This document shows positions 1-46,605 of a DNA stretch of 46,605 bases, in pieces. The notes beneath the pieces were generated by a model. It ran no database searches, was not told the origin of the DNA, and saw only the letters and a list, made by a program, of their open reading frames with translations. The stretch's first letter is position 1. Every line of letters begins with the position of its first letter. Both the position numbers and the translations under genes were made by a program. Origin of the DNA: Bacteroidales bacterium (GTDB lineage Bacteria; Bacteroidota; Bacteroidia; Bacteroidales; UBA932); NCBI GenBank assembly GCA_017438265.1, contig JAFRVZ010000006.1, positions 1-46,605 on the forward strand. The letters are read 5' to 3'.

Positions 1-137
1 AACGTTATTTTTCACCCGACACAGTGGTGATCAAGCTGCGCACGGAAGGAGTGATGTGTGCAAGCGAACCGATCGACAATGCCCTCGGCGTTGGTACCGG
101 CATGTTTTATTATAATGATACGGAACAGAACTGGTAA
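1..137 (+). CDS. C-terminal end of an unidentified protein (5' truncated by window edge)
   Basis: A reading frame is open from position 3 to a TAA at 135-137, giving about 44 residues that end in NDTEQNW. The tail contains VVIKLRTEGVMCASEP and a Gly-rich GVGTGMFYY stretch. The gene ends 17 bp before the start of the next lipoprotein gene in the same orientation, so the two probably share a transcript. I do not recognise the family. From its neighbour I infer a secreted or surface protein, but nothing in the visible part proves this. Confidence 0.5.
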   Translation, partial: RYFSPDTVVIKLRTEGVMCASEPIDNALGVGTGMFYYNDTEQNW

Positions 138-154
138 TTTGGGAGGAAACGGAA

Positions 155-1042
155 ATGAAAAAAGCAATGGTATTATTGGCGGCCGCTGCGATGTTTGCAG
201 CCCTGTCCTGCTCGAAAATCGAGAACACGAATCCTTCTGACGAATTCCAGGAGATTCAGGTAAATATTACCGTGGGCGACCCGGATGGCGCTCCTTCCAC
301 GAAGGCGCTCAAGACCGGATGGGTTGCCGGAGATGTCCTGAATCTTTGGTTTGATTCAAACTGTGATGCCACGCCCAACCTGACGCTGACTTACAACGGA
401 AGCGCCTGGGAGGCGTCCAAGGTCTCGACGGCCATCCTCGATGCGTTGAAGACTTCCGGCCAACTGAAGGTGATCTGGGAAGGGAACAATGACTTGAAGG
501 GAAAGTATGATGCTGTGATCGACGGTTCTTCGATGCAGTTCAAGCCGAAAAGTACGACGTCGGTATCCAGGGTGCTTGCCCACGGTAACCTCTCCTACAC
601 TTATACATCCGGGACGAAGACGCTCACGGCGAGTATTAATGACCTCAACAGCTATACTGCGATGCAGGTGACAGTTCCCGGCCTTGGCGGATCGGGGTGG
701 ACTCTCACCTCTGAACAACTGCGCGCCTTGACGTACTTTTCGGTCGATACGGGAGCCATTCACTATTCAACGTGGTATACGGGTTATCCCATTCTCGGCC
801 AGCCCGGGGCTGACGGGTGTGTCTTTGTCGCAGCTGATATTAATGATAATGATTATTATGCAGCCGCTCAAACGTACACGTTTACGCTGACCGATGGCGT
901 GAATACCTACGTCTACACGACTCCTTCACCGCGTAGTATCGTCTTGCTCAGGGGTACAAGATACGCATACCCGTTCACCGCGGTCAAACTTCCCGAGTTT
1001 GACGGAGAAGCGGCGACGCCGGTCCACTGGATTAAGCAATAG
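155..1042 (+). CDS. Fimbrillin-like surface lipoprotein, hypothetical
   Basis: The 295-aa product starts with a lipoprotein signal peptide: MKK, a hydrophobic Ala/Leu core, then lipobox LSC with Cys at about residue 20. Next comes a Bacteroidales-type N-terminus in which TKAL is followed by GWVAGDVLNLWF, a pattern seen in fimbrillin-like (Mfa/BF2867-type) proteins. The rest is rich in Thr, Ser, Tyr and alternating hydrophobic residues, consistent with beta-sandwich domains. A GGAGG Shine-Dalgarno-like sequence lies 8 nt before the ATG, which is unusual in this window. It follows the truncated upstream gene by 17 bp. Base composition looks AT-richer than the GH125 gene downstream, suggesting an accessory surface locus. 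The fimbrillin assignment is by pattern only; lipoprotein export is well supported. Confidence 0.7.
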   Translation: MKKAMVLLAAAAMFAALSCSKIENTNPSDEFQEIQVNITVGDPDGAPSTKALKTGWVAGDVLNLWFDSNCDATPNLTLTYNGSAWEASKVSTAILDALKTSGQLKVIWEGNNDLKGKYDAVIDGSSMQFKPKSTTSVSRVLAHGNLSYTYTSGTKTLTASINDLNSYTAMQVTVPGLGGSGWTLTSEQLRALTYFSVDTGAIHYSTWYTGYPILGQPGADGCVFVAADINDNDYYAAAQTYTFTLTDGVNTYVYTTPSPRSIVLLRGTRYAYPFTAVKLPEFDGEAATPVHWIKQ

Positions 1043-1063
1043 GAACCGGATACCTTTTTTTCT

Positions 1064-1071
1064 TATATTTG
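1064..1071 (+). promoter_or_regulatory. -7 promoter element for the GH125 gene
   Basis: TATATTTG matches the Bacteroidota -7 consensus TAnnTTTG exactly and lies 22 nt before the GH125 start codon. I see no good TTTG at the expected -33 spacing, so the call rests on the -7 box and its position. Confidence 0.5.
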
Positions 1072-1089
1072 CGGAAACAGTGTTTCTGC
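1071..1089 (+). repeat. Inverted repeat in the GH125 5' leader
   Basis: GCGGAAAC and GTTTCTGC are separated by AGT and form an 8-bp stem (one G-U pair) with a 3-nt loop. The element spans the last base of the -7 box and the probable transcription start and ends 4 nt before the ATG. It could be an operator or a 5' mRNA hairpin; the sequence alone does not decide. Confidence 0.35.
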
Positions 1090-1093
1090 AGAT

Positions 1094-2581
1094 ATGAAGA
1101 AGAATTTATTATGCATACTTGCGTTGACGGGCGCCGGATTATTGCTTTCCGGCGTCCTTTTCGCGCAGGAGAAAGACAAACACCAGATTTCTTTTGCGGA
1201 GGCGATTGCGGCCCCGGCGGACAACCTTGCGGTCACGCGGCGCCCTGCGCCGGCGGACCGGCTGTTCACGGCCCCGGCCGTCGAGGCGAAGATCGCCGAG
1301 GTCAAGCAGCTGCTCGCGGGCGCGCCGTACCTGGCGTGGATGTTCGAGAACTGCTTCCCGAACACGCTGGACACGACGGTCCACTACAGCGTCGGCGAGG
1401 ACGGCGAGGATGATACCTTCGTCTACACGGGCGACATCCACGCGATGTGGCTGCGGGACTCCGGCGCGCAGGTCTGGCCCTACGTGCGCTTCGCGGCCAC
1501 GGACGAGGCCGTCCGGAAGATGGTGCGCGGCACGATCCTGCGCCAGCTGAAGCTGATCTGCATCGATCCCTACGCCAACGCCTTCAACGCCGGCCCGACC
1601 GGCAGCGAGTGGGCGCGCGACCTCACGGACATGAACCCGTACCTCCACGAGCGGAAATACGAGATCGACTCGCTCTGCTACCCGATTCGCCTGGCGTATG
1701 AGTACTGGCGCGTGACGGGGGACAGCAGCATCTTCGGTGACGTCTGGCTCGAGGCGGCCGGCAAGATCCTCCAGACCTTCCGGGAGCAGCAGCGCAAGGA
1801 CGGCCACGGTCCGTACCATTTCCAGCGCCGGACCGCCGCGCAGTACGACACGATGGCGAACAGCGGCTACGGCAACCCGGCAAAGCCGGTCGGGCTGATC
1901 TGCTCGGCCTTCCGCCCCAGCGACGATGCGACCCTCTTCCTCTATCTGATCCCTTCCAACTTCTTCGCCGTCACGTCCCTGCGCAAGATGGCCGATGTCC
2001 TGACGCGCGTGAACGGCAAGGCGGCGCTGGCAGGGGAGTGCACGGCCCTTGCGGACGAGGTCGCGGCCGCGCTGCAGCAGTATGCGACCTATGACCACCC
2101 GAAATACGGCCGCGTTTACGCCTACGAGGTCGACGGCTTCGGCAACCGGGTCCTGATGGACGACGCCAATGTGCCGAGCCTGCTCGCGATGGCGTACCTG
2201 GGCGACGTGCCGGCGGACGATATCGTCTACCGCAACACCCGCCGCCTGGTCTGGAGCGAGGACAACCCTTATTTCTTCCGCGGGAGCGCGGGCGAGGGGA
2301 TCGGCGGCCCCCACGTGGGCTTCGACATGGTCTGGCCGATGTCGATCATGATGCGCGCCTTCACGAGCACGGACGAGGCGGAGATCCGCGCCTGCCTGCA
2401 GATGCTCGTTGACACCGACGCCGGAACCGGCTTCATCCATGAATCCTTCCACAAGGACGATGCGACCCGCTACACCCGCAGCTGGTTCGCCTGGCAGAAC
2501 ACCCTCTTCGGCGAGCTGATTCTCAAGCTCATCGACGACGGCCGCCTCCCCCTCCTCCTCCAGATCCAGAAGACCCGCTAA
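1094..2581 (+). CDS. Glycoside hydrolase family 125, exo-alpha-1,6-mannosidase-like
   Basis: The 495-aa product is exported (MKK, hydrophobic core, cleavage probably after LFAQ near residue 24). It matches the metal-independent alpha-mannosidase family GH125 (formerly DUF1237), which trims non-reducing alpha-1,6-mannose from N-glycans and mannans. Diagnostic blocks are TGDIHAMWLRDSGAQ at 112-126, ERKYEIDSLCYP near 187-197, CSAFRPSDDA at 270-279 and RGSAGEGIGGPHVG near 394-407. In characterised GH125 enzymes an Asp acts as general acid and a Glu as general base; the Asp of the RPSDDA block and the Glu of the GEGIGG block are the candidates. Length is normal for the family. The gene is monocistronic, preceded by a good -7 box, and converges on the AlkZ-related gene with a 19-bp gap. 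The likely role is periplasmic harvest of host or fungal mannose. Confidence 0.9.
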   Translation: MKKNLLCILALTGAGLLLSGVLFAQEKDKHQISFAEAIAAPADNLAVTRRPAPADRLFTAPAVEAKIAEVKQLLAGAPYLAWMFENCFPNTLDTTVHYSVGEDGEDDTFVYTGDIHAMWLRDSGAQVWPYVRFAATDEAVRKMVRGTILRQLKLICIDPYANAFNAGPTGSEWARDLTDMNPYLHERKYEIDSLCYPIRLAYEYWRVTGDSSIFGDVWLEAAGKILQTFREQQRKDGHGPYHFQRRTAAQYDTMANSGYGNPAKPVGLICSAFRPSDDATLFLYLIPSNFFAVTSLRKMADVLTRVNGKAALAGECTALADEVAAALQQYATYDHPKYGRVYAYEVDGFGNRVLMDDANVPSLLAMAYLGDVPADDIVYRNTRRLVWSEDNPYFFRGSAGEGIGGPHVGFDMVWPMSIMMRAFTSTDEAEIRACLQMLVDTDAGTGFIHESFHKDDATRYTRSWFAWQNTLFGELILKLIDDGRLPLLLQIQKTR

Positions 2582-2600
2582 GCCTTCCCGGCGGGGACGG

Positions 2601-3323
2601 TCAGCCCAGGAGCTTGCGGAGACGGGCGCGGTCGGTTTCGCCCGTGCGGGCGGTGATGTGGGCGCAGAGGCGCTCGAAGGATTCCGCCGGGGAGCAGTCA
2701 GGCTCCAGCGGGTGGCCCGCCGCGGCGCCCGGGAAGCCGGCGAGACCCGGGAAGGCCGGCGCCTCGAACAGATCCTCCGGGCGGCAGAAGGAAGCGATCT
2801 GCCAGCCGCTGTAATGCAGGTCCTTGCCGCGGTAGACCCGCTGCAGTTCGCCGGTCACGAGACGGCACTGCATCTGCAGCCGGGTGATCTGCGCGTCCGC
2901 CGCGCTCTTCTTGACGCCGAGCAGCCGGCGGACCTCGCGGACGGTGATGGCGCCATGGGCGTCGACATAGTCCAGGATCTGCTGCTGGACGGCGTCAGGC
3001 TGGTATTTCGGGAGGGACAGGCGGTAGTTGCGGAGCTCCCGGTACCAGGGAAGCGTCGCGAAGGCGGCTTTGCCGCCGAGCAGGAATTTGCCGTAGGCGA
3101 TCTCGCCGCTGCGCACGCATTCGATCTTCCAGTCCCAGGGGCCGAGGCCGTCCTCCTCGCCGTCGAACCAGTAGCGCGCCGGCGTCAGCTCCTCGATCGA
3201 GTATCCCGGGATCACATTCTCGAAAAAGGGAATCAGGCCCCATTCCTGAATGGTTCCATACATCGATTCCGCGTTGTGGACAGAAGGGTGGCGGAGGTTT
3301 CCTGCGTGTCTTCCGATGCTCAT
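2601..3323 (-). CDS. AlkZ-related winged-helix protein
   Basis: The product (240 aa from this start) resembles the AlkZ-related group, distant relatives of the DNA glycosylase AlkZ/YcaQ. Blocks seen are the N-terminal GLIPFFENVIPGYSIEELTP, then WDWK, then RSGEIAYGKFLLGGKAAF, a helix-turn-helix-like segment (AITVREVRRLLG), and LQMQCRLVTGE followed by GWQIASF. The reading frame continues upstream to 3506 only by running through the tRNA-Phe gene, so that start is rejected. The ATG at 3323 lies 5 nt after a -7-like box and includes the expected N-terminal region; an ATG at 3263 is an alternative. I did not locate the catalytic residues of true AlkZ, so DNA repair is an inference. Confidence 0.75.
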   Translation of the reverse strand: MSIGRHAGNLRHPSVHNAESMYGTIQEWGLIPFFENVIPGYSIEELTPARYWFDGEEDGLGPWDWKIECVRSGEIAYGKFLLGGKAAFATLPWYRELRNYRLSLPKYQPDAVQQQILDYVDAHGAITVREVRRLLGVKKSAADAQITRLQMQCRLVTGELQRVYRGKDLHYSGWQIASFCRPEDLFEAPAFPGLAGFPGAAAGHPLEPDCSPAESFERLCAHITARTGETDRARLRKLLG

Positions 3324-3328
3324 GGAAG

Positions 3329-3336
3329 CGAAGATA
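3329..3336 (-). promoter_or_regulatory. -7 promoter element for the AlkZ-related gene
   Basis: On the minus strand TATCTTCG matches TAnnTTTG with one change and ends 5 nt before the ATG at 3323. If used, the mRNA would start at or next to the start codon. No clear -33 TTTG is seen. Confidence 0.35.
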
Positions 3337-3385
3337 GCAAGAAAAGAAAAACGCAGAACCTTACTCGCGTAAAATTCTGCGTCCG

Positions 3386-3458
3386 TGGTGTTGGCAGGAG
3401 TCGAACCGGCGACACATGGATTTTCAGTCCATTGCTCTACCACCTGAGCTACAACACC
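3386..3458 (-). tRNA. tRNA-Phe (anticodon GAA)
   Basis: The minus strand folds as a 73-nt tRNA. The acceptor stem is GGTGTTG with CAACACC, the D-arm GCTC/GAGC, the anticodon stem ATGGA/TCCAT with loop CTGAAAA (anticodon GAA, genomic 3425-3423), the variable loop GTGTC, the T-loop TTCGACT, and A is the discriminator base. The T stem GCCGG/CCTGC has one C-U mismatch in the middle. CCA is not encoded. A strong Bacteroidota promoter lies just upstream. Confidence 0.95.
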
Positions 3459-3476
3459 GTTTCCCTTTCGGGACTG

Positions 3477-3507
3477 CAAAGGTAGAAAAAAAACGCAATA
3501 CGCCAAA
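3477..3507 (-). promoter_or_regulatory. Promoter of tRNA-Phe (-33 and -7 elements)
   Basis: On the minus strand TTTG (3507-3504) is followed after exactly 19 nt by TACCTTTG (3484-3477), an exact fit to the Bacteroidota consensus TTTG-N19-21-TAnnTTTG. The -7 box ends 18 nt before the first tRNA base. Confidence 0.8.
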
Positions 3508-3590
3508 ATATTTCGACAAAATCGTCGGTCTCTTCTTTTGCATGTAATTTGCAGTATTTCCCGTTTCGGATCAATAACAAAGGATAGCTT

Positions 3591-4220
3591 ATGAAACGAA
3601 TGATACTTTTCGCGGGGCTTGCCCTGCTTTCGCTCCAGCTGTTTACCGGATGCTTCCAGCGCCCGGAGCCGGAGATTGACGTCATTCTCGACAAGGACAC
3701 GATGGTCGGGACCTGGCGGGTATCCTCTTCCCCGGTACCCTACTTCTACATCACTTTTACCGAGCCGGGCAATTTCTACATCTACAACAGCTTGTATGAG
3801 AACCAGAAAGGCACGTACGACGTGGAAAACGACAAGCTGGTCTTCTATTTCGACGAGAACGGGAAGACGAGCCGGGAGGCTTATACCTACCGCTATGAAA
3901 ACGGAGCCATTACCCTGTATGACGGACCGGCCGCGATGATGATCATCCGGCTCGAGGATTCCGCCGTGTACTACGGCAACTGGGTGGAGTCCGAAGACAA
4001 GGTCTACGGCATTTACATGGACGGCAACGCCCTTCTGTTCATCAAGGACCCCAACGATCCGGCCCAGATGATCGTGGGAGACCTGCTTGCGTACCGGATC
4101 GACGAGAAAGGAACCTTTATCTTCGAAGACGGGGAGTACAGCCTTACCTACACGGGCGGCGCTGAAATGTCGCTGGTGCCGAAGAACGGCGATCCCGCCC
4201 GCGTATTCACGCGACCGTAG
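3591..4220 (+). CDS. Small lipocalin-like lipoprotein, hypothetical
   Basis: The 209-aa product has a lipoprotein signal (hydrophobic segment, lipobox FTGC, Cys at 21). After a linker comes MVGTWRV near residue 38 and repeated beta-strand-like segments (YFYITFTEPGNFYIYN, KLVFYFDENG, GTFIFEDGEYSLTY). This recalls the lipocalin-like proteins common in Bacteroidales, whose core begins with a GxW motif. No catalytic motif is visible. It stands alone between tRNA-Phe, which is divergent, and the cobalamin riboswitch, whose promoter begins 12 bp after its stop. It is probably anchored in the outer or inner membrane facing the periplasm. The ligand is unknown. Confidence 0.7.
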   Translation: MKRMILFAGLALLSLQLFTGCFQRPEPEIDVILDKDTMVGTWRVSSSPVPYFYITFTEPGNFYIYNSLYENQKGTYDVENDKLVFYFDENGKTSREAYTYRYENGAITLYDGPAAMMIIRLEDSAVYYGNWVESEDKVYGIYMDGNALLFIKDPNDPAQMIVGDLLAYRIDEKGTFIFEDGEYSLTYTGGAEMSLVPKNGDPARVFTRP

Positions 4221-4232
4221 TTTTATTTTTTG

Positions 4233-4240
4233 TATCTTTG
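4233..4240 (+). promoter_or_regulatory. -7 promoter element driving the cobalamin riboswitch
   Basis: TATCTTTG matches TAnnTTTG exactly and ends 9 nt before the aptamer P1 stem. No TTTG lies at the usual -33 distance. The position, between the upstream stop codon and the riboswitch, makes it the likely start of the B12 transport transcript. Confidence 0.6.
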
Positions 4241-4249
4241 CGTCCGTGC

Positions 4250-4364
4250 CGTGGAAAGGTGCGGACTTTTTTTATGTCCGCCCGTCAGGGAAACCGGGTG
4301 AAAATTCCGGACTGTGCCCGCAACTGTGACCCCCGTCCCGGGGAAAGCCAGAACACCTGCCACG
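4250..4364 (+). promoter_or_regulatory. Cobalamin (B12) riboswitch aptamer
   Basis: The conserved core is clear: GGGAAACCGGGTGAAAATTC, then ACTGTGCCCGCAACTGTGA, then GGGGAAAGCC running into the B12 box AGCCAGAACACCTGCC (4346-4361). Outer pairing CGTGG (4250-4254) with CCACG (4360-4364) forms P1, and AGGTG with CACCT pairs inside it. The segment 4365-4417 before the receptor start contains a GC-rich hairpin (CCCC...GGGG around GGCGCC) and is probably the expression platform. Known riboswitches of this class shut off expression when adenosyl- or other cobalamins bind. Here the target is the TonB receptor and permease that follow. Confidence 0.95.
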
Positions 4365-4417
4365 TGCGAAGTTCAACCCCAGGCGCCCGGGGCCAGGCGC
4401 TGAAAAGTTGTGTACCC

Positions 4418-6166
4418 ATGTTCTTTTCATCCCTCCTTGCCGCCGCATCGCTGCTCTTCTCCGCAGCGATGCCCGACACCCTTGCCACCGCGACCGTCAC
4501 GGCTGAGCGCGGCACCGTCGTATCGCGCGTCGATACCCTCGCGGTCGGTCCGGCCGCATCCCCGGAATCCCTTCCGGAAATCCTTGCCCGCATCCCCGGG
4601 ATCCAGATCAATGACTACGGCGGCATCGCCGGCCTGAAAAACATCAGCCTCCGCGGCATGGGCGCGACCCATACCGCCGTGCTCGTCGACGGCGTGCCCG
4701 TCGGCAACGTCCAGAGCGGCCAGATTGACCTCGGCATGCTTGACCTGACCTCCGCGGGCGCCGTCACGGTCGACTATGTCCATTCCCGGATCAATGTCCG
4801 GACGGCCCGGCCCGCCTTCGCGGACGGCCGGTATTTCGGCGGTTTCCTGCGCCTCGGCGGCGGCAGCTACAGCACCTGGACGCCCTCCGGCCGGGCGGAT
4901 TTCCGCCTCGGCGACGGGCTCGCGATGAGCGTCAGCGCCGCCGGCATCCTGACCCAGGGCAATTACCGGGACAACAATGACCTGAGCGAATTCCGCGGCG
5001 GCATCGACTTCTTCGGCCGCGAGTGGAACGTCAAGGCCTACGCCAACAGCGCCGTCCGCGGCTGCCCCGGCTCCGTCACCTGGCCGGCCCCGCTCGACCG
5101 GCAGACCGATCAGAACTATTTCCTCCAGGGCTCCTGGAGCCACCGTTTCTCCGCCCTGTATGACCTTTCCCTCAGCGCCAAGGCCGCCTCGGACCACCTC
5201 CACTACAACGGCGATTCCGGCGGCTACGCCTATGAGAACGATTACCTCCAGCGCGAAGCCCTGCTGAACATGGAGCATGGATTCACGCTCTCCGAAGCCC
5301 TCCGCCTCGCTTTCGAGGGGAACGCCCGCTTCGACAGGCTGGCGACCGACGCCTACACGACCCCGACCGCCAGCCGCACGACCCTCGACGGGAAGGCGCT
5401 CCTGTCCTGGGCGCCCGGCCGCTTCCGCGCGGACCTCTCCGCCCTCTGGACGGGCATCTACGACAAGGGCGGCGTCCGCCGCAGCGTCCTTTCCCCGTCG
5501 GTCGGCCTCGCATACGCCCTCCCGGCCGGCTTCCGCCTCGTCGGGACGGTGCGCCGTGCATACCGCGTCCCGATGTTCAACGACCTCTACTATGCTGGGA
5601 TGGGCAATACGGACCTCCTCCCGGAGGATGCCTGGATGTCCGGTCTCGGGCTGTCCTGGACCCGCAGGGCCGAGGCCTGGCAGTGGGACGCCGGCGTGGA
5701 CGGATTCTACAATGACCTGAAGAACAAGATTGTCAGCGCCCCGACGGCGGATCCGTTTATCTGGAGCATGTTCAACCTCGGCGCCGCGCAGGTGAAGGGC
5801 GTCGACGGCCGCGCTTCCGTCCGCCGGATCGCCGGTGCGGCGCAGTGGGGCCTCGCCGCCGCCTGGACCTGGCAGGGCGGTACGGCCATCCCGTACCAGC
5901 CGCGCCACTCCGGCAGCCTCACGGCCGACTTCGCGGCCGCCGGCTGGCGTGCCGCCGCGAGCCTCCTCCACCGCGGCGCCCGTGCGGACGCCTACGACGC
6001 TCCGATGGATCCGTATCAGGTGCTGGACCTGTCCCTTTCGAAGGAGTGGAACCGATTCACCGTCTATGCGGACCTGAAGAACCTCTTGGACAGCCGCTAC
6101 GAGGTTGTGCCGGGCTATCCGATGCCCGGCTTCCACTTCCTCGCCGGCCTGCGCGTGAATCTGTAA
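4418..6166 (+). CDS. BtuB-like TonB-dependent cobalamin receptor
   Basis: The 582-aa product is an outer-membrane TonB-dependent receptor. It has a signal peptide (MFFSSLLAAASLLFSAAM), a TonB-box-like DTLATATVTAE, and a plug domain (PESLPEILARIPGIQIN, then ISLRGMGATHTAVLVDGVPVG). A 22-strand-type barrel follows, ending DSRYEVVPGYPMPGFHFLAG and a final beta strand GLRVNL. The frame stays open upstream to 4238, but that stretch is the riboswitch, so the ATG at 4418 is the true start. B12 as substrate is inferred from the riboswitch and from the BtuC-like gene 4 bp downstream. It is slightly short for a BtuB-type receptor but otherwise complete. Confidence 0.9.
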   Translation: MFFSSLLAAASLLFSAAMPDTLATATVTAERGTVVSRVDTLAVGPAASPESLPEILARIPGIQINDYGGIAGLKNISLRGMGATHTAVLVDGVPVGNVQSGQIDLGMLDLTSAGAVTVDYVHSRINVRTARPAFADGRYFGGFLRLGGGSYSTWTPSGRADFRLGDGLAMSVSAAGILTQGNYRDNNDLSEFRGGIDFFGREWNVKAYANSAVRGCPGSVTWPAPLDRQTDQNYFLQGSWSHRFSALYDLSLSAKAASDHLHYNGDSGGYAYENDYLQREALLNMEHGFTLSEALRLAFEGNARFDRLATDAYTTPTASRTTLDGKALLSWAPGRFRADLSALWTGIYDKGGVRRSVLSPSVGLAYALPAGFRLVGTVRRAYRVPMFNDLYYAGMGNTDLLPEDAWMSGLGLSWTRRAEAWQWDAGVDGFYNDLKNKIVSAPTADPFIWSMFNLGAAQVKGVDGRASVRRIAGAAQWGLAAAWTWQGGTAIPYQPRHSGSLTADFAAAGWRAAASLLHRGARADAYDAPMDPYQVLDLSLSKEWNRFTVYADLKNLLDSRYEVVPGYPMPGFHFLAGLRVNL

Positions 6167-6170
6167 GCCT

Positions 6171-6977
6171 ATGTTCCTGAGTCTTTTATATGTGGTTTTA
6201 TCCGGGATTGCGCTGCCCGTCGGCGGAATCCAGATGCAGTACCTGTGGCGCAACCAGCTCGGCGATGTCTATTCGCTCGGGCTGGGCAGCGCCGCCTGCC
6301 TGGGCGCCGCGGCTGCCACGATGAGCGGCTGGTGCTCCCTGACCGTCGGCTCGTTCATCTGCACGCTGGTCTGCACGCTCGTCTGCTTCATCGTAACCCT
6401 CCGGGTCAACACCCAGAAACTGATCACCTTCGGCATCCTGTTCGGCACCTTCATCGGCTCGCTCGGCACCATCGTCGTGACCAACGCCCCGAACGGGGAC
6501 CTGCTGAAGAAGTATTACCTCTGGGGTGCGGCGAACTTCCGCCTCGAGGAAGTCACGACCGGCGACATCATCTTCTCGCTCGTGCTCTTCGCCGTCGGCT
6601 TCGGCGCGGCGCTCTGGACCGCGCGCGAACTGACCCGCCACTTCCGCGGAGAAATCGAACTCCCGAACTGGAAAAAGGCCGTCAGCCTGCTGCTGATCAT
6701 GTTCCTCGTGACCTCTGCCGTCAGCATCTGCGGCCCGATCGGCTTCATCTCCCTCGGCGTGCCGAACCTCAGCCGCATCCTCTGCAGCAAGACCGACATC
6801 CGCTATCACTACCTGATTTCCAGCGCGATGGGCATCGGCCTGCTGCTGATCACCTGGGCCGTCGTGAACTATGCCAGCTTCGGCGTCTACCTGCCCGTCA
6901 GCGCCACCATGGCCATCCTGGCCCTCCCGCTGATGGCCCTCATCTTCACCGGCAAAAAGACCCCGACGGCCGAATAA
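6171..6977 (+). CDS. FecCD/BtuC-family ABC transporter permease, short form
   Basis: The 268-aa membrane protein belongs to the FecCD family (inner-membrane permeases for B12, haem and siderophores). The diagnostic segment is SICGPIGFISLGVPNLSRIL near residues 186-205, matching the family GPIGFxGLxxPHxxR motif with Asn for His. About eight hydrophobic segments can be seen, and full-length members have about ten in some 330 residues. The protein starts inside what is normally the second or third helix (GIALPVGGIQMQYLWRNQLGDVYSLGLGS as two adjacent blocks). It follows the receptor by 4 bp under the same riboswitch. No BtuD ATPase or BtuF binding protein lies nearby, so partners must be encoded elsewhere or the system is reduced. 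No frameshift is evident. Confidence 0.8.
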   Translation: MFLSLLYVVLSGIALPVGGIQMQYLWRNQLGDVYSLGLGSAACLGAAAATMSGWCSLTVGSFICTLVCTLVCFIVTLRVNTQKLITFGILFGTFIGSLGTIVVTNAPNGDLLKKYYLWGAANFRLEEVTTGDIIFSLVLFAVGFGAALWTARELTRHFRGEIELPNWKKAVSLLLIMFLVTSAVSICGPIGFISLGVPNLSRILCSKTDIRYHYLISSAMGIGLLLITWAVVNYASFGVYLPVSATMAILALPLMALIFTGKKTPTAE

Positions 6978-7014
6978 TCCCCGCGCCGCGCTAAGAGACT
7001 TCGGCGGGGGCGCG

Positions 7015-7455
7015 CTATTTGATGCGGAGCTTGTGCTCGACGAGGGCGACGAGGTCGAGCAGGGCGGCGTCGTCCTGGGCGCCGAGGCTCATGATGCAGA
7101 GGACTCCCTTCCGGACCTCGACGCAGAGGACGCGCATCGGCGTCTCGTCTTCGCACCAGGCGTCGAACCCATACGCCTTGCGGCCGTTGAACGGCCACTC
7201 GATGATCGGATCCTCGTCATCGTCGTCGTCCGACCAGCCGACCATGTCGGCGTAATTCGCGAGGGCTTCGTCCTCCGCGCTGGTATCCGGCGGCATCGGG
7301 CCGACGTAGATGTTGATGAAAGCCTTGTCACGCTGGGTGCGTTCGTCTGCGAGGCGGGCGTCCAGGTGCGTGACCTCGGAGCCGTCGAATTCCTGGTAGC
7401 TGTCCGTGATGCAGGTCCAGCCTTCGGGAAGGGGGAGAGTGATGTTGTAAGCCAT
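7015..7455 (-). CDS. Conserved hypothetical protein, 146 aa, acidic
   Basis: A soluble protein without signal peptide or membrane segment. Visible features are an N-terminal LPLPEGW, an acidic run WSDDDDDEDP near residues 73-82, WPFNGRKAYGFDAWCEDETPM near 86-106 (two adjacent blocks), and a C-terminal helix DLVALVEHKLRIK. I do not recognise a named domain. The gene is monocistronic with a strong promoter whose -7 box ends 4 nt before the ATG, so its mRNA is probably leaderless. It diverges from htpG across 113 bp. Confidence 0.7.
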   Translation of the reverse strand: MAYNITLPLPEGWTCITDSYQEFDGSEVTHLDARLADERTQRDKAFINIYVGPMPPDTSAEDEALANYADMVGWSDDDDDEDPIIEWPFNGRKAYGFDAWCEDETPMRVLCVEVRKGVLCIMSLGAQDDAALLDLVALVEHKLRIK

Positions 7456-7459
7456 GCTG

Positions 7460-7491
7460 CAAAGCTACGCAATTAATCCCGGTCTGCCAAA
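7460..7491 (-). promoter_or_regulatory. Promoter of the 146-aa hypothetical gene
   Basis: On the minus strand TTTG (7491-7488), 20 nt, then TAGCTTTG (7467-7460): an exact match to the Bacteroidota consensus in sequence and spacing. The -7 box ends 4 nt before the start codon, placing transcription initiation at or beside the ATG. Confidence 0.75.
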
Positions 7492-7568
7492 ATGACATAC
7501 ATCCCCGGGCGGGAACGCAATTTGATTCCATCCGCTGCCGGAAAACAACGAAAAAAACATACGACACT

Positions 7569-9416
7569 ATGGCAAACGGTAAAATCGGAGTCACTACCGA
7601 GAATATCTTTCCGGTAATCAAGCAGTTCCTCTATTCGGACCACGAAATCTTCCTGCGCGAGCTCGTCGCCAACGCGGTCGACGCGACCCGCAAGCTCCAA
7701 GCCCTCGCCCTCAGCGGGGACTTCAAGGGCGAACTCGGCGAACCGAAGGTACGCATCGAACTGGATGAAAAGAAAAAGGTGCTCAGAATCATCGACGAAG
7801 GCATCGGCATGACCGCCGACGAGGTCGACAGGTACATCAACCAGATCGCTTTCTCCTCGGCCGGGGAGTTCCTCGAGAAATACAAGGACCAGGCGGGCAG
7901 CATCATCGGCCACTTCGGCCTGGGCTTCTATTCCGCCTTCATGGTGGCCTCGAAGGTCACGATCCATACCCTGAGCTGGCAGGAGGGCGCCGAGGGCGTG
8001 TTCTGGAGCTGCGAGGGCGATCCGGACTACAAGATGCAGAAGAAGGAGAAGGCCGGCCGCGGCACCGTCGTGACCCTGTACCTCGACGACGACGCCGAGG
8101 AGTTCGCCTCCCGCGACCGCATCCGCGGACTGCTCGACAAGTACTGCAAGTTCATGCCCGTCCCGGTCATCTTCGGCAAGAAGCAGGAGTGGAAGGACGG
8201 CAAGTACGTCGACACCGACGCGGACGACGTCATCAACGACGTCGAGCCGATCTGGACCAAGGCCCCTTCGGAACTCTCCGACGAAGACTATCTGAAGTTC
8301 TACAAGGCCCTCTATCCGATGGAGGAGGACCCGATGTTCCATATCCACCTGAACGTGGACTATCCCTTCACGCTGACCGGCGTGCTGTACTTCCCGAAGC
8401 TGAAGGAGCGGATGGCCATCGACCGCCACAAGATTCAGCTCTACTGCAACCAGATGTTCGTGACCGACCACGTGGAGGAGATTGTCCCGGACTTCCTGAC
8501 CCTGCTGCACGGCGTCATCGATTCCCCCGATATCCCGCTCAACGTCAGCCGCAGCTACCTCCAGAGCGACGCCAACGTCAAGAAGATCAGCACCTACATT
8601 ACGAAGAAGGTCGCCGACCGGCTCGAGGAGATATTCAAGGAGCAGCGCCCGCAGCTCGAGGAGAAATGGGACAACATCAAGCTCTTCATCGAGTACGGCA
8701 TGCTGACCGACGAGAAGTTCTGCGAGCGCGGGATGAAGTTCGCCCTGCTGAAGAACACCGACGGCAAGTATTTCAGCATCGACGAGTACAAGGCCGCCGT
8801 CGAGCCTTTCCAGAAGGACAAGGACAAAAAACTCGTCTTCCTGTACGCCAACGACGTCCAGCGGCAGTATTCTTTCATCGAGGCCGCGAAGGACAAGGGC
8901 TACGACGTGCTCCTGCTCGACTGCGAGGTCGACCCCCATTTCGTGAACCTGCTGGAGACCCGGATCGGGGACTGCCGTTTTGCCCGCGTCGATTCGGACA
9001 GCATCGACAACCTGATCCCCCAGGAGGACCTGAAGAAGCCGGAACTGTCGGAAGATGAAAAAAATCAGATTTCCGAACTGTTCAAGAGCGCACTTCCCGA
9101 AGGAAATGATTATCTTGTGGAGCCGCGGAACCTGGGCGCGGAGGCGGACCCTGTCGTGATTACCCAGAGCGAGTTCATGCGGCGCTATCGCGAGATGAGC
9201 GCGCTGGGCGGCGGAATGAACTTTTACGGGCAGCTGCCGGAAAGCTACAACGTGATCGTGAACCTCGAGAATCCGCTCGTGGCGCGCATCCGGGAGGAGG
9301 GCAGGGAAAGCGACCTGCTCCGCCAGGTGACCGATCTCGCCCTGCTCGCGAACGGAATGCTGAAGGGAAAGGCCCTCAGCGATTTCATCGCCCGCAGCAA
9401 GCGGATGTTGCAATAA
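7569..9416 (+). CDS. htpG: Molecular chaperone HtpG (Hsp90 family)
   Basis: The 615-aa cytoplasmic ATP-dependent chaperone shows the N-terminal GHKL ATPase motifs: the catalytic Glu in ELVANAVDA (31-39), the nucleotide-binding DEGIGM (76-81) and the lid/Gly-rich GHFGLGFYSAFMV (114-126). NAVDA replaces the usual NASDA, as I recall from Bacteroidota HtpG. The middle domain carries NVSRSYLQSD near residue 325. The C-terminal dimerisation region follows and is somewhat shorter than I recall for Bacteroides homologues. The start ATG is supported by the family N-terminus. A TTTG at about 7521 is not followed by a recognisable -7 box, so the promoter is unclear. The plug lipoprotein gene follows 19 bp downstream. 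Confidence 0.95.
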   Translation: MANGKIGVTTENIFPVIKQFLYSDHEIFLRELVANAVDATRKLQALALSGDFKGELGEPKVRIELDEKKKVLRIIDEGIGMTADEVDRYINQIAFSSAGEFLEKYKDQAGSIIGHFGLGFYSAFMVASKVTIHTLSWQEGAEGVFWSCEGDPDYKMQKKEKAGRGTVVTLYLDDDAEEFASRDRIRGLLDKYCKFMPVPVIFGKKQEWKDGKYVDTDADDVINDVEPIWTKAPSELSDEDYLKFYKALYPMEEDPMFHIHLNVDYPFTLTGVLYFPKLKERMAIDRHKIQLYCNQMFVTDHVEEIVPDFLTLLHGVIDSPDIPLNVSRSYLQSDANVKKISTYITKKVADRLEEIFKEQRPQLEEKWDNIKLFIEYGMLTDEKFCERGMKFALLKNTDGKYFSIDEYKAAVEPFQKDKDKKLVFLYANDVQRQYSFIEAAKDKGYDVLLLDCEVDPHFVNLLETRIGDCRFARVDSDSIDNLIPQEDLKKPELSEDEKNQISELFKSALPEGNDYLVEPRNLGAEADPVVITQSEFMRRYREMSALGGGMNFYGQLPESYNVIVNLENPLVARIREEGRESDLLRQVTDLALLANGMLKGKALSDFIARSKRMLQ

Positions 9417-9435
9417 CGCTACAAGTGTATTAAAT

Positions 9436-9861
9436 ATGAAAAAGACTGTTATTCTGATGCTGGCCTCGCTGCTCGTGGTGGCCGCCTGCGGAACCGCGAA
9501 AAGGGCTTCGTTCGACAGCTCGCTGGAGCGGGATGCGCTCTCCCAGGCAGGGGAGAGTGCGTCCACTTCGACGCTGAAGATGAACGAGCGCGATGCGAAG
9601 ACCTATACCACCATGCAGGATTATCTCCGGGGGAAAGTCCCCGGCGTCCGCGTCAACTCGGACGGAACGATCAACATCCGCGGAGTCAACTCCGTCAACG
9701 CCCAGGCGCAGCCGCTGATCCTGCTCGACGGCGCCGAGATCCGGGACATCAATTCCGTGAATCCGAACGAAGTCAAGTCCGTCGACGTGATCAAGGACGG
9801 CGCGGCCGCGATCTACGGCTTCCGCGGGGTCGCGGGCGTGATCAGCATCAAGACCAAGTAG
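9436..9861 (+). CDS. Standalone TonB-receptor plug-domain lipoprotein
   Basis: The 141-aa product has a lipoprotein signal (lipobox VAAC, Cys about 19) and then essentially one domain. The plug signature is seen as TMQDYLRGKVPGVRV, then INIRGVNSV, QPLILLDGAEI, DVIKDGAAAIYGFRGVAGVI and a final SIKTK. No barrel follows: the gene ends at a normal TAG. Such isolated SusC-type plug domains occur in Bacteroidota, but their function is not established as far as I know. The protein would be membrane-anchored in the periplasm. The gene follows htpG in the same direction and converges on the next lipoprotein gene with a 3-bp gap. Confidence 0.85.
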   Translation: MKKTVILMLASLLVVAACGTAKRASFDSSLERDALSQAGESASTSTLKMNERDAKTYTTMQDYLRGKVPGVRVNSDGTINIRGVNSVNAQAQPLILLDGAEIRDINSVNPNEVKSVDVIKDGAAAIYGFRGVAGVISIKTK

Positions 9862-9864
9862 CGC

Positions 9865-10452
9865 CTAGCGCGCTTCTTCCTCTTCCTCTTCCGGAAGTCC
9901 CTTGATCAGGGCCTCGTAGCCCGGGATGGCCTTGCCGGTCGTCTTGTGGAGGTCGGTTTTTTTCCGCCGGATCGCCAGGACCCGGCAGTCCGGGGTCACG
10001 GAAGCGTGGACATAATTGAAAACGACGGTGTAGCCTTCTCCGATGCCGCGTCCCGTAAAGACGTAATCGTAGAAGGCTATGTCATTGATGCGGCTGCCGA
10101 GGGCGGCGCCGAGGGAGTCCAGCCCGCGGGAGACTTCCTTGTCCTTCCGGAGGCTTTCGGAACGCAGCTGGGCGTTCTTCGGCTTGCCTTCCTTCAGGTA
10201 CTGGTTGTAGAGCAGCTCGTCCTGGCGCGCCCGCAGGGCGAAGGTTTTCTTGCGGCGCAGGAGTTCGTCCGCGAAGGTCGAGGAATCTACCTTCTCGAAA
10301 CTGTCGAATAGGACGGATTCCAGTTTTTCGTCTTCCGCCAGGAGGGCCTGGATCACGGCCTTCTGGACCGGGTCGACGTCGGATTTCTTGTTTTTGCTGC
10401 CGCAGGAGGCTACCAGGAGGAGCGCGGCCAGCAGGAGAAGGGTCTTTTTCAT
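9865..10452 (-). CDS. Small lipoprotein, hypothetical
   Basis: The 195-aa product has a lipoprotein signal (MKK, poly-Leu core, lipobox VASC, Cys about 17). A charged helical region follows, with Lys, Asp and Glu through residues 20-110, then a more mixed part containing FYDYVFTGRG and VVFNYVHASVTPDC. It ends in a run of six Glu before AR. No family is recognised. Its ATG overlaps the stop of the upstream flavoprotein gene by 4 nt (ATGA), so translation is probably coupled. A longer frame reaching 11421 is an artefact that runs across the flavoprotein gene. Confidence 0.7.
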   Translation of the reverse strand: MKKTLLLLAALLLVASCGSKNKKSDVDPVQKAVIQALLAEDEKLESVLFDSFEKVDSSTFADELLRRKKTFALRARQDELLYNQYLKEGKPKNAQLRSESLRKDKEVSRGLDSLGAALGSRINDIAFYDYVFTGRGIGEGYTVVFNYVHASVTPDCRVLAIRRKKTDLHKTTGKAIPGYEALIKGLPEEEEEEAR

Positions 10453-11624
10453 TTTCTGTCTTTGTTTGAGGCGATTCCCCGGGCGGCGAGCATCGCCGTG
10501 GACCAGGCCGCCTGGAGGTTGAAACCGCCGGTAATGGCGTCGACGTCGAGGACTTCCCCCGCGAAGTACAGCCCCGGGCGGCACTTGCTCTCCAGGGTCT
10601 GCAGGTTCACGTCCCGCAGCGAAACGCCGCCGCAAGTTACGAATTCTTCCTTGAATCTGCTCTTTCCGCAGACTGGATACGGGTCGCGCTGCAGGATTTC
10701 CGTGAGCCGGGAAAGGCTCCGCGGGCCCGCCTCGGCGCAGCGCAGCTCCGCCCGGACGCCGCTTTTCTGCAGGAGATGCTGCCAGAGGCGCGCCGTGAGT
10801 TCCGGCAGGCGGACGGAGGAAAGCTGTTTGCGGGGATTCTCCGCAAACAGGGCTTCCAGCCGCTCCCGTACCTCCGCATCCGCCCTGTCGCCGAGCCAGC
10901 CGACCAGCAGCTGCGCACGGTAGCCCTGTTCCGCGAGGTAGCGGGCGCCGTATGAGGAGAGCTTCAGGATGGCGGGGCCGCTCATCCCCCAGTCGGTCAC
11001 GAGCAGGGGACCGCCGGCGCGGAATTTCGTGCCTGCAAGGGCTGCAGTGGCATTTTCTACGACCGTGCCGGCCAGTGCGCGGACCGGGTCGTCGCCGAGG
11101 TTGAAGGTGAAGAGGGAGGGGACCGGCGGCTCGAGGGCGACCCCGCTGCCTTCCAGCAGCCGCAGGGCGCCGCCGCCCGTCGTCACGACGACCGCGTCCG
11201 CGTCCACGGCGCGGACGTCGTCGATCCGGCTGCCGCAGCGGACCTCGACGCCGAGTCGCTCCATCAGGCGCAGCAGCGTCCGCACGATCTCCATCGCGTC
11301 CTGCGAACGGGGGAACACGCAGCCGTCGGGCTGCGTGACGAGGCGCACGCCTTCGCGCTCGAACCAGGCCTGCGTATCCGCCGCGCTGAACGCGCCGAGG
11401 GCGCGCTTCATCAGCTGCCATCCCCGCGGGTAGGCTTCCTGCAGGCGGCCGATCCCTTCAAAGGAGTTGGTCAGGTTGCAGCGGCCGCCGCCGGTAACCG
11501 CGACCTTGCGCAGCGGGCGCGGGCCGGCTTCGTGGACGAGCACGGCGCAGTCCGGCAGGAGCCTCCGCAGCGCAATCGCGCAGAAGCATCCGGCCGCGCC
11601 GGCCCCTATGACGGCTACTTTCAT
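10449..11624 (-). CDS. HI0933/BaiN-type NAD(P)/FAD-dependent oxidoreductase
   Basis: The 391-aa flavoprotein starts with a Rossmann dinucleotide fold (VAVIGAGAAGC at residues 3-13) followed by the family signature KVAVTGGGRCNLTN near 40-53. It has a central domain with VVVTTGGGALR, and ends with the second FAD contact GLYFAGEVLDVDAITGGFNLQ (two adjacent blocks). This is the YhiN/HI0933 family, to which the clostridial bile-acid reductase BaiN belongs. Physiological substrates of most members are unknown, so bile-acid activity cannot be claimed. The start ATG begins 4 nt after a -7-like box. It is the first gene of a two-gene unit with the downstream lipoprotein and diverges from the nucleoside kinase. 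Confidence 0.85.
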   Translation of the reverse strand: MKVAVIGAGAAGCFCAIALRRLLPDCAVLVHEAGPRPLRKVAVTGGGRCNLTNSFEGIGRLQEAYPRGWQLMKRALGAFSAADTQAWFEREGVRLVTQPDGCVFPRSQDAMEIVRTLLRLMERLGVEVRCGSRIDDVRAVDADAVVVTTGGGALRLLEGSGVALEPPVPSLFTFNLGDDPVRALAGTVVENATAALAGTKFRAGGPLLVTDWGMSGPAILKLSSYGARYLAEQGYRAQLLVGWLGDRADAEVRERLEALFAENPRKQLSSVRLPELTARLWQHLLQKSGVRAELRCAEAGPRSLSRLTEILQRDPYPVCGKSRFKEEFVTCGGVSLRDVNLQTLESKCRPGLYFAGEVLDVDAITGGFNLQAAWSTAMLAARGIASNKDRK

Positions 11625-11628
11625 CCCC

Positions 11629-11636
11629 TAAAAATA
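11629..11636 (-). promoter_or_regulatory. -7 element of the flavoprotein gene
   Basis: On the minus strand TATTTTTA differs from TAnnTTTG only in the last base and ends 4 nt (GGGG) before the ATG at 11624. A leaderless mRNA would result. No convincing -33 element is seen. Confidence 0.35.
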
Positions 11637-11669
11637 TCAACTTTTTTTAGCATTTGCCGAATATTGCGG

Positions 11670-11677
11670 TAAATTTG
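11670..11677 (+). promoter_or_regulatory. -7 promoter element of the nucleoside kinase gene
   Basis: TAAATTTG is an exact TAnnTTTG match and ends 4 nt (CCGC) before the ATG at 11682. TTAG at 11647-11650 sits at the correct 19-nt spacing as a weak -33 element. The transcript should begin at or next to the start codon. Confidence 0.6.
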
Positions 11678-11681
11678 CCGC

Positions 11682-13337
11682 ATGCTTCAGATTTTCTGCA
11701 AAAACACGGGAACGGCGAAGGAATTCCCGGAGGGGACGACCCTGCTGGACATGCTTCCCTCGTTCGAATTCGACAAGCCCTACCCGATTGTCTCCGCCCG
11801 GGTCAACAACGTTTCCCAGGGGTTGAAATTCAAGGCGTACAACAACAAGGAGGTCGAGTTCCTGGACGTGCGCGACGCCAGCGGCATGCGCGTCTATACC
11901 CGTTCGCTCTTCTTCCTCCTCTGCAAGTCCGCCTACGATGTCTTCCCCGGCTGCAAGATCTTCATCGAGCACGAGATTTCGAACGGTTACTACTGTGTCG
12001 TCCGCCGGCGGGAAGGCGCCCTGAAGGACGCCGACATCGACGCCCTGAAGGCCCGGATGCGGGAAATCGTCGCGAAGGACATCCCCTTCCACCGCTATGA
12101 GGTCCAGGTCGGCGAAGCCGCCCGCCTCTTCTCCGAACGCGGCCAGGAAGACAAGGTCAAGCTGATCGGGACCTCCGGCGAGGTCTATATGAGCTACTAC
12201 ACCCTCGGCGGGACGCCGGATTACTACTACGGCCGCCTGGTCCCGTCCGCGGGCTTCCTGCAGGTGTGGGACGTCCTGCGTTTCCACGACGGCATCCTCC
12301 TGCAGGTCCCGGACCGCCATGCGCCGGACCGCGTCGCTCCGTACGTCGCGCAGCCGAAGACCTTCGGGATGTATGCGGAGAACCTGAAGTGGAACCTGAT
12401 CATGGGGCTGAACAACGTGGGCGACCTGAACCAGACCTCCCTGGAACGCGGCACCGAGCTGATCCAGGTGGCGGAAGCCCTGCAGGACAAGAAGATCGTC
12501 CAGATCGCCGAGGAGATCGACCGGCGCTTCCGCGAACAGAAAGTCCGGCTGGTCCTGATCACCGGCCCTTCCAGCAGCGGCAAGACGACCTTCTGCAAGC
12601 GCCTGAGCGTCCAGCTCAAGGCCTGCGGCCTGCGGCCTGTCTCGTTCTCGACCGACGACTATTTCGTGAACCGCGTAGATACGCCGAAATTCCCGGACGG
12701 CCGCTATGACTTCGACAACTTCGACACCGTGGACCACGATGCGCTCCAGCGCGACGTCCTGCGCCTGCTCGGCGGCGCGGAAGTCGAGGTCCCGGAATTC
12801 AACTTCGTGACCGGCATCCGCGAGTACAACGGGAAGAAACTGCGCCTCGGGCGCGGCTCCGTGCTGCTCGTGGAGGGCATCCACGCCCTGAATCCGCGCC
12901 TGACGGACCAGGTCCCGGAGGAAGCCAAGTTCCGCATCTTCATCTCCACGCTGACCAGCATCTCCCTGGACAACCACAATTCCATCCCGACGAGCGACAA
13001 CCGCCTGCTGCGCCGCATCATCCGCGACTACAACAACGGTTCCTTCACGGCCCGCGAAACGATCAGCCAGTGGCCCTCGGTCCGCGATTCGGAAGAAAAG
13101 TGGATCTACCCGTACCAGGAGAACGCCGACATGATGTTCAATTCGGCCTACCTCGTCGAATTCGCCGTCCTGCGCAACCACGCGGAACCCATCCTCGCGA
13201 GCATCCCGAAGAACACCCCGGAATACGCGGAGGCCCACCGCCTCCTCAAGTTCATCCATTATTTCATCCCCATCCCCGACAACGAGATTCCATCCACCTC
13301 GCTCCTGCGGGCCTTCATCGGCGGCAGCAGCTTTTAA
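11682..13337 (+). CDS. Uridine kinase-like nucleoside kinase with N-terminal TGS domain
   Basis: The 551-aa protein has the domain order typical of Bacteroidota: an N-terminal TGS-like domain (MLQIFCKNTGTAKEFPEG, then TTLLDML), a threonyl-tRNA-synthetase second-domain-like part (GYYCVVRRREGAL, FHRYEV), and a C-terminal P-loop kinase of the uridine kinase family. The Walker A motif GPSSSGKT lies at about residues 294-301, followed by SFSTDDYFVNR and later VEGIHALNP. It is predicted to phosphorylate uridine or cytidine in salvage. The TGS part has no established role here. The start is fixed by the conserved first residues. It is followed 9 bp later by a beta-barrel gene in the same direction. 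Confidence 0.85.
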   Translation: MLQIFCKNTGTAKEFPEGTTLLDMLPSFEFDKPYPIVSARVNNVSQGLKFKAYNNKEVEFLDVRDASGMRVYTRSLFFLLCKSAYDVFPGCKIFIEHEISNGYYCVVRRREGALKDADIDALKARMREIVAKDIPFHRYEVQVGEAARLFSERGQEDKVKLIGTSGEVYMSYYTLGGTPDYYYGRLVPSAGFLQVWDVLRFHDGILLQVPDRHAPDRVAPYVAQPKTFGMYAENLKWNLIMGLNNVGDLNQTSLERGTELIQVAEALQDKKIVQIAEEIDRRFREQKVRLVLITGPSSSGKTTFCKRLSVQLKACGLRPVSFSTDDYFVNRVDTPKFPDGRYDFDNFDTVDHDALQRDVLRLLGGAEVEVPEFNFVTGIREYNGKKLRLGRGSVLLVEGIHALNPRLTDQVPEEAKFRIFISTLTSISLDNHNSIPTSDNRLLRRIIRDYNNGSFTARETISQWPSVRDSEEKWIYPYQENADMMFNSAYLVEFAVLRNHAEPILASIPKNTPEYAEAHRLLKFIHYFIPIPDNEIPSTSLLRAFIGGSSF

Positions 13338-13346
13338 CCCCATCCC

Positions 13347-14378
13347 ATGACCATGAAAAAACTAGCGATACTCTGCATCTCCCTGCTCTTTGCGGCAGGC
13401 ACCGCCCTCCGGGCCCAGGACGAAATCACCTTCTCCCTGATTCCCCGCCTCGACGGCACCCTCTACTCCTATCCCGGCGACGGCAGCGAAATGACCCTTG
13501 GCGCCTCGGCCCTCTATTCCCTTTTCGAGGGCAACCTCGGGGACTTCTCCTGGTCCGTCAGCAACCACTGGCTCTCGACCGACCCCGCGTCGCTCTACCG
13601 GGACGTGACCCTCTCGACGACCTACACGTTTCTCGACTGGGCGTACCTGGCCTACGGCATCGGTGACTTCACCGTGACGCTCGGCAAGCAGTGCGTCGCC
13701 CTCGGCGGCTTCGAGTACGACAAGTATGACTACGAGATCTTCGATCCGCTGGCCTCGCGCTACTGGAACGACGCCTCCGCCTACCAGTGGGGCGGGATGC
13801 TGAGCTGGGCTCCGTCGGAGAACCACAGCTTCGACCTCCAGCTCGTCTCCTCGCCGACCTTCTACATGCCGGAGCTGCGCCAGGACGAGACGCTGGTCTT
13901 CCCGACCGCGCCCTTCGAGCAGAAGTACTTCGCCGGCGGCGACTACGGCCTCTTCCTGCGCTGGTACGGCTCGATCGGCAATCTGTCGACCATCTGGTCC
14001 CTCAGCAACGCGACCTACCACAACGTCCTCGGGCGCGGCAACTACGTCGACCTCGTCCTCGGCAACCAGTATGAGGCCGGTAACTGGAATTTCACGCTGG
14101 ATTACTATTACCGCTGGGGAATGAACTACCAGGCGATGTTCTCCGTGGAGGACCGCCTGTCGGACCACTTCGCCCTGAAGTGGAAGGCGGGCTTCATCGA
14201 CGGCGCACGCACGGACCGCTCCTACCAGTTCGGTACGGTCCTGCAGTACTATCCGCTCCAGGGCAGCGACAACCTGCGCATCCACGCACTCTGCTCCTAC
14301 GGCAATTTCTACGGGGATACGCTGACCGTGGGCCTCGGCCTGACGTGGCGTTTCGACTGGACGCTGCTGGAGCGCTAA
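13347..14378 (+). CDS. Outer-membrane beta-barrel (porin-like) protein
   Basis: The 343-aa product has a signal peptide cleaved after ALRAQ (about residue 24). It consists of alternating hydrophobic and aromatic segments separated by short turns (LGKQCVALGGFEYDKYDYEI, WNFTLDYYYRWGMNY, RIHALCSYGNFYG, LTVGLGLTWRFDW), as expected of an outer-membrane beta-barrel. It resembles porin-like barrels of Bacteroidota, but I cannot assign a substrate. Two starts are possible: ATG at 13347 or, more like a normal signal peptide, ATG at 13353 (MKKLAIL). It follows the nucleoside kinase by 9 bp and its stop codon overlaps that of the convergent sirtuin gene by 4 bp. Confidence 0.75.
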   Translation: MTMKKLAILCISLLFAAGTALRAQDEITFSLIPRLDGTLYSYPGDGSEMTLGASALYSLFEGNLGDFSWSVSNHWLSTDPASLYRDVTLSTTYTFLDWAYLAYGIGDFTVTLGKQCVALGGFEYDKYDYEIFDPLASRYWNDASAYQWGGMLSWAPSENHSFDLQLVSSPTFYMPELRQDETLVFPTAPFEQKYFAGGDYGLFLRWYGSIGNLSTIWSLSNATYHNVLGRGNYVDLVLGNQYEAGNWNFTLDYYYRWGMNYQAMFSVEDRLSDHFALKWKAGFIDGARTDRSYQFGTVLQYYPLQGSDNLRIHALCSYGNFYGDTLTVGLGLTWRFDWTLLER

Positions 14379-15064
14379 GCCTCCTTTCCCTGAATCATTG
14401 AAATGAACCTGGCGACCCCCGTGGTCGCCTTTTCCTTGATATGGACGATGCGGCTGTTGCCGTCCGTCGGCACGTCGGCGGGATCGACGACGAAGATCCG
14501 GCACTTCGGGTCCGCGTAGTACATGAGGCTCGCGGCGGGGTAGACCTGCATCGAGGTGCCGACGATGAGGAGGATGTCGGCCTTCGAGACCGCTTCGACC
14601 GCGGGCTCGAATTCCGGGACCGATTCCCCGAACCAGACGATGTGGGGGCGCAGCTGGGCGCCGTGTTCCTTCTCTCCGAGCGCGATGCGGCCGTAGCCGA
14701 TGTCGCGGACGCCGCCGCTGCGGTTCTCCGGGCGGACCTTGGTCAGCTCGCCGTGGAGGTGGATGATGCGGCTGCTGCCGGCGCGCTCGTGGAGGTCGTC
14801 GACGTTCTGGGTCACGACGGTGACGTCGTAGTCCTTCTCCAGCGCGGCGATGTCGAGATGGGCCTGGTTCGGACGGATGTCGGCGAGCTTGGCGCGGAGG
14901 CGGTTGTAGAATTCGATCACGAGGCCGGGATTCCGGTACCAGCCTTCGATGGAGGCGACGTCTTCGACGGGGTAGTTGTCCCAGAGGCCGTCATTGCCCC
15001 GGAAAGTGGCCAGGCCGCTTTCAGCGCTGATCCCTGACCCGGAAAGGACGACGAGTTTCTTCAT
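14375..15064 (-). CDS. Sir2-family NAD-dependent protein deacylase, zinc-less type
   Basis: The 229-aa sirtuin would remove acyl groups from lysines using NAD. NAD-site motifs are SGSGISAESGLATFRG (8-23), VVTQNVDDLHERAG near 84-97 and VGTSMQVYPAASL near 168-180. The catalytic His is in HLHGEL (about 104-109). The Tyr of the class III FYNxR acyl-pocket motif is present (EFYNRLR), but Leu stands at the +3 Arg position, with Arg at +2 and +4. There is only one Cys (DPKCR), so the usual four-Cys zinc site is absent. It converges on the barrel gene with a 4-bp overlap. Acyl preference is uncertain. Confidence 0.88.
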   Translation of the reverse strand: MKKLVVLSGSGISAESGLATFRGNDGLWDNYPVEDVASIEGWYRNPGLVIEFYNRLRAKLADIRPNQAHLDIAALEKDYDVTVVTQNVDDLHERAGSSRIIHLHGELTKVRPENRSGGVRDIGYGRIALGEKEHGAQLRPHIVWFGESVPEFEPAVEAVSKADILLIVGTSMQVYPAASLMYYADPKCRIFVVDPADVPTDGNSRIVHIKEKATTGVARFISMIQGKEA

Positions 15065-15106
15065 GGCGCAAAATGTTTTCCGAATCTAAATATACCCTTT
15101 TTTTTG

Positions 15107-15114
15107 TATCTTCG
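15107..15114 (+). promoter_or_regulatory. -7 promoter element of the acyl-ACP thioesterase gene
   Basis: TATCTTCG (TAnnTTTG with one change) lies in an AT-rich intergenic stretch 19 nt before the ATG at 15134. No -33 element has the right spacing. Confidence 0.4.
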
Positions 15115-15133
15115 TCCTATATTGAGAAGCAAG

Positions 15134-15886
15134 ATGACGGAAGAAAGACACAAACTGACCTGCGAGATGGTCGACCTGCATAACATGCTGCGTCCCTATG
15201 CGTTCATGGGACTGGCGCAGGAAATCGGCAACGAAGATGCGCTGCGCTACGGCCTGGGATACTACGAACTGCTCGAGAAAAACCTGACCTGGGTCGTTTC
15301 CCGGATGCATTTCGTCATCCGCCGCCCGGCGATGTGGCGTGACGAGGTCCTCCTGCGGACCCAGTCCCGCGGCGTCGTCGGCCCGTTCTTCGTCCGCGAC
15401 TACGTCCTGTTGGATCCCGCCGACCCGGCCGCCGGCCCGTTTGTCCAGGGGACCTCTTCCTGGGTCCTACTGGATGTCCGGGAGCGCAAGCTGGTCCGGA
15501 ACGACGTGCTGGGCGACACCGCGCTGGCGGGTCCCGGGATGCTGGCGGGCGCGCTCGAAGAGCCCGCTCCGCGGGTCGCGTTCCCCCGCAAGGCGGAACG
15601 CACGCCGGCCGGCAGCCGCCGCGTCCGCTACTCCGACCTCGACCACAACGGCCATACCAACAACGCGACCTACATCCTCTGGGCCCTGGACTGCCTCCCG
15701 CCGGAGGTGACGCTGGAAAACTGGTGCCGGGAAGTCTCGATCAACTTCTCGCGCGAAACCCGGCCCGGAGAGGAGGTGACGCTCTCCTATGTTGGGACCG
15801 CGGACGCGGAAACCGGCGCGCGGACCTTCTTCGTCGAAGGCGAGGAAGGGGAGTCCGTCATCTTTACCGCCCGCCTCGTATTCTGA
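15134..15886 (+). CDS. Acyl-ACP thioesterase (FatA/FatB family)
   Basis: The 250-aa cytoplasmic double-hotdog thioesterase is predicted to release fatty acids from acyl carrier protein. The second hotdog carries the signature YSDLDHNGHTNNATY at about 166-180, supplying the conserved Asn and His of the active site. The N-terminal hotdog contains LTWVVSRMHFVIRRPAMW (51-68). The ATG at 15134 is chosen over a TTG at 15104, which lies at the -7 box. The gene diverges from the sirtuin gene and is followed 26 bp later by the esterase. It has the usual length for bacterial members. Confidence 0.88.
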   Translation: MTEERHKLTCEMVDLHNMLRPYAFMGLAQEIGNEDALRYGLGYYELLEKNLTWVVSRMHFVIRRPAMWRDEVLLRTQSRGVVGPFFVRDYVLLDPADPAAGPFVQGTSSWVLLDVRERKLVRNDVLGDTALAGPGMLAGALEEPAPRVAFPRKAERTPAGSRRVRYSDLDHNGHTNNATYILWALDCLPPEVTLENWCREVSINFSRETRPGEEVTLSYVGTADAETGARTFFVEGEEGESVIFTARLVF

Positions 15887-15903
15887 CAGAAACCACTGTA
15901 TAA

Positions 15904-17989
<2,086 letters not shown>

Positions 17990-17999
17990 GGGACGGGGT

Positions 18000-18632
18000 C
18001 TATTTGGTTCCGAAGATGCGGTCGCCGGCGTCGCCGAGGCCCGGGACGATGTAGGCGTCGTCGTTCAGTCTCTCGTCGACCGCAGCGACGTAGATGTCGA
18101 CGTCCGGGTGGTCCTGGCGGACTTTCTCGATGCCTTCCGGCGCGGCGACGAGGCACATCAGGCGGATGTTGGTGCAGTGGCTCTTTTCCTTGAGCATCGT
18201 GATCGCATCGGAGGCGCTGCCGCCGGTCGCGAGCATCGGGTCGGTCACGATGACCATGCGCTGCTGGATGTCATCCGGGAGCTTGCAGTAATAGAAGACG
18301 GGTTTGTGGGTTATCTCGTTGCGGTAGAGGCCGATGTGCCCAACCTTGGCGACGGGGAGGAGCTCCAGCAGGCCTTCGACCATGCCGAGGCCGGCACGCA
18401 GGATCGGGACGATGGCGAGTTTCTTTCCGGAGATGCAGTGGGCGGTCGTCTTGCAGATCGGGGTCTCGATCTGGACTTCCTCCAGCGGGAGGTCCCGCGT
18501 AATCTCGTATCCCATCAGCAGGGAGATTTCCTTCAGCAGTTCCCGGAAATCCTTGGATCCGGTCTCCTTTTCTCTCATCTTGGTCAGCTTGTGCTGGACC
18601 ATCGGATGGTTAATCACGTGCAGTTGGCTCAT
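18000..18632 (-). CDS. upp: Uracil phosphoribosyltransferase
   Basis: The 210-aa cytoplasmic salvage enzyme converts uracil and PRPP to UMP. Visible motifs are [14 protein letters not shown] near residues 75-88, the PRPP loop [14 protein letters not shown] near 127-140 and the uracil-binding C-terminus [16 protein letters not shown]. Length is normal (E. coli Upp has 208 residues). It sits between the radical SAM gene (25 bp upstream) and the yitT-like gene (10 bp downstream), all on the minus strand. It complements the de novo UMP pathway encoded from 23962. Confidence 0.95.
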
Positions 18633-18657
18633 GGCAGGTTATGGTTTTATTGTTGGA

Positions 18658-19416
18658 TCATTTGCCGAATACGGAAACCTCGAAGCCCTCGTCGCGGAGC
18701 GGCCGGACGAACGCCTCGATCTGCGCTGTGGTGAAGGGGCGCAGGCCTTCCGCCGGGGCCGGGCGGTCCAGCGTATAGGCCATCACGGCGCGGGGCCGCA
18801 GCTCGCGCACGAGGTCCCGCCAGCCTTCCAGCACCTCCGGGGCGGAGGAGTCGAAATCCGGACCGGAGAGGAACATCGTCTGCAGGATGAAATCTCCCTC
18901 GAACAGCTTCAGGGCTTCGATGGTGCGGCGCAGGTTGTAGCCCGGGGCCGGGCGGTTGATCCGGGCGGCGAGGGCGTCGGTCGGGGCGTCGATTTTCAGG
19001 ATCGGGTTGTCCACCTTGCGGAGGGCATCCCGGACCGCGGGCTTCCAGACAAGGGTCGCGTTCGAGAGGACGGAGACCTTCGCGCCGGGGCAGAGGCGGT
19101 CGCGCAGGGCGAGGACCGCGTCGATGATTTCGGGGAAGCGGGGGTGGAGGGTCGGTTCTCCGTCGCCGGAGAAGGTGATGGAATCGACGGGGATTCCGTC
19201 GGCGCGGACCTGGAGCAGCTTCCGTTCCAGGGCGCTGCGGACGTCCTCCACGGACGGCAGGGCCGTATCGTCGCGGCCGTCGCGGTTCCATCCGCACTCG
19301 CAGTAGATGCAGTCGAAATTGCAGAGTTTTCCCCGGACGGGCAGCAGGTTGATGCCCAGGGAAGATCCGAGCCGGCGGCTGCGGATCGGGCCGAAAACGG
19401 TTTCTTCGCGCAACAT
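18658..19416 (-). CDS. Radical SAM protein
   Basis: The 252-aa protein carries the radical SAM cluster motif CxxxCxxC as CNFDCIYC (about residues 32-39), preceded by RRLGSSLGINLLPVRGKLC. SAM-binding features follow: TFSGDGEPTLHP near 83-94 (GGE-like), SVLSNATLVW and VDNPILKIDAP. This pattern fits short radical SAM proteins common in Bacteroidota whose substrates are unknown; no extra auxiliary cluster motif is evident. It is the first gene of the unit with upp and yitT. The ATG lies 7 nt after an exact -7 box, so the message is probably nearly leaderless. Confidence 0.85.
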   Translation of the reverse strand: MLREETVFGPIRSRRLGSSLGINLLPVRGKLCNFDCIYCECGWNRDGRDDTALPSVEDVRSALERKLLQVRADGIPVDSITFSGDGEPTLHPRFPEIIDAVLALRDRLCPGAKVSVLSNATLVWKPAVRDALRKVDNPILKIDAPTDALAARINRPAPGYNLRRTIEALKLFEGDFILQTMFLSGPDFDSSAPEVLEGWRDLVRELRPRAVMAYTLDRPAPAEGLRPFTTAQIEAFVRPLRDEGFEVSVFGK

Positions 19417-19423
19417 TCCGATA

Positions 19424-19431
19424 CAAATATA
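19424..19431 (-). promoter_or_regulatory. -7 promoter element of the radical SAM-upp-yitT unit
   Basis: On the minus strand TATATTTG matches TAnnTTTG exactly and ends 7 nt before the ATG at 19416. No clear -33 TTTG is present. Confidence 0.55.
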
Positions 19432-19464
19432 ACAAGCCGGAAATAAATATTGGAATATTCTTGC

Positions 19465-19472
19465 TATTTTTG
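19465..19472 (+). promoter_or_regulatory. -7 promoter element of the potABCD operon
   Basis: TATTTTTG matches TAnnTTTG exactly and lies 52 nt before the potA ATG. The short leader contains a three-codon frame ATG CTC TGA (19506-19514) and an AAGGAAAAA stretch before the start. It is divergent from the radical SAM promoter. Confidence 0.55.
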
Positions 19473-19524
19473 CAGCCGTCTATTGTTCTGAAAAGGATTG
19501 TTTTTATGCTCTGACAAGGAAAAA

Positions 19525-20901
19525 ATGAAGGAAAACGACGTCATTATCGACATTCAGCACGTCTCCAAGGTCTATACCGGGAAAAAGGTGCTGGATGACA
19601 TCAACCTCAAGATCAAGAAGGGTGAATTTGTAACTTTATTGGGCCCTTCGGGCTGTGGTAAGACGACGATGCTCAGGATTCTGGCCGGGTTTCTGGCCCC
19701 TGACGAAGGAGTGGTGCTCCTGGACGGAAAGGATATTTCCGGTACTCCGGCCCACAGGCGTCCCCTCAATACCGTTTTCCAGAAATACGCGCTTTTCCCG
19801 CACCTGGACGTCTATGACAACGTCGCGTTCGGCCTCAAGCTGAAAAAGGTGCCCGAGCAGGAAATTGCCGCCCGCGTCAAAAAAGTACTCAAGCTCGTGT
19901 CGATGTCCGACTACGAGGACCGCGACGTGGACAGCCTGTCCGGAGGCCAGCAGCAGCGCATCGCGATTGCCCGCGCCATCGTGAACCAGCCGGAAGTGCT
20001 CCTCCTCGACGAGCCCCTCGCCGCGCTGGACCTGAAGATGCGCAAGGACATGCAGATCGAGCTGAAGGAAATGCACCAGAAACTCGGCATCACCTTCATC
20101 TACGTGACCCACGACCAGGAAGAGGCCCTGACCCTTTCCGACACCATCGTCGTGATGAACGAAGGCCGCATCCAGCAGATCGGCACCCCGACCGATATCT
20201 ACAACGAGCCCGTCAATGCTTTCGTCGCCGACTTCATCGGCGAGAGCAACATCCTGAAGGGCCGGATGATGCGGGACTACCGCGTCGCCTTTATCAAGCA
20301 TGAGTTCGACTGCGTCGACGCCGGCTTCGGCGAGGACGTGCCGGTCGATGTCGTCGTCCGTCCGGAAGACATCTACTTCACGACGGACCCGGCGAAGTGC
20401 CAGTTCAAGGCGACCGTCAACTCCTGTACCTTCAAGGGCGTCCACTATGAAATGTGGGTGGATACCGACACGGGCTACGAGCTGATGATCCAGGACTACG
20501 ACCCGTACGAGGTCGGGACCGAGGTGATGCTCTACATCGACCCGGACGACATCCAGGTGATGAAGAAGGAACGCCGGACCAACACCTACCCGGCCCGCGT
20601 CGTGGACGAGGGGAAGGTCGAATTCCTCGGTACGAAGTTCGCCTGTGACACGGCCGGCTTCGCCGAGGGCGATGAGGTGACCGCCTCGATCCGCTTCGAG
20701 AAGGTCGAACTGCTCGACAACGTAGAGGAGGCGGAACTCGTCGGCAACGTCGTGTTCATCCTCTACATGGGAAACCATTACCACCTGACCGTCAAGCTGG
20801 AGAACGGCGAGAACATCTGGGTCGACACGAACGACATCTGGGACAAGGGCGACCTGGTCGGCATCCGGATCGCCGCGGAAGACATCGTATTGCAGAAGTA
20901 G
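19525..20901 (+). CDS. potA: Spermidine/putrescine ABC transporter, ATP-binding protein
   Basis: The 458-aa ATPase energises polyamine import with PotB, PotC and PotD. Motifs are Walker A GPSGCGKT (40-47), Q-loop [10 protein letters not shown] near 85-94, signature LSGGQQQR (138-145), Walker [13 protein letters not shown] (158-169) and the H-loop YVTHDQEEA. The C-terminal region from about 265 appears to hold two TOBE-like modules (VRPEDIYFT and a repeat ending [11 protein letters not shown]), which explains why it is longer than E. coli PotA (378 aa). The ATG at 19525 follows AAGGAAAAA; a TTG at 19498 is rejected. potB starts 2 bp after the stop. Confidence 0.93.
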
Positions 20902-20903
20902 CC

Positions 20904-21683
20904 ATGAAACTCCAGTTCAAGCGTTCCTCCTGGGCGGGGCCTTACGGCATCTTCCTGCTCCTTTTCGTCATCCTCCCGCTCGTGCTGGTGGGTGCGTACG
21001 CCCTCTATGACGGCGACGGCCACTTCACGCTGGCCAACATGGCCGCGTTCTTCACGGACCCGAAGTTCTCGGACTCCTTCCTCCTGTCCCTGGAAATTGC
21101 CATCGAGAATACCCTGATCTGCATCCTGCTCGGCTATCCCGCCGCTTATATCCTGGCGAACAAGGAGCTGAACCGCTCCGCCGTGACGGCCCTGCTCTTC
21201 ATCCTCCCGATGTGGATCAACGCCCTGATGCGGACGATGGCGACCGCGGAAATCTTCGCGGTGCTCGGCGTCCGCTACGGCAAGGGGACTCTGCTGTTCG
21301 GTATGGCCTATGACTACCTGCCGTTCATGATCTATCCGATTTACAACATCCTGAGCAAGATGGACCGCAGCTACAGCGAGGCGGCGCAGGACCTGGGCGC
21401 GAGCCCGGCCACGGTCTTCCGCAAGGTGACCCTGCCGCTGTCGCTGCCGGGCGTGATGAGCGGCGTGATGATGGTCTTCATGCCGACCGTCTCGACCTTC
21501 GCCATTTCCGAGATCCTGACCAACAACAAGATCCAGCTGTTCGGTTCCGTGATCAACGAGCAGTTCAACAACCTGATGTGGAACCAGGGCGCCGCCCTTT
21601 CGTTCATGATGCTGATCATCATCGGCCTGACGACCGTGATCTTCGGCGGCGATGAACAGGTGAGTGAAGGAGGGCTCGTGTGA
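20904..21683 (+). CDS. potB: Spermidine/putrescine ABC transporter permease PotB
   Basis: The 259-aa inner-membrane permease has six hydrophobic segments, beginning with YGIFLLLFVILPLVLVGAYA. The cytoplasmic EAA loop that docks to PotA is SEAAQDLGASPATVFRKVTL near 157-176. It lies 2 bp after potA and its stop overlaps the potC start by one base (TGATG). Length and order match the standard potABCD arrangement. The C-terminus GGDEQVSEGGLV is hydrophilic. Confidence 0.92.
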   Translation: MKLQFKRSSWAGPYGIFLLLFVILPLVLVGAYALYDGDGHFTLANMAAFFTDPKFSDSFLLSLEIAIENTLICILLGYPAAYILANKELNRSAVTALLFILPMWINALMRTMATAEIFAVLGVRYGKGTLLFGMAYDYLPFMIYPIYNILSKMDRSYSEAAQDLGASPATVFRKVTLPLSLPGVMSGVMMVFMPTVSTFAISEILTNNKIQLFGSVINEQFNNLMWNQGAALSFMMLIIIGLTTVIFGGDEQVSEGGLV

Positions 21684-22492
21684 TGAAAGCCAAGAAAGCC
21701 GTCGCCCAGGCCTACCTGTGGCTCATCCTGCTGATCCTCTACGCGCCGATCATCTTCATCGCGGTCTTCTCGTTCACGACGGCGAAGTCGCTCGGCAACT
21801 GGACCGGCTTCACCTTCGAACTCTACCGGAACCTCTTCACCGGCGCCAGCAGCGATTCCGCGGCGCTGATGTCCGCCCTCAAGACGACGCTGCTGATCGC
21901 CTTGACCGCATCGGTCTTCTCCACGGCCCTCGGCACCCTCGCCGCGATCGGCATCCACAACATGCGCGGCCGCAGCAAGGCGGCAATCCAGTTCGTGAAC
22001 AACATCCCGATGCTGAATCCGGACATCATCACCGGCGTCTCCCTCTTCCTGCTGTTCGTGTTCCTGCATTTCAGCCAGGGCTATGTGACCGTCATCCTGG
22101 CCCACATCACCTTCTGTACCCCGTACGTGGTGCTGAGCGTGCTGCCGAAGCTCTCGCAGATGAATCCGAACATCTACGAGGCGGCCCTCGACCTCGGGGC
22201 GACCCCTTCGCAGGCGCTCTGGAAGGTCCTGATCCCCGAACTGCGCGCGGGCATGCTTTCCGGCTTCATCCTCGCGTTCACGATGAGTCTCGACGATTTC
22301 GCCGTGACCTTCTTTACGCGCGGCGCCGTCGGCCTGGAGACGCTGTCGACCTATATCTACGCCGATTCCCGCAAGGGCGGCCTGACCCCTGAGCTGAAGC
22401 CGATGATGACCATCATTTTCCTGGCCGTCCTCGTGGTGCTGCTGCTCGTGAACCTCAACAATTTCAGAAAAGAAAAGAAGACGAACCGATGA
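21683..22492 (+). CDS. potC: Spermidine/putrescine ABC transporter permease PotC
   Basis: The 269-aa inner-membrane permease pairs with PotB. It has six hydrophobic stretches (first AYLWLILLILYAPIIFIAVF) and the EAA loop YEAALDLGATPSQALWKVLI near 169-188. SLDDFAVTFFTRG is typical of PotC/PotI-type permeases. The ATG at 21683 is preferred to a GTG one codon upstream. It overlaps potB by 1 nt and potD by 4 nt, so the operon is translationally coupled. Confidence 0.92.
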   Translation: MKAKKAVAQAYLWLILLILYAPIIFIAVFSFTTAKSLGNWTGFTFELYRNLFTGASSDSAALMSALKTTLLIALTASVFSTALGTLAAIGIHNMRGRSKAAIQFVNNIPMLNPDIITGVSLFLLFVFLHFSQGYVTVILAHITFCTPYVVLSVLPKLSQMNPNIYEAALDLGATPSQALWKVLIPELRAGMLSGFILAFTMSLDDFAVTFFTRGAVGLETLSTYIYADSRKGGLTPELKPMMTIIFLAVLVVLLLVNLNNFRKEKKTNR

Positions 22493-23805
22493 AAAGACTT
22501 TTCCTGCGCGCCTGCCTCCTTGCGGCGGCCGCCTTTCTCTTTGCCGCCTGCGCGACCGACCGTTCGCGGGTGCTGAAGATCTACAACTGGTCGGACTACA
22601 TCGCCGAGGGCGTCCTCGACGACTTCGCGGAGTGGTATGAGGCGCAGACCGGCGAGAAGGTGAAAATCGTCTACCAGACCTTCGACGTCAACGAGGCGAT
22701 GCTCTCGAAGATCGAGATGGGCCAGGAGGACTTCGACGTGGTCTGTCCGTCCGACTACATCATCGAACGGATGCTGAACAACGACCTGCTGCTGCCGCTG
22801 GACTTCAGCCTCATCCCGGAAGAAATCGACTACATCCACCCGAACGTTTCCCCGTACATCCGTCAGATGTTCAGCGAGATCAATCCCGACATCGACGCGA
22901 ACGACTATTCCGTCGCCTATATGTGGGGCACGACCGGCATCCTCTACAATACGGAGTACGTGACCCGCGAGGAGGCTTCGACCTGGGACGTGATCCGCAA
23001 TCCGAAGTTCCACGGGAAGATCCTGATCAAGGATGCGCCGCGGGACGTATACGGACCGGTGCTGATTTACCTGCGCCAGGACGAGCTGGCCTCCGGGGAG
23101 ACGACCCTGAAGGACCTGATGCTCGATTCCTCGGACAAGTCGATCCGCGACGTGAAGCGCTACCTGCTGGAATGCGCGCCGGGCGTGTACGGCTGGGAGG
23201 CGGATTTCGGCAAGGACCAGATGAGCAAGGACCGGGCGTGGCTGTCCCTGAACTGGAGCGGCGACGCGCTCTGGGCGATGGAAGTGGCGGCGGACGTGGG
23301 CATCAGCCTCGACTACGCCGTTCCGGAGGAAGGCTCCACGGTCTGGTTTGACGGCTGGGTGATTCCCAAGTACGCGAAGAACATCAAGGCGGCGAACTAC
23401 TTCATCGACTTCATGTGCCGTCCCGACATTGCGATCCGCAACATGGAGGAAACCGGCTATGTGGCCTCCAGCGGCGCGTGGGAAGTGCTTGAATCCCAGA
23501 TCGATGAGTCGGAGGAACCAATCGACCTCTCCTACTTCTTCGGCCCCGAAGCATCCGCCGTGCGGGTCTCCGAGGTGCTGTATCCGGACCTCTCGACGAT
23601 CGAACGCTGCGCCCTCGAGCACGACTGGGGCGACCGGACGGAGGTGCTCCTGTCGATGTGGCAGGATGTCAAGAGCAGCAGGGGAGAGGACGGGGAAGGT
23701 TCGTCGATCTCCTGGCCGGTCATCGGCATCTTCGTCGCCATCCTCGCCGCGGCTGTTTATAAGTCTGTTGAAAACTCCCGCAAAAAGAAGCGGCGCCGCG
23801 TTTGA
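22489..23805 (+). CDS. potD: Polyamine-binding lipoprotein PotD with extra C-terminal membrane segment
   Basis: The 438-aa product has a lipoprotein signal (lipobox FAAC, Cys about 21) and then a PotD/PotF-type periplasmic binding protein. Characteristic blocks are LKIYNWSDYIAEGVLDDF (25-42), FDVVCPSDYIIERM, YMWGTTGILYN and WFDGWVIPKYAKN; the aromatic and acidic residues usual in polyamine sites are present. Beyond the normal fold, residues 405-438 add a hydrophobic helix (WPVIGIFVAILAAAVYKSV) and a very basic tail (RKKKRRRV). This predicts a second membrane anchor with a cytoplasmic tail. An intrinsic terminator lies 115 bp downstream. Confidence 0.9.
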   Translation: MKRLFLRACLLAAAAFLFAACATDRSRVLKIYNWSDYIAEGVLDDFAEWYEAQTGEKVKIVYQTFDVNEAMLSKIEMGQEDFDVVCPSDYIIERMLNNDLLLPLDFSLIPEEIDYIHPNVSPYIRQMFSEINPDIDANDYSVAYMWGTTGILYNTEYVTREEASTWDVIRNPKFHGKILIKDAPRDVYGPVLIYLRQDELASGETTLKDLMLDSSDKSIRDVKRYLLECAPGVYGWEADFGKDQMSKDRAWLSLNWSGDALWAMEVAADVGISLDYAVPEEGSTVWFDGWVIPKYAKNIKAANYFIDFMCRPDIAIRNMEETGYVASSGAWEVLESQIDESEEPIDLSYFFGPEASAVRVSEVLYPDLSTIERCALEHDWGDRTEVLLSMWQDVKSSRGEDGEGSSISWPVIGIFVAILAAAVYKSVENSRKKKRRRV

Positions 23806-23831
23806 GGACAGCGAATTTTTAGCGAATTTTG
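23801..23831 (+). promoter_or_regulatory. Putative promoter of the pyr-pur operon
   Basis: TTTG (23801-23804), overlapping the potD stop, is followed after exactly 19 nt by GAATTTTG (23824-23831), a -7 box with one mismatch to TAnnTTTG. Initiation would fall at about 23835, just before the leader ATG at 23839. It is the only element with correct spacing between potD and pyrC. Confidence 0.5.
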
Positions 23832-23838
23832 TCCCGTT

Positions 23839-23913
23839 ATGACGTACAGGAATCCATACAGCCCTCAGATTTTCCAGAGTTGCGTTTCCAAGCAGGGTGG
23901 ATTCCCGTCTTAA
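23839..23913 (+). CDS. Putative 24-aa leader peptide of the pyr-pur operon
   Basis: The ATG at 23839 opens a 24-codon frame starting MTYRNPYSPQ and ending QGGFPS, with TAA at 23911-23913. The ATG lies 7 nt after the proposed -7 box, like other starts in this window, and the stop lies 6 nt before the terminator stem. A ribosome at the stop would cover the left arm of that stem, the geometry of translation-coupled attenuation known from E. coli pyrBI. The peptide has no run of one amino acid, and the frame could be fortuitous. Confidence 0.4.
   Translation: MTYRNPYSPQIFQSCVSKQGGFPS
23849..23905 (+). promoter_or_regulatory. Leader RNA hairpin upstream of the attenuator
   Basis: GGAATCCA (23849-23856) pairs perfectly with TGGATTCC (23898-23905), and CCCT (23862-23865) pairs with AGGG (23894-23897) inside it. 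The right arm AGGGTG (23894-23899) can instead pair with CACCCT (23932-23937) in the loop of the downstream terminator, so two exclusive foldings are possible. Confidence 0.4.
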
Positions 23914-23921
23914 ACGTTTAA
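23910..23921. repeat. 12-bp palindrome before the attenuator
   Basis: TTAAACGTTTAA is a perfect palindrome that contains the leader stop codon and overlaps the first bases of the terminator stem. It may be an operator, or simply part of the terminator's A-rich flank. Confidence 0.35.
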
Positions 23922-23953
23922 AGAGCAGATGCACCCTTGCGTCTGCTCTTTTT
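23920..23953 (+). terminator. Intrinsic terminator between potD and pyrC (possible pyr attenuator)
   Basis: AAAGAGCAGATGC (23920-23932) pairs with GCGTCTGCTCTTT (23939-23951) as a 13-bp stem with one G-U pair and a 6-nt loop ACCCTT, followed by a T run. It is the strongest terminator in the window. It ends only 8 nt before the pyrC ATG, so no separate promoter fits downstream; readthrough must be controlled, or pyrC is transcribed from the promoter at 23801. Confidence 0.8.
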
Positions 23954-23961
23954 GATTGATT

Positions 23962-25194
23962 ATGAGTGGATCGTTGCTGATCAAGAACGGAACGGTTGTC
24001 CGCCCCGAAGGTACCTGCAAGGCCGATGTGGCCGTGCTGGACGGCCGTGTGGCGTGGATCGGGGCCGGGTCGGACTTCCGGCCGGACCGGGTCTTCGACG
24101 CCGCCGGCTGCGCCGTCGGGCCGGCCCTTGCCGATGTCCATGTCCATTTCCGCGTCCCCGGCAATCCCGAAAAGGAGACGATCGCGACGGGGACGGCGGC
24201 CGCGGCCCGCGGCGGCTATACGGTCGTCTGCGCGATGCCGAACCTGGACCCCGTGCCGGATTCCCCGGCGCACCTGGCGGTCGAGCAGGCGCTCATCGAC
24301 CGGGAGGCCCTGATCGACGTGCGGCCGTACGCCGCGATCACCGAAGGCCGCGCCGGCCGGAAGCTGGTCGATTTCGCGGCCCTTAAGGACCGCTGTGCGG
24401 CTTTTTCGGACGACGGAAGCGGCGTGCAGGACGATGCGGTGATGGAAGAGGCGATGCGGCGGGTGGCCGCCTGCGGCGGCATCCTTGCGGCCCACTGCGA
24501 GGACAATTCCTACCTCGGCGGCAGTTACCTGGCGATTCCGGCGGAGAGTGAATGGAAGCAGGTCGAACGGGACCTCGTGCTCGCGGAGCGGACCGGCTGC
24601 CATTACCACGTCTGCCATATTTCGACGAAGGAGAGCGTTCGCCTCATCCGGGCGGCCAAGGCCCGCGGGGTCCGCGTGACCTGCGAGACGGCGCCCCACT
24701 ACCTGCTGCTGACGGCGGCGGACCGCCGCGACGAGGGACGCTTCAAGATGAACCCGCCCCTGCGGGACGAGGAAGACCGCCGTGCGCTGGTGGAAGGCCT
24801 GCTGGACGGGACGATCGATATGATTGCGACGGACCATGCGCCCCACACGGCGGAGCAGAAGTCCCGCGGACTGGAGGGGAGCGCGATGGGCATCGTGGGG
24901 CTGGAAACGGCCTTCCCGCTGCTCTATACCGGCCTTGTACTGCCGGGAATCCTGTCGCTGGAGCGGCTCTGGGACCTGATGTCCGGCAGCCCGCGCCGCG
25001 TCTTCGGCCTCGGCGGAGCGCTGGAGCCGGGCGCAGCGGCCGACATCGCGGTCTTCGACCTCGGCCGCGCCTATGCGGTCGACAGCGCCGCCTTCGCCTC
25101 CAAGGGCAAGTCGACCCCGTTCGAGGGTTGGACGGTCCGCGGCGGCTGTGTACTTACGGTTTTTAAAGGTAAAACAGTATATGCCCAAGATTAA
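23962..25194 (+). CDS. pyrC: Dihydroorotase
   Basis: The 410-aa class I dihydroorotase (third step of UMP synthesis, cyclising carbamoyl aspartate) shows metal-binding HVHFRVPG near residues 58-65, a probable further His ligand in AHCEDNS, CHISTKES near 217-224, and the substrate/metal motifs KMNPPLRDEEDRRAL and IATDHAPHT. The ATG at 23962 is preferred to a TTG two codons upstream. The start lies 8 nt after the attenuator-like terminator. It is the first gene of the 17-gene operon and overlaps carA by 14 bp. Complete and normal in length. Confidence 0.93.
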   Translation: MSGSLLIKNGTVVRPEGTCKADVAVLDGRVAWIGAGSDFRPDRVFDAAGCAVGPALADVHVHFRVPGNPEKETIATGTAAAARGGYTVVCAMPNLDPVPDSPAHLAVEQALIDREALIDVRPYAAITEGRAGRKLVDFAALKDRCAAFSDDGSGVQDDAVMEEAMRRVAACGGILAAHCEDNSYLGGSYLAIPAESEWKQVERDLVLAERTGCHYHVCHISTKESVRLIRAAKARGVRVTCETAPHYLLLTAADRRDEGRFKMNPPLRDEEDRRALVEGLLDGTIDMIATDHAPHTAEQKSRGLEGSAMGIVGLETAFPLLYTGLVLPGILSLERLWDLMSGSPRRVFGLGGALEPGAAADIAVFDLGRAYAVDSAAFASKGKSTPFEGWTVRGGCVLTVFKGKTVYAQD

Positions 25195-26260
25195 ATCGAG
25201 AAAACTGGTGTTGGACTGCGGCCTGGAATTCCCCGGCGCCGGCTACGGCGCCTCCGGGAACGCGGTCGGAGAAATCGTGTTCAACACCGCGGTGGAAGGG
25301 TACCAGGAGATTCTCTCGGACCCTGCCTATGCCGGCCAGATCGTCGTGATGACCTATCCGACCATCGGCCATTACGGCATCACGGACGAAGATTATGAAA
25401 GCCGCACCCTCGCCCTGGCGGGCCTGGTCGTGCGCGAGTGCTGCGAGACTCCGAGCAACTTCCGCTTCACGCGGACCCTGCCGGAGGAACTGGAGGAGCA
25501 CGCGATCCCGTGCCTCGCCGGCGTGGATACCCGGATGATCACGGCGCTGGTCCGCGACGGCCGCTGCCGCCGCGCGGCCCTCGTGGACGCCGACATGCCG
25601 CTCAAGGAGGCCCTGGACCTCATCGCGGACACGCCGGAGCCCCGCGACCTCGTTGCCCGGACGAGCTGCGCCAAGCGCTGGTTCTCCCGCACGCCGCACC
25701 ACAGTTACGACGTCGTCGCCGTCGACTGCGGCATCAAGCACAGCGTCATCACCGCCCTGAACGACCGCGGCTGCAACGTCACCGTCGTGCCCTTCAACAC
25801 GCCGGTCGAGGACGTGCTCGCCTTCAAACCGGACGGCGTGCTGGTCTCCGGCGGCCCCGGCAGTCCGGCGGACCTGCCGCAGGTCGTGGCGCTCATAAGC
25901 GCGCTCCGCGGGCGGATTCCGCTCGCCGGCGTCTCGCTCGGCCACCTGCTCGTCGCCAGCGCCTTCGGCGCCCGCGTCGAGCGCCTGCCCCACGGCCACC
26001 ACGGCGGCCGTGCCGTCCGCGCCGCGGAAAGCGGCCGGATCTTCATGACCGAGCAGAACCACGGCTGGGCCGTGGATGCCGCGTCCCTGCCCGGGACGGG
26101 CCTGGAGATTACCCACACGGACGTCCAGGACGGCAGCGTGGAAGGTCTCCGCTGCTCTTCGGAGAAGGTCTTCTCCGTCCAGTATTATCCGGAAGGCGCC
26201 CCCGGCCCGCGGGACGGGATTTCCTTCTACGACGATTTCGTAACCCTCATGAGCCAGTAA
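25181..26260 (+). CDS. carA: Carbamoyl-phosphate synthase small subunit with inactivated glutaminase site
   Basis: The 359-aa protein has both CarA domains: the N-terminal domain (GYGASGNAVGEIVFNTAVEG, ETPSNFR, GVDTRMIT) and a class I glutamine amidotransferase domain from about 180. The catalytic triad is broken. The nucleophile motif GICLGHQ reads GVSLGHL, so Cys is Ser252 (codon TCG at 25934) and Gln is Leu256. The His of VQFHPEASPGP is Tyr336 (VQYYPEGAPGP). The Glu (338), GHHGG and QNHG are kept. Vertebrate CPS I likewise has Ser for this Cys and uses ammonia. The frame is intact and not decayed. The ATG at 25181 is supported by the conserved N-terminus. I infer a structural subunit for an ammonia-dependent CarB. 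Confidence 0.9.
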   Translation: MPKIKSRKLVLDCGLEFPGAGYGASGNAVGEIVFNTAVEGYQEILSDPAYAGQIVVMTYPTIGHYGITDEDYESRTLALAGLVVRECCETPSNFRFTRTLPEELEEHAIPCLAGVDTRMITALVRDGRCRRAALVDADMPLKEALDLIADTPEPRDLVARTSCAKRWFSRTPHHSYDVVAVDCGIKHSVITALNDRGCNVTVVPFNTPVEDVLAFKPDGVLVSGGPGSPADLPQVVALISALRGRIPLAGVSLGHLLVASAFGARVERLPHGHHGGRAVRAAESGRIFMTEQNHGWAVDAASLPGTGLEITHTDVQDGSVEGLRCSSEKVFSVQYYPEGAPGPRDGISFYDDFVTLMSQ

Positions 26261-26263
26261 GTT

Positions 26264-29200
26264 ATGCCGCGCAGGACAGATATCAAGAAAGTGATGGTCA
26301 TCGGCTCCGGCCCGATCGTGATCGGACAGGCCGCCGAATTCGACTATGCAGGCACCCAGGCCTGTATCGCCCTCAAGGAAGAGGGCTATGAGGTTATCCT
26401 CGTCAACTCCAATCCGGCGACGATCATGACCGACACCCATATGGCCGACAAGGTCTATATGGAACCGCTCAAACTGGAATACATCGCCAAGATCATCCGC
26501 TACGAGCGTCCGGACGCCCTCGTCCCGGGCCTCGGCGGCCAGACCGGCCTGAACCTCGCCGTCCAGCTCGCCAAAAAGGGCGTTCTCGACGAGTGCCACG
26601 TCGAAATCCTCGGAACCTCCTTCCAGAGCATCGAGCAGGCCGAGGACCGCGAGCTCTTCAAGGAGCTCTGCCTCAGCCTCGGTGAGCCCGTCATCCCCTC
26701 CGAGACGGTTTACAGCATCGAGGAGGCGGTCCGCGTCGCCGGGGAGATCGGCTACCCGGTCGTCCTCCGCCCGGCCTTCACGCTCGGCGGCACCGGCGGC
26801 GGCTTCGCCGACAACGAAGAGGAGCTGCGCGACCATATGCGCAACGCCCTCGCCCTGTCCCCGGTCCACCAGGTCCTCGTCGAGAAGAGCATCAAGGGCT
26901 ACAAGGAGATTGAATTCGAGGTCATGCGCGACCACAACGACACCGCCATCGCCATCTGCTCGATGGAGAACGTCGATCCGGTCGGCATCCATACCGGCGA
27001 CTCGATCGTCGTCGCCCCGAGCCAGACCCTGACGGACAAGGAGTACCAGCTCCTGCGCGACAGCGCCCTCAAGATGATCCGCGCCCTGAAGATCGAAGGC
27101 GGCTGCAACATCCAGTTCGCCATCGACCCGCTCTCCTTTACCTACTACATCATCGAGGTCAACCCCCGCGTCTCCCGCTCCTCGGCCCTCGCCTCGAAGG
27201 CCAGCGGTTTCCCGATCGCCCGCGTGACCGCGAAGATCGCCGTCGGCCTGACGCTGGACGAGATCCTCCTGGACGGCCATCCCGCCGCCTTCGAGCCCTC
27301 GCTGGACTACGTCGTCGCGAAATTCGCCCGCTTCCCGTTCGACAAGTTCGGCGAAGCCTCGAACGAGCTCGGCACGCAGATGAAGGCGACCGGCGAGGTG
27401 ATGAGCATCGGCCGCACCCTCGAGGAAAGCTTCCTCAAGGCGGTCCGCTCCCTGGAGATCGGCGTCTGCCACATCCACAAGAAGAAGTTCGACGCCTGCA
27501 GCGCCGACGAACTCCTCGCCTATATCTCCAAGGGTACCGACGACCGGATCTTCGCCATCGCGCAGCTGATGCGCCTCGGCGTCGACGTCTCCCTGATCTA
27601 CGACCGGACGAAGGTCGACATGCTCTTCCTGGAGACCCTCCTGCGGATCGTCCGCTTCGAGGCGGTCCTCGCCGCCCACCCGGGCGAGCTGGATTGCCTC
27701 CGGGAGGCCAAGCGCCTGGGATTCAGCGACGAGGAGATCGGCCGCCTGTGGAAGCGCAGCTCCGAGGACATCACCCGCCTGCGCCTGGACGAGGCGATCC
27801 TGCCCGTCTACAAGATCATCGACTGCTGCGCCGGCGAGAACCCGTCCGACGTCCCGTATTTCTATTCGAGCTACGAGCAGGAGAACGAATCGGTCCCGTC
27901 CGACCGGAAGAAGATCCTCGTGCTGGGCTCCGGCCCGATCCGCATCGGCCAGGGCGTCGAGTTCGACTACTCGACCGTCCACGCCATCTGGGCGATCCGC
28001 GAGGCCGGCTACGAAGCCATCATCATCAACAACAACCCCGAGACCGTCTCGACGGACTACACCGTCTCCGACAAGCTCTACTTCGAGCCGCTGACGGTCG
28101 AGGACGTGATGAACGTCATCACGCTCGAGAAACCCGCCGGGGTGATCGTGAGCCTGGGCGGCCAGACCGCCATCAACCTTGCCGGCCCGCTCGCGCGCTT
28201 CGGCATCCCCATCATCGGCACCGGCATCGAAGCCATCGACAATGCCGAGGACCGCAAGATCTTCGAGTCCATCATGCGCCGCATCGGCATCCCCCAGCCG
28301 GAGGCGCGCGCCGTCACTGCGATCGAGGAAGGCGTCGCCGCGGCCGCGGCGATCGGCTATCCCGTGCTCGTCCGCCCGAGTTTCGTGCTCGGCGGCCGTG
28401 CGATGATGATCGTCTCCAACGAGGAGAACCTCCGCCACTACCTCCAGAACGCCGTGGAAATCAACGAGAATTCCCCGGTCCTGGTCGACAAGTATATCCG
28501 GGGCAAGGAGATCGAGGTCGACGCGATCTGCGACGGCCGCGACGTCTTCATCCCCGGCATCATGGAGCACGTCGAACGCACCGGTATCCACTCCGGCGAC
28601 TCGATCAGCGTCTACCCGACCTTCAGCATCTCCGACGAGGTCAAGAAGCTCGTCGCCGACTATACGGTCAAGCTGGGCCTCGAGGTCGGCATCGTCGGCC
28701 TCTTCAACATCCAGTTCATCGTCGAGAACGACAGCAAGGTCTATGTCATCGAGGTGAATCCGCGCTCGTCGCGCACCGTGCCCTTCCTGTCGAAGTCCAC
28801 GGGCGTGCCGATGGCCCGCATCGCGACGCGTGTGATGCTCGGCGAGTCGCTGCGCGACCAGGGGATCACGCAGGTCTACCTGCCGGAGCGCAAGCGTCAT
28901 TTCGTCAAGACGCCGGCCTTCTCCTTCGGCAAGATCAAGGGCGTCGATTCCTACCTTTCCCCCGAGATGAAATCGACGGGCGAGGCGATCGGCTACGACG
29001 ATTCCCTGACGCGCGCGCTCTACAAGTCCCTGCAGGCTTCCGGAATGAACGTCGTGAACTACGGAACGGTCCTCGTGACGATCGCCGACGCCGACAAACC
29101 GAAGGCGCTGCCGCTCGTGCGCCGGTTCTACAACCTCGGATTCAACATCGAGGCGACGCGCGGCACGGCGGTCTACCTGCGGGAGAACGGCATCCGCACG

Positions 29201-29461
29201 CGCATGCTGAAGAAGATCAGCGAGGGCAGCGACGACATCTGCGCCTCGCTCCGCAAGGGCCACGTCAACTACGTGATCAACACGATCGACCTGGACCAGC
29301 GCAGCACCCACCTGGACGGCTATGAGATCCGCCGCACCGCCGTGGAGAACAACGTGACGATCTTCACGTCGCTTGAGACCGTGCGCGTGCTGCTCGACGT
29401 CCTGGAAGAGATTACCCTCGGCATCTCCACGATCGATGCCGAATACAAGGACAACGCGTAA
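26264..29461 (+). CDS. carB: Carbamoyl-phosphate synthase large subunit
   Basis: The 1,065-aa protein makes carbamoyl phosphate from bicarbonate, ATP and ammonia. It has two homologous ATP-grasp halves: the first starts KVMVIGSGPIVIGQAAEFDY with VVLRPAFTLGGTGGGF, the second KILVLGSGPIRIGQGVEFDY with VLVRPSFVLGGRAM. The oligomerisation domain lies between, and a C-terminal MGS-like domain (from about 935) ends at DAEYKDNA. Both ends and all ATP-grasp blocks look intact, in contrast to the partner CarA glutaminase. It starts 3 bp after carA and its stop overlaps pyrK by 1 nt. The MGS domain may bind nucleotide effectors; I cannot predict which. Confidence 0.95.
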   Translation: MPRRTDIKKVMVIGSGPIVIGQAAEFDYAGTQACIALKEEGYEVILVNSNPATIMTDTHMADKVYMEPLKLEYIAKIIRYERPDALVPGLGGQTGLNLAVQLAKKGVLDECHVEILGTSFQSIEQAEDRELFKELCLSLGEPVIPSETVYSIEEAVRVAGEIGYPVVLRPAFTLGGTGGGFADNEEELRDHMRNALALSPVHQVLVEKSIKGYKEIEFEVMRDHNDTAIAICSMENVDPVGIHTGDSIVVAPSQTLTDKEYQLLRDSALKMIRALKIEGGCNIQFAIDPLSFTYYIIEVNPRVSRSSALASKASGFPIARVTAKIAVGLTLDEILLDGHPAAFEPSLDYVVAKFARFPFDKFGEASNELGTQMKATGEVMSIGRTLEESFLKAVRSLEIGVCHIHKKKFDACSADELLAYISKGTDDRIFAIAQLMRLGVDVSLIYDRTKVDMLFLETLLRIVRFEAVLAAHPGELDCLREAKRLGFSDEEIGRLWKRSSEDITRLRLDEAILPVYKIIDCCAGENPSDVPYFYSSYEQENESVPSDRKKILVLGSGPIRIGQGVEFDYSTVHAIWAIREAGYEAIIINNNPETVSTDYTVSDKLYFEPLTVEDVMNVITLEKPAGVIVSLGGQTAINLAGPLARFGIPIIGTGIEAIDNAEDRKIFESIMRRIGIPQPEARAVTAIEEGVAAAAAIGYPVLVRPSFVLGGRAMMIVSNEENLRHYLQNAVEINENSPVLVDKYIRGKEIEVDAICDGRDVFIPGIMEHVERTGIHSGDSISVYPTFSISDEVKKLVADYTVKLGLEVGIVGLFNIQFIVENDSKVYVIEVNPRSSRTVPFLSKSTGVPMARIATRVMLGESLRDQGITQVYLPERKRHFVKTPAFSFGKIKGVDSYLSPEMKSTGEAIGYDDSLTRALYKSLQASGMNVVNYGTVLVTIADADKPKALPLVRRFYNLGFNIEATRGTAVYLRENGIRTRMLKKISEGSDDICASLRKGHVNYVINTIDLDQRSTHLDGYEIRRTAVENNVTIFTSLETVRVLLDVLEEITLGISTIDAEYKDNA

Positions 29462-30207
29462 TGAAACAGGGAACGTTCACAATCCTGGACAATGCGCGCC
29501 TCGCGCGGGACACTTTCCGGATGGTGCTGGAAGGGGACTGCTCCGCGGTGACGGGGAGCGGCCAGTTCGTCCAGGTCTCCGTCCCGGGGCTGTACCTGCG
29601 GCGTCCGTTCTCCGTCAGCGACCGCGACGGGGACCGGATCGTCCTGGTGTACAAGCAGGTCGGGAAGGGGACGGCCGCAATGGCCGCAATGGCTCCGGGA
29701 GGGACGCTGGACCTGGTGACCGGGCTCGGGCGCGGTTTTGACGTCGCGGCGGCCGGAGAGCGCTCCCTGCTTGTCGGCGGCAGCGTCGGCACGGCGCCGC
29801 TGCTCCTGCTCGCCCGGGAGCTGCAGGCCGCCGGGAAGGCGTTCGACGTGGCGCTGGGCTTCGGCGACGCCGGCCTGGCTTTCTATGTCCAGGAATTCAA
29901 GGCGCTGGGTGCGCAGGTGAAGGTTGCCACGCAGGACGGCTCGCTGGGCCGCGAAGGGCTGGTGACCGACGCCATCCGCGCGCTGGACGGCACCTATGAC
30001 TATTTTTATTGCTGCGGGTCGAAGGTGATGATGCGCGTCGTCAGCGAGGCGCTGCCCTTCGCCGGAGAGTGCAGCATGGAGGAACGGATGGGCTGCGGCA
30101 CCGGCATCTGCTACGGCTGCTCGATTCCGACGACGGCGGGCATGCGCCGCGTCTGCGCCGACGGCCCGGTATTCCGCAAGGAGGAAATCGTATGGGAAAG
30201 GATCTGA
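29461..30207 (+). CDS. pyrK: Dihydroorotate dehydrogenase B electron-transfer subunit
   Basis: The 248-aa FAD and [2Fe-2S] protein passes electrons from PyrD to NAD. The N-terminal ferredoxin-reductase-like FAD domain has LYLRRPFSVSD. The NAD domain has LLVGGSVGTAPLLLLA near 101-116. The cluster Cys residues are in ERMGCGTGICYGC and RRVCADGPVF near the C-terminus, as in Lactococcus PyrK. Its ATG shares a base with the carB stop (TAATG), and its 3' end overlaps pyrD by 16 bp. Its presence marks the PyrD as class 1B. Confidence 0.92.
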   Translation: MKQGTFTILDNARLARDTFRMVLEGDCSAVTGSGQFVQVSVPGLYLRRPFSVSDRDGDRIVLVYKQVGKGTAAMAAMAPGGTLDLVTGLGRGFDVAAAGERSLLVGGSVGTAPLLLLARELQAAGKAFDVALGFGDAGLAFYVQEFKALGAQVKVATQDGSLGREGLVTDAIRALDGTYDYFYCCGSKVMMRVVSEALPFAGECSMEERMGCGTGICYGCSIPTTAGMRRVCADGPVFRKEEIVWERI

Positions 30208-31103
30208 GCGTACGCGTCTGCGGGGTGAAACTCCGCAACCCGGTCATCCCGGCCAGCGGGACCTTCGGCTTCGGGCTGGAGGCCGCGGACTGGTTTGACC
30301 TGAACGTGCTGGGCGGCATCAGCCTGAAGGGGACGACCCTGGAGGCGCGTCCCGGGAATCCGACGCCGCGGATCGCCGAGTGTGCCGGGGGGATGCTGAA
30401 CGCCGTAGGCCTGCAGAATCCCGGCGTCGAAGCGCTCGTCGCCGAAAGGGTGCCGGCGCTCCGTGCGTGCTACGGCGGCGCCATTATCGCGAACATCAGC
30501 GGTTTCAGCGTCGAGGAGTACGCGCAGGCGTGCGCCGTCGCGGACCGCTGCGCGGACATCGACCTGATCGAGCTCAACGTCTCCTGCCCGAACGTGCGCC
30601 ACGGCGGCATGGCTTTCGGTACGGATCCGAAGAGCGCCGCGGCGGTGACGGAAGCCGTGAAGAATGCGACCCGCAAGCCCGTGCTCGTCAAGCTGAGCCC
30701 GAACGTGACCGACATCGTCGCCATCGCGCAGGCCTGCGCGGACGCGGGCGCCGACGGCCTCGTGCTGATCAACACGCTGCTCGGGATGCGGATCGACATC
30801 AAGACCCGCCGGCCGGTCCTTGCCAACACGACGGGCGGTTACTCCGGTCCGGGCGTGTTCCCGGTCGCCGTCCGGATGGTCTGGCAGGTCGCCCGGGCCT
30901 GCAGCATCCCGGTCGTCGGCTGCGGCGGCGTCGCCTCGGCGGAGGACGTGATTGAAATGATGATGGCCGGCGCGACGGCGGTCCAGGTCGGCTCGGAGAA
31001 CCTGCGCGACCCGCTGGCCTGCCCGCGGATCGTGGCGGAACTCCCGGAGGTGATGGACCGCCTCGGAATCGACAGTCTCAAGGATATAATCGGTATTGTA
31101 TGA
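30192..31103 (+). CDS. pyrD: Dihydroorotate dehydrogenase, class 1B catalytic subunit
   Basis: The 303-aa FMN barrel oxidises dihydroorotate to orotate. Family blocks are [13 protein letters not shown] near 16-28, [30 protein letters not shown] with catalytic Cys132, [18 protein letters not shown] and [12 protein letters not shown]. The frame stays open upstream to 30009, but the ATG at 30192 matches the conserved N-terminus and overlaps pyrK by only 16 bp. With pyrK it forms the NAD-dependent, quinone-independent enzyme expected of an anaerobe. Confidence 0.95.
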
Positions 31104-31813
31104 ACGGAAAGGATGTAATCATCGCCCTGGATTTCGAGAGCGCGGAGCGCGCCCTCGGCTTCCTCGACCTCTTCCAGGACCAGGAGCGGAAACCGTATGT
31201 GAAAATCGGCATGGAACTCTATTACGCGGCGGGACCCGACATCGTGCGGCGCGTCCGCGACCGCGGCCACCGCGTGTTCCTCGACCTCAAGCTCCACGAC
31301 ATCCCGACGACCGTCCGCCGCGCGATGCGGGTCCTGTCGGACCTCGGCGTCGACATGTGCAACGTCCACGCGGCCGGCACGGCGGCGATGATGGAGGCTG
31401 CCCGCGAAGGCCTGACCCGCCCGGACGGGACCTGCCCGCTGCTGCTCGCCGTGACGCAGCTGACCTCGACGGGGGAGGAGCGGATGCAGAAAGAACTGCT
31501 GATCGGCGCCAGCCTGCCCGAAACCATCGCCCATTACGCCGAAAACGCCCGTTCCGCGGGCCTGGACGGCGTCGTCTGCTCGCCCTGGGAGGCGGGGATC
31601 GTCAAGGAGGCCTGCGGGCCGCAGTTCCTGGCCGTGACGCCCGGCATCCGCTTCGCGGACGCCGCCGCGGACGACCAGGTCCGCATCGCGACCCCGGCCC
31701 GCGCCCGCGAGCTCGGCTCCGACTATATCGTCGTGGGCCGTCCCGTCACGGCCGCCGCGGATCCGGTGGCCGCCTATCTGAAATGTATGGAGGAATTTGT
31801 ATGGAACAAGTGA
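31100..31813 (+). CDS. pyrF: Orotidine 5'-phosphate decarboxylase
   Basis: The 237-aa TIM-barrel enzyme carries out the last UMP step. The catalytic Asp-Lys-Asp signature is [13 protein letters not shown] near residues 55-67. VIIALDFES starts the barrel. VTPGIRF and [14 protein letters not shown] bind phosphate. It overlaps pyrD by 4 nt (ATGA) and pyrE by 13 bp. Length is normal for the short bacterial family. Confidence 0.95.
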
Positions 31814-32409
31814 TTGCACACGAACTGTTGCGCATCGGGGCGGTGTTTCTCCGTCCCGAGGAACCGTTTACCTGGGCCAGCGGCATCAAGAGCCCGATTT
31901 ACTGCGACAACCGGCTGGTCCTCTCGGACCCGGCCGCCCGCAAGGTCGTCGAAGCGGCGATTGCGGAGACGGTGCAGCGGGAGTATCCCGGCTGCCGGAT
32001 GCTGATGGGGACCGCGACCGCCGGCATCGCCCATGCCGCCATTGCCGCCAGCCTGCTGGACCTGCCGATGGGCTACGTCCGCGGCTCCGCCAAGGGCCAC
32101 GGCCGTGAAAACCGCATCGAAGGCCGCCTGGAGCCCGGCTGCCCGGTGGTCGTCGTCGAAGACCTGATCTCGACCGGCGGCTCCGTGATCGACGTCGTCG
32201 AGGCGCTCCGCGAGGCCGGCGCCGAAGTGCTCGGCATCGTCAGCATCTTTACCTACGGCATCGCCCGCGGCCTGCAGCGGCTCTCGGACGCCTCCGTCCG
32301 GAACTGCTCCCTCTGCAGCCTCGACACCCTCGTCGAAGTCGCTGCCCTCGAATCCTACATCACCCCCGCCCAGAAGGAGGAAATCCTGCAATTCCGCAAC
32401 GGCTTATGA
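31801..32409 (+). CDS. pyrE: Orotate phosphoribosyltransferase
   Basis: The 202-aa enzyme adds PRPP ribose phosphate to orotate. Blocks are [16 protein letters not shown] near 22-37, [17 protein letters not shown] (flexible loop) and the PRPP motif [14 protein letters not shown] near 116-129. The start at 31801 lies within the pyrF end (GAATTTGT ATG). A frame opening at 31096 covers antiparallel-phase pyrF and is not real. It overlaps pyrB by 4 nt. Confidence 0.94.
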
Positions 32410-33485
32410 AACACCTGATCGACCCTTCCGACCTGACCAAGCGGGAGCTTGACGACATCATCTCCCTCGCCGAGCGCATCATCGCCGACCGCCGCGCCTG
32501 GAGCAACGCCCTGAAGGGCCGCAAGCTTGCGACGCTCTTCTATGAACCCAGCACCCGCACGCGCCTGAGCTTCACCGCCGCGATGATGGAACTCGGCGGC
32601 AACGTGCTCGGCTTCTCCGACGCCGCCAACAGCTCCGTGAGCAAGGGCGAGAGCGTGGAGGACACGGTCCGCGTCGTCGGCTGTTTCGCCGATATCATCG
32701 CGATGCGCCACAACCTGGAAGGCGCCCCCTTCGTCGCTTCCTGCTTCTCCGATGTCCCGATCATCAACGCCGGCGACGGCAGCCACAGCCACCCGACCCA
32801 GACCCTGACCGACCTGCTCACCATCACCCGCGAGATCGGCCACATCGACGGCATCACGATCGGTTTCTGCGGCGACCTCCGCTTCGGCCGCACGGTCCAC
32901 TCGCTGATCAAGGCCCTGACCAAGTACAGCGGCATCCGTATCGTGCTGATCGCCCCGGACGAACTCCGGCTCCCGGATTACATCAAGCACGACGTCCTCG
33001 ACAAGGAGGGGATGGATTACCGCGAGGTCCATACGATCGAGGAAGTCATCTCCGAACTGGACGTCCTCTACATGACCCGGGTCCAGCGCGAGCGCTTCCT
33101 GGACGAGGACGAGTTCGACCGCGTCAAGGACAGTTTCGTCCTCGACCTCGCGAAACTCTCCGGCGCGAAACCGGACATGGCCATCCTCCATCCGCTCCCG
33201 CGCGTGAACGAAATCCTGCCGGAGGTCGATGCCGACCCCCGCGCCGCCTATTTCCGCCAGGTCGAATACGGAAAGTTCGTCCGGATGGCGCTGATCTGCT
33301 GCCTCCTCCAGTGGAAGGACGATCCCGACCACGGGATGCCGCCCCTCGAAGGCGTCTTCGCGGATGCGACCCTTCGCTGCACCAATCCGAAATGCATCTG
33401 CAACCACGAGCACGTCGACCCGCTCTTCCGCAAGACCCCGGAAGGCGTGGTCCGCTGCCAGTACTGTGATTCCAAAATAAGATAA
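32406..33485 (+). CDS. pyrB: Aspartate carbamoyltransferase with fused PyrI-like zinc domain
   Basis: The 359-aa protein contains a complete catalytic ATCase: the carbamoyl phosphate site STRTR (49-53), SVSKGES, HPTQ near 138-141, [23 protein letters not shown] and HPLPRVNEI. After residue about 310 it adds a tail with Cys325, Cys330, Cys351 and Cys354 in the pattern CxxxxC-x20-CxxC. This is the zinc ribbon found at the C-terminus of the regulatory subunit PyrI. The nucleotide-binding part of PyrI is missing, and no pyrI lies in the operon. In E. coli this zinc domain is the catalytic-regulatory interface. Here it may stabilise the oligomer without CTP control. purE follows after 4 bp. Confidence 0.92.
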
Positions 33486-33489
33486 GCAT

Positions 33490-33957
33490 ATGAAAGTCAG
33501 TGTCATCATGGGCTCCGCAAGCGACTGGGAAGTCATGAAGCCCGCCTGCGATACCCTCGAACAGTTCGGGGTCCCTTACGAGAAGAAAGTCCTGAGCGCC
33601 CACCGTACGCCCCGGGAATTCTCCGATTTCATTGCCACGGCCCGGGAGCGGGGCGTGGGCGCCGTGATCGCCGGCGCGGGCGGCGCCGCCCACCTCGCCG
33701 GGATGGCCGCCGCGATGACGACCCTGCCGGTCATCGGCGTCCCCGTCCGCAGCAAGGCCCTGAGCGGGCTGGATTCGCTGCTCTCGATGGTCCAGATGCC
33801 TTCCGGCATCCCGGTGGCGACCGTCGCCATCGACGGCGCGAAGAACGCCGCGCTGATCGCGGTCAGCATCTTCGCCCTCACGGACGCTGACCTTGCCGAT
33901 AAACTTGAAGCCTTCCGCCGGGCCCAGGCGGAGAAAGTCCTGGCATCCCAGATTTGA
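33490..33957 (+). CDS. purE: PurE, AIR carboxylation (N5-CAIR mutase type)
   Basis: The 155-aa protein has the PurE hallmarks: [12 protein letters not shown] at 5-16 (phosphate binding), SAHRTP near 37-42 and [12 protein letters not shown] near 58-69. It converts AIR, or N5-CAIR if PurK is available, into CAIR. No purK is in this window, so whether it works as N5-CAIR mutase with a distant PurK is open. It links the pyr and pur gene blocks with gaps of 4 bp before and 1 bp after. Confidence 0.92.
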
Positions 33958-33958
33958 T

Positions 33959-36900
33959 ATGACGCAGACCAGAAGAATATTCGTAGAGAAGAATCCGGCC
34001 TTCCGCGTCGAAGCGGAAAGCCTGCGCAGCGAGTTCAACGAGAACCTCTCACTGGACCTCAAGACCCTGCGCTACCTGAATGTGTATGACCTCCGGGGCT
34101 TCAGCGACGAGCTCCTCGAAGCCTGCCGCTACGGCGTCTTCGGGGAAGTCGTGACCGACACCGTGACCGATTCCTTCCCGCTTGAAGGCCGCCGCTACCT
34201 GGCCGTGGAGTACATTCCGGGCCAGTTCGACCAGCGGGCCTCCTCCGCCGTCGACTGCGTCCACCTGATCGACCCGGCCGCCGACGTGCGCGTCAAGAGC
34301 GCCCGCCTGCTCGTCTTCGACGACGACCTTTCGGACGCGGACCTGGAGAAGATCCGCCACTATTACATCAACGTGGTCGAAAGCCGCGAAAAGGACCTTT
34401 CGAAGCTCGATTTCAGCGAGCAGGCGGACGTCAAGCCGTTGGCCGACATGACGGGCTTCACGGCGATGGAGGAGCAGGACCTGGCGCCGTTCTGCAAGGC
34501 CTGGGGCCTCGCGATGAACACGGACGACCTGCGCGAAGTGGTCCGCTACTTCCGTACGGAAGGCCGTGAGCCCACGGAAACCGAGCTCCGCATCCTCGAT
34601 ACCTACTGGAGCGACCACTGCCGCCACACGACCTTTACGACCCGCCTCGAAAGCGTCAGCGTCGAGGATTCCTTCCTGCGCGACGAGCTCGAGGGGACCC
34701 TCCGCGAACTCGACCGCGTCCGTGTCGAGCTCGGCCGCCGCGACCGCAGCCTCTGCCTGATGGAGATCGCGACGATCGGCGCGCGCTACCTGCGCACGAC
34801 CGGCCGGCTGGACAACCTCGAGCAGAGCGAGGAGAATAACGCCTGCAGCATCTTCGTCGACGTCGATGTCGACGGGAAGACCGAGCGCTGGCTCCTCCAG
34901 TTCAAGAACGAGACCCACAACCATCCGACCGAAATCGAGCCCTTCGGCGGCGCCTCGACCTGCCTCGGCGGCGCCATCCGCGACCCGCTCTCCGGCCGCG
35001 CCTACGTCTACCAGGCGATGCGCGTGACCGGTGCCGGCGATATCTGGAAGCCGGTTGCCGAGACGCTGCCCGGCAAGCTGCCGCAGCGTGTCATCAGCCG
35101 CAAGGCCGCGGCCGGCTACTCCAGCTACGGCAACCAGGTCGGCCTGGCGACGACCCACGTGCGCGAAATCTTCCATCCCGGCTACACGGCCAAGCGCCTC
35201 GAAGTCGGCGCCGTCGTCGGCGCCGTCAAGGCGGAGAACGTACGCCGGGAGAGCCCCGCGCCGGGCGACGTGATCCTGCTGCTCGGCGGCCGGACCGGCC
35301 GTGACGGCATCGGCGGCGCGACCGGTTCCTCCAAGGAACACACCGAGGCCTCCCTGGAGACCTGCGGCAGCGAGGTCCAGAAGGGCAACGCCCCCGAAGA
35401 GCGCAAGATCCAGCGCCTCTTCCGCCGCCCGGAAGTGACCCGCCTCATCAAGAAATCCAACGACTTCGGCGCGGGCGGCGTCAGCGTCGCCATCGGCGAG
35501 CTGGCCGACGGTCTCGACATCTGGCTGGACCGCGTCCCGACCAAGTATTCCGGCCTCAATCCGACCGAACTCGCAATCAGCGAGTCCCAGGAGCGGATGG
35601 CCGTCGTCGTCGAAGCGAAGGACCGCGCCGCGTTCGAGCGCTGGTGCGCCCTCGACAACATCGAGGTGACCCACGTCGCCGACGTGACGGACCGCGGCCG
35701 GATGCGGATGTTCTACCACGGTGCGACCGTGGCGGACCTCGCCCGGAGCTTCATCGACAGCGCCGGCGCCCCGCACTTCTCCTCCGCCTGCATCGCCGCG
35801 GTCGAGGACCGCGACCCGTTCGTACAGGAGCCGGAAGGGGAGACCCTCGAAGCCCGCTTCCGCAGCGTCCTGCGCAGCCCGAACGTGACTTCCCAGAAGG
35901 GCCTGATCGAGAACTTCGATTCGACCATCGGCCGTTCCACGGTCCTGATGCCGTTCGGCGGCCGCCTCCAGGCTTCCGAGACCCAGGTCTCGGTCCAGAA
36001 ACTGCCCGTGGACGGCTATACCGACACGTCCAGCATGATGGCCTTCGGCTACAACCCGTACCTTGCTTCCTGGAGCCCGTACCACGGCGCCGCCTATGCC
36101 GTGGTCGAAGCCTGCACCAAGCTCGTCGCCGCCGGCGCCGACTGGTCCGGGATGCGTTTCTCCTACCAGGAATACTTCGAGCGGATGAGCGCCGATCCCC
36201 GCAGCTGGGGCAAGCCGCTGTCCGCCCTGCTCGGCGCGCTGAAGATGCAGCTCGCGCTCGGCCTTCCGTCCATCGGCGGCAAGGACTCGATGAGCGGCAC
36301 CTTCGAGGACATCAACGTCCCGCCGACCCTGATCGCCTTCGGCATCAACACGGTCGGCGCCTCCCAGGTCATCTCGACCGACTTCAAGCAGCCCGGCGAC
36401 CGGATCTACCTCGTCCGCCATACCCCGCTTCCCAACCGGATGCCGGATACGGACCGGCTGAAGGAGAACTGGAACGCCGTCCTGAACGCCATCCGCGCCG
36501 GCAAGGTCTGCGCCGGCTGGTCCGTCGGCTTCGGCGGCGTCGCCGAGGCCCTCGCCAAGATGGCCTTCGGCAACCGCCTCGGCGTCGAGGTGAATGTCGG
36601 CGAGCGCGATCTCTTCGCGCTGAACTACGGCTCCATCGTCCTCGAATCCTCCGAGGCCCTCACCGACCCCGGCTTCGAGCTGCTGGGCTATGTCACCGAC
36701 GGCCGTTTCGTCGTGAACGGCCAGGACATGCCGCTGGAAAGCCTCCAGGAGGCCTGCGAGATTCCTTTCTCGAAGGTCTATCCCGCCCGCGTGCCCGCCG
36801 CCAGCGAGGCGATGCTGCCGACGCCGGCCGAAACTCCGGCGGCCGTGACCTACCATGGACCGAAGGTGGAGTGTCCGGTCGTTTACCTGCCGGTCTTCCC

Positions 36901-37678
36901 GGGCACGAACTGCGACTATGACACGGCGAAAGCCGTCCGCTGCGCCGGCGCCGAGGTCCGCATCCACGTTTTCCGCAACCTGACGGAAGCGGACGTGAAC
37001 CGCTCCATCGACGAGATGGCGGAACACCTCGCCCAGTGCCACATCCTCGCGCTCTGCGGCGGCTTCTCCGCCGGCGACGAGCCGGACGGCAGCGGCAAGT
37101 TCATCGCCACGGTCCTCCGCAACGCCCGCGTCAGCGCCGCCGTCAAGGCCCTGCTGGCCCGCGAAGGCCTCGTCCTCGGCATCTGCAACGGCTTCCAGGC
37201 CCTCCTCAAGAGCGGCTTCCTGCCGTATGGCGACCCGGACAAGCTGACGGCAGATTCGCCGACCATCTTCCGCAACGACATCAACCGCCACGTCTCCCAG
37301 ATGGTCACGACCGCCGTCGCCTCGACGGCCTCCCCGTGGCTGGCGGGCTTCCGCCCGGGCGACCTCCATACGATCGCCGTGAGCCACGGCGAGGGCAAGG
37401 TCGTCGTCAGCGAGGCGGAGGCGCGCGGCCTCTTCGCCCGCGGCCAGGTGGCCTTCCGCTATGCCGATCCGGTCTCCGGCGAGCCGACGATGGCTTCGCC
37501 CGCCAACCCGAACGGCTCCTGCTACGCCATCGAGGGCCTGCTGAGCCCCGACGGCCGCATCCTCGGCAAGATGGGCCACACCGAACGCTATGAAACGAAC
37601 CTTTTCAAGAACATCGCAGGCACGAAGGAACAGACCCTGTTCACGAATGCCGTTAACTACTTCAAACAAGGGAAATGA
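33959..37678 (+). CDS. purL: Phosphoribosylformylglycinamidine synthase, single-chain form
   Basis: The 1,239-aa FGAM synthase contains the N-terminal PurS-like part, two AIR-synthetase-like halves (TYWSDHCRHTTF near 217-228, KNETHNHPTEIEPFGGAST as two adjacent blocks, IGGKDSMSGTF) and a C-terminal glutaminase from about 970. That domain has an intact triad candidate: Cys1076 in GICNGFQ and His/Glu in MGHTERY. It therefore remains glutamine-dependent, unlike CarA and PurF in this operon. The ATG at 33959 gives the expected start (MTQTRRIFVEKNP); an upstream ATG inside purE is rejected. It overlaps purC by 4 bp. Confidence 0.95.
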   Translation: MTQTRRIFVEKNPAFRVEAESLRSEFNENLSLDLKTLRYLNVYDLRGFSDELLEACRYGVFGEVVTDTVTDSFPLEGRRYLAVEYIPGQFDQRASSAVDCVHLIDPAADVRVKSARLLVFDDDLSDADLEKIRHYYINVVESREKDLSKLDFSEQADVKPLADMTGFTAMEEQDLAPFCKAWGLAMNTDDLREVVRYFRTEGREPTETELRILDTYWSDHCRHTTFTTRLESVSVEDSFLRDELEGTLRELDRVRVELGRRDRSLCLMEIATIGARYLRTTGRLDNLEQSEENNACSIFVDVDVDGKTERWLLQFKNETHNHPTEIEPFGGASTCLGGAIRDPLSGRAYVYQAMRVTGAGDIWKPVAETLPGKLPQRVISRKAAAGYSSYGNQVGLATTHVREIFHPGYTAKRLEVGAVVGAVKAENVRRESPAPGDVILLLGGRTGRDGIGGATGSSKEHTEASLETCGSEVQKGNAPEERKIQRLFRRPEVTRLIKKSNDFGAGGVSVAIGELADGLDIWLDRVPTKYSGLNPTELAISESQERMAVVVEAKDRAAFERWCALDNIEVTHVADVTDRGRMRMFYHGATVADLARSFIDSAGAPHFSSACIAAVEDRDPFVQEPEGETLEARFRSVLRSPNVTSQKGLIENFDSTIGRSTVLMPFGGRLQASETQVSVQKLPVDGYTDTSSMMAFGYNPYLASWSPYHGAAYAVVEACTKLVAAGADWSGMRFSYQEYFERMSADPRSWGKPLSALLGALKMQLALGLPSIGGKDSMSGTFEDINVPPTLIAFGINTVGASQVISTDFKQPGDRIYLVRHTPLPNRMPDTDRLKENWNAVLNAIRAGKVCAGWSVGFGGVAEALAKMAFGNRLGVEVNVGERDLFALNYGSIVLESSEALTDPGFELLGYVTDGRFVVNGQDMPLESLQEACEIPFSKVYPARVPAASEAMLPTPAETPAAVTYHGPKVECPVVYLPVFPGTNCDYDTAKAVRCAGAEVRIHVFRNLTEADVNRSIDEMAEHLAQCHILALCGGFSAGDEPDGSGKFIATVLRNARVSAAVKALLAREGLVLGICNGFQALLKSGFLPYGDPDKLTADSPTIFRNDINRHVSQMVTTAVASTASPWLAGFRPGDLHTIAVSHGEGKVVVSEAEARGLFARGQVAFRYADPVSGEPTMASPANPNGSCYAIEGLLSPDGRILGKMGHTERYETNLFKNIAGTKEQTLFTNAVNYFKQGK

Positions 37679-38403
37679 ACCAGATTGAGAAGAGAGAACT
37701 CCTGTTCGACGGCAACGAAAAGCAGATTTTCGCGACCGACCAGCCGGATAAGGTCATCATCCATTACAAAGATGTGACCACCGCCTACGGCGGCATCAAG
37801 CGCGCCCGCTTCAAGGGAATCGGGTGCCTGAACAACAAGATTTCCGCCATCCTTTTCACGGAACTGGAGAAGGCGGGCCTCGAGACCCATTTCCTCGGCC
37901 TGGTGGGGGAGCGTGAGCAGCTCTGCCGCCGGATTGCCTGGGTCGACCTGGTCGCCGTCTGCCACAACCGGGTCGTCGGCAGCCTGGCCCACCGCCTCGG
38001 CGTCGAGGAAGGCTACACCCCCGGAAACACCATCGTCGACCTGCGCTACAACACCGACGAGCTCGGCAATCCGCTGATCAACGACGACCAGGCGGTCGCC
38101 ATCGGCCTCGTCAGCTACGACGAGCTGAAGTACATCTACGCCACGGTCCACAAGGCCAACGAAGTGCTGACGGAACTCTTCCGCAAGGCCGGCATCAGCC
38201 TGGTCGACTTCAAGATGGAGTTCGGCCGCGTGCCGGAGGACGGCCACCTCATCATCTCCGACGAGCTCAGCCCGGACCGCTGCCGGCTCTGGGACCTCGA
38301 GACGGGAGAGCAGTTCGACAAGGACCGCTTCCGCCACGACCTCGGAGACATCTATCAGGGTTATGAAATCGTGTTGAACCGCCTGGAAGGCAAAAAGGAC
38401 TGA
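37675..38403 (+). CDS. purC: SAICAR synthetase
   Basis: The 242-aa enzyme joins aspartate to CAIR. Recognisable blocks are KRELLFDGNEKQIF (phosphate-loop region), DVTTAYGGIKRARFKGIG (product-binding region, altered from the usual D-x-SA-F), VDFKMEFGR near 182-190 and LIISDELSPDRCRLWD near 197-212. It overlaps purL by 4 nt and precedes purF by 4 bp. Length is typical of the bacterial enzyme. Confidence 0.92.
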   Translation: MNQIEKRELLFDGNEKQIFATDQPDKVIIHYKDVTTAYGGIKRARFKGIGCLNNKISAILFTELEKAGLETHFLGLVGEREQLCRRIAWVDLVAVCHNRVVGSLAHRLGVEEGYTPGNTIVDLRYNTDELGNPLINDDQAVAIGLVSYDELKYIYATVHKANEVLTELFRKAGISLVDFKMEFGRVPEDGHLIISDELSPDRCRLWDLETGEQFDKDRFRHDLGDIYQGYEIVLNRLEGKKD

Positions 38404-38407
38404 TACT

Positions 38408-39772
38408 ATGGGAGTTATAGCTGTATATGGAGTTGAGGGCGCGGCCCGGGTCATGTATTCCGGCCTGCATATGCTGCAGCACCGCGGCCAGGAAGGCGCC
38501 GGCATGGTCGTCTTCGACCAGGGCGGAAAAGGCGTCCACCACCGGGGTCTCGGCCTCGTCAGCGAAGTCTTCGGACATTCGCCCTTCCTGAAGCAGGAGG
38601 GGAGCATCGGCATCGGCGGCACGCAGTACGCCAACGCCGCCAAGGGCGGACTGGACAACGTCCAGCCGCTGTTCTTCCAGCACAAGTCCGGCGATTTCGC
38701 CGTCGCCGGAGACGGCAACCTGGTCAACTACCGCCAGATCAAAGACTACCTCGAGAACCGGGGATCCATTTTCCATACGTCGACCGACGCGGAGCTGCTC
38801 GCGAACCTGATCAAGAAGACGAGCAGCGAGGCGCGCATCTACCACATCGTCTGCGCCCTCAATATGATGGAAGGCGGTTTTGCCTTCGTCATCCTGACGA
38901 AGAACCGCATCTACGCCTGCCGTGACAAATACGGCATCAAGCCGCTCTGCATCGGCCGCCTCGGCAACGGCTATGTCGTCGCCAGCGAGAGCTGCGCCTT
39001 CGACTACATCGGTGCGACGATGCTGCGCGACGTCGCCCCGGGCGAGGTCGTGACCATCGACGACCATGGCCTCCGCTCGCGCCAGTATTCGAAATTCCAG
39101 CGCCGGATGATGTGCGGCATGGAGTACATCTACCTTGCCCGCCCGGACAGCGACATCGACGGCTGCAACGTCCACGCCTTCCGCAAGGAATCCGGACGCC
39201 GCCTCTACCGCGAGCAGCCGGCCGAGGCCGACATTGTGGTCGGCGTGCCGGACTCCAGCCTCAGCGCCGCGATCGGCTACGCCGAGGAGAGCGGCATCCC
39301 GTACGAGATGGGCCTTGTCAAGAACCGCTACGTGGCCCGCACCTTCATCATGCCGGTCCAGGAGGACCGCATGCGGGTGGTCCACCTCAAGCTTTCCGCG
39401 GTCCGCAGCATCGTGAGCGGCAAGCGCATCGTGATGGTGGACGACTCGATCGTGCGCGGCACGACATCCCTCCAGATCGTGAACCTGCTCCGGGAAGCGG
39501 GCGCCAAGGAAGTCCACGTGCGCATCGCCAGCCCGATGATGAAGCATCCCTGCTACTACGGCGTCGACACCCCGACCGAGGAGGAGCTCCTCTGCTCCCA
39601 CCGCGACCTCGAGGAGGCCCGCAAGGCCATCGGCGCCGACTCGCTCGGCTACCTGAGCTGCGAAGGCGCGGTCGCCTCCAGCTTCGGCTGCTCGGATCTC
39701 TGCCTCGCCTGCTTCAACGGCAATTATCCGACGGCCCTCTACCAGATGGAATATGAACAAGACGAAGAATAA
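38408..39772 (+). CDS. purF: Amidophosphoribosyltransferase lacking the glutaminase cysteine
   Basis: The 454-aa protein aligns with B. subtilis-type PurF along its length: [17 protein letters not shown] (17-33), [34 protein letters not shown], and the PRPP loop [13 protein letters not shown]. [4Fe-4S] ligand Cys candidates are kept in [15 protein letters not shown] and CSDLCLACF. The Ntn glutaminase is altered: MGVIAVYG replaces the processed CGVxGIxG, so the catalytic N-terminal Cys is absent and no propeptide is seen. The conserved Arg of VRYATAG is Gln73, and the Asn of HNGNL is Asp102. Asp127 is kept. The enzyme probably makes phosphoribosylamine from PRPP and free ammonia. No upstream in-frame start restores a Cys. 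Confidence 0.9.
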
Positions 39773-39776
39773 GAGT

Positions 39777-40808
39777 ATGGCAAAAACCTACGAAAAAGCG
39801 GGAGTGAATCTCGAGGCGGGATACGAAGTGGTCCGCCGGATCAAGCAGCACGTCGCCTCCACGGCCCGGAAGGGCTCGATGGGCGGTATCGGCTCCTTCG
39901 GGGGCATGTTCGACCTTTCGGCGCTCGGCATCCGCGAGCCGGTCCTGGTCAGCGGCACCGACGGCGTCGGCACGAAGCTCAAGATCGCCTTCGCGATGGA
40001 CAAGCACGACACGATCGGCATCGACGCCGTCGCGATGTGCGTCAACGACGTTCTTGCGCAGGGCGCGGAGCCGCTCATTTTCCTGGATTATGTCGCGATC
40101 GGCCACAATGTTCCCGAGAAGGTCGAGGCGATCGTGAAGGGCGTCGCGGAAGGATGCCGCCAGGCGGGCTGCGCCCTTGTGGGCGGCGAGACCGCCGAGA
40201 TGCCGGGCATGTACGGCGGGGGAGAGTATGACATCGCCGGCTACACGACCGGCGTGGTCGAGAAATCCCGCCTGATCGACGGCAGCAAGGTCAAGGCCGG
40301 CGACATGCTCGTCGGCATCGCTTCGACGGGCGTCCACTCCAACGGCTTCAGCCTGGTCCGCAAGATTGTCGCGGACGCCGGACTCAGCTATACGGACAAG
40401 GTTCCCGAATTCGGCGGCGCGACCCTCGGCGAGACCCTGCTGACCCCGACGCGCATCTATGTCCGGCAGGTGCTGGACGTGATCCGGCAGTGCGACGTCC
40501 ACGCCATCGCCCACATCACGGGCGGCGGTTTCGACGAGAACATCCCGCGCGTGCTGCACGACGGCCAGGGCATCGAGGTGGAGGAAGGAACCTGGGAGAT
40601 CCTCCCGGTCTTCCGGATGCTCGAGCGCTGGGGCGGCGTCCCGCACCGGGAGATGTTCAACATCTTCAACATGGGCATCGGCATGGTCGTGGTCCTCGAT
40701 CCCGCGGAAGCGCAGAAAGCCATCGCCATCCTGGCGTCCCACGGCGAGAAGGCTTCCGTCATCGGCCGCGTGACCGACGTCCCCGGCGTCAACATCGTCC
40801 TGCAGTGA
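39777..40808 (+). CDS. purM: Phosphoribosylformylglycinamidine cyclo-ligase (AIR synthetase)
   Basis: The 343-aa enzyme closes the imidazole ring. Blocks are [15 protein letters not shown] at the N-terminus, [14 protein letters not shown] near 60-73, [20 protein letters not shown] as two adjacent parts, [12 protein letters not shown] near 136-147 and [15 protein letters not shown]. The ATG at 39777 (MAKTYEKAG) is preferred; an ATG at 39753 inside purF would add eight residues. It overlaps purN by 4 nt. Confidence 0.94.
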
Positions 40809-41365
40809 AGAAGTTAGCGGTCTTTGCCAGCGGAGAGGGCACGAACTTCGAGGCCATCGCCCGCGCCTGCACCGACGGCGTCCTGGCGGCGGAAGTGGTC
40901 TTGCTGGTGTGCGACAAGCCCGGTGCGCCCGTCGTCGAAAAAGCGGTGCGCCTCGGCATCGACACCTTCGTCTTTTCTCCCCGCGATTATGCGGACAAGG
41001 CCGCCTTCGAGACGGAGATCGTGCGGGCCCTGGATGCCCGGAAAGTGGACCTGGTCTGCCTGGCGGGCTATATGCGCATCATCGGGGACACGCTCCTCGG
41101 CGCCTACGCCGGCCGGATGGTCAACATCCATCCGTCCCTGCTTCCCGCCTTCCGCGGCGCCCACGCCGTCGAACAGGCGGTCGCCTACGGCGTAAAAGTG
41201 TACGGCATCACGGTCCACTGGGTCAGCCCCGAACTGGACGGCGGAAAGATTATCGCCCAGCGTGCCTTCGAATACGACGGGAACGACCCCGCGGAGGTCC
41301 ACCGCCTCGGCCAGCAGATCGAGCATGTTTTATATGTAGAAACAATAGCGAAATTGATACAATGA
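40805..41365 (+). CDS. purN: GAR formyltransferase, folate-dependent
   Basis: The 186-aa enzyme transfers formyl from 10-formyl-THF to [19 protein letters not shown] near 6-21 binds GAR. The catalytic Asn-His of [16 protein letters not shown] and the Asp of [13 protein letters not shown] are kept. The start is a GTG at 40805 overlapping the purM stop (GTGA); longer frames from 40490 run through purM and are not real. It overlaps purH by 4 nt. A formate-dependent PurT is encoded at 45004-46194, so two routes exist for the same step. Confidence 0.92.
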
Positions 41366-42891
41366 GAGCATTAGTCAGTGTCAGCGACAAGACCGGCCTC
41401 GTGGAATTCGTCCGGGGCCTTGTGGACCTCGGGTGGGAGATCATCGCCACCGGCGGTACCCAGAAACTCCTGGAGAACAACGGAGTCAAAACCATCGGAA
41501 TCAGTGAAGTAACCGGTTTCCCGGAGATTTGCGACGGCCGCGTGAAGACCCTGCACCCGAAGGTGCACGGCGGCATCCTCGCGCGCCGCGACGTCCCCGC
41601 CCACATGGAGACCCTGAAGGAGAACGGCATCGAGACGATCGAGCTGGTCTGCGTGAACCTCTATCCGTTCCGCCAGACCATCGCGAAACCGGATGTCACG
41701 ATGGAGGATGCCATCGAGAACATCGACATCGGCGGCCCTTCGATGGTGCGCAGCGCCGCGAAGAACTGGAAGGACGTGACGATCGTCTGCGATCCCGGCG
41801 ATTACGGAACCGTCCTCGCGGAGCTTCGCGAGAAAGGGACGACCAGCCCGGAAACCCGCCTGAAGCTTTCCGCGAAGGCCTACACCCACACCGCCGAGTA
41901 CGACGCCTGCATCGCGACGTATATGCGGAAAGTCGCCGGGCTGAATGAGAAGCTGTTCCTGGAGTACGATCTGAAGCAGGGCCTCCGCTACGGCGAGAAC
42001 CCCCACCAGAGCGCCAATTTCTACGCCGCCCTGGAGCCGGCCCCGTTCTCCCTGGCCTTCGCCCGCCAGATCCAGGGCAAGGAGCTGTCCTACAACAACA
42101 TCCAGGACGCCAATGCGGCCCTGAACGTGCTCCGCGATTTCAAGGAGCCTTTCTGCGTGGCCCTGAAGCATATGAATCCCTGCGGCGCTGCCGTGGGAAA
42201 CACGATCGAGGAGGCCTGGCAGGCCGCCTATGAGGCCGACAAGGTCAGCATCTACGGCGGTATCGTCGGCGTGAACCGCGAGCTGACCGCCGAGGTCGCG
42301 CTCGGGATGAAGCCCATCTTCCTGGAGATCGTGATCGCCCCGTCCTATACGCCGGAGGCCCTGGAGATCCTCTCCGCCAAGAAGAACCTCCGCGTGATGC
42401 AGGTCAATATGACCCGCACGGACGAGCCTGTTCCGCAGTACATCAGCGTGAACGGCGGCCTGCTGGCCCAGCAGCTCGACACGCAGGTCGAGGAGGTCGT
42501 CCCTCAGATGTGCGTGACCCGCGTGCAGCCGACGGACGCGCAGCTCGCTGACGCCAACTTCGGCTGGAAGATCGTCAAGCACGTGAAGTCCAACGCGATC
42601 GCCGTGGTCCGCGACAACCATACGGTCGGCATCGGTGCCGGCCAGACGAACCGCGTGGGCTCCGCCGAGATCGCCCTGAACGAGGCGAAGAACGCCGGCT
42701 TTACGGAAGGCCTGGTGCTGGCCTCTGACGGCTTCCTGCCGTTCGATGACACCGTCGCCCTGGCCGCCCGCTACGGCGTTACGACCATCGTCCAGCCCGG
42801 CGGCAGCATCCGCGACGAGGATGCCATCCGCAAGGCCGACGAGCTCGGCATCACGATGCTGTTTACCGGAGTACGTCATTTCAAACATTAG
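41362..42891 (+). CDS. purH: Bifunctional AICAR formyltransferase/IMP cyclohydrolase
   Basis: The 509-aa protein catalyses the last two steps to IMP. The N-terminal MGS-fold cyclohydrolase has SVSDKTGLVEFV (6-17), TGGTQKLLE, GRVKTLHPKVHGGIL near 59-73 and NIDIGGPSMVRSAAKN. The C-terminal formyltransferase has LRYGENPHQSA near 209-219, YNNIQDANAAL, KHMNPCGAAVG near 269-279 (catalytic Lys-His region) and DGFLPFDD. The start overlaps purN by 4 nt; a frame from 40909 is spurious. purD follows after 3 bp. Confidence 0.95.
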   Translation: MRALVSVSDKTGLVEFVRGLVDLGWEIIATGGTQKLLENNGVKTIGISEVTGFPEICDGRVKTLHPKVHGGILARRDVPAHMETLKENGIETIELVCVNLYPFRQTIAKPDVTMEDAIENIDIGGPSMVRSAAKNWKDVTIVCDPGDYGTVLAELREKGTTSPETRLKLSAKAYTHTAEYDACIATYMRKVAGLNEKLFLEYDLKQGLRYGENPHQSANFYAALEPAPFSLAFARQIQGKELSYNNIQDANAALNVLRDFKEPFCVALKHMNPCGAAVGNTIEEAWQAAYEADKVSIYGGIVGVNRELTAEVALGMKPIFLEIVIAPSYTPEALEILSAKKNLRVMQVNMTRTDEPVPQYISVNGGLLAQQLDTQVEEVVPQMCVTRVQPTDAQLADANFGWKIVKHVKSNAIAVVRDNHTVGIGAGQTNRVGSAEIALNEAKNAGFTEGLVLASDGFLPFDDTVALAARYGVTTIVQPGGSIRDEDAIRKADELGITMLFTGVRHFKH

Positions 42892-42894
42892 GAT

Positions 42895-44151
42895 ATGAGC
42901 AAGGTATTGGTAGTCGGCGGCGGCGGACGCGAGCACGCCATCGTGGATGCGCTGAGCCGCAGTCCGCAGGTCTCCGAGATTTTCTGCGCCCCCGGCAATG
43001 CGGGGATCGGTGCCCATGCAACGAACGTCCCGCTGAAGGACACCGACGTGGAAGGCCTGAAGGCATTCGCGCTGGAGCACGGGATCGACCTGACTGTCGT
43101 GGGGCCCGAGGTCGCGCTGGCGGCGGGCATCGTGGATGCCTTCCGGGCCGCCGGCCTGCGCATTTTCGGCCACACGAAGGCCGCGGCGCGCATCGAGAGC
43201 AGCAAGGAGTTCGCGAAGGAACTGATGGTCAAATACGGGATTCCCACGGCTTCCTACCGGAGTTTCACCGATTACAGGCAGGCGCTGGCCTATGTTTCCG
43301 GCCGGCCGTTCCCGGCCGTGCTGAAGTACGACGGACTGGCCGCCGGCAAGGGCGTCGTGATCGCCGCCGACCTCGCGGAGGCGGACGCCGCCCTGAAGGA
43401 CATGTTGTTGGACGGCCATTTCGGCGCCGGCAAGGTCGTGGTCGAGGATTATCTGACCGGCCCGGAGTTCTCGTTCATGTGCTTCGTGGACGGGACGCGG
43501 GTGTATCCGATGCCGCTCGCCCAGGACCACAAACGCGCCTTCGACGGCGACAAGGGCCCGAATACCGGCGGCATGGGCGCCTATACGGGACTTTCCTTCA
43601 TCAGCGGCGAGCAGCGCGCGTTCGCCCTGCAGTCGATCCTGCAGCGGACCGCCGATGCGATGGCCGCGGAAGGCTGCCCGCTCAGCGGCGTGCTGTACGG
43701 CGGCCTGATGGCGACGCCGGAGGGGGTCAAGGTGATTGAGTTCAATTGCCGCTTCGGCGACCCGGAGACGGAAGTGGTGCTCCCGCTGCTGGAGAGCGAT
43801 GCCTACGACATTTTCAGCGCCGTCGCGGACGGAAAGGCTCCGGCCTGCGAGCCGCAGTGGAGCACGGATGTGACGATGGGCGTCGTGCTCGCGTCGAAGG
43901 GCTATCCGGGGTCGTATGAGAAGGGCTTCGCGATCCAGGGGCTCCCGCAGGACGGCACGATCGTGTACCACATGGGCACGAAACTCGAGTCCGGCGTCCT
44001 GAAGACCGCCGGCGGCCGCGTCCTGATGTGCATCAACCGCGGCTCCAGCCTCGCCGACGCCGCGGCCCGCACGTACGCCGCCGTCCGCGGCATCGACTGC
44101 CCGGCGCTCTTCTACCGCAGCGATATCGGGCACTGGGAATTGAACAAATAA
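42895..44151 (+). CDS. purD: Phosphoribosylamine-glycine ligase (GAR synthetase)
   Basis: The 418-aa ATP-grasp enzyme couples phosphoribosylamine, the PurF product, to glycine. It has VLVVGGGGREHAI near 3-15, FCAPGNAGIGAHA, GPEVALAAGI, the ATP-grasp FPAVLKYDGLAAGKGVVIA near 141-159, NTGGMGAYTG near 223-232, and EFNCRFGDPETEVVLP near 282-297. The labile phosphoribosylamine makes proximity of purF and purD in one operon meaningful. folD follows after 19 bp. Confidence 0.95.
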   Translation: MSKVLVVGGGGREHAIVDALSRSPQVSEIFCAPGNAGIGAHATNVPLKDTDVEGLKAFALEHGIDLTVVGPEVALAAGIVDAFRAAGLRIFGHTKAAARIESSKEFAKELMVKYGIPTASYRSFTDYRQALAYVSGRPFPAVLKYDGLAAGKGVVIAADLAEADAALKDMLLDGHFGAGKVVVEDYLTGPEFSFMCFVDGTRVYPMPLAQDHKRAFDGDKGPNTGGMGAYTGLSFISGEQRAFALQSILQRTADAMAAEGCPLSGVLYGGLMATPEGVKVIEFNCRFGDPETEVVLPLLESDAYDIFSAVADGKAPACEPQWSTDVTMGVVLASKGYPGSYEKGFAIQGLPQDGTIVYHMGTKLESGVLKTAGGRVLMCINRGSSLADAAARTYAAVRGIDCPALFYRSDIGHWELNK

Positions 44152-44170
44152 TCTGGCAGGAGGAAAGGAT

Positions 44171-45040
44171 ATGGGTTGTCAACTGATTGACGGAAAGAAG
44201 GTGTCGCTGGAGGTGAAGGATGCGCTGAAGGGGAGGATGGCGGCGTTGAAGGAACAATATGGGCGCGTGCCGTGCCTGGCGGTGATCATCGTCGGGGAGA
44301 ATCCGGCGAGCCAGTCGTATGTGCGCGGAAAGGTCAAGGCGTGCGAGTATGTGGGAATGGAGAGCCGGCTCGTGGCGCTGCCGGAGACGGTCTCCGAGGC
44401 GGAGCTGCTCTCGGTCGTGGACGGGCTGAACCGCGATGCGGCCGTGGACGGCGTGCTGGTGCAACTGCCGCTGCCCGCCCATATCGACGAGGACAAGGTC
44501 ATCAACGGAATCGTGCCGGAGAAGGATGTGGACGGGTTCCATCCGCGGAACGTCGCGGACCTCTGGCTCGGGGCGAAATGCACGGTGCCGTGCACGCCGA
44601 AGGGCGTGATGCACCTGCTGGACGCCTACGGAATCGACCCGGCCGGGAAACTGGCGGTCGTCATCGGCCGCAGCAACATCGTCGGAAAGCCGGTCGCAAA
44701 GCTCCTGCTGGACCGCAACGCGACGGTCGTAATGGCCCATTCCCGGACGAAGAACCTCCGCGAACTGACCCTGCAGGCTGACATCCTCGTCGTCGCGGTC
44801 GGCCGCGCGGGCCTGGTGACCGGCGACATGGTGAAGCCGGGCGCCGCCGTGATCGACGTCGGCATCAACCGCGGCGCGGACGGGAAGCTCCACGGGGACG
44901 TGGACTTCGACAGCGCCGCGGCGGTCGCAGGTTATCTGACCCCGGTTCCCGGAGGAGTGGGGCCGATGACCATAGCGATGCTGATGGAAAATACCGTGGA
45001 GTGCTACCTGGGCAGGATTTCAACCTGCAGCTTGGCGTAG
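44171..45040 (+). CDS. folD: Methylene-THF dehydrogenase/methenyl-THF cyclohydrolase
   Basis: The 289-aa bifunctional enzyme makes 10-formyl-THF, the cofactor used by PurN and PurH. Catalytic Tyr and Lys lie in [15 protein letters not shown] near 52-66. [47 protein letters not shown] (NADP-binding) and [14 protein letters not shown] are all present. A strong Shine-Dalgarno AGGAGG precedes the ATG, rare in this window. It closes the pyr-pur operon and overlaps the convergent purT by 37 bp. Confidence 0.95.
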
Positions 45041-46194
45041 GCCCGCTCCACTTTCTCCAGCGCTTTTTCGACGGAGGAATCCGTCGCCAGAAGGACACCG
45101 AAACGCCGGTGTCCTTTAACTTCCGGCTTGCCGAAGAGGCGGATCTGGACGCCTTCTTCGCTCAGGATGTCCTCGAGACCGCTGAAGCGGACCTTGTCGG
45201 TATCGCCTTCGATCACGATCGCCTTCGAGGCGCTCGGGCCGAAGAGCCGGATTGCGGGAATCGGCAGGCCGAGGATGGCGCGCGCGTGAAGGGCGAATTC
45301 GGAGAGGTCCTGCGAGATCATCGTGACCATGCCGGTGTCGTGCGGGCGGGGGGAGACTTCGCTGAAGATGGCCTTGTCGTCCTTGATGAACATCTCGACG
45401 CCGAAGATGCCCCAGCCGCCGAGGGCGCCGGTAATCGTGCGGGCGATGTGCCGGGCTTCCGCCATCGCCTTGTCGCTCATCGGCTGCGGCTGCCAGGACT
45501 CGCGGTAGTCGCCGTCGACCTGGTGGTGGCCGATCGGGGCGAGGGTCGTCGTGCCGTCGCGGTGGCGGACGGTCAGCATCGTGATCTCGTAGTCGAACTT
45601 GATGAAGCCTTCGACGATGACGCGGCCGGCGCCGGCGCGGCCGCCTTCCTGGGCCGTATGCCAGGAAGCGTCGATGTCCGCTTCGGACTTGATGACGCTC
45701 TGGCCGTGACCGGAGGAGCTCATGATGGGCTTGACGACGCAGGGAATGCCGATTTCGCGGATCGCCTCGCGGAACTGCTCATAGTTGTCGGCGAAGCGGT
45801 AGGTCGCCGTCGGCAGGCCGAGTTCTTCGGCGGCCAGGCGGCGGATGCCTTCGCGGTTCATCGTGAGGAGGGTCGCCTTGGCGGTCGGAATCACGTTCCA
45901 GCCTTCCTTCTCGAGTTCGACGAGGGTCGGGGTTGCGATGGCTTCGACTTCCGGGATGATGAAATCCGGCTTTTCTTCTTCGATGACGCGGCGCAGGGCG
46001 GCTCCGTCCAGCATGTTGATGACATGGCTGCGGTGGGCTACCTGCATCGCGGGGGCGTTGGCGTAGCGGTCGACGGCGATGACTTCGACGCCGTAGCGCT
46101 GCAGTTCGATGGTGACTTCCTTGCCGAGTTCGCCGGAGCCGCAGAGGAGGGCCCGCTTGGCCGTGGCAGTGAGAGGGGATCCGAGGGTGAGCAT
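45004..46194 (-). CDS. purT: Formate-dependent GAR transformylase (GAR transformylase 2)
   Basis: The 396-aa ATP-grasp enzyme formylates GAR with formate and ATP. Blocks are [20 protein letters not shown] near 16-35 (GAR site), [26 protein letters not shown] near 152-166 (ATP grasp), [28 protein letters not shown] and [16 protein letters not shown] near 278-293. It converges on folD with a 37-bp overlap and lies 18 bp after pfkA in the same direction, so it may be cotranscribed with pfkA. It provides a folate-free alternative to PurN in an organism likely to meet formate. Confidence 0.94.
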
Positions 46195-46212
46195 ATTGTA
46201 AATGATTGAATT

Positions 46213-46605
46213 TTAGATGGAAAGGACGGTCAGGACGTTGATGAGCTCGCGGTCGATGGGCTTGTCGAGCTTGATGGCGCGGGAGATCGGAACGTAGACG
46301 ATTTCGTCCTGGCGCAGGCCGATCATCACGTTGCGCTGGCCTTCCTTGAGCGCTTCGATCGAAGCGACGCCGAGGCGGCTTGCAAGGATGCGGTCGCGCG
46401 CGGTCGGGGAGCCTCCGCGCTGGAGGTAGCCGAGGATCGAGACGCGGACGTCGTACTGGGGGTATTCCTTGCGCACGCGTTCCGCATAGTGCATCGCGCC
46501 GCCGTCTTTTTCCGAGACGAGGACGATCGAGCTGTTCTTGCTCTTGCGGATGCCGCGGCCGATGAAGTTCGAGAGCTGGTCGATGTCGGTCTTGTCTTCC
46601 GGGAT
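46213..46605 (-). CDS. pfkA: 6-phosphofructokinase, C-terminal part (5' end beyond window)
   Basis: The visible 130 C-terminal residues enter the window in frame at 46605 with IPEDKTDID and end at a TAA at 46213. They contain [14 protein letters not shown], then [20 protein letters not shown], which holds the conserved PFK substrate-binding ending with LGxxQRGGxP, and [15 protein letters not shown]. This is the ATP-type PFK fold of glycolysis. The N-terminal half with the ATP site is outside the window. The frame continues without a stop, so truncation is only the window edge. purT follows 18 bp downstream. Confidence 0.92.

Follow-up and report, generated by a model that had tools for sequence, protein, structure and literature searches.

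Why would one run of genes carry the entry enzymes of both pyrimidine and purine synthesis in a form that has lost the residues for using glutamine? The question is raised by a 46,605 nt stretch of DNA (the window) on the forward strand of contig JAFRVZ010000006.1 from a Bacteroidales bacterium (UBA932; GCA_017438265.1), whose metagenome assembly comprises 75 contigs and is 88% complete. From pyrC to folD, 17 genes follow one another on a single strand, neighbours overlapping or lying no more than 19 bp apart (Table 1). This joint pyr-pur operon is not conserved, its halves being divergent or on separate contigs in several relatives; pyrC lies directly 5' of carA or carB in relatives.

Table 1. 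Genes of the pyrC-folD run and codons at altered glutaminase positions (coordinates within the window).
Feature	Position	Strand	Basis or remark
pyrC, dihydroorotase	23956..25194	+	ORF, named by eye; start codon not settled; opens the packed pyr-pur run
carA1, CPS small subunit, dead glutaminase site	25181..26260	+	TIGR01368, 364 bits (cut-off 307)
Ser codon at former catalytic Cys269	25934..25936	+	
Leu codon at Gln273 position	25946..25948	+	
Tyr codon at former catalytic His353	26186..26188	+	
carB1, large (synthetase) subunit	26264..29461	+	TIGR01369, 1445 bits (cut-off 1027)
pyrK, dihydroorotate dehydrogenase iron-sulfur subunit	29461..30207	+	PF10418
pyrD	30192..31103	+	PF01180
pyrF	31100..31813	+	PF00215
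pyrE	31801..32409	+	ORF; named by eye and position
pyrB with C-terminal PyrI-type metal-binding domain	32406..33485	+	PF02729, PF00185, PF02748
purE	33490..33957	+	PF00731
purL, glutaminase residues intact	33959..37678	+	TIGR01857, 1676 bits
purC	37675..38403	+	PF01259
purF without Cys1	38408..39772	+	TIGR01134, 463 bits (cut-off 350), full-length
Asp codon at E. coli Asn101	38711..38713	+	
purM	39753..40808	+	TIGR00878
purN	40814..41365	+	PF00551; start codon not settled
purH	41362..42891	+	PF01808, PF02142; start taken as an ATG inside a longer ORF
purD	42895..44151	+	PF01071, PF02844, PF02843
folD	44171..45040	+	PF00763, PF02882

Glutaminase sites of CarA1, PurF and other amidotransferases

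The initial annotation described the glutaminase sites of CarA and PurF as broken and that of PurL as intact, and on all three points our analysis agrees. In CarA1, Ser replaces Cys269, Leu replaces Gln273 and Tyr replaces His353 (E. coli numbering), with Glu355 retained; the protein matches TIGR01368 over its full length and above the curated cut-off, but lacks the Cys269 and His353 that the family requires. All 18 rows of the CarA1 clade are broken in our CarA tree, from which incomplete rows were excluded, and the ratio of glutaminase to N-domain distances is 1.33 in this clade (17 rows) versus 0.77 in 45 intact CarA.

PurF has its start Met at the position of Cys1. At E. coli positions 71, 73, 100 and 101 it carries Gly, Gln, Gly and Asp, where E. 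coli has His, Arg, His and Asn; Gly102 and Asp127 are retained. All 54 window-type PurF sequences of at least 400 aa, the length used for the PurF tree and reached by the window's own protein, lack both Cys1 and Asn101. They form one clade (support 100), within which Cys1 was lost once; identical duplicates were merged in the alignment, and three fragments (L056, L057 and L233) show no N-terminus. Position 101 is always acidic in the 54 rows (Asp in 37, Glu in 17), and position 76 is also near-constant (Asn in 51). Columns 71, 76, 100, 101, 126 and 315 are kept in at least 97% of 32 near intact relatives and in at most 10% of window-type PurF; we take the first five to belong to, or border on, the glutamine site. 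The ratio of glutaminase to transferase distances is 1.50 in window-type PurF, 1.06 in the near intact relatives and 1.17 in 54 intact rows. The PRPP-binding loop, from position 39437, is present, and the transferase domain is conserved. Cys1 is likewise absent from all 48 named-MAG relatives with a visible PurF start (two of the 50 loci are cut); these include MAG Bact_14, whose PurF is 94% identical to that of the window.

PurL, which retains Cys1076 together with His1207 and Glu1209, serves as an internal control. We located the class-I amidotransferases of the window genome with a Pfam model: a second CarA (CarA2), encoded after argH in the arginine operon, is intact, and GuaA, HisH and a peptidase-C26-like protein, read by eye, have intact Cys and His. 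With these four other class-I sites and PurL keeping Cys and His, a genome-wide loss of glutamine use by amidotransferases is rejected. The window assembly yielded no GlmS, CTP synthase or AsnB that could have served as controls.

Among known systems, CarA1 resembles mammalian CPS1, which likewise retains a dead glutaminase domain: its catalytic Cys is replaced by Ser, and Leu stands where Gln273 would be. CPS1 draws ammonia from outside (PMC4655335). Unlike the window's separate carA and carB ORFs, CPS1 is a single fused chain; it keeps the His where CarA1 has Tyr, and it requires N-acetylglutamate, whereas CarA1 and CarB1 are set in a bacterial pyrimidine operon. The E. coli-type glutamine-dependent CarAB shares its domains, curated family scores and CarB active-site residues with the window proteins, but in the window the Cys269-His353 pair is broken, and carA is absent in some relatives. 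The best solved full-length relatives of the window PurF are of the B. subtilis type (1ao0, 1gph) and share its PRPP loop and transferase part, differing in having Cys1 and in positions 71, 73, 76, 100 and 101, which are replaced in the window. A PurF homologue without its N-terminal Cys has also been described from Methanocorpusculum labreanum (Mlab_0150, Ser for Cys); it is apparently a recent extra copy that its authors suspected not to be a real PurF (PMC3261824). By contrast, the window-type Cys-less PurF is a whole clade, often the sole PurF found.

Free ammonia as the proposed donor

In both proteins glutaminase residues are gone and synthetase or transferase residues are kept, and the glutaminase parts of both clades diverge faster than the rest. 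We checked 18 CarB sites, which we take to represent both ATP-grasp active sites; 17 are as in E. coli and invariant across 46 rows, including 11 CarB-only rows (only matches over 900 positions were aligned, and L285 is therefore absent), and site 754 differs. The window CarB1 also keeps the tunnel-gate residues C232, A251 and A314. These residues are in keeping with the earlier suggestion that the acceptor sites can take free ammonia, the presumed donor. E. coli offers precedents for both enzymes: its CarB makes carbamoyl phosphate from ammonia (PMC6245113), and its PurF retains ammonia activity when Cys1 is changed to Ala or Ser (Mei and Zalkin 1989, cited by PMC3261824).

We propose that the operon probably encodes ammonia-dependent entry enzymes for pyrimidine and purine synthesis, a trait that its lineage would have reached stepwise. 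Much as in mammalian CPS1, a functional synthetase, CarB1, would be paired with a catalytically dead CarA1; PurF would make phosphoribosylamine from PRPP and free ammonia. In some cases such enzymes would coexist with a distinct set that is intact and depends on glutamine (CarA-CarB, PyrG, type III glutamine synthetase and PurF), and direct use of ammonia would suit life at high ammonia. We infer, with good support from sequence comparison, that CarB1 and PurF would use ammonia; presumably the enzymes are active, with free ammonia as their donor, and fit to high ammonia. A bolder version, which we advance tentatively as a real possibility, is that these are true ammonia enzymes at physiological ammonium, in which the acidic residue at position 101 of the dead pocket may capture ammonium and feed it into the old channel, and that some members may have no glutamine route. 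Constancy at position 101 may reflect ancestry rather than use. Members without any glutamine route to carbamoyl phosphate or phosphoribosylamine, on the ammonium-capture reading, would include G371, G509 and G516.

Ammonia use by these entry enzymes would be surprising for bacteria. If true, a bacterial clade in which CarA is dead or missing and CarB is conserved would contradict a review's rule that glutamine is the relevant donor. It would also mean that the CPS1 state arose a second time, in prokaryotes, with intermediate stages (loss of Cys, loss of His, loss of the subunit) still represented by living members. The matching loss in PurF would link the nucleotide synthesis of gut bacteria directly to environmental ammonia. 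The initial annotation knew of no system that pairs the two losses; consistent with this, full-text searches of an open-access literature collection listed no paper that describes, in its title or the beginning of its abstract, a Cys-less PurF with a dead CarA or a CarB without CarA.

Distribution of the two losses among relatives

We counted 57 distinct genomes with window-type PurF (of 58, G502 and G318 being one assembly), and 49 genomes were reached through named loci. The co-occurrence that the initial annotation proposed to survey is seen across the 43 genomes that have both window-type PurF and CarB: CarA is intact in all 18 that also carry an intact PurF, but in 7 of the 25 that do not (Fisher p 9e-7, without regard to kinship). 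Counted as intact were CarA of G517 (split by a stop), of G493 (cut before His353) and of G512 (which has lost Gln273 but retains Cys, His and Glu), as well as the second PurF of G538, which is split; a 68-position CarA remnant in G521 was counted as none. Matches to TIGR01134 of 570-700 aa could not all be taken as long PurF, as those with MCGIVGYIG-like starts (three read and one partial) are GlmS-like; the long PurF that were read (10 and 5) keep Cys1, and unread matches were assigned by their location on the TIGR01134 profile. When kinship was taken into account for 41 of the 43 genomes, the signal was weak (median p 0.06), with about five of nine independent pairs agreeing, about four showing no difference and none opposed. 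In a second set of 22 family genomes, intact CarA is present in 11 of 12 with intact PurF, the Cys of which was read in six of the 12, versus 6 of 10 without (p 0.14). Part of the association reflects linkage, intact PurF and intact CarA being encoded within a single cluster.

The proposal of one metabolic shift proved too simple. Against the single loss in window-type PurF stand repeated breakages or deletions of CarA, such that the trait was acquired stepwise. At least three lineages have kept carB but have no carA at the usual position: CarB without CarA occurs at pyrC-carB (L279 and L282) and at argH-carB (L276, L277, L278, L283, L284 and L285), and three carA losses are required by the CarB tree.

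A different explanation would be that these are two unrelated degradations, glutamine being unneeded at each step, and that only coincidence brought them together in one operon. We consider this unlikely, though the differing numbers of events are in keeping with it, as is a second Cys-less PurF. This divergent short PurF, found in Bacteroidales and starting with MGGxFG or MSGFFG, shares about 30% identity with the PurF of the window and forms a separate clade with a separate loss; its glutaminase part is not faster (ratio 1.00). Cys1 is absent in 39 of 39 sampled, yet of the 19 genomes that have this PurF and whose CarA could be read, 15 have an intact CarA (in the CarA sample, two of 39 stretches, L381 and L382, were on the wrong strand and left uncounted, and G325, in both samples, was counted once). 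The reverse case is G298, with a broken CarA beside an intact long PurF. Together these observations refute absolute coupling, and the losses are not always paired. On the other hand, no genome among the 43 has an extra intact PurF without an intact CarA (two CarA having been judged by hand), the kinship-aware test gave zero opposed pairs, and the three genomes of genus g196 that have lost His353 (G416, G426 and G436) show a Cys-less short PurF only.

Possible second copies and possible glutamine use in trans

The Cys-less PurF and dead CarA might instead be minor or regulatory second copies, with an intact set, missed in incomplete assemblies, carrying the flux. An intact PurF is also present in 22 of the 57 genomes with window-type PurF, so the Cys-less copy need not carry flux there; 18 of these 22 carry intact CarA, and the window assembly itself is incomplete. 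Additional intact copies of both enzymes had been named in advance as grounds for abandoning the original reading, and this applies by half: CarA2 is intact, and no second PurF was found in the 88%-complete window assembly. However, the other 35 of the 57 genomes show the Cys-less PurF alone, among them G318 (95% complete), G371 (96% complete, and showing a dead CarA only) and the closest relative, G490. The Cys-less PurF lies within the main purine gene run, and its transferase part is conserved, with a mean pairwise identity of 77% versus 73% in near intact relatives, the depths of the two clades being unmatched. We regard the minor-copy explanation as rather improbable.

Glutamine would still be the donor if a glutaminase acting in trans, either CarA2 or a free glutaminase, fed CarB1 and PurF. 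CarA2 of the window could in principle serve CarB1, and the Cys and His of PurL, GuaA and HisH are also in place. Three observations make such an arrangement quite improbable: CarB1 and CarB2 of the window genome are about 42% identical; no CarA was found in five of the 43 genomes with CarB, and only a broken CarA in a further 13 (G509 and G516 are among the genomes in which no CarA was found); and CarB-only lineages have changed, in patches, at residues that are invariant in 19 CarB2 with intact CarA. These patches presumably lie at the CarA contact, and such changes are expected if no CarA partner binds.

Finally, a sequencing, assembly or start-codon artefact has a negligible chance of accounting for the altered glutaminase sites, despite the metagenomic origin of the assembly and start-codon errors of similar type noted for archaeal PurF (PMC3261824): a misplaced PurF start is rejected by the ten codons between the Met and the upstream in-frame stop, none of which is Cys, the 48 named-MAG loci are concordant, and several active-site residues are altered together.

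Glutamine sites of the pyrimidine-purine operon

The window belongs to a metagenome assembly (1.74 Mb, 88% complete) placed in Bacteroidales through its named relatives, of which the nearest by PurF is the MAG Bacteroidales bacterium Bact_14 (94% identity). It carries a single-strand run of 17 genes (pyrC-carA-carB-pyrK-pyrD-pyrF-pyrE-pyrB-purE-purL-purC-purF-purM-purN-purH-purD-folD), in which neighbouring genes overlap or stand apart by no more than 19 bp. CarA and PurF from this run both score above the curated family scores, and both lack the residues for glutamine hydrolysis: in CarA, Cys269 is replaced by Ser, Gln273 by Leu and His353 by Tyr (E. coli numbering here and below); PurF is without Cys1, with Arg73 replaced by Gln and Asn101 by Asp. 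Upstream of the PurF start there are 10 codons before the next stop, none of them Cys. PurL has Cys1076, His1207 and Glu1209. The initial annotation was right that CarA and PurF have broken glutaminase sites and that PurL of the same operon keeps its catalytic residues. In contrast to its reading, the organism has not abandoned glutamine for carbamoyl phosphate altogether: a second CarA, encoded after argH, is intact and keeps Cys and His. GuaA, HisH and a peptidase-C26-like protein of the same genome, all three named by eye, likewise keep Cys and His; GlmS, CTP synthase and AsnB were looked for in the 88% complete assembly and not found.

Distribution of the two losses

Cys1 is absent from all 48 readable PurF N-termini among 50 relative loci. 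In a wider alignment, Cys1 is missing from every one of the 54 window-type rows (at least 400 aa, window included), which group as a single clade with support of 100; Cys1, Arg73, Asn101, Gly102 and Asp127 are present in 54 of 54 intact rows (E. coli not counted). Within the Cys-less clade, position 73 is Lys, Gln, Arg, Met or Ala, position 100 is Gly, Ala, Asn, Ser or Cys, and position 71 is Ser in 38 rows and otherwise Asn, Gly, Thr or Ala. Position 101 is always acidic (Asp in 37 of 54, Glu in 17), and this constancy may be a sign of a new use, perhaps ammonium capture, although position 76 also hardly varies (Asn in 51). In this clade the ratio of glutaminase to transferase divergence is 1.50; it is 1.17 for the 54 intact rows and 1.06 for the 32 near intact relatives. 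A divergent short PurF, found across Bacteroidales and Cys-less in all 39 sampled (15 + 24), forms a clade separate from window-type PurF; Cys1 was therefore lost at least twice. The ratio for the short type is 1.00, with the glutaminase part no faster, which does not fit simple decay. Short Cys-less proteins starting MGGxFG or MSGFFG are encoded at relative loci L074-L088, L314-L335, L337 and L340, and some genomes with the short type also carry a long PurF with Cys.

The glutaminase site is broken in all 18 rows of the CarA1 clade, the window's type (window included), with no single change common to them: Gly269 is paired with His or Gln at 353 in six rows, and Tyr353 with Cys, Ser, Gly, Ala or Asn at position 269 in 12. 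Of 60 family genomes with a readable arginine-type CarA, 55 have it intact (21 of 24 chosen by score and 34 of 36 further genomes), and it is broken in genomes G416, G426, G436, G377 and G298. Two genomes with Cys-less PurF, G318 and G514, have a broken arginine-type CarA as well. The distance ratio is 0.77 for 45 intact CarA, whose glutaminase part is the more conserved, and 1.33 for 17 CarA1, whose glutaminase part is the less conserved. On the CarA tree, broken versus intact state requires four changes. The CarA and PurF losses differ in number of events and were probably separate in time; one metabolic shift, as the initial annotation proposed, is an oversimplification. Among the genomes sampled, PurF has lost Cys1 more widely than CarA has lost its site.

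In a family survey, CarA1 occurs in 6 of 199 genomes, all within the eight with Cys-less window-type PurF; the two genes are close to each other in G375, G479, G486 and the window, so this overlap is partly one inheritance. Window-type Cys-less PurF is found in 57 distinct genomes, 22 with an additional intact PurF and 35 without; CarB was found in 43 of them and not in the other 14. The expected co-occurrence holds in the raw counts: intact CarA is present in 18 of 18 genomes with intact PurF and CarB, and in 7 of the 25 CarB genomes without intact PurF (window genome included; 13 have only broken CarA and five have none; Fisher p 9e-7 among the 43, kinship ignored). It is less secure in a kinship-aware test of 41 genomes, which gave nine independent pairs, about five agreeing, none against and about four without difference (median p 0.06). 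The association is also partly linkage, since intact copies sit close together in several genomes: carA-carB, CTP synthase, type III glutamine synthetase and purF adjoin in G486 (Pfam), G496 and G500 have similar sets, G375 has carA-carB near purF and a glutamine synthetase-like gene, and in G505 CTP synthase and glutamine synthetase accompany carA-carB, purF not being in the set. In a second set, made up of 22 family genomes whose PurF is of other types, CarA is intact in 11 of 12 with intact PurF and in 6 of 10 without (p 0.14); the sole exception among the 12, G298, runs the opposite way, with broken CarA and intact long PurF. By title, 41 of the 50 relative loci trace to herbivore gut samples (rumen, horse, deer or others), in uncontrolled sampling that makes the habitat argument of the initial annotation tentative; we take "RUG" in record titles to mean rumen, and four of the 41 were placed by species name only.

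Probable ammonia use and CarB without CarA

PurF and CarB carry ammonia-accepting sites, and in glutamine-dependent relatives the glutaminase part supplies ammonia through a channel. We conclude that CarA1-CarB1 and window-type Cys-less PurF most likely use free ammonia as nitrogen source, because E. coli PurF and CarB accept ammonia and CPS1 has matching Ser and Leu residues. The sequences show dead glutaminase sites, kept synthetic sites, glutaminase parts that diverge faster in these two clades, and relatives in which the subunit is absent; enzyme activity, ammonia affinity and benefit we infer. According to passages in the cited sources, E. coli PurF with Cys1 changed to Ala or Ser retains ammonia use (Mei and Zalkin 1989, as cited in PMC3261824), E. 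coli CarB can form carbamoyl phosphate with ammonia as substrate, for which the enzyme requires very high concentrations (PMC6245113), and in human CPS1 Ser replaces Cys and ammonia comes in from outside (PMC4655335). Mitochondrial CPS1 chain 6uel has Ser and Leu at the same positions as window CarA, but keeps His where window CarA has Tyr.

Some relatives lack the glutaminase subunit. At L279 (G509) and L282 (G516, Candidatus Equicola faecalis), carB follows pyrC within 20 bp and carA is absent; at L276, L277, L278, L283, L284 and L285, carB follows argH within 60 bp. CarA was not found at E 1e-20 in G495, G499, G509, G515 or G516. A tree of 45 CarB rows gives three events of carA loss, and five for functional versus non-functional CarA. 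The synthetic sites are kept: of 18 CarB sites, at what we take to be the positions known from E. coli work, 17 are invariant in 46 rows including 11 CarB-only proteins, the exception being 754. In the tunnel gate A251 and A314 do not vary, and Ala replaces C232 in 2 of 11 CarB-only and 3 of 24 other CarB2 (arginine-type) rows. The eight arginine-type CarB-only proteins have clustered changes (e.g. 339-352, 528-553), scored at residues invariant in 19 CarB2 with intact CarA, a pattern that would fit loss of a binding partner. At position 231, beside the tunnel gate, all 12 CarB1 rows and six of these eight proteins (L275-L278, L283, L284) have Ile, and all 19 CarB2 with intact CarA have Val; Val is likewise kept in the five CarB2 whose CarA is dead, so a tie to CarA loss is unsure. 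The 14 CarB-less genomes (E 1e-40; G503, G513, G518, G520, G521, G522, G524, G525, G527, G528, G530, G531, G535 and G537) show no CarA either, G521 having a short CarA remnant.

Each half of the pairing is of a known kind, CPS1 for CarA and single Cys-less PurF copies for PurF. Among the titles and abstract openings returned by a full-text literature search, we found no description of the CarA/PurF pairing, of Cys-less PurF in Bacteroidales or of bacterial CarB without CarA; passages of a review of carbamoyl phosphate sources class bacterial CPS as glutamine-using type II and include fused bacterial CPS (PMC6022934).

Coordinates of additional features in the window and in relatives
Location	Strand	Feature
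Window 19498-23805		ABC transporter and solute-binding protein, polyamine type by eye, directly upstream of pyrC
Window 32406-33485		PyrB ORF including a C-terminal PyrI-type metal-binding domain
L159:1894-2517		Second SAICAR synthetase-like gene
L153:14576-15199		Second SAICAR synthetase-like gene
L160:8023-8646		Second SAICAR synthetase-like gene; no other purC found between purL and purF
L161:14080-16272 (G405)		Pyrimidine run pyrC to pyrK directly, carA and carB both missing there; sole CarA-CarB (intact) elsewhere
L163:3211-12840		CarA-CarB, CTP synthase and intact PurF beside type III glutamine synthetase; also at L235, L236, L237
L163:8437-12837 (G486)	-	Fused CarA-CarB

The second SAICAR synthetase-like gene adjoins purE in several relatives and has about 25% identity to window purC. 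A single ORF of about 1470-1490 aa encodes a CarA-CarB fusion in G486, G375 and G505 (loci L163, L164, L238), with Cys and His intact; mitochondrial CPS1 is the best solved full-length match of the G486 protein.
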